This document shows, one piece after another, positions 1-39,705 of a DNA stretch of 39,705 bases. The translations under genes were made by a program, and so were the position numbers. This stretch comes from Gemmiger sp. An194 (GTDB lineage Bacteria; Bacillota; Clostridia; Oscillospirales; Ruminococcaceae), in NCBI RefSeq assembly GCF_002160145.1, contig NZ_NFKA01000025.1, positions 1-39,705 on the forward strand, in the 5' to 3' direction. The notes beneath the pieces were generated by a model, which saw nothing but the letters and a program-made list of their open reading frames with translations, made no database searches and was not told the DNA's origin. The number at the start of each line of letters is the position of its first letter. The stretch's first letter is position 1.

Positions 1-510
1 TGCAGCGCTGACTACGATGTGGAAAGCCCCATCACAAAGGAGTTTTTCGCAACGGTGCAGAATAAGCTCCACTATGCGGTCACCCATCATACCGCCGCCG
101 AGATCGTATATGGCCGTGCCGACAGCACTAAGCCCAACATGGGGCTTACCACATGGAAAAACGCCCCCAAAGGCCGTATCCGCAAATCGGATGTCACCGT
201 CGCCAAAAACTATCTGAACGAAACGGAAATGCGAAACCTGAACGAGATCGTCACCATGTACCTTGACTATGCGGAACGGCAGGCCCGCCGGGGAAATGTC
301 ATGTATATGGCCGATTGGGTCAAGCGTCTTGACGCATTTTTACAGTTCAACGAGGAAGATATTCTGCATGATAAAGGCAAGGTGACCGCCGCCATTGCCA
401 AAGCCTTTGCTGAGAAAGAGTTTGAAAAGTTCCGGGTATTGCAGGATCGGACCTATCAGAGCGACTTTGACCGGCTGGTTGCAGAAACTTCGGATGATCT
501 GACAGAATAA
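1..510 (+). CDS. rhuM: RhuM family protein, 3' part (5' end outside window)
   Basis: The reading frame is open from the first base, so the gene starts upstream of the window; the first GTG (19) is internal. The visible 169 residues match the C-terminal part of the RhuM family: the signatures FFATVQNKLHYAV, PNMGLTTWKNAPKG and VKRLDAFLQFNE are recognisable from memory. RhuM proteins were named from a Salmonella pathogenicity island and are common on mobile elements and near restriction systems; the biochemical role is not established. The stop is TAA and is followed by a strong hairpin terminator. Together with tnpV nearby, it suggests the left edge of the window is accessory DNA. The family call is fairly sure; no function is proposed. 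Confidence 0.8.
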   Translation, partial: CSADYDVESPITKEFFATVQNKLHYAVTHHTAAEIVYGRADSTKPNMGLTTWKNAPKGRIRKSDVTVAKNYLNETEMRNLNEIVTMYLDYAERQARRGNVMYMADWVKRLDAFLQFNEEDILHDKGKVTAAIAKAFAEKEFEKFRVLQDRTYQSDFDRLVAETSDDLTE

Positions 511-522
511 CCATATACGCAG

Positions 523-564
523 AAAGCCCACGCCACCGGTTCTCTTTCCGGCTGCGTGGGCTTT
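523..564. terminator. bidirectional rho-independent terminator
   Basis: An 11-bp perfect stem (523-533 with 554-564, arms AAAGCCCACGC/GCGTGGGCTTT) with a second short inner stem (CCGG) ends in T-runs on the plus strand and A-runs on the other side. It lies 13 nt after the rhuM stop and 13 nt after the end of the convergent 577-852 gene, so it can serve both. Confidence 0.8.
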
Positions 565-576
565 TTCGGCAATCGC

Positions 577-852
577 TTATTTCTTGTTTTGCAGCTGTTC
601 ATGGGCCTCCTGCTGGACAATCAGCCCCGCCGAAAAGCCATACTTGAAATGACTCTCACTTTCCTCGCACTGAGCGATAGCGTTCTGCGCCCGGAGTTCC
701 TCCACCAGAGCATAGTCCTCTTTGCTGAGCCGCTGGGATAACTGCTCCATCAACGCCGCACAGGTTTGGATCGCCTTGCGGTATTCCGGGGATGTGGGAA
801 TAACGGCTTCACAGGGATAAAACTCCCCGTTATACATGGCTTCCAAAATCAT
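577..852 (-). CDS. conserved hypothetical protein, DUF6809-like
   Basis: A 91-residue protein beginning MILEAMYNGEFYPCE. Its length, the N-terminal 'NGEFYP' block and the later 'YGFSAGLIVQQE' helix resemble small clostridial mobile-element proteins annotated as DUF6809; this match is from memory. It looks soluble and helical with no membrane segment. The start is supported by GGGAGGG six bases before ATG. It follows tnpV with a 13-nt gap on the same strand, so the two are probably co-transcribed. The function is unknown. It shares the terminator with rhuM. Confidence 0.6.
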   Translation of the reverse strand: MILEAMYNGEFYPCEAVIPTSPEYRKAIQTCAALMEQLSQRLSKEDYALVEELRAQNAIAQCEESESHFKYGFSAGLIVQQEAHEQLQNKK

Positions 853-865
853 TGCGTTCCCTCCC

Positions 866-1216
866 TCAACAGTAGACCAACTCCGCCAGGACGATTTCCT
901 CGGCTCTGTTGTGGATGGAGTTCATGGAGCGCACCCATGCCATCTGGTCGGCAGCTTTCAGGGCTTCTGTGACACCCTCTTGCTGTATCATGGCTTTTTC
1001 AATAATTTCCAGCCGCTCCCGGCAGGCGGTGTCGATTTCCTCCAAATGGAGAAACAGCTTTTCGGTGACAATGAGATCGGTATACAGAATGGGCCGGTGT
1101 TCTTTTAAGTAGGCACGGCGCAACCGGCCATATTTCCCGATATGGTACTCTTTGGTATCCGATAACACAAGGTCAGGAATGAGATAGTCGCCGCATTTGG
1201 TGTAAGTCAGTTCCAT
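866..1216 (-). CDS. tnpV: TnpV, transposon-encoded protein
   Basis: A 116-residue protein starting MELTYTKCGDYLIPDL, with the family blocks GKYGRLRRAYLKEHRP (about residues 27-42) and a C-terminal AEEIVLAELVY. This is the TnpV family, found on Tn4451-like and other clostridial mobilizable elements. Its role in transposition is not established. GAAAGGAG precedes the ATG. No recombinase or integrase lies nearby in the window, so this is either the edge of a larger element extending left or a remnant. The gene itself looks full length. Confidence 0.85.
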   Translation of the reverse strand: MELTYTKCGDYLIPDLVLSDTKEYHIGKYGRLRRAYLKEHRPILYTDLIVTEKLFLHLEEIDTACRERLEIIEKAMIQQEGVTEALKAADQMAWVRSMNSIHNRAEEIVLAELVYC

Positions 1217-1323
1217 ACAAGGCTCCTTTCGTGGGAATGTGGTTGACAGTTACGGTAGGTTTGAGGGCATTCCTCCTTTATCATAACTGTCTTTTCATTC
1301 GCCACAAATGAGCCGCCAGTCAT
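1207..1323 (-). CDS. possible 38-residue ORF overlapping the tnpV start
   Basis: An open frame beginning MTGGSFVANEKTV runs into the tnpV start and ends at the TGA inside tnpV's ATGGAACTGA, a layout typical of translational coupling. However, no Shine-Dalgarno sequence lies at a proper distance before its ATG, and I do not recognise the product. An AGGAGG at about 1271-1276 sits within it. It is reported only as a candidate. Confidence 0.2.
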   Translation of the reverse strand: MTGGSFVANEKTVMIKEECPQTYRNCQPHSHERSLVWN

Positions 1324-1370
1324 GATGTAATGTTTTTTGGTGTATTCCACCCTCTATACATTACATCATG
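1321..1370. repeat. 13-bp-arm inverted repeat upstream of tnpV
   Basis: CATGATGTAATGT (1321-1333) is the exact reverse complement of ACATTACATCATG (1358-1370), separated by 24 nt. It has no T-run, so it is not an obvious terminator. Its position at the boundary of the tnpV segment makes an element end, a recombination site or an operator possible. Confidence 0.6.
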
Positions 1371-1410
1371 CTTTTGATTGATGAAATGAGTGATGCGTGA
1401 TATATGATAA

Positions 1411-1602
1411 AAAATAATAATTGACCCGGTGAGGTGTTGCGTGAGAAGCCAAAGGTCTCCTTTTGAAATTACCAACCAAACGATTGACTATGTGGCGGAA
1501 CTTGCCGAGCTGGTGGGGAAACGATCGGCAGTATCTTTTCGGCCAATCCGACACTGTGACGCAGCAATCGGATTGGAACAATCCATGGAACGATTACTTT
1601 AG
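1411..1602 (+). pseudogene. possible N-terminal fragment of a Fic-family protein
   Basis: The frame opens after a TAA at 1408 and reads to TAG at 1600. Within it, SPFEITNQTIDYVAELAELV resembles the N-terminal helical region of bacterial Fic proteins (typically 'PFEIT...I..L.AEI.EL.G'). The rest of the roughly 300-residue protein, including the catalytic HxFx(D/E)GNGR loop, is absent. The frame has no ATG start with a ribosome site; a GTG at 1441 is the only plausible start. I read it as a decayed fragment; chance similarity is possible because the stretch is short. Confidence 0.35.
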
Positions 1603-1608
1603 TTACAT

Positions 1609-1653
1609 ACGAAGCCCGGAATGCCTGTCTGCATCAGGCCTTCCGGGCTTCGT
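1609..1653. terminator. stem-loop, terminator-like
   Basis: A perfect 13-bp stem (1609-1621 ACGAAGCCCGGAA with 1641-1653) plus further pairing of TGCCTG with CAGGC inside. It has weak T-content on the plus side. It directly follows the fic-like fragment and lies just beyond the small minus-strand frame ending at 1659. Confidence 0.5.
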
Positions 1654-1658
1654 TTACA

Positions 1659-1733
1659 TTAGCGGCGTCGATATCCCTCCGGGGTATAGATGCGGGCATC
1701 CATATAAATGACATGGTGCCGGTCACGATGCAT
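1659..1733 (-). other. possible 3' remnant of a minus-strand gene
   Basis: A 24-codon frame ends HVIYMDARIYTPEGYRRR then TAA, immediately before the 1609-1653 hairpin on that strand. The composition looks like a genuine protein C-terminus followed by its terminator, but the upstream sequence closes in frame at a TGA. I do not recognise the family. It may be the tail of a decayed mobile-element gene. Confidence 0.2.
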
Positions 1734-2296
1734 TTTTGTTTTTCAAAGCGTATCCTTCAGCAGGCAGAGGGATAGGGGACTGCAGCGGCAAAGTGCTTCC
1801 TCCTGTGCGGAGCGGCCAGAGGGGATGCCGCCGTCCGGATTGGTTGCCGATGCAACTTTAATCCGGCAACCGCTCTGCCGGATTTTCCGACTGCCTGCAG
1901 AGTCAGATCCCGGGATGCAATTCGGGTGGATTGCTCAAACCACTCCGGTAGTTCAGCATCAGGGGAAACCGGACTGAAACCGTAGAATACAGAGTCAGGT
2001 CTGCTAAAGTAGGATTTACATAAGAGGACATTGCCTGAAACTCCCGCCCAAGGGATTCCGGCACACTCCCTCATCTGGAGTTTTACGCAACCTCGCCATC
2101 ACAGAGCCCTGCAAATCCGAAAGATAAAATCGGTATGCGCAAACGAAAATCAAATTCTGTAAAACGGGTATAAAAAGGTATGCACAAAATCCGCTGAATT
2201 TTTCGGATTGGGGATAAAACACAGGCAAAAATTCCGCTTTTTGTGCGAGAGCAATCCGAAAAAGCATCACGAAACCATGCGCTTTTGCAGAACAGA
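1734..2296. other. intergenic region without a recognisable gene
   Basis: About 560 nt with short open frames on both strands, none with a ribosome site or a product I recognise. From about 2120 the base composition turns AT-richer and contains short repeated motifs (see the 2131-2185 entry). A weak hairpin with A/T flanks at about 2253-2288 could end the jet operon on the minus strand. Confidence 0.5.
2131..2185. repeat. GGTATGC motif pair downstream of jetD
   Basis: CGGTATGCGCAAA (2131-2143) and AGGTATGCACAAA (2176-2188) are two copies of the same 9-11 nt motif 45 nt apart, with a partial GGGTATA copy between them. Similar motifs in reverse orientation lie beyond the other end of the jet operon (10517-10641). 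Confidence 0.45.
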
Positions 2297-3571
2297 TTAC
2301 CCGGGCTGTACCAAATCGGACCAATAGCGTTCCACCAGTGCCTCCTGGTATCCCGCCTGTTTCCGATGCAGGATTGCCTGTGCCACCGGTTGCAGGAAGG
2401 GACACTGAACCTTTTCCAGCTGGCTGAGCCGGGAAGAGGATGAGATGGGCTTTGCGGAAAGGGCAATCTGGTAGTCTTGCAAGGTCATGTGCCAGAGGTG
2501 GAACCGGTCGCCATAGGTTTGCCACAACCGATCGGCAATGGCCAGCCCCTCCGGATCAAAATCCCCTGCATAGTAAAGGGAACACCCGGATGCAGCCAGC
2601 AGATCCAGCAGCTGCCAGGAAGCTTCCCGCAGCTGACCGGAGGTGCAGATCATGGGATGCAGGATCCCCGGCTGCCGGCACAGCGTGGAAAACACCATCT
2701 GGTTTTCCAGAAGGTAAACGCAGCCGGTGGGGCTGAACGCCGCTCCGAGTGCAGAGATCTGGGAAGAGGTCAGCAGACAGAACTGTTCCTGCTGACGCAG
2801 CTGGGCACAGGCGGGATGCTCCCGGCCATCCGGCAGAGCCAGAATCAGACCGCGCTGGACCGTAAAGCAGGAGATGTCATCCAGCATCAGGCCACATTCC
2901 CGGTACAGTGCCAGCCTGTCCCGGGAAAGCGAGGGAACAGACCAGCCTTTCCAGTAAGCCAGCGCATGTAGCAGCAGATGCCCGGCGGGCTTTTGTCCGT
3001 CCAGTGCATGGGGATCAGTGGAAATCGCATAGCTGCACAGCGCCAGCTCCTCCGGTTCAGAGGCCGTTGCCAGTCGATCCAGTGCGCAGCAGACCCAGTG
3101 CAGCCAGTGCGCCGCGTCCTTGTCGGTTTCAATGTGGGGTGCAAGCAGCTGAAAGCCATTGCTCTTGTCCTGTGCCATGGCGCAAAGCCAGTTTCGGGTA
3201 ACCGGCTGGTGAGTCAGTGCGTCCTCGGCGGCAAAAAATGCCTGTACGGCATCCTGCCGGACTGCTTTCTGGAGCGGATTGGAAAGCAGCGGTCGACCGT
3301 CCAGCCGCTGCCAGAAGTCAGCCATATCTGTAACGGCGAATCGACTGGCACGCAGGGCTTTTTCAAAATCGGAAAGCTTGTAGCGCAGGCGCGGCGGAAC
3401 AAACCGGCGGCCCAGCAGACCTTCGGCGGCCTGACATTCCGCGTCGGAGGCATCCGTCAGCTGAATCACGCCGTCGGAATATCCCGCAAGGGATTTTTTG
3501 CGCAGCTGTTTCAGTTGACGTTCCCAGGCAGGGGAATTGGTGAAATATCGGCAAAGTGCTTCGTCATTCAT
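2297..3571 (-). CDS. jetD: Wadjet protein JetD (TIGR02679/DUF2399-type nuclease subunit)
   Basis: A 424-residue protein beginning MNDEALCRYFTNSPAW. The C-terminal half carries the Toprim-like signature SLYYAGDFDPEGLAIADR, with the DFDPEG metal-binding acidic motif at about residues 337-342. In studied Wadjet systems JetD is a topoisomerase VI A-like nuclease that cuts circular DNA after the JetABC motor has acted. The length fits the TIGR02679 family. I chose the ATG at 3571 because it overlaps the jetC stop (ATGA) and follows GGAGGAGCT; the longer open frame upstream lies inside jetC. The assignment is strong from the gene order and the acidic motif. The end of the operon shows only a weak hairpin. 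Confidence 0.88.
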   Translation of the reverse strand: MNDEALCRYFTNSPAWERQLKQLRKKSLAGYSDGVIQLTDASDAECQAAEGLLGRRFVPPRLRYKLSDFEKALRASRFAVTDMADFWQRLDGRPLLSNPLQKAVRQDAVQAFFAAEDALTHQPVTRNWLCAMAQDKSNGFQLLAPHIETDKDAAHWLHWVCCALDRLATASEPEELALCSYAISTDPHALDGQKPAGHLLLHALAYWKGWSVPSLSRDRLALYRECGLMLDDISCFTVQRGLILALPDGREHPACAQLRQQEQFCLLTSSQISALGAAFSPTGCVYLLENQMVFSTLCRQPGILHPMICTSGQLREASWQLLDLLAASGCSLYYAGDFDPEGLAIADRLWQTYGDRFHLWHMTLQDYQIALSAKPISSSSRLSQLEKVQCPFLQPVAQAILHRKQAGYQEALVERYWSDLVQPG

Positions 3572-6500
3572 AGCTCCTCCATCCGGCGTGTATGGCCATC
3601 CCAGTGATAGCGTACCACCGTGACCACATCCGCGTCCTGCGGCCGCCAAAGCTCGGCGATGTTCAGGCTGGGAACCGACGCATAGCAGCCCCACAGCGCC
3701 TGCGAGTTCATGATATAGTTCAGTCCCAGCTGATGAACCAGAGCGAACATGCTCTCAATGTTGGTTTCGTCCACGCCGGCAAAGGCTTCATCCAGAGCCA
3801 TGAGCTGGGGGGCATCCTCGCTGGCCGCAGCATATTGGGCGGACAATGCGGCGAACAGCGGCACATACATGGCCATGGCTTTTTCGCCGCCGCTGAAGCT
3901 GTTAAAAGCGGAATCCGTCAGTTCCCGTTTTGTGGGTGCCGGGTTGACAGAATTACCCTTCTGATAATAGAGCTGGAACTCGAACCAGTTGCGGAAATCC
4001 AGTGCCTGCCGCATCAGTTCGGAATAGGTGGCAGGCACAGTACTCTGGCGGGACAGCTCCCGGGCCTTGGCGATTTTGGCGCGGAAATGGCTGGTGATCT
4101 TATCCCGGTCTGCATCGCCCATCACAGCGGGATCTTTACGCAGAAGATCGATGAGCTCGCGGGTGGTCAGCTCTTCCTGCTGATCGGCGGGTTTTCCCTT
4201 CCAGTTCAGGCTGAACCGCAGACCCATGGAGGTGTTCAGCTGTTCCATAATTTCGCTCATGCGGCGGGTCCAGTCCTGACTGTTGTTGATGCGATGACTC
4301 AACTTGGTGGTGATGGTCTGGTTCAGGATGGTTTCAAACAGACGCCGGTCCTCCATGGAAAGAATCTGCTGATCATCTTCAATGTGGCATTCGATGTACT
4401 GGATGAAATCCAGAAGATCCATCCGCTGTCCGTTGGGATACAGGTCGATGCAGGCGCGGGTGCGCAGCAGGTTGTCTTCATTCTCGAACAGGGGGTTCAG
4501 GGTAATGCGATAGGAGTTCAACACGCTGGCATCGCGCACATTCTTTTCAAGGGAGGTGCGCAGCCGGTCCAGTCCCAGATTCCGGTCGTTCTGCCGGATG
4601 GCATTCTTTGCGGTTTCCGCCTGCTTCCAGAGTTCGTTGTCATTGCGTCCCGGCTGACCCGGCCCATGGCAGAGCTCTTCCTCAAAAATCTGGCGCTTGC
4701 GTTCCTCGTCCAGCATGTCCCGCTGTAGCCGCTCCTTGCGCTGAGACAGATCCGGCAGATCGTGCTGCAGATCGTTCTGGCTCAGTGCAAGTTCCATTTT
4801 CGCACCCTCCAGGCGCTCGTGCACCTGTGCCAGCTCCTGGCGCAGTGACTCCAGCTTTTCGGCCAGAGCCCGGGTTTCCGGCTGGTTCAGGTACTCCTCC
4901 AATGCGTCAATCGAGACCTGTGTTTTGCGCAGATTTGCCTCGTGAAAACGGATTCGGTCGGTGCATTCCAGAAGGCTGTCATTCAGCTCATCCAGCTGCT
5001 GTTCCAGATCGTTCAAGCGGCCTTCGGTGAGTTCCAGCTTCCGTTTGTCGGCGGAAATATCCTGAAACAGGCTTCGGTACTCGTCACAGCAGCCTGCCAT
5101 GGCTTCATAGGTTTCGGCATTCCGCTCATAGGGCAGATCCTTGGTCAGGGGAAGCAGCTGCGCCCGGAGCGCGTTTGCCTGTTCCTGCTGACGCAAAAAA
5201 CGCTGCCGTCGATCCTCATGGATGCGTTCCTTTTGCTCCATTTCAACCCGCTGGGTGGATGCAAGCTGCAGACAGGCCGCCAGATCGGCGGTGGTGGGGC
5301 GCTGCTCGTATCCGTTTTGCAAAAGGGACAGGTCCGTTTCTACCCGATGAATCTGTTCCAGTGTGGCATGAATCTGCTGTTGCTGTTCCTCGACCTGCAA
5401 AGAAAGGGCGGCAATCTGGCGGCGCCGATTTTCCCGGCGGGTGGATGCACCGATGTAACCGGCGGGCTGCAGCGCCACACTGCGGCCCTGAATAGCGCCC
5501 TGCCGGTAGCGTCCGTCGGAGGAAAAATAGACTGTGCCCTCGGGCAGAGAAGAGATCCGACTCAGAAGGTCGGCCACATTGGCCCAGGCAGGCGCTTCGG
5601 ATGCAGGGCGCAGCGCAACAGGAGCGATAGCCTGTGGGGTGTTTTCCAGATTCAGAAAATGGTCGGGGTGCTCTGCCAGAATCACGGCGGCATCCTCTTT
5701 GGCGGATTCAGGCAGCACCAGCGCATCCAGAAGGCCGGTTTCCATCAGCTGGGTTTCCAAAAGTGCCTGTTGCTCCGGTGAGAGCTGATCATCAAAATCC
5801 ACCAGTTCGTAAAAAGCGGCGTGAGGAATGCCACGCTCTTTCAGCAGATCACGGGTCTGCTGAACTGCTTTGGAGCGGGGAGGAGGAAGTTCTTCCTGCT
5901 GTTCCAGCTCTCTGCGTTTGGCCGCAAGTTCATTGAGCGCCGCTTGCTGTTGAGAAGAGAGCTGCTTGAGTCGATAAAATTCGCCCTGAAGGGGACGGGC
6001 GAGGGCTTCACGGGCTGTGCGCAGCAGTTCCTGGATGGCCTGTTCCTGACAAAGACCTTCATATCCGTTCACCAGCCGGAACAGCTCCCGCAACTCATCC
6101 CGGTTCAGCCGGAAGGGGAGAGCGGGAGTTTCCAGCTGGGCAAAGGCTGCACACAGGCTGTCGCGTTCCCGCACCACAAGCTGTTCTGCTGCTTCCATCT
6201 GACTGCGGGCATGCTGCAGTTCCAGATTGGCCGCATCCAGATCCCGCTCGTAGCCGTCCAGCAGATCCAAAGCGGATTTGTGTTGCTGCAAAAGATTTGC
6301 GGCACTGCGCAACCGCTTTGCATACTGTGCCAGCAAGGGTAACTGAACATTGAAATCAAAGGCCGACAGGGAAGAGGGATGATGCGTCCAGCGCAGCTCC
6401 ACGTTCAGCAAATTCAGCTGCTGGAACTGCTGCTCTAAATTGTGCTGATGATCCTGAACCTCCTTCCGGGCCTGGCGCTGCTGGAGTTCCTTGCAGGAAA

Positions 6501-7602
6501 GAGTGGACTGCTTTTGGCGTTCCTTCGCTTGTTCCTGCTCGATCTGAGTTTGATGCTGGCGCTTTTCCTCTTGCAGCTGTTCCAGTCGCTGAACACTGCT
6601 CTCCAGACGGCTGTCTGCCTGCAGAGTATTCAGTTGTCCGGTGAGTTCGCTCTCCCGCTGGGAAAAGTTTTTGACATCGGTCTGCGCCTGTTGAAGACGG
6701 CGTTGTGTCCGTAAGATGAAATCCTCCTTTTCCTGAACTTCCAGCTGCTGTTTCTGGACAAGATGGCGGGCAGTGAGATAGGCTTCTGCTTTTTTGCCCA
6801 GCACAAACTGATTGTAGCGGATGTATTCCTTGCGCAGCTGGCGGGCCGCCTGCAAGCTGCGCTGCAGCTCGTCCAGCTGAACCTGAATATTGTCCATCCG
6901 CTCCATGGAGTTGACCATCGGGGCAATATCGTCTTCACTGAGGGGCTGCAACGAGGAATTCAAAATTTCCCGCACCAGACGGGGCGAGAAATCCTTGCTC
7001 AGTTTTGGTTTTCGGATCTGGATCAGCAGCCGAAGAAGCCGCTCATACTGTTCCAGCTCGGCGCATCCAAACAACATGCGGTTGACCATCTCTTTGTAGT
7101 CGCTGCTTCGTTCTGCCCAGTTTTCGTTTGGCCCCAGCCGGTTGTGGACTTCCTGACGGCTCAGTGAGATATGCTGCGAACCTTTGGTCTCAAAAAGGGG
7201 GAAATCGTGTTCGCCGGTTCCGATCCGCCGTCCGTCACTCAGGCACAACCCCCAGAACTCCACGGACTTATCCCGCCGGGCGCGCAGTCCCACCACAAGG
7301 GTGCGATAGAGCTGGGATTGCGGTTTCACAAATTCCAGATAGAGATACCCGGTGCTTTCCTCTTTCTCGTCGCCCAAAAGATAGTATTTCATATTGCGGT
7401 CCTTACTGCCGAAGGCATCCAGTCGATACGGACGAAGGTCGCCATCCAGCATAAAGGGAATAAAGCTTTGGGTGGTGACGGATTTGCCCGCACCGTTTTC
7501 GCCACGAAGCAAAAGTCGCCCATCGCTGAAGGGAAATTCCTCCCAGTCATACAGCCAAAAATTGACAAACCCCAATTTGTTCATCTGCCAGCGTTCCTGC
7601 AT
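3568..7602 (-). CDS. jetC: Wadjet protein JetC (TIGR02680, SMC-like ATPase)
   Basis: A 1344-residue SMC-like ATPase. Walker A GENGAGKS lies at residues 34-41, the ABC signature FSGGEKA at about 1236-1242, and Walker B LMALDEAF at about 1267-1274, so the ATPase head is split between the two ends as in SMC/MukB proteins. The middle is rich in Gln, Glu, Leu and Arg and is predicted to be long coiled coils, with a hinge-like region of different composition near residues 590-700. In Wadjet, JetC dimers extrude DNA loops together with JetA and JetB. The start ATG at 7602 follows GGGAGGG, 17 nt after the jetB stop; the open frame runs further upstream inside jetB without a ribosome site. The ATP-binding motifs are intact. 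Confidence 0.92.
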   Translation of the reverse strand: MQERWQMNKLGFVNFWLYDWEEFPFSDGRLLLRGENGAGKSVTTQSFIPFMLDGDLRPYRLDAFGSKDRNMKYYLLGDEKEESTGYLYLEFVKPQSQLYRTLVVGLRARRDKSVEFWGLCLSDGRRIGTGEHDFPLFETKGSQHISLSRQEVHNRLGPNENWAERSSDYKEMVNRMLFGCAELEQYERLLRLLIQIRKPKLSKDFSPRLVREILNSSLQPLSEDDIAPMVNSMERMDNIQVQLDELQRSLQAARQLRKEYIRYNQFVLGKKAEAYLTARHLVQKQQLEVQEKEDFILRTQRRLQQAQTDVKNFSQRESELTGQLNTLQADSRLESSVQRLEQLQEEKRQHQTQIEQEQAKERQKQSTLSCKELQQRQARKEVQDHQHNLEQQFQQLNLLNVELRWTHHPSSLSAFDFNVQLPLLAQYAKRLRSAANLLQQHKSALDLLDGYERDLDAANLELQHARSQMEAAEQLVVRERDSLCAAFAQLETPALPFRLNRDELRELFRLVNGYEGLCQEQAIQELLRTAREALARPLQGEFYRLKQLSSQQQAALNELAAKRRELEQQEELPPPRSKAVQQTRDLLKERGIPHAAFYELVDFDDQLSPEQQALLETQLMETGLLDALVLPESAKEDAAVILAEHPDHFLNLENTPQAIAPVALRPASEAPAWANVADLLSRISSLPEGTVYFSSDGRYRQGAIQGRSVALQPAGYIGASTRRENRRRQIAALSLQVEEQQQQIHATLEQIHRVETDLSLLQNGYEQRPTTADLAACLQLASTQRVEMEQKERIHEDRRQRFLRQQEQANALRAQLLPLTKDLPYERNAETYEAMAGCCDEYRSLFQDISADKRKLELTEGRLNDLEQQLDELNDSLLECTDRIRFHEANLRKTQVSIDALEEYLNQPETRALAEKLESLRQELAQVHERLEGAKMELALSQNDLQHDLPDLSQRKERLQRDMLDEERKRQIFEEELCHGPGQPGRNDNELWKQAETAKNAIRQNDRNLGLDRLRTSLEKNVRDASVLNSYRITLNPLFENEDNLLRTRACIDLYPNGQRMDLLDFIQYIECHIEDDQQILSMEDRRLFETILNQTITTKLSHRINNSQDWTRRMSEIMEQLNTSMGLRFSLNWKGKPADQQEELTTRELIDLLRKDPAVMGDADRDKITSHFRAKIAKARELSRQSTVPATYSELMRQALDFRNWFEFQLYYQKGNSVNPAPTKRELTDSAFNSFSGGEKAMAMYVPLFAALSAQYAAASEDAPQLMALDEAFAGVDETNIESMFALVHQLGLNYIMNSQALWGCYASVPSLNIAELWRPQDADVVTVVRYHWDGHTRRMEEL

Positions 7603-7621
7603 ACGAATATAAACCCTCCCA

Positions 7622-8743
7622 TCACTGTTTTTTCGGATAAATTCCCTGCCAGAGACTGAACCCTGGATTGAATGTAATGATGTCCTGATCGACGAATGCG
7701 AATCCCCAGTAAGACAATTCCTCCAGCACATCCTGTGCAAGTGCGGAAAGCTCTTTTTCCGCAGCGGTTTTTCCCCACTGAGCCTGATGTTCCCTGCGAA
7801 GTGCGTCCAATTCATCAAAGAAAGCCTGATAAGTCAGATGAATCCGGTCGTCCGCAGTTCGGTCAAAGATGCCACAGGCGGTTTTTTCACTCAAACGCTC
7901 AAAAAGCAACAGAATGATGTCGCTGAGCATCTGATCCCGTGGAAAGCAGTCGCCGCAGGGGACTCCTTCTTCCGGAAGGAAAAATGCCCCGTTATGATAG
8001 ACCTGCAGCGTTCCGCCGATGGTTTCGTCCAGATTGTGTTCCACCATACCGCGCTGATTTTTGATGTAGGCATACACCGGGTCTGCCGGGTCTGTCCAGT
8101 ACACAGCGGGCGCCAGTGCCAGCTGGCGATACACCCGATAGGTACGGAAAGTACCCCGGTCGGAATCCGGCCCGTCCACAGGAGGATTTTCAAAATCCGA
8201 AAGCGAAGTATAGCCGGAAATATCCCGGTGAAAATTCACGCTGAAATAGCGGCAAAGGCCGGTATTCTCGTACAGCACTTCCTGCTCCTGATGAGATGCA
8301 AAGGCGTTGCTTTCCCCCTCGCAGCTGTGCAGCAGACCAATTCGTTCCGAATATTGCAGTACGCGGACCAGAGAGGCGCGGCACTGATAACGCTCCCAGC
8401 TCAGTTCAGGCCAATAAGGCTTTACATAAGCGCTCAGTGCCTGTGTGAGCTCAGACAGCAAAAAGCGCTGACCGTCGTCCTTGTCCTCCAGCATCAGCAA
8501 AACACCGCACAAAAGGCAGTAGTCGCTGATTTCGGTAAAGTCGGAAATTCCGAATGCTGCATCAGCCTTGCCCGGCTCCTTGACCAGTCGAATCAATGTT
8601 TCGGTGCTGACAACTTCCCACCCGAACTGATCGCGCAGGGTGCGCCGCAGATCAGGAAGTTTGCGCCGAATCCGATAAAACAGTTCCCGGTCATCCTCTC
8701 TGCGAATCCAGAACTGATTCAAAAGGGTGCGAAATTCATCCAT
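7622..8743 (-). CDS. jetB: Wadjet protein JetB (TIGR02678/DUF2398, KITE-like subunit)
   Basis: A 373-residue protein beginning MDEFRTLLNQFWIRREDD. Features consistent with the TIGR02678 family are the 'LRDQFGWEVVST' block (about 40-51), the 'LCGVLLMLEDKDDGQRFLLS' block (about 80-99) and a C-terminal winged-helix-like segment. JetB is the KITE-type subunit linking kleisin and SMC-like ATPase in Wadjet complexes. The ATG at 8743 follows AGGAGG at good spacing and overlaps the end of jetA by 8 nt, indicating coupled translation. The call rests on family resemblance plus its position between jetA and jetC. Confidence 0.88.
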   Translation of the reverse strand: MDEFRTLLNQFWIRREDDRELFYRIRRKLPDLRRTLRDQFGWEVVSTETLIRLVKEPGKADAAFGISDFTEISDYCLLCGVLLMLEDKDDGQRFLLSELTQALSAYVKPYWPELSWERYQCRASLVRVLQYSERIGLLHSCEGESNAFASHQEQEVLYENTGLCRYFSVNFHRDISGYTSLSDFENPPVDGPDSDRGTFRTYRVYRQLALAPAVYWTDPADPVYAYIKNQRGMVEHNLDETIGGTLQVYHNGAFFLPEEGVPCGDCFPRDQMLSDIILLLFERLSEKTACGIFDRTADDRIHLTYQAFFDELDALRREHQAQWGKTAAEKELSALAQDVLEELSYWGFAFVDQDIITFNPGFSLWQGIYPKKQ

Positions 8744-10238
8744 GTGAGTGCGCCTCCTGGAAAACAAGACAGTATGCGGGAATGGTCAGATTTCCGTCGG
8801 TGCAGGGAAGGACGCAGGTCTTCCCTTGTGGACAGGTTATGGTGTAAATCTGACCATATTCCGTTCGGGCACGTTTGCTGGCATTGGCGTTTGCCTTCAC
8901 GACCCAGGATAAAAGTGTTTGCCGGACCTGAGGAGAGACGGGCTCCTGGACGGATGCGAAATCCAGCCGGCCGTTCCGGATGAGACGCTGCAGCTGATTG
9001 TGCAGTTCTTGTTTCTGCTGCAGATAGGCCTGCCGTTGAGCGGCTTTTTCCAGTCCCTTGTCGGAGAAAAAGCTCTTTTCCCGGGGTGGGCGGCCTGGTC
9101 GCCGCCGGTTGCGCAGAGGGTAGAGAAAGGGCTGTGCATCCAGACAGGCGTCGGTTTCATAAATGGTTTCCGCGTTGATTCCTGTCAGATGAACTGCCTG
9201 CTGAGCACCAAACACCATGCCGGAAAGGCGATGGGCATCTGCCAGTGTGGAACAGGCGGAAAAAAGCTCCAGAAACTTTTTGTACTCGTTTTTTCGGTTG
9301 GCGCCGCCGCTGTGAGCCTGCAGAATCAGCTCGGCATTCATCAGGATCCGCTGAATAATATCGTTGGCCAGATCCAGTACATGTTGGCTGTCGCTCTGGC
9401 TGTTTTCCGTCGGGACAAACCAGTGGTAAAAGCTGTTCCAGAAGCCGTAGACCTGATCACGCAGCTGTTGGTCATAGTTGTCATCCCGCTGGATCAGACG
9501 TCCTTCGCCTTCGCGCTTCTGGGCCGCATATACCTGTTCCAGAATTTCCCCGATCCGTTCATCGGGTAGGCACAGAAGAATCCGGCGGATTTTCTCCGCA
9601 TGGCGTTGCAGCTCCAGCACGAACTCCTGCAGATAGCGAATGACCTTATCCTTATAGGGTAAAAATTCCGAGGTTTGCAGAATATGTTCCGCCTGCGAGG
9701 AATAGAAATCCCGCAGATAATCCTGATATCGATTGGTAAGCTGGCGGAAATCCTGCTGCAGCAGATCCCATGACTGACTGATCGCATCGCTGTTCTGGAT
9801 GGAAAGCGCAGACATCCGATCCACGGTATCAAGAATTCGCTCAAACAGCTGAGAGGACAGCACAGCGGTGCGCAAGTTCAGGCTTTCCAGCGAAAGGGTC
9901 ATCCGCTCGATTTCCGTGGCAGCTTGAGACATGGAATAGCTGAACTGTTTGTTTTTGTATTCAGCGATGCTGCCGGGGCGATGAGGGTCCTGGATGGGAA
10001 CCAGATTCCGCCATTGGCACAAGGCACTGAGATCCTGTTCCAGTTCCTCTGCGGTGTATTGGGTGAAGTGGGAATCGGAGCGAAGCAAAGCCAGCAGCTG
10101 CTGCTTGTTCAAGCGGATGTTTGCTTTCTGGGATTCCAGATAGAAGATTCGCATAATCGCGCGATATCTGGATGCGTTCGCTGCTGTGAGGTAACTTGCC
10201 TCCGGAATATCGCTCAGTGTAATTGCTCGGAATTGCAT
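8736..10238 (-). CDS. jetA: Wadjet protein JetA (TIGR02677/DUF2397, kleisin-like subunit)
   Basis: A 500-residue protein starting MQFRAITLSDIPEASYLTAAN. The N-terminal part looks like a winged-helix domain (to about residue 105), followed by long helical segments, consistent with the kleisin-like JetA of type II Wadjet. I chose the ATG at 10238 because GGTGA lies 5 nt upstream; an in-frame GTG three codons earlier (10247) overlaps that site and is the alternative. It is the first gene of the operon, with a good promoter about 80-110 nt upstream. Confidence 0.87.
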   Translation of the reverse strand: MQFRAITLSDIPEASYLTAANASRYRAIMRIFYLESQKANIRLNKQQLLALLRSDSHFTQYTAEELEQDLSALCQWRNLVPIQDPHRPGSIAEYKNKQFSYSMSQAATEIERMTLSLESLNLRTAVLSSQLFERILDTVDRMSALSIQNSDAISQSWDLLQQDFRQLTNRYQDYLRDFYSSQAEHILQTSEFLPYKDKVIRYLQEFVLELQRHAEKIRRILLCLPDERIGEILEQVYAAQKREGEGRLIQRDDNYDQQLRDQVYGFWNSFYHWFVPTENSQSDSQHVLDLANDIIQRILMNAELILQAHSGGANRKNEYKKFLELFSACSTLADAHRLSGMVFGAQQAVHLTGINAETIYETDACLDAQPFLYPLRNRRRPGRPPREKSFFSDKGLEKAAQRQAYLQQKQELHNQLQRLIRNGRLDFASVQEPVSPQVRQTLLSWVVKANANASKRARTEYGQIYTITCPQGKTCVLPCTDGNLTIPAYCLVFQEAHSHG

Positions 10239-10319
10239 GGCGTTCACCGTCCGTTCTGCAAAAATCAGGGCCGCTTCTTTTGGGTAATGGGATAAAGGGC
10301 TTTACTAATAGTGTAACGG

Positions 10320-10348
10320 ATGATATGTCCGATAAAAAGGGATTTCAA
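10320..10348 (-). promoter_or_regulatory. promoter of the jet operon
   Basis: On the minus strand, TTGAAA (10343-10348) and TATCAT (10320-10325) are separated by exactly 17 nt, a good sigma-70/SigA-type match, giving a leader of about 75 nt before jetA. Confidence 0.6.
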
Positions 10349-10490
10349 GCAATCGGAAGATTTTTGTCGGAAAGATAAAACAAGTGGCGAATGAATTGTG
10401 AAATACTTCCAAAAGCATCCAAGACGCCCAGATCATGGAACGGAAAAACGAGACTGCACTCCATTACATTGCGGGAAAAGTGGTATAGAA

Positions 10491-10562
10491 AAACAGGCCA
10501 AAAGAAGGGGGACAGGCGCATACCGGTTTTGCGGAAAAATCAGTTCGCGAAAAGGCCTGTTT
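10491..10562. repeat. 9-bp inverted repeat upstream of the jet promoter
   Basis: AAACAGGCC (10491-10499) and GGCCTGTTT (10554-10562) are exact reverse complements separated by 54 nt. The interval contains one of the GCATACCGG motifs. Its function is unknown. Confidence 0.45.
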
Positions 10563-10641
10563 GGGGAAGGTTTTTCCGTGTTCTATTTTTGCCCAAAACG
10601 CATACCGGTTTTGGAGTCGTTTCGTTCGAAAGCGCATACGG
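10517..10641. repeat. GCATACCGG motif cluster upstream of jetA
   Basis: GCGCATACCGGTTTTG (10517-10532), CGCATACCGGTTTTG (10599-10613) and GCGCATACGG (10632-10641) repeat the same core; degenerate copies (TATACCGG near 10704, GCGTATACC near 10723) follow. The region from 10350 to 10960 otherwise has no recognisable complete gene. The same core in reverse complement occurs downstream of jetD. Confidence 0.5.
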
Positions 10642-10810
10642 ATTAATAGACGGCAACCCGGGGACAAACCCGCTTGTTATAAGGCTTTGGAGAGAAAATT
10701 TTATACCGGAAAACAGTGAGAAGCGTATACCACAAACAGGGTGAAGAGAACGTGAGTTCATTAGGGCTATTTAGAGCGGTGCGTCGGGAGGTAAAATTTG
10801 TACCAAAAAT

Positions 10811-10850
10811 GCCCGGCCGCGAACTGTTTTGGAAGCAGTTGTAGCTGGGC
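10811..10850 (-). terminator. hairpin, possible terminator
   Basis: GCCCGGCCGCGAACTG (10811-10826) pairs with CAGTTGTAGCTGGGC (10836-10850) with G-U pairs and one bulge. On the minus strand it is followed by ATTTTT, so it could terminate transcription entering from 11 kb. Confidence 0.45.
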
Positions 10851-10867
10851 GTTTTCAGGGTGGGTTC

Positions 10868-11002
10868 TAGCTGGAAATGCTCAATGGAACGGAAGAAATC
10901 ATTCTGACCGGGTGATTCCTTTAAGAGTTCAGAGAGAGGTTCTATCAAACTCTCAAAAATAGCCTGTTGATTTGGGCGGCTGTGTGCTAGAATAGTATCC
11001 AT
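10868..11002 (-). other. possible gene fragment, unrecognised
   Basis: The minus strand reads MDTILAHSRPNQQAIFESLI and continues for about 45 residues of protein-like, amphipathic-helix composition. After that the frame enters the 10811-10850 hairpin, and its composition stops looking coding. There is no ribosome site before the ATG. It could be the 5' remnant of an insertion-sequence gene. I do not recognise the family. Confidence 0.25.
10967..10993 (+). promoter_or_regulatory. promoter of the moaE-like gene
   Basis: TTGATT (10967-10972) and an extended -10, TGCTAGAAT with TAGAAT at 10988-10993, are present; the 15-nt spacer is short but the TGn extension compensates. It predicts a leader of about 90 nt. 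Confidence 0.45.
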
Positions 11003-11013
11003 AAAACAAGGCA

Positions 11014-11073
11014 GGGCAGTTTGTAATTTACTGCCCGCAGAGAAAATCCGAAAAGAACACGGTGGTTCTTTTC
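11014..11073 (+). promoter_or_regulatory. two perfect hairpins in the moaE-like leader
   Basis: Hairpin 1 is GGGCAGT/ACTGCCC (11014-11020 with 11030-11036). Hairpin 2 is GAAAAGAAC/GTTCTTTTC (11050-11058 with 11065-11073, 6-nt loop), ending directly before the ribosome site AGGGAGGAG. No T-run follows, so hairpin 2 could affect translation or mRNA stability rather than terminate. The structure does not match any riboswitch class I recognise. Confidence 0.4.
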
Positions 11074-11089
11074 AGGGAGGAGAAGCAAG

Positions 11090-11533
11090 ATGAATAACGA
11101 AACAACCGCCGTCACCAGCCCGGCGGAACGGAACAATGCACAAAAGCAAAACGTGCCTTCCATCGAGCAGTGGATGAAGGAGGCAAAGCAGCAGCCCGAT
11201 GCTGACCAGTGCGGGATGTATCTGTTTCACAACGGGGTGGTACGGGGTACTGCCAAAGCACAGGTGCGCCATGGCGAGAACTCGCCGCGGGTGACGGGAA
11301 TGCAGTTTTCCTTTGATCAGAAGAAGGTGGATGCAGCGGTGCAGCGCATCAAAAAGATGCCGGGCATTTTCCATGTGCGGGCATGGCTGAACAGCGGAAC
11401 AATGCAGGTGGGCGACGACCTGATGCTACTTCTGGTGGGCGGCGATATCCGCCCCCATGTGGTGGATGCACTGCAGGCCCTTCTGGATGAACTGAAATCC
11501 ATCTGCGTGAAGGAACAGGAGCATTACGAATAA
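11090..11533 (+). CDS. MoaE-like (molybdopterin synthase large-subunit-like) protein
   Basis: A 147-residue protein. The block GMYLFHNGVVRGTAK (about residues 42-56) corresponds to the MoaE 'F.G.VR' segment, and FHVRAWLNSGTMQVGDD (about 94-110) to the 'HR.G.l.iGe' segment. A Lys-Glu-rich C-terminus (VKEQE) matches the position of the catalytic Lys region of MoaE. MoaE catalyses sulfur insertion into precursor Z with MoaD. The first 30 residues are an extra low-complexity extension. No other molybdenum cofactor gene is in the window, so the role may differ from classical MoaE. The start has GGGAGGAG at good spacing. Confidence 0.7.
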   Translation: MNNETTAVTSPAERNNAQKQNVPSIEQWMKEAKQQPDADQCGMYLFHNGVVRGTAKAQVRHGENSPRVTGMQFSFDQKKVDAAVQRIKKMPGIFHVRAWLNSGTMQVGDDLMLLLVGGDIRPHVVDALQALLDELKSICVKEQEHYE

Positions 11534-11555
11534 GAAGTTCTCTAAAAATCAAAGA

Positions 11556-11599
11556 AACGCGGCAGCAAGGCCTTTTTCGGAAGGCTTTGCTGCCGCGTT
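11556..11599. terminator. bidirectional terminator
   Basis: AACGCGGCAGCAAGGCCTT (11556-11574) pairs with 11581-11599 (13 perfect bp plus inner wobble pairs) around a TTTTTCGG-type loop, followed by CTTTT on plus and T-rich sequence on minus. It separates the moaE-like gene from the convergent transporter gene. Confidence 0.8.
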
Positions 11600-11647
11600 C
11601 TTTTACAGGGCTAACATTTGGTTTAAGAATGAAAAGTGAAGGCCCAG

Positions 11648-12577
11648 TTATCCCACCAGCTGAAGCAGCCAGTAGGCCAGCGGAATGGTCACGATGGAAC
11701 AGACTGTCGTAACGAAGATGCCGCCCATGACGTAATCGCCTTCTGTACCGGAGGCCTTTGCCATCATGACCAGAGAGGACATAGCGGGCATGGCTGCCAG
11801 CAGGGAAACCGTCAGGTGGATGCTCTCGTCAATGGGAAGCAGACTGGTCGCCAGATAGAAGAGGACCGAAAACGCGACCATCTTTACCAGCACGATCCCA
11901 TAGAATTCCTTTACCCGCAGATAGCTCCGAATGTCCATGCAGGCAAATACGCCGCCCAGATAGATCATGGCCATGGGGGTGGCTGTGGCGCCGATCTTGC
12001 TCAGCGCGGTATTCAGAAGTTGCGGCAGGGGGATACCGGTTACCACCAGCAGCACCGAAGCGACAATGGCCACCGTGCAGGGGTTGATCATCTTTTTCGG
12101 CTGGAACGTGCCCTTTTCACCGGACCCGGTCAGCTGAACGCCCAGCGTCCAGAGAACCAGCTGATCCACAATGGTGAATACCGAGATGTACAGCATACCC
12201 TGTTCCGGAAAGATGCTGGAAACAATGGGGATGCCCATAAAACCCACATTGCCGAACATACTCAGCGCCCGGTATACCTGAGCCCGGCTGCCCTGCAGAT
12301 GAAACAGGCGAGCCAAACCCTTGCCCAGGAAGAAGGTGCAGAAATAGAACACCACTGCCAGCCTCAGCACCGGCAGCGAGCGGATCAGAGCAGACCGATC
12401 CACACCGCTTACTGTGTTGATAAAGATCATGACCGGCAGACCCAGTTTCAATACAAAGCGGGACAAAGTTTCCAGTGTAGTGGCATTGAATACCTTTGTT
12501 TTAACCAGAAAAACGCCCACGATGATATAAATGACGAACAGACCGATCTGTTCAAAAATGATTGTAAGAATGTCCAT
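11648..12577 (-). CDS. AEC family (auxin efflux carrier-type) transporter
   Basis: A 309-residue integral membrane protein with about ten hydrophobic segments: N-terminal IGLFVIYIIVGVFL, the 'FGNVGFMGIPIVSSIFPE' motif (about residues 107-124) typical of the AEC/malate permease family, and a second repeat from about residue 165. Members export or import organic acids or small metabolites; the substrate cannot be read from sequence. It is the last gene of a minus-strand operon behind a MarR-type regulator and a PhlG-like hydrolase, 27 nt after the latter, which suggests an aromatic or organic-acid compound. It appears intact while its two operon partners are broken. Confidence 0.88.
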   Translation of the reverse strand: MDILTIIFEQIGLFVIYIIVGVFLVKTKVFNATTLETLSRFVLKLGLPVMIFINTVSGVDRSALIRSLPVLRLAVVFYFCTFFLGKGLARLFHLQGSRAQVYRALSMFGNVGFMGIPIVSSIFPEQGMLYISVFTIVDQLVLWTLGVQLTGSGEKGTFQPKKMINPCTVAIVASVLLVVTGIPLPQLLNTALSKIGATATPMAMIYLGGVFACMDIRSYLRVKEFYGIVLVKMVAFSVLFYLATSLLPIDESIHLTVSLLAAMPAMSSLVMMAKASGTEGDYVMGGIFVTTVCSIVTIPLAYWLLQLVG

Positions 12578-12604
12578 GAATGATTCTCTGCCTTTGTTGC
12601 TGGA

Positions 12605-13393
12605 TTATTTCAGACCCTTGTGCGGGCAGCAGTATTCCCACTGCTCCTCGCCGGTTTTGCGAATGGTCAGATCGCACACCACGTTCTGCGAGGGGTCCGG
12701 ATGACCTTTCCACAACTGGTACAGCTGGGGCAGAAATTTGGGCTACCGGCTGGCCGCGTACTCCGCGTGATCCGTGGTGCTGGGAGGCTGCAGTCTGGCA
12801 TGAGGATCTTTGGCAAGAATTTCTTTCACAAAATGAGGCGGTTCAAACACCGTGGTGCTTGCCACTGCTGCGGTGATGTGGCTACAGCCACCCTCACAGT
12901 CCTGCCACATGTGCACGGTCATGTCCACAAATTCGTCTTTGTCGTTGAACACACCCTCCACGAGGACATGGCTCAGCGCATAGGTGAAGGGAAAGTACTC
13001 CAGTCCCAGACGGTGGATCTCTATGCCTTCGCCGCCGAACACCGGGCTGCCTTTGCCCACAAATTCGGAGATCATGTGCACGGAGTTGCCGAACCCATAC
13101 TCTCAGGGAGCTTTTACCCAGCTGAACCGTTTGTGGGAACCGGGGGCCCAGAGGTAATACCCCTTTTCCATGTTGGCCCAGAACCAATCCAGCATCTTTG
13201 CGCTCACGCCGGGAAGAAAATGCTGCGTCTGGGACTGCAGCACCCACTCCTTCTCCTGCGCCATAGCGTTCAGCTCCAGCGGGGGATATTCCGGCTGGGG
13301 GCGGCTCAGCCTCTCATAGGGTAAAATATCGATTTCGGTGTTTTCCCGGACGGGCATATAGGTCTGCCCGGCGGTTGCCTGATAGTCTGTCAT
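12605..13393 (-). pseudogene. PhlG-like (2,4-diacetylphloroglucinol hydrolase family) gene with two in-frame stops
   Basis: A single frame from ATG (13393) to TAA (12605) gives 262 codons but is interrupted by TGA at codon 97 (13103-13105) and TAG at codon 217 (12743-12745); no indel is needed. The sequence around the first stop reads HKRFSWVKAP-stop-EYGFGNSVHMISE, where relatives appear to have Trp, so TGG to TGA is likely. The blocks WFWANMEKGYYLW and HMWQDCEGG fit the PhlG-like family, whose characterised member cleaves a C-C bond in 2,4-diacetylphloroglucinol using zinc held by His and Glu. The start has GAAAGGA at good spacing. It lies 16 nt after the marR-like gene. It is most simply a pseudogene; readthrough is a less likely alternative. 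Confidence 0.75.
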
Positions 13394-13409
13394 GGTTCTT
13401 CCTTTCTCG

Positions 13410-13852
13410 TTACAGATGATACCCGATGTTATCCAGCATACAATCGGTAAACCGGATCAGCTCTGCCTGTTCCTCTGCCGAAAGACCAGCGCAGAGAGTT
13501 TTTGTGATTGCTTCGTCCGCCTGTGCCAGTTCCAGATACAAATTCCGGGAACGCTTGGTGCAGCTGAGCTTCTTATACCGGCGGTCGATGGTACTGGTGG
13601 TACAGGTCACAAAGCCTTTTTTCTCCAGCCGTTTGATCATCTCGGTCATGGTCGGATGGGTTACCTGCTCGGCTTGTTCAAGATCCCTCTGATTTACTTC
13701 CGATACACCGAACGCCTCCATGCGGCTCAGCTCGCCAAGGACCCGCAGCTGTACAGCCCTGAGCCCCAGCTGGTCCGCTTTTTTGTTGAGGTGCTGCTTG
13801 AATGCCCGGTCAATGATGGCAAGCGTCTGCCCAATGAGATGTATTCCGCCAT
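13410..13852 (-). pseudogene. MarR family regulator, frameshifted near its 5' end
   Basis: From about 13835 down to the stop the frame encodes a typical MarR protein: TLAIIDRAFKQHLNKKADQL, then QLRVLGELSRMEAF, the recognition-helix region THPTMTEMIKRLEKKGFV and the wing with TSTIDRRYKKL. The well-placed ribosome site TAGGAGGAG and ATG at 13852 (MAEYISLG...) are in another frame. One missing base near 13830-13836 joins them, and 443 nt is exactly one base short of a 147-codon gene. Translation from an internal ATG (13721) would lack the N-terminal dimerisation helices. A sequencing error is an alternative. Confidence 0.75.
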
Positions 13853-13870
13853 ATGCGCTCCTCCTAATAG

Positions 13871-13912
13871 GTAGTACACTACTTATTTTATCCCTGTTTT
13901 AGTAATTCTCAA
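13871..13912 (-). promoter_or_regulatory. promoter and operator of the marR-like operon
   Basis: On the minus strand, TTGAGA (13907-13912) and TAAAAT (13885-13890) are 16 nt apart. Just downstream, at the expected start of transcription, GTAGTACACTAC (13871-13882) is a near-perfect palindrome (GTAGT-AC-ACTAC) suited to a dimeric MarR-type repressor, indicating autoregulation. Confidence 0.6.
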
Positions 13913-13988
13913 TGGGTGCGGCTGACGGGAAAATGAGGCAAAATACCGCATAGCATCAATGGCGTACGGGGTGTGGTTTCCGCAGAAA

Positions 13989-14026
13989 AAGGGCTATTGC
14001 TTCACAAAAGTGAAGCAATAGCCCTT
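13989..14026 (-). terminator. terminator of the lacI-type gene
   Basis: A perfect 17-bp stem (13989-14005 with 14010-14026) closed by a 4-nt loop; on the minus strand it is followed by TTTTTC. It is the strongest terminator in the window and lies 54 nt after the regulator gene. Confidence 0.9.
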
Positions 14027-14080
14027 GGCATATAAAATGGATGTGTATCGGAAGTTTCGCGATCAATATTTCGCTGCCTT

Positions 14081-15073
14081 TTATTGCGGCGCTTTGCCGG
14101 AGGAATGACGCACCATCAGGCGGGCATGCAGCAGCAGCGTGCTGATGGGCACATCCGCCAATAGACTGGACAGCGCATAGAAGGCGCTTTTGCCCAGCTG
14201 GGTCCGGTCCTGGCGGATGGTGGTCATGGTGGGTTGGGTATAGGCGCAGAGGGGCAGATCGTCAAAGCCGATGATGCTCAGATCTTCGGGAATCCGCAGG
14301 CCCATCTCCTGACAGTGGATCATCACCGTGTGGGCCAGCAGGTCGTGGCTGCATACAATGGCGGTCACCTTCTGCTCCAGCAGGGCAGGCAGGTGCTTTT
14401 GCAGGCACTCGGAAAAATAATAGTCGCTGCCCGCCAGGCTGTGGTCGTCCGGCAGGTTGTGCTTGCGCAGTGCATGGAAAAAGGCGCTGTAGCGCTGCTG
14501 GTTCACATAGGAACCCAGCCCACCGCTCAGATAACCGATCCGCCGGTGCCCCTGCTCCTTCAGATGAGCCACAGCCAGGTCCATGCCTTCGCTGTTGTCC
14601 ACGCCCACATAGCAGGTGGAAGGGTTGGCCCGTATATAGTTATCCAGCAATACGGCAGGAGTATGGCTGGTTTGCAGCTGATGCAGCCAGGGGTCCGCCA
14701 GCGAAAGGCCCAGGAAAAAGGCCGCCACGTAGTTGCTTTGCAGCATGTATTCGTCGTAGGAAATGCTTTTCTGGATCTGTTCGTCCAGCGGTACCACGCA
14801 CACCACAAAGCCCGCAGGCTCGGCCACCTTGCGAAAGCCGGTCACAATGTCGTAGCCGAAGTCTGAGGGCTCCTCGCAGGTCATGTTTTCAATAAAAAGG
14901 CACAGCTGTTTCGCGCCCCGTTTGCGCATGGAGCGGGAGTATCCCAATTCCACCGCGGTTTCCAGAACGGCTTTTCGCAATGTTTCGCTCACATCCGGCG
15001 CTCCGTTCAGCGCCTTGGAAACCGTCCCTTTGGAGATGTTCAATTTGTTGGCAATATCTTCGATTCTGGCCAT
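14081..15073 (-). CDS. LacI family transcriptional regulator of the alpha-glucan operon
   Basis: A 330-residue LacI-type regulator. The N-terminal DNA-binding domain MARIEDIANKLNISKGTVSK is typical (helix-turn-helix at residues 4-23, hinge helix near 50-58), followed by a periplasmic-binding-protein-like effector domain ending with GFDDLPLCAYTQPTMTTIRQ. I chose the ATG at 15073 because it begins the canonical domain and follows GAGGAG; the open frame extends 38 codons upstream but that part covers the promoter. It is divergent from the malE-type operon and probably represses or activates it in response to a malto-oligosaccharide (MalR-like). Operator-like repeats lie at 15198 and 15332. Confidence 0.92.
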   Translation of the reverse strand: MARIEDIANKLNISKGTVSKALNGAPDVSETLRKAVLETAVELGYSRSMRKRGAKQLCLFIENMTCEEPSDFGYDIVTGFRKVAEPAGFVVCVVPLDEQIQKSISYDEYMLQSNYVAAFFLGLSLADPWLHQLQTSHTPAVLLDNYIRANPSTCYVGVDNSEGMDLAVAHLKEQGHRRIGYLSGGLGSYVNQQRYSAFFHALRKHNLPDDHSLAGSDYYFSECLQKHLPALLEQKVTAIVCSHDLLAHTVMIHCQEMGLRIPEDLSIIGFDDLPLCAYTQPTMTTIRQDRTQLGKSAFYALSSLLADVPISTLLLHARLMVRHSSGKAPQ

Positions 15074-15124
15074 GAAGCTCCTCGTTTTTTCAAAAAGAAG
15101 AAAAGATTCCTTTGCTTTGTATCC

Positions 15125-15153
15125 ATTATAACGGCTTTTGGGCGGAAAATCAA
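15125..15153 (-). promoter_or_regulatory. promoter of the lacI-type gene
   Basis: On the minus strand, TTGATT (15148-15153) and a consensus TATAAT (15125-15130) are 17 nt apart, about 50 nt before the ATG. Confidence 0.75.
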
Positions 15154-15197
15154 TGTGCAGGGCGGCGAAAGCAATTGATAAGACCAATGAAAAGAAG

Positions 15198-15212
15198 TTT
15201 CGTAAAGTTTTG
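15198..15212. promoter_or_regulatory. upstream operator-like site
   Basis: TTTCGTAAAGTTTTG is the reverse complement, apart from one base, of the 15332-15346 site. It lies upstream of the lacI-type promoter, 120 nt from the second copy. A pair of such sites around divergent promoters suits LacI-type looping or cooperative binding. A weaker related sequence (GTGACGAAAGTAA) lies near 15230. Confidence 0.5.
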
Positions 15213-15293
15213 AAGTGCTGCTGTGGAAAGTGACGAAAGTAACTGGAAATCCTTGTGCATTAGGCAGAAAATGGCGGAATAGCCCCAGAAACC

Positions 15294-15323
15294 TTGACGG
15301 CGAAGGAGGAAGGGGAGTATAGT
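15294..15323 (+). promoter_or_regulatory. promoter of the alpha-glucan operon
   Basis: TTGACG (15294-15299) and TATAGT (15318-15323) are separated by 18 nt, placing the start of transcription near 15330, about 40 nt before the first ATG. Confidence 0.65.
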
Positions 15324-15331
15324 GATTACGG

Positions 15332-15346
15332 CGAAACTTTACGAAA
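15332..15346 (+). promoter_or_regulatory. operator-like site at the transcription start
   Basis: CGAAACTTTACGAAA overlaps the predicted start of transcription, where a bound LacI-type protein would block RNA polymerase. It repeats the 15198 site in inverted orientation. Confidence 0.5.
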
Positions 15347-15369
15347 TAAATTGAAGGAGGAACAAGCAA

Positions 15370-16602
15370 ATGCAGGGAAAATTCGCGCGGGCGGCAGCGG
15401 CGCTGTGTGCGGGGGCATTGCTTCTGACCGGCTGCGGCGGCACCGAAAACGCGCAGCAGACGAAAGAAAAGGTTCGACTGATGGTGTGGTCCCCTTCGGA
15501 GGACCAGTCCCAGTCCAGTGGGCAGTGGCTGCAGACCTGCTGCGAGCGGTTTGCTGAGATGCACCCGGAATGGGACATCACCTTTGTATATGGTGTAGCA
15601 GACGAGGCTTCGGCAGCCACAGCGGTGGCGCAGGACCCGGAGGCAAGCGCAGACGTGTTCCTGTATGCCAACGATACTCTGACCACCATGACCGACGCGA
15701 AGGCGCTGGCTAAATTTGGCGGCAAGTATGCCGATGAGCTGAAGACGACCAACAGCGAAACGCTGCTGGACTCCCTCACGATGGATGGTTACATTTACGG
15801 GGTACCCTTCACTACCAACACCTGGTACATGTATTACGACAAACGGGTGTTCAGTGAGGAGGATGTGAAAAGCCTGGACACCATGCTGGAAAAGGGTGTT
15901 GTATCCTTTCCCTTCGTGAACTCCTGGTATCTGCCTGCCTTCTACTTCGGCAACGGCTGCACCCTCTTCGGTGACGGTACTCAGGAAGAGCTGGGCGCGG
16001 ACTTCGGCGGAGAAAACGCCGTGGAAGTGACCGAGTATCTGGTGGATCTGGCGGCAAATCCCAACTTCAAGATTGACCAGGACGGCAGCGGTCTTGCTGG
16101 CCTGCGGGACGGCAGCATCCACGCTATCTTCTCCGGCTCCTGGGATGCCGCCGCGGTGCGGGAGATTCTGGGAGAGAACATGGGTGTGGCGGCCCTGCCC
16201 ACCTACACGCTGAACGGGGAGGAAAAGCAGATGTACGCCTACGCCGGTTCCAAGGCCATCGGCGTGAACACCTCCACCGATTACATGGTGCAGGCAGTGG
16301 AGCTGGCCATGTATCTGGGTTCCGCCGAAGCGCAGCAGCTCCATTACGAGCTGCGCGGCGTGATTCCCTGCAATACCGAGCTGAACGAGGACCCGGCCAT
16401 TGCGGCGGATGAAGTGGTTCGGGCCCAGAACGACACCTTCGACCGTACCTCCAAGCTGCAGCCCTTCGTGGCCCAGATGAACAACTGCTGGACGCCGGTG
16501 GAAAACATGGGCAAGGCGATCCGCAACGGCACGGTGACCAAGGAAAACGCCGCCGAACAGACCAAGGCGATGAACGACGCCATGAACAGCGACGGAATCT
16601 GA
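15370..16602 (+). CDS. extracellular maltodextrin-type sugar-binding lipoprotein (MalE-like)
   Basis: A 410-residue ABC-transporter solute-binding protein. It has a short signal peptide with the lipobox LLTGC (Cys at residue 22), so it is anchored outside the membrane. Conserved features of the family 1 sugar-binding proteins are visible, including VRLMVWSPSEDQ, DVFLYANDTL, YIYGVPFTTNTWYMYYDK and FSGSWDAAAV. Aromatic-rich stretches (NTWYMYYDK, FVNSWYLPAFYF) suit stacking against oligosaccharides. The ribosome site AAGGAGG precedes the ATG. It heads the ten-gene operon. The substrate is inferred to be malto-oligosaccharides from the amylolytic genes downstream. Confidence 0.9.
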   Translation: MQGKFARAAAALCAGALLLTGCGGTENAQQTKEKVRLMVWSPSEDQSQSSGQWLQTCCERFAEMHPEWDITFVYGVADEASAATAVAQDPEASADVFLYANDTLTTMTDAKALAKFGGKYADELKTTNSETLLDSLTMDGYIYGVPFTTNTWYMYYDKRVFSEEDVKSLDTMLEKGVVSFPFVNSWYLPAFYFGNGCTLFGDGTQEELGADFGGENAVEVTEYLVDLAANPNFKIDQDGSGLAGLRDGSIHAIFSGSWDAAAVREILGENMGVAALPTYTLNGEEKQMYAYAGSKAIGVNTSTDYMVQAVELAMYLGSAEAQQLHYELRGVIPCNTELNEDPAIAADEVVRAQNDTFDRTSKLQPFVAQMNNCWTPVENMGKAIRNGTVTKENAAEQTKAMNDAMNSDGI

Positions 16603-16622
16603 GAAAGGTGTGAGGTGTGACG

Positions 16623-18002
16623 ATGAAACGGTTCAATTCCAAGCAGGCGGAAGGGTATACTCCCTATACCTGCATTCAGGCCCTGCGACAGGGCAGCGCA
16701 GTGACCCGGCTGTCCGCGCTGTTGCTGGGCCTCGGTAATATGCTGAACGGGCAGCTCATTAAGGGCCTGCTGTTTCTGGCCGGAGAACTGGCGTACATAT
16801 TCTTCATGATCCGCTACGGCTTCCATAATCTTGTGATGCTGGTGACTCTGGGATCGGTGGAGCAGCAGGAGATCTGGGACGAAGCCAATCAGGTGTTCCT
16901 TTATACCAAGGGCGACCAATCGGTGCTGCTGCTGTTGTATGGCGTGGCCACCATCCTGCTCACGGTAATCTCCTTCTGGGGCTGGCGCGGTGCGCTGCGC
17001 AGTGCCTACAAGGCGGAATGCCTGAAAAAGCAGGGCCGGCATGTGAACAGCTTCCGGGAGGATTTGGCCAGCCTGTTGGATGAAAACCTCTACCGGCTGC
17101 TGATGACCCCGCCCATGTTTTTCATCACAGCGCTCACTATATTGCCGCTGGCCTTTATGATCTGCATGGCCTTCACCAATTACAGCCGGATCGACAACCA
17201 TCTGGTGCTTTTCGACTGGGTGGGCCTGGAAAACTTCGCGGCCCTGTTCGATTCCAGCAGCGTGCTGGGCAGCACCTTCTGGTCGGTTCTGGTCTGGACG
17301 CTGGTCTGGGCGGTATTCGCCACCTTTACCAACTATATTTTCGGCATGCTGCTGGCCCTGCTCATCAACCGGAATGATACCCGGGCCAAGGGCTTCTGGC
17401 GGTTCTGTTTCGTGCTTTCCAGCGCGGTGCCCATGTTCGTATCGCTGCTGATCATGCGCACCATGCTTCAGCCCAACGGCGCGGTGAACGTGCTGCTGCG
17501 GAATCTGGGCCTGATCGCCCCGGACGCCAGTCTGCCTTTCTTCACCGACCCCACCTGGGCCAGAGTGACCGTGATCGTGATCAACATCTGGGTGGGCGTG
17601 CCCTACACTCTGATGCAGCTCACCGGCATTCTGCAGAACATTCCCGGCGATCTGTACGAGGCCGCCAAGGTGGACGGCGCGGGCCCGGTGCGCACCTTCT
17701 TCAGCATCACGCTGCCCTACATGCTGTATGTGACCACTCCCTATCTGATTGCCACCTTCACCGGCAACGTGAACAACTTCAACGTGATTTATCTGCTCTC
17801 CGGCGGTGACCCCATCACCAATCTGTCCTCCACGGCGGGCAGCACCGATCTGCTGGTGACCTGGCTGTACAAGCTGACCATCGACAAGCAGTATTACAAC
17901 GTGGGTGCGGTCGTTGGCATTCTGACCTTTATCATCCTGTCGGTGGGCGCACTGTTTACCTACCGGCGCAGCAAGTCCTACAAAGAGGAAGGTGGATTTT
18001 AA
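16623..18002 (+). CDS. sugar ABC transporter permease (MalF/MdxF-like)
   Basis: A 459-residue permease with about eight hydrophobic segments and the ABC-permease EAA loop at residues 346-354 (EAAKVDGAG), followed by the usual ITLPYM. The extended N-terminal membrane region before the core and the PNGAVN loop match maltose/maltodextrin MalF-type permeases rather than shorter sugar permeases. I place the start at the ATG at 16623, six nt after a TGAGGTG site; an in-frame GTG two codons upstream (16617) overlaps that site. It starts 20 nt after the lipoprotein gene and 3 nt separate it from the second permease. Confidence 0.92.
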   Translation: MKRFNSKQAEGYTPYTCIQALRQGSAVTRLSALLLGLGNMLNGQLIKGLLFLAGELAYIFFMIRYGFHNLVMLVTLGSVEQQEIWDEANQVFLYTKGDQSVLLLLYGVATILLTVISFWGWRGALRSAYKAECLKKQGRHVNSFREDLASLLDENLYRLLMTPPMFFITALTILPLAFMICMAFTNYSRIDNHLVLFDWVGLENFAALFDSSSVLGSTFWSVLVWTLVWAVFATFTNYIFGMLLALLINRNDTRAKGFWRFCFVLSSAVPMFVSLLIMRTMLQPNGAVNVLLRNLGLIAPDASLPFFTDPTWARVTVIVINIWVGVPYTLMQLTGILQNIPGDLYEAAKVDGAGPVRTFFSITLPYMLYVTTPYLIATFTGNVNNFNVIYLLSGGDPITNLSSTAGSTDLLVTWLYKLTIDKQYYNVGAVVGILTFIILSVGALFTYRRSKSYKEEGGF

Positions 18003-18005
18003 GCG

Positions 18006-18872
18006 ATGAAACGGTATAAAAGCGCAAAGGCCGCCCGGCGGCGCACCAATATCCTGGTCCACACATTGCTGGCCGTACTGGCCGCCATCTGGGTATTCCC
18101 GGTGCTGTGGGTCATCATGACCAGCTTCCGGGGCGAGAAGGGGTCCTATGTGTCCACCTTCTTCCCCCAGACCCTGACGCTGGACAACTACACCCGCCTG
18201 TTCACCGATACAGCGGTGCTGAACTTCCCTCAGATGTTTATGAACACCCTGATCATTGCGGTATGCTCCTGCCTGCTGTCCAGCTTCTATGTGCTGTCCG
18301 CATCCTATTGCCTGTCCCGTATGCGGTTCAAGATGCGCAAGCCCTACATGAATATGTCCATGGTGTTGGGGCTGTTCCCGGGCTTTATGTCCATGGTGGC
18401 GGTGTATTTCATCCTGAAAGCAGTGGGCCTGACCGAGGGCTCCCTGATCCGACTGGCACTGATTCTGTGCTACTCCGGCGGCGCAGCGCTGGCCTTCCAG
18501 ATTGCCAAGGGCTTTTTTGATACCACCCCCTATGCAGTGGATGAGGCTGCGCTCATCGACGGCTGCACCCGCTGGCAGATCTTCACCAAGATCACCCTGC
18601 CCCTGAGCAAGCCGGTGATCGTCTACACGCTGCTTACCTCCTTTATCAGCCCCTGGGTGGACTTCATCTTTGCCAAGGTGATCTGCCGGGCCAACTCCGA
18701 CCAGTACACCGTGGCCATCGGCCTGTGGAAGATGCTGGAGAAGGAATACATCGACAGCTGGTACACCAGCTTTGCAGCGGGCGCAGTGCTCATTTCGATT
18801 CCCATCGCGCTGCTGTTTTTGAAACTTCAGAAATATTATGTGGATGGCATGGCCGGTGCAGTCAAGGGCTGA
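18006..18872 (+). CDS. sugar ABC transporter permease (MalG/MdxG-like)
   Basis: A 288-residue permease with six hydrophobic segments and the EAA loop EAALIDGCTRWQIF at residues 180-193, where an ABC ATPase would dock. It pairs with the MalF-like protein as the heterodimeric channel. No ATPase gene is present in the operon, which is normal for Firmicutes that share one MsmX/MsmK-type ATPase among several sugar importers. The start follows the upstream stop by 3 nt, with the GGAAGGTGG stretch as ribosome site inside the preceding gene. Confidence 0.92.
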   Translation: MKRYKSAKAARRRTNILVHTLLAVLAAIWVFPVLWVIMTSFRGEKGSYVSTFFPQTLTLDNYTRLFTDTAVLNFPQMFMNTLIIAVCSCLLSSFYVLSASYCLSRMRFKMRKPYMNMSMVLGLFPGFMSMVAVYFILKAVGLTEGSLIRLALILCYSGGAALAFQIAKGFFDTTPYAVDEAALIDGCTRWQIFTKITLPLSKPVIVYTLLTSFISPWVDFIFAKVICRANSDQYTVAIGLWKMLEKEYIDSWYTSFAAGAVLISIPIALLFLKLQKYYVDGMAGAVKG

Positions 18873-18905
18873 CGGCAGTTTGTGACCGGAAAGGAATGCA
18901 GAGGA

Positions 18906-20822
18906 ATGGATTTTAACAGCAAAGCGTTTGCGCGCAGGTTCCACTACGACGGCGATGATCTGGGCGCCCGGCTTACCGAAGCGGGTACCGAGTTCCGCCT
19001 GTGGGCCCCCACCGCCGAAGCGGTGCAGCTGCGGCTGTTCCGGTCCGGCCATGAAGGAGAGGCCTTTGAAACGCTGGCTCTGGACCGGGGCGAAAAGGGC
19101 ATGTGGTTTGCCTGCATCGACCGGCAGCTGCACGGCGTATATTACGATTATCTGGTTACGATGGAGGGAAACACCCGCCGTACCGCCGATCCCTATGCGC
19201 GGGCCTGCGGTCTGAACGGCCGGCGCAGCATGGTGGTGGATCTTGCTGCCACCGACCCGGAGGACTGGCAGATGGACAAAGCCCCTGCCCGCCAGCCGGA
19301 GGACATCATCTATGAAGTGCATGTGCGGGAATTCTCCTGGGCGGAAAGCGGCGGTTTCCCGGAGCACTGGCGGGGCAAATACAAGGCCTTCTGCTGTGCG
19401 GACACCACCCTGTTCAATCAGGGCAGTCAGCCCACCGGCCTTGCGTATCTGCGGCAGCTGGGTGTGACCCATGTGCAGCTGATGCCGGTGTACGATTACG
19501 GCTCGGTGGATGAAGCACACCCGGACGACAGTTTCAACTGGGGCTACGATCCGGTGAACTACAATGTGCCGGAGGGCTCCTATTCCACCGACCCGGCCCG
19601 GGGCGAGGTGCGCATCCGGGAATTGAAGGAGCTGGTGCAGTCGCTGCACCGGCAGGGCTTCCGGGTGATTATGGATGTGGTGTATAACCACACCTATCAT
19701 CAGGACTCCTGGCTGGAGCGCACGGTGCCCGGATACTACTACCGGGCCTGGAAGGACGGCAGCTGGAGCAACGGCTCCGGCTGCGGCAACGACGTGGCCA
19801 GCGAGCGCTCCATGTGCGCGAAATACATTCTGGACTCGGTGCTTTACTGGGCCGAAGAATACCACATGGACGGCTTCCGTTTTGATCTGATGGGCCTTCT
19901 GGATACCGACCTGATGGAGCATATCCGTGCCGCGCTGGATGAGCGCTTCGGCCGGGGCGAAAAGCTGGTGTTCGGTGAGCCCTGGGCCGCCGGCCCCACC
20001 GCCCGAAAGCGGGGCGTTCAGCTGGCGGACAAAAAGGCTCTTGCCGGGCTGGACCCGGAGATCGGCGCCTTCTGTGACGGTGTGCGTGACGCGGTGAAGG
20101 GGCCGGTGATGTACCGGGAAAAGCCGGGCTTTGTGAATGGCGGTAGTGGTTTTGAGAAGAGAATCCTGCACAGCATCACCGCCTGGTGTGGGCAGGCGCG
20201 GAACTTCCGGGCGGCAGCGCCCTCCCAGGCCATCACCTATCTTTCCTCCCACGACGACATGACCCTGTGGGATAAGCTGGTGGTCACCATGGACCCGCAG
20301 CAGAACTTTGATGACCCGGCCCCGCAGGTGATGCGGGCCAGCCGACTGGCGGCGGCCATCTACATGACCTGTCAGGGGCGGCTGTTCCTGCTTTCCGGCG
20401 AGGAATTCGGCCGCACCAAGCAGGGGGAGGACAACACCCACAAAGCACCCATCGAACTCAACCGGCTGGACTGGGAGCGGGCCTGGCAAAACCGGGAGTT
20501 GGTGGAATACTATCAGGGACTGATCGCCCTGCGCAAGCAGCTGCCCGCCTTGTGCGACAAGACCGAACAGGCCGGTAAGCGGCTGCTGCATTCCCAGGTG
20601 CCAGCAGCCCGCTGTGTGACGGCTCTGCTGGAAAACGGCGGACGCTGGAGCAAGCTTCTGCTGGCCTACAATGCTTCTTCCCATCCGGTGGAGCTGGAAC
20701 TGGAAGAGGGCGAGTGGGAGCTGCTGGCAGATGAACGCAGCAGCTTCTGGTGGCAGGAGCACCCCGCTGTGCAAAGCGCGCAGGTGCAGCCCATGGCCGC
20801 GATGATCCTGGGCAAACGATAA
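18906..20822 (+). CDS. pulA: type I pullulanase-like debranching enzyme (GH13)
   Basis: A 638-residue intracellular enzyme. The N-terminal region (about 20-110, GTEFRLWAPTAEAVQLRLF) is a CBM48-type domain; the catalytic barrel carries the pullulanase signature FNWGYDP at residues 210-216. Catalytic residues are visible as Asp327 (DGFRFDLMG), Glu358 (VFGEPW) and Asp450 (LSSHDDM). There is no signal peptide, so it should cut alpha-1,6 branches of imported branched dextrins or of the cell's glycogen. I place the start at ATG 18906, which begins MDFNSKAF; a GTG eight codons upstream is possible. It is 33 nt after the permease gene. The specificity for pullulan versus glycogen branches is inferred. 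Confidence 0.9.
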   Translation: MDFNSKAFARRFHYDGDDLGARLTEAGTEFRLWAPTAEAVQLRLFRSGHEGEAFETLALDRGEKGMWFACIDRQLHGVYYDYLVTMEGNTRRTADPYARACGLNGRRSMVVDLAATDPEDWQMDKAPARQPEDIIYEVHVREFSWAESGGFPEHWRGKYKAFCCADTTLFNQGSQPTGLAYLRQLGVTHVQLMPVYDYGSVDEAHPDDSFNWGYDPVNYNVPEGSYSTDPARGEVRIRELKELVQSLHRQGFRVIMDVVYNHTYHQDSWLERTVPGYYYRAWKDGSWSNGSGCGNDVASERSMCAKYILDSVLYWAEEYHMDGFRFDLMGLLDTDLMEHIRAALDERFGRGEKLVFGEPWAAGPTARKRGVQLADKKALAGLDPEIGAFCDGVRDAVKGPVMYREKPGFVNGGSGFEKRILHSITAWCGQARNFRAAAPSQAITYLSSHDDMTLWDKLVVTMDPQQNFDDPAPQVMRASRLAAAIYMTCQGRLFLLSGEEFGRTKQGEDNTHKAPIELNRLDWERAWQNRELVEYYQGLIALRKQLPALCDKTEQAGKRLLHSQVPAARCVTALLENGGRWSKLLLAYNASSHPVELELEEGEWELLADERSSFWWQEHPAVQSAQVQPMAAMILGKR

Positions 20823-20846
20823 CAACAAGTATAAGAGGGGAAACCA

Positions 20847-22796
20847 ATGCGGTTTATATATGGAAAACAGGATTTTCGCAGTCAGGAGCGCGGGCAGGAA
20901 AGCTGCTGGCTGGTGACCAACGGTCTGGGCGGCTTTTCCTCCCAGACCATCACCGGCGCTGCCGCCCGCAACGACCACGCAGTACTGATGGCCTGCACCC
21001 AGGCGCCCAATCACCGCTGGAATCTGATCCACCGGCTGGAGGAGGTTCTGGAAACCGGGAACGGGATGGAGCATCTGTCCAGCCAGCAGTTCCGGGGCCT
21101 TCCGGCGGAGGAGGGCTGGAAGCATTTGTGCAGTATGGAGGTGGACGGTCTGCCCCATTGGTGGTATCAGCTGAACGGCGTACGGGTGGAAAAGGAGCTG
21201 GCGCTGGACTGGGAACGCAACACCCTGGCGGTGCGCTACCGCATCGGCAATGAATCCGGTGCGGACTGCACCCTCACCGTCACGCCCTGGATGCAGTTCG
21301 TGCCCAAGGGCAATGACCTGAGCGCCCGGCAGCGGTTCGTTTTCCGGGAGGGCGCGGTGGAATCTGCCGGGCTGCGGTTGCGCATCAAAACCAACGGCCA
21401 ATTGCAGGAAACACCCCTGCGCCGCCAGACCCTCTGGTATGCCTACGATGCCTGTGACGGCCGTCGGGCTGCCGGGCATACGGCATCGAACGTGCAGATT
21501 TCCATCACCGTTCCGGCGGGAGTGGAGAAAACACTGGACATGGTGTTCTCGCTGGAACAGGAGCTGTCTGCCGCTGGTAAGGTGCTGCAAAACGCCAAAA
21601 AGCGGCTGCGGGCGCTGGAACAGCAGAGCGGATTCCGTCACCCGGCGGCCCGTCAGCTGGCGGTGAGCGCCGACGCCTTCATCACCCAGCGGGCCTCCAC
21701 CGGGGCAAAAACGATTCTGGCGGGCTACCCCTTCTTTGAGGACTGGGGGCGGGACACCATGATCGCCCTGCCCGGCTGCACCCTGGCCACCGGCCGGTAC
21801 GAGGATGCAAAGAGCATCCTCACCACCTTTCTGGAGCACGAGCGGGGCGGCCTGATGCCGAACCTCTTTCCGGAAGGGGGCAACGAGCCCATGTACAACA
21901 CGGTGGACGCGGCACTGCTGTTCATCAACTGCATCTGGCTCTACCGCTCTTACACCGGCGACGAAGCCTTCGTGCAAAAAGCCTGGCCGGTGATGAAGCG
22001 GATCATAGAGGGTTACCAAAAGGGCACGGAGTTCGGTATCCACATGGAGCCGGATGGTCTGATCGCCGCCGGACAGGAGCTGGATCAGGTGACCTGGATG
22101 GATGTGCGCATCGGCGACATTCTGCCCACCCCCCGCCACGGCAAACCGGTGGAAATCAACGCCTACTGGTACAACGCGCTGCGGATCATGGAGCGGCTGG
22201 CCCCCGAGATGGGCGAGGCCGGGCAAAGCTACGGCGAGCTAGCGGAAAAAGTACGGGAAAGCTTTGTGCGCCAGTTCTGGATGGAGGACAAGGGATACTT
22301 GAAAGATCTGGTCTCCGGCACAAAGGCCGACGAGCAGATTCGCTGCAACCAGATCTGGGCCGTGTCCATGCCCTTCACCATGCTGGAGCCCCGGCAGGAA
22401 AAGCAGGTGGTGCAAACGGTTCTTCGCCACCTGTACACGCCGGTGGGGCTGCGCACCCTTTCGCCGGAGGATACGGAATTCCATCCCACCTACGGCGGGC
22501 CGCAGCAGCAGCGAGATCTGGCCTACCATCAGGGAACGGTGTGGCCCTTCCCGTTGGGAGCCTGGTATCTGGCCTATTTAAAAGTGAACGAATATTCAGC
22601 ACAGGCAAAACGGCAGGTAAAGCAGCAGCTGGCTGCACTGGAGCCGGCGCTCAGAGAGGGGTGCGCCGGCCAGCTGCCAGAAATTTACGACGGGGAAAAC
22701 CCCACTGCCTCCCGGGGCTGCTTTGCCCAGGCGTGGAGCGTGGGCGAGCTGTTGCGGGTATACGAAGCCCTGGAACGCCCCCAACTGGAACACTGA
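20847..22796 (+). CDS. amylo-alpha-1,6-glucosidase / glycogen debranching enzyme (GH133)
   Basis: A 649-residue enzyme with an N-terminal beta-rich domain ([19 protein letters not shown] at 21-39, then the long MEVDG... sheet region) and a C-terminal (alpha/alpha)6-barrel carrying [18 protein letters not shown] at 293-310 and the [20 protein letters not shown] stretch. These are family hallmarks of archaeal/bacterial-type glycogen debranching glucosidases, which remove single alpha-1,6-linked glucose stubs. It is cytoplasmic, starting with GAGGGG 8 nt before the ATG. With the pullulanase-type enzyme upstream it gives the operon two different debranching activities; the phosphorylase follows after 22 nt. 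Confidence 0.9.
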
Positions 22797-22818
22797 GAGA
22801 AACGAGAGGGAAACGTAT

Positions 22819-25077
22819 ATGGAACAGAGACTGCAGAGCATTCTGAACAAGCACTACGGCAAAAATCTGGACACCGCCACCGATCAGGAAGTCTATACCG
22901 CCCTGATGCTCTACACCAAGGAGCAGCTGGCCACCATGCCCCGTACCGAGGGCAAGCGCAAGCTGTACTATGTGTCGGCGGAATTTCTGATCGGCAAGCT
23001 GCTCAGCAATAACCTGATCAATCTGGGCCTGTTCGACGAGGCAAAAGAGCTGCTGGCCAAGCACGGCCATGAGCTCACCGCCGTTGAAGAAGCGGAGAAC
23101 GAGCCCTCGCTGGGCAACGGTGGTCTGGGCCGTCTGGCTGCCTGCTTTCTGGATTCCATCGCCACGCTGAACCTGTGCGGCGACGGTGCGGGCCTGAACT
23201 ACCACGACGGCCTGTTCTATCAGAAGCTGGAGAACAACAAGCAGAAGGAAGAAAAGAACCCCTGGATCACCCCGGAAAGCTGGCTCACCGACACCGGCGT
23301 GCGTTTCGATGTGCCCTTCGGCGGCTTTTCTCTGCGCTCGGTGATGTACGACGTGGGCGTGCCCGGCTACAACGGGCGGCGCAACAGCCTGCACCTGTTC
23401 GATGTGGAGACGGTGGACGAATCTATCATCGGCGATGGCATCTCCTTTGACAAGAGCGACATTGCCCGCAATCTGACTCTGTTCCTTTATCCGGACGACA
23501 GCGACGAGGCAGGCCGCCTGCTGCGGGTGTATCAGCAGTATTTCCTGGTGAGCAGCACCGCCCAGCTGATCCTGAAGGAGACCCGGGAGCGGGGCGGCAG
23601 CATCGAGAAGCTGCACGAGTTCGTGGCGGTGCAGATCAATGACACCCATCCCACCATGATTATCCCCGAGCTGATCCGTCTGCTCACCGCCGAGGGCATG
23701 AGCATGGACGACGCCATCCGCGAAGTGAGCCTGGCCTGCGCTTACACCAATCACACCATTCTGGCCGAGGCGCTGGAAAAGTGGCCCATGGACTTCATGC
23801 GCAAGGCAGTGCCCCAGCTGGTGCCCATCATCGAGGAGCTGGACAAGCGGGCAAAGCAGGTGAGCGACGATCCCCGGGTTGCCATTCTGGATGATCGGGA
23901 CCGGGTGCACATGGCTCATATCGACATCCACTACGGCTACAGCGTAAACGGCGTGGCCGCCCTGCACACCGAGATTCTGAAGGAATCCGAGCTGCGGCCC
24001 TTCTACGAGCTGTATCCGGAAAAGTTCAACAACAAGACCAACGGCATCACCTTCCGCCGCTGGCTGCTCCACTGCAACCAGCCTCTGGCTGCCTTCATCG
24101 AGAGCCTGATCGGCCCTTGCTTCAAAAAGGATGCAGAGGAGCTGGAAAAGCTGCTGGCTTTCCAGAACGATGAAGAGGTGCTGCACCAGCTGCGCCGCAT
24201 CAAGACCGAAAACAAGCAGGCGCTTGCCCGCTACCTCAAAGCCACCCAGGGCGTGGAGCTGAACGCCGATTCCATCTTCGACATTCAGGTCAAGCGCCTG
24301 CATGAGTACAAGCGCCAGCAGATGAACGCCCTGTACGCCATCTACAAGTATCTGGAGATCAAGGCCGGCAAGATTCCCGCCCGGCCCATCACCATGATCT
24401 TCGGCGCGAAGGCAGCCCCCGCCTACACCATCGCCAAGGACATCATCCATCTGATTCTCTGCTTGTCTCAGCTGATCGAAAGCGATCCGCAGGTCAGCCC
24501 TTATCTGAAGGTGGTCATGGTGGAAAACTACAACGTGACCAAGGCGGAAAAGCTCATTCCCGCCTGCGATATCTCCGAGCAGATCAGCCTGGCCTCCAAG
24601 GAGGCCTCTGGCACCGGCAACATGAAGTTTATGCTCAACGGTGCGCTCACTCTGGGCACCCGGGACGGTGCAAACGTGGAGATCGCCCAGCTGGTAGGCG
24701 AGGAGAACATCTATTCCTTCGGCAAGAGCTCCGAGGAGGTCATCCGCCTGTACGACGAGCAGGCCTACTCCTCTGCCGCCCTTTACGACGGCGACAAGGA
24801 GATTGCCCGTCTGGTGGACTTCATCATCGACAAAAAGCTGATCCGCATCGGCGATGTGGAAAGTCTGTGCCGCCTGTATAAGGAGATTGTGGGTAAGGAC
24901 TGGTTCATGACCCTGCTGGATGTGAAGGAATACATTCAGAAGAAGGAAGCGATGCTGGCGGATTACGAGGACGAACTGGCCTGGAGTCGCAAGACTCTGG
25001 TGAATATCGCCAAGGCGGGCTTCTTCTCCTCCGACCGCACCATCGCGGAGTACAATCGGGATATCTGGCATCTGTGA
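22819..25077 (+). CDS. glgP: alpha-glucan (glycogen/maltodextrin) phosphorylase
   Basis: A 752-residue phosphorylase releasing glucose-1-phosphate from alpha-1,4-glucans. The PLP-binding Lys is Lys603 in GTGNMKF; other hallmarks are the [14 protein letters not shown]-terminal block, [17 protein letters not shown] and the VQINDTHP and KRLHEYKRQ segments. At 752 residues it is shorter than E. coli GlgP or MalP (about 800), mostly at the N-terminus, as is usual for clostridial members, and probably lacks allosteric control of the eukaryotic kind. The frame opens further upstream in the preceding gene; the ATG at 22819 begins the conserved sequence and follows a GAGAGG site. Confidence 0.95.
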
Positions 25078-25087
25078 GGATGAGCGA

Positions 25088-26551
25088 ATGAAAGAAACAG
25101 GAATTCTGCTGGCGGTATCCTCTCTCCCATCCCGCACCGGGGTGGGGGAGCTGGGCCGGCCGGCATATGAGTGGATCGACCTGCTGGCCGGGAACGGGGT
25201 GAGCATCTGGCAGATTCTGCCCCTGAACCCCACCGGTTACGGCAACTCCCCCTATCAGCCCTATTCCTCCTGTGCGGGGGATGAGCTTTATCTGAGCCTG
25301 GAACTGCTGGCACAGCAGGGCCTTTTGCCCGAGGTGCCGGAGTTTGCCGGAGCCAACCCGGGCCGGGTAAACTATGAAGCGGTGCGCGCCTGGAAGGAGC
25401 CGCTGCTGCGTGCCGCCTGTGCCGCCTTTCAGCCGAACGAGGACTACAACGCCTTCGCCCGGCAGGATTGGGTAAAAAGCTACAGCGTGTTCCGGGCCTT
25501 CAAAAAGGCAAACGAGGGCCGCTGCTGGCTGGAATGGCCCCAATGGCAGCGGGACTGGCCGCAGACCCGGCAGGGGGATCTGAGCGAGTTTACCGAAGAG
25601 ATCGCCTACCACAGCTTTTTGCAGTATCAGTTCTTGAATCAGTGGAAGGCTGTGCGGGAATATGCCCATGAAAAGAGCGTGCGCATCATGGGCGACGTGC
25701 CCTTCTATGTGGGGGTGGACTCGGTGGACGTCTGGGCCGGGCGGGAGAACTTCCTGCTGGACGAGGACGGCCACCCCACCTTCATCGCAGGGGTTCCGCC
25801 GGACTATTTCAGCGCCACCGGCCAGCGGTGGGGCAACCCCATCTACAACTGGGATAAGATGCAAAAGGATGGCTTTGCCTTCTGGGTGGAGCGCATCGGC
25901 TACAATCAGAAGCTGTTTGACATCATCCGCATCGACCACTTCCGAGCCTTCGATACCTACTGGAAGATTCCGGCCTCCTGCCCCACTGCAATCGAGGGCG
26001 AGTGGATCGAAGCGCCGGGCTATGCGGTGCTGGACACCCTGTATGAAAAGATTCCGGGGCTGGAGCTGGTGGCGGAGGACCTGGGCGATCTGCGCCCGGA
26101 GGTCCTGGAGCTGCGAGACCACTACCACCTGAAGGGCATGAAGGTTCTGGAATTTGTGCTGGATGCGTCCGGCCGATATGTGCAGGACACCGGTTTGAAC
26201 AAGGCTTGTCAGATCCACTACACCGGCACCCACGACAATGCCACCCTGAAGGAATGGTACGAAAGCCTGCCTGTGGCGCACCGGCGAAAGCTGCGCCGCT
26301 GGCTGAAGCGGCAGGGGTTTGGCACCGGCAGCGTGGTGGAGCGGCTGAACCGCTGTGCGCTGGCAAGCCCGGCAGAATGGACCATCCTGCCCGCACAGGA
26401 TATAATGGAGCTGAACGCCAGTGCCCGCATGAATACCCCCGGCACCGTGGGCTCCCCCAACTGGGAATGGCGGCTGGCCGATTTTGACCGGGTGGCCCGA
26501 GCGCTGCATGCGCTTCGGTCTGCAATTTTACAGCGGAGGAAAGCAAAATGA
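25088..26551 (+). CDS. malQ: 4-alpha-glucanotransferase (amylomaltase, GH77)
   Basis: A 487-residue GH77 enzyme that shuffles alpha-1,4-glucan segments between malto-oligosaccharides, making chains long enough for the phosphorylase. It begins with ETGILLAVSSLPSRTGVG and IWQILPLNPTGYGNSPYQP, both diagnostic. Catalytic residues are visible as Asp283 (IIRIDHFRAF), Glu330 (LVAEDLGDL) and Asp383 (YTGTHDNAT). It follows the phosphorylase by 10 nt, and its stop overlaps the next start by 4 nt (ATGA). Confidence 0.95.
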   Translation: MKETGILLAVSSLPSRTGVGELGRPAYEWIDLLAGNGVSIWQILPLNPTGYGNSPYQPYSSCAGDELYLSLELLAQQGLLPEVPEFAGANPGRVNYEAVRAWKEPLLRAACAAFQPNEDYNAFARQDWVKSYSVFRAFKKANEGRCWLEWPQWQRDWPQTRQGDLSEFTEEIAYHSFLQYQFLNQWKAVREYAHEKSVRIMGDVPFYVGVDSVDVWAGRENFLLDEDGHPTFIAGVPPDYFSATGQRWGNPIYNWDKMQKDGFAFWVERIGYNQKLFDIIRIDHFRAFDTYWKIPASCPTAIEGEWIEAPGYAVLDTLYEKIPGLELVAEDLGDLRPEVLELRDHYHLKGMKVLEFVLDASGRYVQDTGLNKACQIHYTGTHDNATLKEWYESLPVAHRRKLRRWLKRQGFGTGSVVERLNRCALASPAEWTILPAQDIMELNASARMNTPGTVGSPNWEWRLADFDRVARALHALRSAILQRRKAK

Positions 26552-28278
26552 ATTTTGCGGCGGTCTTTCACCGGGCCCAGGCCCCTTACAGCTATGCATT
26601 GAATCCGGACGAGCTGGCTCTGCGTTTGCAGACCGGCCCCGAGGTGGAGCGGGTCTTTTTGCACTGGGGTGACCCCTTCGAGGCGGGTATTCTGGGCGGT
26701 GCGGAGCGCTGGCAAGGCCAGCGGCAGGAGCTTGCCGAGCCACTGCGGCTGGAGCACTGCCTGTGGTGGAATGCCACCATCCGCCCACCCTACAAGCGGT
26801 GCCGCTACTATTTTGAGCTGCATCAGGGCGGCGAGGTCTGGTTCTACGGGGAGGACGGCTTCTGTACTCCGGAGCAAAACCGGCGGGAGGAGCGCCCGGC
26901 GGCGTTCCATCAGCCCTGGATGAACCCGGCGGACATTCCCGCCCCGCCCCAGTGGGTGCAGGATACGGTGTGGTACCAGATCTTCCCGGACCGCTTCTGC
27001 CGCGGTGCGGCCAGCAGCTGCCAGACCCCCTGGCGCACCGGCCCGGTGACCAACGAGGAGCGCTTCGGCGGCGATCTGCCCGGCATCTGTGAAAAGCTGG
27101 ATTATCTGGCCGGGCTGGGCGTAAACGGGCTGTATCTGAACCCCATCTTCGCGGCGGACTCGGTGCACAAATACGATACCCGGGATTACGAGACCGTGGA
27201 CCCGGATTTCGGCACCAATGAAGACCTTGCCCGCCTGGTAAAATCCGCCCACGAGCGGGGCATCCGGGTGATGCTGGACGCGGTGTTCAACCACTGCGGG
27301 GCCAGCTTCGGCCCCTGGCAGGATGTGCTGCAAAAGGGCCCGGCCTCCCGTTACTGGAATTGGTTCATGGTGAATCGCTGGCCCGCCCCGGCCCCTGGTC
27401 GCGACACCCGGGACAGCCGCTATTATTCCTTCGCCTTTGCATCCAATATGCCCAAGCTGAACACAAACGAGCCGGAAGTCATCGAGTATGTCTGCGGCCT
27501 GTGCGAGCGCTGGGTGGGGGAATATGGTGTGGATGCCATCCGCTTCGATGTAGGCAATGAGGTATCCCACCGGCTTTTGAAGGAGCTGCACCGACGGCTG
27601 CGGGCCATCCGGCCAGACGTTTACCTGCTGGGAGAGATCTGGCACGATGCCTCTCCCTGGCTGGAGGGTGACGAGTACGACGCGGTGATGAACTACCCGC
27701 TGCAGCAGGCGGTGAAGGGCTTCTTTGCCTATCCGGACAAAACTGCCCGCATGCTTGCATGGGATCTGTACCGCTGCATGGGCATGTATCGGTGCCAGAC
27801 CGGGCAGGTGATGTTCAATCTGCTGGACTCCCACGACACTGACCGGCTGTTCACCCGGGCGGGCAGTGAGGATGCTTTTTTCCAGCAGCTGGCCATGCTG
27901 TTCACTCTGCCGGGCAGCCCCAGCATCTATTACGGCACCGAGATCGGTCTGCCCGGCGGGCACGATCCGGACTGCCGTCGCTGTATGCCCTGGGATCGGC
28001 TGGACGAGCCGGAAAACAGGGGGCGTATCCGGCAGCTGAAAGAGCTGATCCGGCTGCGGCGTACCCTGCCTGAGCTGCGGGAAAGCGGGCTTTCCTTCAG
28101 GGAAACCGAAGAGGAGAGCCGAAATGTGTATTACCGGCGGGGCGATGTGGAGGTGCTGCTCAACTGTGGTGAAATGCCCTGGCAGCTGCCCGGAGCAGGG
28201 CAGACCCTGTTCTGCCGCGGCCTGCGGGAAAATATCCTCGCTCCCGGTGGTGTGTGCATTCGCCGGATGAGTGAGTGA
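26548..28278 (+). CDS. neopullulanase / maltogenic amylase-like alpha-glycosidase (GH13_20)
   Basis: A 576-residue GH13 enzyme. The N-terminal 110 residues form a CBM34-like domain, and the barrel has DAVFNH (244-249), Asp334 in IRFDVGNEVSH, Glu363 in LLGEIWHD and Asp430 in LLDSHDTDR. The 'DVGNEVSH' block and the early VWYQIFPDRF are typical of the neopullulanase, cyclomaltodextrinase and maltogenic amylase group, which act inside the cell on malto-oligosaccharides, cyclodextrins and pullulan. There is no signal peptide. It overlaps malQ by 4 nt, so translation is probably coupled. The exact substrate is not predictable. Confidence 0.88.
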   Translation: MNFAAVFHRAQAPYSYALNPDELALRLQTGPEVERVFLHWGDPFEAGILGGAERWQGQRQELAEPLRLEHCLWWNATIRPPYKRCRYYFELHQGGEVWFYGEDGFCTPEQNRREERPAAFHQPWMNPADIPAPPQWVQDTVWYQIFPDRFCRGAASSCQTPWRTGPVTNEERFGGDLPGICEKLDYLAGLGVNGLYLNPIFAADSVHKYDTRDYETVDPDFGTNEDLARLVKSAHERGIRVMLDAVFNHCGASFGPWQDVLQKGPASRYWNWFMVNRWPAPAPGRDTRDSRYYSFAFASNMPKLNTNEPEVIEYVCGLCERWVGEYGVDAIRFDVGNEVSHRLLKELHRRLRAIRPDVYLLGEIWHDASPWLEGDEYDAVMNYPLQQAVKGFFAYPDKTARMLAWDLYRCMGMYRCQTGQVMFNLLDSHDTDRLFTRAGSEDAFFQQLAMLFTLPGSPSIYYGTEIGLPGGHDPDCRRCMPWDRLDEPENRGRIRQLKELIRLRRTLPELRESGLSFRETEEESRNVYYRRGDVEVLLNCGEMPWQLPGAGQTLFCRGLRENILAPGGVCIRRMSE

Positions 28279-28297
28279 AACAGACGGGAGGAAAGCG

Positions 28298-29053
28298 ATG
28301 GAAACGATCCGCGCGGTGGTATTTGATCTGTATGGCACCCTGATTCGCATTCACACCGATGAGGAGGATTTGGAGCGGGTCTGGAAACCGCTGACCTTCT
28401 ATTACGGCTACCATGGGGCAAAGTATAGCAGCCCCGACCAGCTGCGCCGGGCCTACCGGGCCGAGGTGCGCCGCCGCCAGCGTGCGGTGGATGCACGCTT
28501 TGGCCCCGGCTGCGGTGAGGTGGCACTGGAGCAGGTGCTGGAAGCCTTGTTCCGCAAAAAGGGCGCGCCTTGGGTGACCGGCGAGATGGTACGCGGCGCG
28601 GGCATGCTGCTGCGGGTCTCTTCCACCGATCAGGCTGAGCTGTACCCCGGTGTGCACCAGATGCTGGACACTCTGCGCTGCGCAGGGAAAAAGGTGTGCC
28701 TTCTGTCCAATGCTCAGTGGCTGTTCACCTGGCCGGAGATGACCATGCTGGAGCTGTGCGGCCGATTTGACCGGATCTTCCTCTCCTCTGACTGGGGTGT
28801 AAAGAAGCCCTCGCCGAATTATTTCAATCTGGTGCTTCAGGAATGCGGATGCCCACCCGATCAGGTGATGATGGTGGGCAACAGCATCCACGACGACGTC
28901 GAGCCCGCCCGGGCGCTGGGCATGCGCACCTGCTTTTTGAATACCGACGGCTTGAACGAAGCACCGGAATGCGACCTTGTCTGCGAAGGCGCGGATTACG
29001 AAAAACTGTTGCAAATGATACTGCCCGGCGCTGCATCGGACGGCGCGCGGTAA
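28298..29053 (+). CDS. HAD family hydrolase (DxYGT-type)
   Basis: A 251-residue haloacid dehalogenase-superfamily protein. Motif I is FDLYGTL with nucleophile Asp10; the usual second Asp (general acid in phosphatases) is Tyr, as in the dehalogenase-type subgroup. Motif II is CLLSNA, motif III GVKKPSP and motif IV VGNSIHDDV. The position between two amylolytic genes suggests a sugar-phosphate or housekeeping substrate, but this is inference. I chose the ATG at 28298, preceded by GGGAGG; the GTG at 28271 overlaps the previous gene's end. Confidence 0.8.
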   Translation: METIRAVVFDLYGTLIRIHTDEEDLERVWKPLTFYYGYHGAKYSSPDQLRRAYRAEVRRRQRAVDARFGPGCGEVALEQVLEALFRKKGAPWVTGEMVRGAGMLLRVSSTDQAELYPGVHQMLDTLRCAGKKVCLLSNAQWLFTWPEMTMLELCGRFDRIFLSSDWGVKKPSPNYFNLVLQECGCPPDQVMMVGNSIHDDVEPARALGMRTCFLNTDGLNEAPECDLVCEGADYEKLLQMILPGAASDGAR

Positions 29054-29065
29054 GGAGGAATCACA

Positions 29066-30694
29066 ATGCTGGATAAAACAAAAAAGGACTGGTGGAAATC
29101 CGCCGTTGCCTACCAGATCTATCCCAAGAGCTTCCAGGATACCACCGGAAGCGGTGTGGGCGATCTGCAGGGCATCATCAGGCGGCTGGACTATCTGCAA
29201 ACGCTGGGCATCGACGTGATCTGGCTGTCGCCGGTATGCGCCTCCCCACAGGTGGACAACGGTTATGATATTTCGGATTATCGGGCTATTGATCCCATGT
29301 TCGGCGATCTTGCGGATATGCGCCAGCTGATTCAGGAGGGCAAAAAGCGGGGCATCGGCATCATGATGGATCTGGTGCTGAATCACAGCTCCGATCAGCA
29401 CCGCTGGTTTTTGCAGGCAAAGACCAGCCGGGACAATCCCTATCATGACTATTACGTCTGGCGGGACGGGACCCCCGACCAGTTCCCCAACGACATGCAG
29501 GCGGTATTCGGTGGCCCGGCCTGGGAGTGGGTACCGGAGGTGGGGCAGTATTACTTCCACCAGTTTGCACCCCAGCAGCCGGACCTGAACTGGGAAAACC
29601 CGGCCCTGCGCCGCGAAATCTACGACATGATCCTGTGGTGGATGGAGCAGGGGGTGGAGGGCTTCCGGCTGGATGTGATTGACCAGATCGCCAAGGAACC
29701 GGACAAGAAAATCACCAACAACGGCCCCCGGCTGCATGAGTTTTTGCGGGAGCTGAGCGCCGAAACATTCCAGAAGGGCTGTCTTGTTACTGTGGGCGAA
29801 GCCTGGGGTGCGGACATCCCCCGGGCAAAGCTGTACAGTGCGCCGGACGGCAGCGAGCTTTCCATGGTATTCCAGTTTGAGCAGATGGTGCTGGACCAGC
29901 AGCCCGGCAAGGACAAATGGGACCTGGCGCCGCTGCCCTTTGTGAAGATGAAGCAGAGCTACGCCCGCTGGCAGCAGGGGCTGCACGGCTGTGGCTGGAA
30001 CAGTCTGTTTCTGAATAACCACGACCTGCCCCGCATCGTTTCCCGCTGGGGTGACGACGGGGAATACCGGGTGCAGTCCGCAAAATTGCTGGCCACCATG
30101 CTGCATGGCATGCAGGGCACACCGTACATTTATCAGGGCGAAGAGCTGGGCATGACCAACGTTCGCCTGCCGCTGGAGCAGTATCAGGATGTGGAGATCC
30201 ACAACATGTACAAAAAGCGACTGGCCGAGGGTTACCCGGAAGAAGAGATTCTGCGCTCCATCTACGCCAAAGGGCGGGACAACGCCCGTACCCCCATGCA
30301 GTGGAATGGTCAGGAGAATGCCGGCTTTACCACCGGCACGCCCTGGCTGCCGGTGAACCCGAACTATACGATCATCAATGCAGAGGCTGCTCTGGCGGAC
30401 CCGGATTCGGTGTTCTGGTATTACAAAAAGCTGATCGCCCTGCGCAAGGAATATCCGGTGTTTGTGGAAGGCGATTTCACCCTGCTGGAGGAAGAGCATC
30501 CCAGCCTGTTTGTCTACCGGCGCAGCACCGAAAATGAGCAGATTCTGGTGGTATGTAATTTCTCGGGGACGGATGTGTCCTGGAATCTGCCGGCCGATTG
30601 GAATACAGCCGAGATGCTGATCGGCAATTACCCCGACCGGATGCAGAGCGTTCTGCGCCCCTGGGAGGCAATGATCCTGCACCGCGTTTTGTAA
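29066..30694 (+). CDS. oligo-1,6-glucosidase / alpha-glucosidase (GH13_31)
   Basis: A 542-residue GH13 enzyme beginning WWKSAVAYQIYPKSFQDTTG, the hallmark of the oligo-1,6-glucosidase subfamily. Catalytic residues are Asp203 (GFRLDVID), Glu245 (TVGEAWG) and Asp320 (FLNNHDLPR). The Val after the nucleophile is the residue associated with cleavage of alpha-1,6 bonds in isomaltases, whereas maltases often have Thr or Ala there, so isomaltose or panose-type products are likely substrates. Trehalose-6-phosphate hydrolase is a related alternative. It is cytoplasmic, 12 nt after the HAD gene with TAAGGAGG before its ATG, and a terminator follows. Confidence 0.88.
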   Translation: MLDKTKKDWWKSAVAYQIYPKSFQDTTGSGVGDLQGIIRRLDYLQTLGIDVIWLSPVCASPQVDNGYDISDYRAIDPMFGDLADMRQLIQEGKKRGIGIMMDLVLNHSSDQHRWFLQAKTSRDNPYHDYYVWRDGTPDQFPNDMQAVFGGPAWEWVPEVGQYYFHQFAPQQPDLNWENPALRREIYDMILWWMEQGVEGFRLDVIDQIAKEPDKKITNNGPRLHEFLRELSAETFQKGCLVTVGEAWGADIPRAKLYSAPDGSELSMVFQFEQMVLDQQPGKDKWDLAPLPFVKMKQSYARWQQGLHGCGWNSLFLNNHDLPRIVSRWGDDGEYRVQSAKLLATMLHGMQGTPYIYQGEELGMTNVRLPLEQYQDVEIHNMYKKRLAEGYPEEEILRSIYAKGRDNARTPMQWNGQENAGFTTGTPWLPVNPNYTIINAEAALADPDSVFWYYKKLIALRKEYPVFVEGDFTLLEEEHPSLFVYRRSTENEQILVVCNFSGTDVSWNLPADWNTAEMLIGNYPDRMQSVLRPWEAMILHRVL

Positions 30695-30725
30695 AAAGAG
30701 CATCCCGGGATTGGAGAGGGTTCGG

Positions 30726-30754
30726 AAAAGGCGGCACTTGTTGTGCCGCCTTTT
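30726..30754 (+). terminator. terminator of the alpha-glucan operon
   Basis: AAAAGGCGGCAC (30726-30737) pairs perfectly with GTGCCGCCTTTT (30743-30754) around a 5-nt loop, followed by ATTTTTG. It lies 32 nt after the last operon gene. Confidence 0.9.
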
Positions 30755-30843
30755 ATTTTTGATTCGTTGAACCGATAACGCTGTTTGAGGCTTCTGTCGT
30801 TAAGTACATCCGAAATAGGGCCGAAGGGGGACGCGAAAAGCTT

Positions 30844-30871
30844 TTGCCGCTCCCTGTTATGGTGCTATAAT
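30844..30871 (+). promoter_or_regulatory. promoter of the acetyltransferase gene pair
   Basis: TTGCCG (30844-30849) and consensus TATAAT (30866-30871) are 16 nt apart, about 80 nt before the ATG. Confidence 0.6.
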
Positions 30872-30953
30872 AAGAAAAATAAAAAAGTGTGCGGCCCGAT
30901 AAAAAAGGGCAAAATGGCCCAAGCAGCGGGGAATAGAAAGGAGACTGTGGGAA

Positions 30954-31550
30954 ATGACAGAACGGAAAAAGATGCAGGAAGGCCTGCTGTATGATGCAAA
31001 TTACGATGAAGAATTACTGGAAGAACGCATACGCTGCAAGGACCTGTGCTTTGCATACAACCAGCTGCGGCCCTCGTTTGTCGATGAACAGGAGAAAATC
31101 ATTCGCCAGTTGTTCGGCAAAACCGGCGAGCGGTTTTGCATCACCGCGCCCTTCTGGTGCGACTACGGGTGGAACATTGAAATTGGCGAGGATTTTTACA
31201 CCAACCACAACTGCACCATTCTGGACGGGGCAAAGGTGACCTTCGGGGATCATGTGTTCATTGCGCCGAATTGCGTCTTTTCCACCGCAGGGCATCCGCT
31301 GGATGCAGAGCAGCGCAATCAGGGGCTGGAATATGCCTATCCCATCACGGTGGGGGACAATGTGTGGATCGGTGCGTCCGTGACGGTGCTGCCCGGCGTG
31401 ACCATCGGCAGCAACACGGTGATTGGCGCGGGAAGCGTTGTCAACCGGGATATTCCGGATGGTGTGGTAGCCGTGGGCAATCCCTGCCGGGTGCTGCGGG
31501 AAATCACCGAAGAGGATAAGAAGAAATACTGGAAAGGGGAAAACAAATGA
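30954..31550 (+). CDS. sugar O-acetyltransferase (maltose/galactoside type)
   Basis: A 198-residue left-handed beta-helix acetyltransferase of the Maa/LacA group. The N-terminal helical 'maltose acetyltransferase' cap (KKMQEGLLYDANYDEELL) is present, followed by hexapeptide repeats (IEIGEDFYTNHNCTILDG, ITVGDNVWIGASVTVLPGV). The catalytic His is His114 in STAGHPLDAE. It uses acetyl-CoA to acetylate sugars such as maltose, glucose or galactosides, possibly to dispose of non-metabolised sugars. AAGGAG lies upstream of the ATG. Its stop overlaps the next gene by 4 nt (ATGA). Which sugar it prefers cannot be told. Confidence 0.9.
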   Translation: MTERKKMQEGLLYDANYDEELLEERIRCKDLCFAYNQLRPSFVDEQEKIIRQLFGKTGERFCITAPFWCDYGWNIEIGEDFYTNHNCTILDGAKVTFGDHVFIAPNCVFSTAGHPLDAEQRNQGLEYAYPITVGDNVWIGASVTVLPGVTIGSNTVIGAGSVVNRDIPDGVVAVGNPCRVLREITEEDKKKYWKGENK

Positions 31551-32164
31551 AGTTTGATGTAAATGCTTTGCAATGGACACGGCAGCCGGAGAACAGTGTG
31601 ATTGCCCCGGACCGGATTGAAATCGTTACCAAACCGCATACCGATTTGTGGCAGAGAACCTACTACCATTTCCGGAACGACAACGCCCCGGTGTTGCAGA
31701 TGTCCACTGCGGAGAATTTCTTTTCCTTTGTGGTGAAAACGGAATTTTCCGAGAGTCATCATCGTTTTGACCAGTGTGGCGTGGTGCTGTATCTGGACAG
31801 TGAAAACTGGCTGAAGGCCTCCATTGAATACGAAAACGAGAGCTTCCAGCACCTGGGCAGTGTTGTCACCAACCACGGCTATTCGGACTGGGCTACCACC
31901 GAGATCGCCGCCAGCGTAAAATCCATGTGGTACCGCCTAAGCCGCCGGGAAGACGATTTCTGCATCGAGTGTTCGGAGGACGGCGAGGTGTTCCATCAGA
32001 TGCGCGTCTGCCACCTGCACGAAGCGAAGGGCGAAATTCGGTTCGGCGTATATGCCTGCAGCCCGGAGGACTCTTCTTTCCGTGCAGTTTTCACGAACAT
32101 GGAGCTGACCGAATGCAAATGGCTGGCTCACGATGGGCAGGCGCCGGACGAAGTTGAAGAATAA
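31547..32164 (+). CDS. DUF1349 domain protein
   Basis: A 205-residue protein with the DUF1349 pattern: TKPHTDLWQRTYYHF, a central 'FDQCGVVLYLDSENWLKASIE' strand region (about residues 76-96) and 'MWYRLSRREDDFCIECSEDG' near 126-145. The fold is a concanavalin-like beta-sandwich, often sugar-associated. In yeast a related protein was named 'regulation of enolase 1', but the molecular function is unproven. It has no signal peptide. The 4-nt overlap with the acetyltransferase gene argues for a shared role. Confidence 0.8.
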   Translation: MKFDVNALQWTRQPENSVIAPDRIEIVTKPHTDLWQRTYYHFRNDNAPVLQMSTAENFFSFVVKTEFSESHHRFDQCGVVLYLDSENWLKASIEYENESFQHLGSVVTNHGYSDWATTEIAASVKSMWYRLSRREDDFCIECSEDGEVFHQMRVCHLHEAKGEIRFGVYACSPEDSSFRAVFTNMELTECKWLAHDGQAPDEVEE

Positions 32165-32218
32165 CTGCACAGCAGTCCGCTTGAAAAGGGAGAAGAACTC
32201 GCTGTGCACAAAATAAAG

Positions 32219-32274
32219 AAAGAGCTGATAACACACAAGTAATGTTGTTCTTGTGTGTTGCCGGCTCTTTTTGC
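32219..32274. terminator. bidirectional terminator
   Basis: AACACACAAG (32230-32239) pairs with CTTGTGTGTT (32250-32259), flanked by an outer AAAGAGC/GCTCTTT stem (32219-32225 with 32264-32270), and T-runs on both strands. It separates the convergent DUF1349 and ABC permease genes. Confidence 0.8.
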
Positions 32275-32291
32275 AGGTTTATGAAATGGGA

Positions 32292-32927
32292 TTAAAACTC
32301 TTTGCTCTTGTGAATCTTCACAGAAACAAAATAGGAGATAAAGAAGAGGAGAATTGCAGCAACGGTCCCGGCCGCTTCCACCAGCGGATGCCGCATATTC
32401 ATACCGCCGGTCCATTTGGAAAGGACTGCGGCGAGCAGCAGCTGCATTCCAATCGCGCCGAATGTGGATAAAAGCAGGATCAGCTCGTTTTTCTCGGTGC
32501 CAAGCTTTAAAACGAGCGGGTACATGACAGCGATGGAAAAGAAGGATAAGGTAAGCCCGACCTCAAAACCGCGAAACAAGGTGGACAGACTCATGGAATG
32601 CCCGCTGATGAGCGAGAACAGAATGGTGACGGTACCCATGAGAATGCCCAGAAGAAGCAAAAGCACAATGGAAATGTACTTTGCCAGAACCAGAGTACTT
32701 CTGCTGACCGGAAGAGTAATTTCATATTTGCTCCATTTGGAGATCTCGTCCGCCCGTAGAGAGGTTCCGATATTCACGACGAACAGAAAAATCTGAACAG
32801 CGATGATGAACTGGGTGGCTGCAGGGCTGATGAACAGGGAAGAAACCGCCAGAAAAGCAGACAAAGCAAACGCCAGAATGATGTTACTCTCCATGGAATA
32901 GAGATTGTTTCGAATGAGCCCTCTCAT
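32292..32927 (-). CDS. ABC-2 type transporter permease
   Basis: A 211-residue membrane protein with about six hydrophobic segments. It starts MRGLIRNNLYSMESNI and contains the 'SKWSKYEITLPVSRSTLVLAKYI' loop (about residues 64-86) common to small ABC-2 export permeases of GntR-controlled operons in Firmicutes. It overlaps the ATPase gene by 4 nt (ATGA). The transported molecule is unknown; peptide antibiotics or lipids are common for this class. Confidence 0.85.
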   Translation of the reverse strand: MRGLIRNNLYSMESNIILAFALSAFLAVSSLFISPAATQFIIAVQIFLFVVNIGTSLRADEISKWSKYEITLPVSRSTLVLAKYISIVLLLLLGILMGTVTILFSLISGHSMSLSTLFRGFEVGLTLSFFSIAVMYPLVLKLGTEKNELILLLSTFGAIGMQLLLAAVLSKWTGGMNMRHPLVEAAGTVAAILLFFISYFVSVKIHKSKEF

Positions 32928-33778
32928 GCGGCCTCTCCTTTCACGTAAAGAAGCATGATTTCGTCAATGGAAGCGGGAACAACCAGTGCCTTTGGATACT
33001 TTTTCTGAATTTTGTCCCGGTCGGCAACCAGTGCCTGCCACTCATAATCCATCTTCCGGCAGACGATGAGATCCGCCTTGTCCAGTGCATCGAATTGCGC
33101 CGCGCCGCATTTGAGAATTCCGTACTGTTCGATCAGTTCATCCTTGGGTTTGGAAAACACGACTCTGCCCTTGTGAAGAAACACGATGTAATCGGCGATC
33201 TTTTCCAGATCACTGGTAATGTGCGAGGAAACCAGAATGGAATGGGTTTCGTCCTGCACAAACTCCAAAAGCAGATCCAGAATATCGTCACGTACCACCG
33301 GGTCGAGACCGCTGGTTGCTTCGTCCAGAATCAGCAGCCGGGAATCGTGCGACAGAGCAACGGCAATTGCCAGCTTCATTTTCATTCCCTTGGAAAACTG
33401 CTTGACGGGTTTGTTGGCCGGCACAGAGAACTTCTCCAAAAGCTTCAGAAAGGTCCCGTCGTTCCAGGAACGGTAAATGTCCCGCATCACATGGCTGATC
33501 TTGCGAGGAGACAGATTTTCCGGAAAATTGTTGCCGTCAAATACCACACCGATCTGCTCCCGGGTCTCGTGATCAAGTTTTTCCTTACCCAGAACGGAGA
33601 CACTGCCGGACTCTGTTTGAATCAGGCCCAATGCGGCGCTGATGGTGGTGCTTTTTCCGGCACCGTTCTCACCGATCAGCCCCACAATGGAGCCCCGGGG
33701 AACGGAAAAGGAAACGCCATCCAGTACAAAATCCGGATAGGTTTTCTTCAAGCCTGAAATGGTCAATGCGTCGGTCAT
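32924..33778 (-). CDS. ABC transporter ATP-binding protein (YtrB-like)
   Basis: A 284-residue ATPase with Walker A GENGAGKST (about residues 37-45), signature FSKGMKMKL, Walker B LLILDEATSGLDP and the H-loop His in VSSHIT. The longer C-terminal extension after residue 215 is typical of exporters of the YtrB type. It is the middle gene of a regulator-ATPase-permease operon, overlapping both neighbours by 4 nt, so stoichiometry is probably set by translational coupling. Confidence 0.92.
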   Translation of the reverse strand: MTDALTISGLKKTYPDFVLDGVSFSVPRGSIVGLIGENGAGKSTTISAALGLIQTESGSVSVLGKEKLDHETREQIGVVFDGNNFPENLSPRKISHVMRDIYRSWNDGTFLKLLEKFSVPANKPVKQFSKGMKMKLAIAVALSHDSRLLILDEATSGLDPVVRDDILDLLLEFVQDETHSILVSSHITSDLEKIADYIVFLHKGRVVFSKPKDELIEQYGILKCGAAQFDALDKADLIVCRKMDYEWQALVADRDKIQKKYPKALVVPASIDEIMLLYVKGEAA

Positions 33779-34158
33779 TCTCGGTCATCCTCCTGATACA
33801 TGAGTGTCAGCAAGTCGGTCAGCCGTTCCAGAGAGATTCCGCTGGCACGAGCGATCTCGATTGCTTCGGCAAACTTTTCCTCAATCTTTTTCTGCTGCTC
33901 TTCCAGATAGAAGTCCTGATTCTGGGCAGATACATAGCAGCCTTTTCCCGCAGTGGTTTCAATGAAGCCGTCCTCCTGCAGGCTGGCATAGGCCTTTTGC
34001 ACGGTAAGAATGCTGATGTGCAAGGACTTCGCCAGCGATCGAACCGAGGGAATGGCATCTCCTGCCCGCAGTTCGCCGCGCAGAATGGCTGCTTTGATCT
34101 GGGAGGAAATCTGTTCATACAAAGGCCGGCTTGCCTTATTACTTACAACAATATCCAA
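33775..34158 (-). CDS. GntR family regulator, YtrA subfamily
   Basis: A 127-residue regulator with an N-terminal winged helix (RPLYEQISSQIKAAILRGEL, then IPSVRSLAKSLHISILTVQK as recognition region) and only a short helical C-terminal dimerisation tail, which defines the YtrA subfamily. The start codon appears to be TTG (34156-34158), preceded by GGTGGTGAG, since no ATG lies near the conserved beginning. It is expected to repress its own operon through the ACTGTA-N13-TACAGT site. Confidence 0.9.
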   Translation of the reverse strand: MDIVVSNKASRPLYEQISSQIKAAILRGELRAGDAIPSVRSLAKSLHISILTVQKAYASLQEDGFIETTAGKGCYVSAQNQDFYLEEQQKKIEEKFAEAIEIARASGISLERLTDLLTLMYQEDDRE

Positions 34159-34180
34159 ATGCTCACCACCGTTTTATCCA

Positions 34181-34231
34181 ACTGTATTACTACAACAAGT
34201 ACAGTATATTACGTAACGATACAGCTGTCAA
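34181..34231 (-). promoter_or_regulatory. promoter and YtrA-type operator
   Basis: On the minus strand, consensus TTGACA (34226-34231) and TATACT (34203-34208) are 17 nt apart. Overlapping the -10 end is a perfect inverted repeat ACTGTA-N13-TACAGT (34181-34186 with 34200-34205). The 13-nt spacing matches the known Bacillus YtrA operator (AGTGTA-N13-TACACT). Confidence 0.75.
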
Positions 34232-34258
34232 GAGCAATCGAAAAACCGGCATTGTGTC

Positions 34259-34287
34259 TTCACTTTATCACTGGAATATGATAAAAT
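34259..34287 (+). promoter_or_regulatory. possible promoter of the DMT transporter
   Basis: TTCACT (34259-34264) and TAAAAT (34282-34287) are 17 nt apart. The leader contains a small hairpin (GAAAAAGCC with GGCTTTTC, about 34312-34339). Confidence 0.4.
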
Positions 34288-34379
34288 AAAAAGCATCCTG
34301 CAACGCCGCAGAAAAAGCCCGGCGAAAAACGGCTTTTCAATCAGAGCCGCTGGAATTATAGGATAAGGAGCATATCGCA

Positions 34380-35264
34380 ATGAAGCAGCCCGCAAGCCCA
34401 CAATTGATGCTTGTTATTTCCATGGTCGTGTTCGGTACCCTGGGATTGTTTGTGCGGAATATTCCGGTGTCATCAGGGGAGCTGGCCCTGTATCGGGCGA
34501 TTCTGGCGGCACTGCTGCTTCTGGTCTATTTTGCGGCAACAAAGCAAACGATCCCGTTTGGTAAAATACGAAGAGAACTCCCGTTGTTGCTGCTGTCCGG
34601 CGTGGCCATGGGATTCAACTGGATCTTACTGTTCGAGGCATACAAGTACACCACCGTATCGGTGGCAACCCTGAGCTATTATTTTGCACCGGTAATCGTG
34701 ACAGTGGCCTGTCCGATTCTATTCAAGGAGAAAATGACCGGCAAACAATGGATCTGCTTTGCCATGTCCACTCTGGGAATCGTTCTGATCACCGGGGTAG
34801 GGGATATGAAAACCGGAAGCAACCACCTGCTGGGAATTGCCTTCGGCCTTGGCGCAGCCTGCTTCTATGCAGCGGTGATCCTGCTGAACAAATTCATCCG
34901 AAACGTGGAGGGGATCCACCGCACGTTTCTGCAATTCATCGCCGCTGTTCTGGTCCTGATTCCCTATGTGGGTGTTACCAGCGGTGTGACCCTTTCCAAA
35001 CTGGATGTCACCGGCTGGATTTGCCTGCTGGTGGTGGGTCTCGTACACACCGGGATCACCTATTGCTTGTATTTCTCCTCTCTGAAAGAGCTGCCGGGGC
35101 AAAAGGCGGCAATTTTAAGCTATATCGACCCGCTGGTGGCGGTTCTGGTATCGGTGCTGCTTTTGCGGGAAAGTTTGAGCCCCATGCAAATGGTCGGTGG
35201 CCTGCTGATTCTTGGCTTCACTTTATGGAATGAGGTAACACCGAAAGTAAAAGTCAACGGTTGA
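34380..35264 (+). CDS. DMT superfamily (EamA) transporter
   Basis: A 294-residue membrane protein with about ten hydrophobic segments in two repeats. It begins LMLVISMVVFGTLGLFVRNI, and the second repeat ends in the family's typical ILSYIDPLVAVLVSVLLL block (about 242-259). EamA transporters export amino acids, nucleotides or other metabolites; the substrate is not predictable. AAGGAG precedes the ATG. It stands alone, followed by a strong terminator. Confidence 0.92.
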   Translation: MKQPASPQLMLVISMVVFGTLGLFVRNIPVSSGELALYRAILAALLLLVYFAATKQTIPFGKIRRELPLLLLSGVAMGFNWILLFEAYKYTTVSVATLSYYFAPVIVTVACPILFKEKMTGKQWICFAMSTLGIVLITGVGDMKTGSNHLLGIAFGLGAACFYAAVILLNKFIRNVEGIHRTFLQFIAAVLVLIPYVGVTSGVTLSKLDVTGWICLLVVGLVHTGITYCLYFSSLKELPGQKAAILSYIDPLVAVLVSVLLLRESLSPMQMVGGLLILGFTLWNEVTPKVKVNG

Positions 35265-35280
35265 ACGAATTTGTAGCAGC

Positions 35281-35324
35281 AAAGAACCGCTCTTCCGGAA
35301 GTTTTCCCGGAAGAGCGGTTCTTT
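35281..35324. terminator. bidirectional terminator
   Basis: AAAGAACCGCTCTTCCGG (35281-35298) pairs perfectly over 18 bp with 35307-35324 around an 8-nt loop; it sits 16 nt from the ends of the genes on either side. Confidence 0.9.
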
Positions 35325-35339
35325 CTGTGTGGAATGGAA

Positions 35340-35714
35340 TCAGAGCACGGATTCCCAGATGCCGTGCAGGTTACAAGCAGCGTACACACCACGGATGCTT
35401 TCGTATTTGTCCAGACGGAAGGTGGTGGAGGGACTGTCCCCGGCGGTGAGATAATGGACATGGAATCCCAGGTTGGTTTCCAGAACAATCCACAGAATAC
35501 GATGCTCCGGGCTCATGGGATGCGAGATCTGGCCCACCTCAATCAGGATATCCATTCCGTTCTGGTGAAGGATGGGAACGTGTTTTTCCACAGCGGCGTC
35601 TCGGGTTCCCGGGATCACTTCCGTCATGGGAGCGCCGCAGCACACCATCGGAACGCCGGAATCGGTCAGTTTAACGGCAAGATTGCCGCAGTGTTCGCAT
35701 TGATAAAATTTCAT
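35340..35714 (-). CDS. dfx: desulfoferrodoxin / superoxide reductase
   Basis: A 124-residue protein with both iron centres of the two-iron class. Center I Cys residues are Cys6, Cys9 (CEHC) and Cys25-Cys26 (VCCG). The catalytic center II ligands are His45 (EKHVP), His65 (ISHPM), His71 (EHRILW), Cys114 and His117 (CNLHG). It reduces superoxide to hydrogen peroxide without producing oxygen, a defence typical of anaerobes. AAAGGAG precedes the ATG. It lies 15 nt after the DUF308 gene, probably in the same transcript. Confidence 0.93.
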   Translation of the reverse strand: MKFYQCEHCGNLAVKLTDSGVPMVCCGAPMTEVIPGTRDAAVEKHVPILHQNGMDILIEVGQISHPMSPEHRILWIVLETNLGFHVHYLTAGDSPSTTFRLDKYESIRGVYAACNLHGIWESVL

Positions 35715-35729
35715 GAAGAACTCCTTTGT

Positions 35730-36290
35730 TCAGATGGATGAGTGGTGTTGAACGGTCTGTGCGGAACGCTTTTCCAGAATGACGGTGACCAAATCGCTGA
35801 TGCCGTCTGCGGCAAGTGTTGCACCGAATACCATTACGACCAGCTGCATGGTGGTGAAGGGATTGACGATGAGCAGCCCGCCCAGAAGGATCGGGATGAT
35901 GGAGGAAAGCAGCATGGGGATCATGCCGGGGTGCTGTTCCCGAACACCCATGTAGGCCAGGGGAAGCTTGCCGACGCCGTCCACCAGAAGAAGTGAACCG
36001 AGTACGAGCGGCAGAACCGACAGCACAGCTTGCGGCCAGATCAGAGAAAAGGCGGCGAATGCGGCAGGAAGAACGGCGAGAAATACATCGCCTGGGTTGC
36101 CGCAGCCCATTTTACGGGCCTGCAAATAGCGAATCAGATGGATGAGCCCATATGCACCGGCTCCAGCGGCAAGTGCCCAAATGAAAAGGGTGCTGCTGGC
36201 GGCAGGGAACACAAAGAGCAGAATGCCCATCAGGATATACAATGCAGCTACCCAGACAGAAGCGGTACGAGTCCAGAAAAATTGAAACAT
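35730..36290 (-). CDS. DUF308/HdeD-like membrane protein
   Basis: A 186-residue membrane protein with six hydrophobic segments, with the repeated 'GILLFVFPAAS', 'SLIWPQAVLSVLPLVLGSLLLVDG' and 'GGLLIVNPFTTMQLVV' pattern of the HdeD/DUF308 family. HdeD is linked to acid resistance in E. coli; in anaerobes the role is unknown. AGGAGG precedes the ATG. Its pairing with a superoxide reductase suggests a stress-related role, by inference. Confidence 0.85.
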   Translation of the reverse strand: MFQFFWTRTASVWVAALYILMGILLFVFPAASSTLFIWALAAGAGAYGLIHLIRYLQARKMGCGNPGDVFLAVLPAAFAAFSLIWPQAVLSVLPLVLGSLLLVDGVGKLPLAYMGVREQHPGMIPMLLSSIIPILLGGLLIVNPFTTMQLVVMVFGATLAADGISDLVTVILEKRSAQTVQHHSSI

Positions 36291-36461
36291 AAATTGCCTC
36301 CTAAAATAAGAATGGAAGGAAACAGAAGACGGGAGATTGGTTTTGTGTCTGCTGTTTTGTTGTTATCATCGTACCATTTGCAGCCCCGGGAATCGGTGTG
36401 CCAGACAACGGAATTTCATATTCGGACAGATTTGTCGGAAAATCGGTTTTTATCACAAGAA

Positions 36462-36490
36462 CAGCCCCGGCATTCAGAATGCCGGGGCTG
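36462..36490 (-). terminator. terminator of the fructokinase-amylosucrase operon
   Basis: CAGCCCCGGCATT (36462-36474) pairs perfectly with AATGCCGGGGCTG (36478-36490) around a 3-nt loop, 34 nt after the amylosucrase stop; the minus-strand tail is moderately T-rich. Confidence 0.75.
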
Positions 36491-36524
36491 CTTTCGCAAA
36501 TATGTAAATGTAAAATCGTCGCAA

Positions 36525-38423
36525 TTACTCCTGACGGTTCACAAACCAGGCGAAACCGAAGGGATACAGCTCCACGTTCTGCAGGCTGTTGCGGGTTCCG
36601 CCGTATACCAGTTCCTCAAAGGTGCCCTGCTCAGGGCTGGAGACGGTGACGAACTGGTTACTGAAATTGAAGAAAGCAATCAGCTTGTGGCCCTGGTACC
36701 AGCGGCCCACATCCAGCACATGCTCGGACCCGGTGTCGAAGGTCCACACATCCGCCCGGCTGTCGAAGGCAGGCTCGGCGGCGCGGATCATCTCCAGCTT
36801 GCGTAGGCCCGTAAACTGTTTGCCCTGACGGGTGTAACCGTCGTGACGCAACTCAGCCAGCACCCACTGGAAATTACCCCGGTGAATGTAGCGGCTGTCG
36901 TCCCAGCGCTCGGGGTCCTGATGATAGGAGTAGTCATTCAGCTGACCAACCTCGTCGCCGCTGTACAGCACGGGAATACCACTCTGGACGAGCATCCATG
37001 CATGCAGCATCAAATCGCAGGCGATTGCGCGCTCCAGCTTGAAGGGGTCCTTTTCGTAGTCTGCTGCCTCCACGCCGCACAGGGATGCGGTGGTGCCGCA
37101 GAGACGGGCGTCGCCCAGACGGGGATCGTCGTTGTACAGCTCACCCCGGCTGTCACTGCCTGGCCACTTGCCGGTGAACCAGTCGTTCAGATATTTCTTG
37201 TGGGCAACCTCGTCCACGCCGAACCGGCCGCTCAGCCAGGCGTAATCCAGACTCCAGCCGATGTCGTCATGGCAGCGCAGGTAGTTGAGAAACAAAAACT
37301 CCCGGGGCAAAGCGCACACGGTGTCCATCTGATGGCGCAGCAGAGAAACGTCGCCGGTGGCCAGAGTGTGCCAGGTGGTGGCCATGGTGGTCACGTTGTA
37401 GAGCATGTGGCACTCGGGCTTTTCCGGGGTGCCGAAGTAGGGAACCACCTTGGCGGGCTCCATAACCACCTCGCCAAGCAGCAGAACGCCGGGGCAGACA
37501 ATCTCGCACACAATGCGCATCATGCGGACCAGGGTGTGGACCTGCGGCAGATTGCGGCAGCTGGTGCCCAGCTCCTTCCAGATATAGGGAACGGCATCCA
37601 GACGGATCACATCAATGCCTCGGTTGGTAAGGTAGAGCAGGTTTTCCGTCATATCGTTGAAGACCACCGGATTTGCATAGTTCAGGTCCCACTGGTAGGG
37701 ATAGAAGGAGGTCATAACCACCTGATTGCAGTCCGGCAGCCAGGTGAAGCTGCGGGGAGCGGTGGTGGGGAACACCTGAGGAACGGTTTTCTCAAACTGG
37801 TTGGGAATGTCCCAGTTGTCGTAGAAGAAATACCGTTCCCGGTAGCCGGGTTCACCGGCACGGGCTTTTTTTGCCCACGCATGATCCTCGCTGGTATGGT
37901 TCATCACAAAGTCCAGGCACAGGCTCATGCCCTTGGCGCGGCAGGCGTCCGCCAGGGCTTCCAGGTCCTCTATGGTGCCCAATTCAGGCTGGACACGGCG
38001 GAAATCTGCAACGGCATATCCACCGTCACTCCGGCCCTTGGGGCTTTCCAGCAGGGGCATCAGATGCAGGTAGTTAACGCCGCACTCCTCCAGATAGGGC
38101 AGCTTTTTCTTCACGCCTTCCAGGGTGCCGGCAAAAGCGCCGGTATAAAGCATCATACCCAGCAGCTCCCGCTGGCGGTACCAGTTGGGATCGGCCTCGC
38201 GGCGCGCGTCCTGAGCGCGCAGATCCTCTTTTCGATCTTCCCAGCTGCGGCGAAGCATGCCCAAAAAGTAATCAAACGCGGCCATATCGCCGCTGTAAAG
38301 CTCGCAATACAGCCATTTCAATTCATCGTAATATTTGCCCAGGCGCAGGTCAAAAGTACTGACGGGCTGGGAGATGTCGGTTTTCTTGCGCGGGGTAGAA
38401 CTTCTCTTCGTGCTCTTTGCCAT
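36525..38423 (-). CDS. amylosucrase-like enzyme (GH13_4)
   Basis: A 632-residue enzyme. An N-terminal helical domain (residues 20-90, with FDLRLGKYYDELKWLYCELY) precedes the barrel, as in amylosucrases. Catalytic residues are Asp276 in IRLDAVPYIWKELGTSC, Glu318 in LLLGEVVMEP and Asp386 in LRCHDDIGW; the 'IWK.LGTSC.NLPQ.H' stretch is diagnostic for the amylosucrase subfamily. Amylosucrase uses sucrose to extend an alpha-1,4-glucan and releases fructose. There is no signal peptide. It lies 4 nt after the fructokinase gene. Sucrose hydrolase is a close alternative within the subfamily. Confidence 0.88.
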   Translation of the reverse strand: MAKSTKRSSTPRKKTDISQPVSTFDLRLGKYYDELKWLYCELYSGDMAAFDYFLGMLRRSWEDRKEDLRAQDARREADPNWYRQRELLGMMLYTGAFAGTLEGVKKKLPYLEECGVNYLHLMPLLESPKGRSDGGYAVADFRRVQPELGTIEDLEALADACRAKGMSLCLDFVMNHTSEDHAWAKKARAGEPGYRERYFFYDNWDIPNQFEKTVPQVFPTTAPRSFTWLPDCNQVVMTSFYPYQWDLNYANPVVFNDMTENLLYLTNRGIDVIRLDAVPYIWKELGTSCRNLPQVHTLVRMMRIVCEIVCPGVLLLGEVVMEPAKVVPYFGTPEKPECHMLYNVTTMATTWHTLATGDVSLLRHQMDTVCALPREFLFLNYLRCHDDIGWSLDYAWLSGRFGVDEVAHKKYLNDWFTGKWPGSDSRGELYNDDPRLGDARLCGTTASLCGVEAADYEKDPFKLERAIACDLMLHAWMLVQSGIPVLYSGDEVGQLNDYSYHQDPERWDDSRYIHRGNFQWVLAELRHDGYTRQGKQFTGLRKLEMIRAAEPAFDSRADVWTFDTGSEHVLDVGRWYQGHKLIAFFNFSNQFVTVSSPEQGTFEELVYGGTRNSLQNVELYPFGFAWFVNRQE

Positions 38424-38427
38424 CGGA

Positions 38428-39375
38428 TTATTCTTCCTCCAATTCGTCTAATGTGGGCATGGCGGGAATTGCTCCGCTGCGGGAGCAGGTAATCGAAGCG
38501 GCCCGATTGGCAAAGGTCAGAACCTTCTCCAATTCTTCGACGGTCAAGCTTTCCAGGGGATGATCGCCACGAGCAGTCAGGCGACTGAGTGCTGCCCCAA
38601 GGAAGGTGTCGCCGGCACCGTTGGTATCAGCGACTGTGGTGGTCACGCCGGGCACAAGACCAGTTGCTCCCTGCCAGCGGTAGAAGGCTCCCTTTTCGCC
38701 CATGGTGATCAGAACCAGTTTAATGCCTGAATCTTCCAGATGCTGGCTTGCGGTTTCCGGATCGGCAGTGCCGGTCAGCAAGGGAAGTTCCTCCTCGGAA
38801 AGCTTGATCACATCCACCAAAGGCAGTGGGTTACGCATCCATTCCACTGCTTCTTCTTCGCTCTCCCAAAGAGCCTCGCGGTAGTTGGGGTCATAGCTGA
38901 CAAGTACGCCCTGCTGGCGGGCCTGCCGGGCCGCAAAGATGGTGGCGGAACGGGCCGCTCCAGCGGTCAGACTCACCGAACCGAAGTGGAGTACCTTGGT
39001 GTTTGCCAGACTACGGACATCGATTTCTTCCGGGGAAAATTCGGCATCTGCGCCCCGAACGAAGCGAAAGGAACGCTCACCCTCCTGCGACAGTGTGACC
39101 ACCGCCATGGTGGTCGGGGTTTTACTGGTGTGCAGACCGGAAATATCCATGTTGTTTTCCTGCAGCACCTGCGAGAGATAGTTTCCGAAGCCATCGCGTC
39201 CTACCTTTCCGCAAAAGGCGGTTTTCGCACCCAGGCGGGCGGCGGCTACGGCCACATTGGCGGGAGCGCCACCGGGATTTGCGGCCAGCATGGGAACATT
39301 TTGAGCATTGACACCGGTCTGCGTCAGATCGATCAGGACCTCGCCGATTGTTGTAATGTCCGTCGTAATGATCAC
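38428..39375 (-). CDS. PfkB family fructokinase
   Basis: A 315-residue ribokinase-family sugar kinase. The N-terminal GEVLIDLT, the substrate-site NPGGAPANVAVAAARLG and the C-terminal ATP/anion-hole motif DTNGAGDTFLGA (catalytic Asp in GAGD) are all present. The combination fits bacterial fructokinases. It would phosphorylate the fructose released by the amylosucrase encoded 4 nt downstream. The start seems to be GTG (39373-39375), as no in-frame ATG precedes the conserved beginning; there is no clear ribosome site. Confidence 0.9.
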   Translation of the reverse strand: MIITTDITTIGEVLIDLTQTGVNAQNVPMLAANPGGAPANVAVAAARLGAKTAFCGKVGRDGFGNYLSQVLQENNMDISGLHTSKTPTTMAVVTLSQEGERSFRFVRGADAEFSPEEIDVRSLANTKVLHFGSVSLTAGAARSATIFAARQARQQGVLVSYDPNYREALWESEEEAVEWMRNPLPLVDVIKLSEEELPLLTGTADPETASQHLEDSGIKLVLITMGEKGAFYRWQGATGLVPGVTTTVADTNGAGDTFLGAALSRLTARGDHPLESLTVEELEKVLTFANRAASITCSRSGAIPAMPTLDELEEE

Positions 39376-39394
39376 ATCATTGAATACTTTTAAA

Positions 39395-39400
39395 ATTATA
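39395..39400 (-). promoter_or_regulatory. -10 element of the fructokinase promoter
   Basis: A consensus TATAAT lies on the minus strand 19 nt before the GTG; the -35 region is poor. The predicted leader is only about 13 nt, too short for a normal ribosome site. The stretch further upstream to 39616 shows no gene; an AACGATTGACAATT region near 39444 may hold a divergent -35 or an operator. Confidence 0.4.
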
Positions 39401-39616
39401 TTGCAAACAAAGTTATTTCGAGTTGTATGATAGCATAAGTTAAAACGATTGACAATTCCTTTCGGATATTTCCTCAGGGCCGGTTTTCACAAATTTTTTG
39501 CGGGAAAATTGATGAATTACACAAAGGCATTTGAAAATGTGAAATATTTCGGAATGCTTCTTGTTAATTGTCGTAAAAACAGTAATGAACATCTATCCTG
39601 TTGCCAGGAAAATCAT

Positions 39617-39688
39617 AACCCCACGTTAAACGTGGGGTTTGCAGAACGGCCCTATAAGGGCCATTATTCCAGCAGCACCTAAAGGTGC
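39617..39688. mobile_element. hairpin cluster, possible insertion-sequence end (IS200/IS605-like)
   Basis: Three short perfect hairpins follow within 72 nt: AACCCCACG/CGTGGGGTT (39617-39625 with 39631-39639), GGCCCT/AGGGCC (39648-39653 with 39657-39662) and GCACC/GGTGC (39675-39679 with 39684-39688). Closely spaced subterminal hairpins are characteristic of IS200/IS605 ends. No transposase is visible, as it would lie beyond the right edge, so this stays tentative. Confidence 0.35.
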
Positions 39689-39705
39689 GTAATGAGCAAC
39701 GCCAA

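What the first reader, a model, noticed from the sequence alone, without database searches (positions are those of the whole stretch)
2297..10348. Complete type II Wadjet anti-plasmid operon
Four consecutive minus-strand genes match JetA, JetB, JetC and JetD in canonical order, with intact SMC-type ATPase motifs in JetC and the DFDPEG acidic motif in JetD. They have overlapping starts and their own promoter. Wadjet restricts circular plasmids by loop extrusion and cutting. In this likely gut-anaerobe background it would matter for genetic accessibility of the host.
Basis: partly seen in the sequence, partly recalled or inferred. Interest (0 to 1): 0.75.

Follow-up and report, generated by a model that had tools for sequence, protein, structure and literature searches.

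The report
Ordinary type II Wadjet anti-plasmid operon
Four adjacent genes in this gut bacterium very likely make a known kind of machine that reels in small circular DNA such as plasmids and cuts it; the set looks intact and kept by selection, so it is a normal member of a known family rather than something new.

Summary
Confirmed and ordinary. Four minus-strand genes (10247 to 2297) match PADLOC JetA2, JetB2, JetC2 and JetD2 best and NCBIfam TIGR02677/78/80/79, each above its cut-off. JetA, JetB and JetC each match PDB complex 9qe0/9qe1 by sequence; the predicted JetD fold (pLDDT 91.5) matches P. aeruginosa JetD first and topoisomerase VI-A next. ATPase and Toprim residues are invariant in 12 JetC and 16 JetD sequences. 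dN/dS is 0.03-0.22 in 12 of 12 pairwise comparisons. The operon sits at the same place in two other species of the genus, next to different DNA on its downstream side. Plasmid restriction is inferred from the family; nothing here measured it. Unexplained extra: CGCATACCGRTTTT, exact 4 times in the genome, 3 of them beside this operon and facing outward on both sides; its shorter core is common (38 copies), and no function is shown.

The parts
8736..10247 (-). jetA (type II, DUF2397, kleisin); start GTG 10247 or ATG 10238
   Evidence: PADLOC JetA2 2.7e-156; TIGR02677 252 vs cut-off 166 bits; PDB 9qe0_E 3.9e-54; dN/dS 0.066-0.070
7622..8743 (-). jetB (type II, DUF2398, KITE)
   Evidence: PADLOC JetB2 1.4e-119 (given from TTG 8767); TIGR02678 177 vs 125 bits; PDB 9qe0_D 4.9e-41; dN/dS 0.03-0.15
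3568..7602 (-). jetC (type II SMC ATPase)
   Evidence: PADLOC JetC2 1270.7 bits; TIGR02680 684 vs 463 bits; PDB 9qe0_A 1.4e-167; G34/N36/G39/K40/S41, S1237-G1238-G1239-E1240, D1271/E1272 invariant in 12 sequences
2297..3571 (-). jetD (type II, DUF3323+DUF2399, Toprim nuclease)
   Evidence: PADLOC JetD2 8.3e-117 (given from GTG 3694); TIGR02679 212.5 vs 196 bits; E289, D337, D339, E341 invariant in 16 sequences; model pLDDT 91.5, best PDB fold match JetD 7til_B, E 9.6e-6
10248..10360 (-). likely promoter/leader of the operon; exact boxes unresolved
   Evidence: consensus match only; CCTTTTTATCGGA just upstream of jetA also in L033 and L071, and TTACACTATT also in L033, read by eye
10513..10646 (+). 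three copies of a repeat, GCGCATACCGGTTTT, at 10516 (15/15), 10598 (14/15), 10632 (11/15); function unknown
2126..2185 (-). copies of the same repeat downstream of jetD, facing the other way: 2126 (14/15), 2171 (11/15); function unknown

Best explanation
The four genes encode a complete type II Wadjet (JetABCD) complex that selection keeps intact. By the family's reported mechanism, JetC (SMC ATPase) with JetA (kleisin) and JetB (KITE) forms a dimeric motor that extrudes circular DNA; when a small circle has been fully reeled in, the JetD Toprim nuclease is activated and cuts it, so small plasmids are lost while the chromosome escapes. Shown here: identity, gene order, intact motifs, predicted JetD fold, purifying selection, conserved position in three species of the genus. 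Inferred from the family: expression, complex formation, loop extrusion, cleavage, plasmid restriction in this host.
For: Type II HMMs best for 4 of 4 proteins; TIGRFAM cut-offs passed by 4 of 4; JetA, B and C each match the same solved complex 9qe0/9qe1; JetD model matches JetD 7til and topo VI-A; catalytic residues invariant; no internal stops in the three species compared and dN/dS 0.03-0.22 in 12 of 12 comparisons; synteny in L031 and L032. A type II Wadjet from Neobacillus vireti is reported to cleave naked circular DNA (PMC12647877, passages).
Against: No activity was or could be measured. The promoter is unproven. JetD has no sequence-level PDB match (12 hits, all xylose isomerases, E 0.77 or above) and rests on HMMs and fold; the Foldseek match to 7til has low TM-scores (0.29/0.32) and rmsd 18.3. 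TIGR02679 is passed by a modest margin (212.5 vs 196 bits). Most published work is on type I, as a 2023 review says (PMC10586767, passages).
Confidence: 0.93

Rival explanations
1. The operon is a genuine JetABCD set but serves mainly chromosome maintenance (MukBEF-like) rather than plasmid defence in this host.
For: Syntenic in three species of the genus and under purifying selection, beside metabolic genes on one side.
Against: JetD, the Toprim nuclease, is present, intact and selected; MukBEF has no such subunit (recalled). In the family draw 5 of 297 genomes, the window's own included, have a TIGR02680 match over the cut-off (two more, G058 and G205, have long matches below it), so it is not a housekeeping gene of the group.
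Confidence: 0.04
2. The operon is the cargo of a mobile element whose ends carry the repeated GCGCATACCGGTTTT sites in inverted orientation.
For: Outward-facing repeats on both sides; exact CGCATACCGRTTTT 4 times in 3.07 Mb, 3 of them here; the downstream side borders different DNA in the three species.
Against: No pair of target duplication and terminal inverted repeat stands out: best score 14, reached or exceeded in 9 of 20 shuffles. The jet proteins themselves are not transposases or integrases; the other, mostly antisense, ORFs between the repeats were not searched. No empty site found. No close relative of JetA on plasmids: 13 of 72,556 records match, all below 60% identity, best about 28%.
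Confidence: 0.02
3. Decaying, inactive Wadjet remnant.
For: None found.
Against: Full-length frames, invariant catalytic residues, low dN/dS.
Confidence: 0.01

Closest known systems
Wadjet type II (JetA2-JetB2-JetC2-JetD2; TIGR02677/78/80/79), e.g. N. vireti nvJET; PDB 9qe0/9qe1
   Same: Four subunits, gene order A-B-C-D, near full-length profile coverage, catalytic motifs
   Different: Other host group (Oscillospiraceae); distant in sequence from 9qe0; flanking repeats of its own. That 9qe0/9qe1 is the N. vireti complex is my guess: the tool gave molecule names only.
Wadjet of Fournierella massiliensis DSM 100451 (L031) and Gemmiger sp. An87 (L032)
   Same: Same locus; JetA-D 96-99% identical in protein
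   Different: Different DNA beyond the downstream side of the operon
Wadjet type I / MksBEFG (P. aeruginosa, E. coli GF4-3, C. glutamicum)
   Same: Same kind of parts; predicted JetD fold matches P. aeruginosa JetD first
   Different: Type I models match weakly or not at all: JetC1 9.5e-16, JetD1 6.3e-6, JetB1 0.013, no JetA1

Membership tests
Wadjet type II | JetA/B/C/D proteins score best against type II models, above type I and III | tested here: met
   4 of 4
Wadjet type II | TIGR02677, 02678, 02680, 02679 above curated cut-offs | tested here: met
   4 of 4
Wadjet type II | Four genes adjacent, one strand, order jetA-jetB-jetC-jetD | tested here: met
Wadjet type II | Intact SMC ATPase motifs (Walker A, signature, Walker B) | tested here: met
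   window plus 11 of 16 loci
Wadjet type II | JetD with Toprim fold and acidic residues E and DxDxE | tested here: met
   fold is a prediction and the TM-score to 7til is low
Wadjet type II | JetC hinge without a central channel, as reported for nvJET | not tested
   hinge not modelled; PMC12647877 passages
Wadjet type II | Restriction of small circular plasmids by cleavage | not testable with these tools
   needs an experiment
Mobile defence cassette with terminal repeats | Terminal inverted repeats with target-site duplication | tested here: not met
   best score 14, equalled or exceeded in 9 of 20 shuffles

The most novel reading that the evidence does not exclude
The outward-facing GCGCATACCG(G/A)TTTT repeats on both sides of the operon are cis sites dedicated to this Wadjet system, bound by an unknown regulator, by a mobilising recombinase, or by the complex itself (autoregulation, loading or self-marking). 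My paper searches listed nothing that I recognised as a cis-acting DNA site of Wadjet, but I saw those papers as listings or passages only; one listed paper, on WYL regulators beside defence systems (PMC9122601), mentions Wadjet and was not read.
Probability: 0.07. Interest if true: 0.5.

Novelty: new member of a known kind. Interest (0 to 1): 0.18.

Why it matters
It places an intact, conserved type II Wadjet in a genus of gut anaerobes, which predicts that small circular plasmids will be poorly maintained there and that deleting jetC or jetD could ease genetic work. The system itself is well described; the only open point is the flanking repeat.

Tried and rejected
TetR operator idea: the fourth exact genome copy of the flank motif lies between promoter and start codon of a gene that I read as TetR-family (by eye). 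In the 4 orthologous promoters aligned, the exact motif is absent in 4 of 4 and the core CCGGTATGCG is kept in 1 of 4 (L083), so I treat it as chance.

Mobile-cassette ends: one search gave nothing beyond shuffles (best 14; 9 of 20 base-shuffled controls reach 14 or 15). Empty site: the only moaE-like match in a genus member without the operon (G261) lies beside genes that I read as molybdopterin genes, a different place. JetA on plasmids: 13 of 72,556 records, 2 covering 80% or more, best about 28% identity. Downstream flank in phages: no match.

Motif elsewhere: 14 of 16 loci were scanned at 12 of 15 or better (L041 and L043 not given). Outside L031 and L032: none in 7 (L033, L034, L036, L038, L040, L045, L046), one in L035 (about 150-190 bp upstream of its jetA), one in L037, two in L039, one in L042, four in L044; my hand estimate of chance is about 0.6 per 24 kb. 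In 14 other operons compared flank to flank (the L033 upstream flank was 725 bases, the L036 and L073 downstream flanks 163 and 0), two of them L031 and L032, I saw no clear counterpart outside L031 and L032. A shared inverted 11-mer around the G220 operon occurs twice in that genome, reversed control also twice, and four such shared 11-mers were seen there, so it is weak.

Against locus-specificity: the 9-base core CGGTATGCG occurs 38 times in the genome (reversed control 15), and with one mismatch CGCATACCGRTTTT gives 9 matches (control 1). Motif columns are 41 of 45 identical across three species against 86% for the whole upstream stretch: no proof of selection.

RNA: no Rfam match in the window at gathering scores or at 1366-2300 up to E 1. 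A Fic remnant at about 1457-1603 was my recollection from reading the frame; no Pfam match at E 0.1, not claimed.

Papers: PMC12647877, PMC10586767 and PMC12287153 were seen as passages; in the last, the Wadjet type of C. cellulovorans was not in what I saw. The others were seen as search listings only. No paper in the held library has Fournierella, 'defense system' and plasmid together.

Full report
Observation. Four minus-strand ORFs lie head to tail between 10247 and 2297. jetA ends at 8736 and jetB starts at ATG 8743 (8-nt overlap); jetB ends at 7622 and jetC starts at ATG 7602 (19-nt gap); jetC and jetD overlap by 4 nt as ATGA at 3568-3571.

Identity. PADLOC type II models win for 4 of 4: JetA2 2.7e-156, JetB2 1.4e-119, JetC2 1270.7 bits (E printed as 0), JetD2 8.3e-117; type I and III models are far weaker or absent. 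NCBIfam TIGR02677, 02678, 02680 and 02679 exceed their cut-offs, TIGR02679 by a modest margin. Pfam gives DUF2397, DUF2398, SbcC_Walker_B, and DUF3323 plus DUF2399. By sequence, JetC, JetA and JetB each hit the solved complex 9qe0/9qe1 (1.4e-167, 3.9e-54, 4.9e-41). JetD has no sequence-level PDB relative (12 xylose isomerases at E 0.77 or above).

Active sites. In JetC, Walker A (G34, N36, G39, K40, S41), signature S1237-G-G-E1240 and Walker B D1271-E1272 are invariant in 12 sequences: the window plus 11 of the 16 loci; L034, L038, L041, L042 and L043 were left out as partial or split matches. In JetD, E289, D337, D339, E341 and G342 are invariant in 16 sequences: the window plus 15 of 16 loci, L041 ending before jetD. 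The AlphaFold2 model of JetD (pLDDT 91.5, pTM 0.70) matches P. aeruginosa JetD 7til_B first (E 9.6e-6, probability 1.00, but TM 0.29/0.32 and rmsd 18.3) and topoisomerase VI A subunits next; 5 of 102 matches have E of 0.001 or less, and these five are JetD or topo VI.

Selection and position. Two other species carry the operon at the same place: L031 (Fournierella massiliensis; Allofournierella in NCBI taxonomy) and L032 (Gemmiger sp. An87). Their contigs have the same lengths as G025:C12 and G137:C17, so I count three species in all, not five. No internal stop was seen in the four genes in the three species, and dN/dS is 0.066-0.070 (jetA), 0.03-0.15 (jetB), 0.10-0.13 (jetC) and 0.15-0.22 (jetD). 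In a draw of 297 genomes of the family, the window's own listed among them, 31 have some TIGR02680 match at E 0.001 and 5 pass the cut-off; G058 and G205 have long matches below it. The window's genome shows one TIGR02680 match and one DUF2397 match.

Surroundings. Upstream of the operon lie a MoaE-like gene, a membrane transporter and a maltodextrin/glycogen cluster. Downstream, about 850-930 bp past jetD, the three species part: the window has a TnpV gene and a RhuM-type gene cut by the contig edge, its stretch 550-1376 being found also at 550-1375 of another contig of the same genome (95%), and the two others have other DNA. So different DNA, mobile at least in the window, has entered beside the operon.

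An unexplained extra. GCGCATACCGGTTTT stands at 10516 (15/15), 10598 (14/15) and 10632 (11/15) on the plus strand and at 2126 (14/15) and 2171 (11/15) on the minus strand, so it faces away from the operon on both sides; 11/15 matches alone are common in the window. Exact CGCATACCGRTTTT occurs 4 times in the 3.07 Mb genome, 3 of them here, reversed control 0 exact. In the two other carriers 2 of 2 (G025) and 3 of 3 (G137) copies lie beside the operon, and the four other genus genomes searched (G207, G261, G297, G298; two of them 84-88% complete) have none; of these four, G207 and G261 had no TIGR02680 match, the others were not tested for it. Dinucleotide shuffles of the two flanks gave a comparable repeat in 0 of 200 runs, with a measure chosen after the motif was seen. 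Against its being special: the 9-base core CGGTATGCG occurs 38 times in the genome against 15 for the reversed control, motif columns are hardly more conserved than their surroundings, no transposon ends stand out, no clear counterpart was seen in more distant Wadjet loci, and the gene beside the fourth copy does not keep it in relatives. The longer repeat is real; what it does is unknown.

Mechanism. From passages of the review PMC10586767 and of PMC12647877: JetABC is an SMC motor that extrudes circular DNA, JetD cuts when extrusion is complete, and a type II complex from N. vireti cleaves naked circular DNA. I infer the same for this operon. Not shown: expression, complex formation, cleavage, plasmid loss.

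Verdict. This is a new member of a known kind, of low interest beyond annotation; the flanking repeat is the only part that may repay a second look.

Noticed in passing
window 1-1376: RhuM-type gene cut by the contig edge (19-510), which also matches the PADLOC candidate family PDC-S05 at 4e-71, and TnpV; stretch 550-1376 stands also on another contig of the same genome (G000:C3:550-1375, 95%). At the same junction L031 has a frame that looks to me like a relaxase and L032 two long frames that look like serine recombinases (by eye, not searched).
   Followed up: partly
window 1453-1990: Apparently non-coding stretch downstream of jetD differs by about 1% between the window and L031 although jet-gene dS for that pair is 0.07-0.15; L032 has a 27-base gap there. 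No Rfam match.
   Followed up: partly
window 14000-17593 versus L032: Practically identical to Gemmiger sp. An87 (0-0.4% per 250-base bin) while bins from 1366 to 14000 differ by 0-15%, which suggests recent recombination.
   Followed up: no
window 1609-1653: Strong hairpin (19-nt arms, 95% complementary), identical in L031 and L032; perhaps a terminator.
   Followed up: no
window 32924-33778: ABC-transporter ATPase that also matches PADLOC mad3 at 6.8e-28, most likely only through the shared ATPase fold.
   Followed up: no
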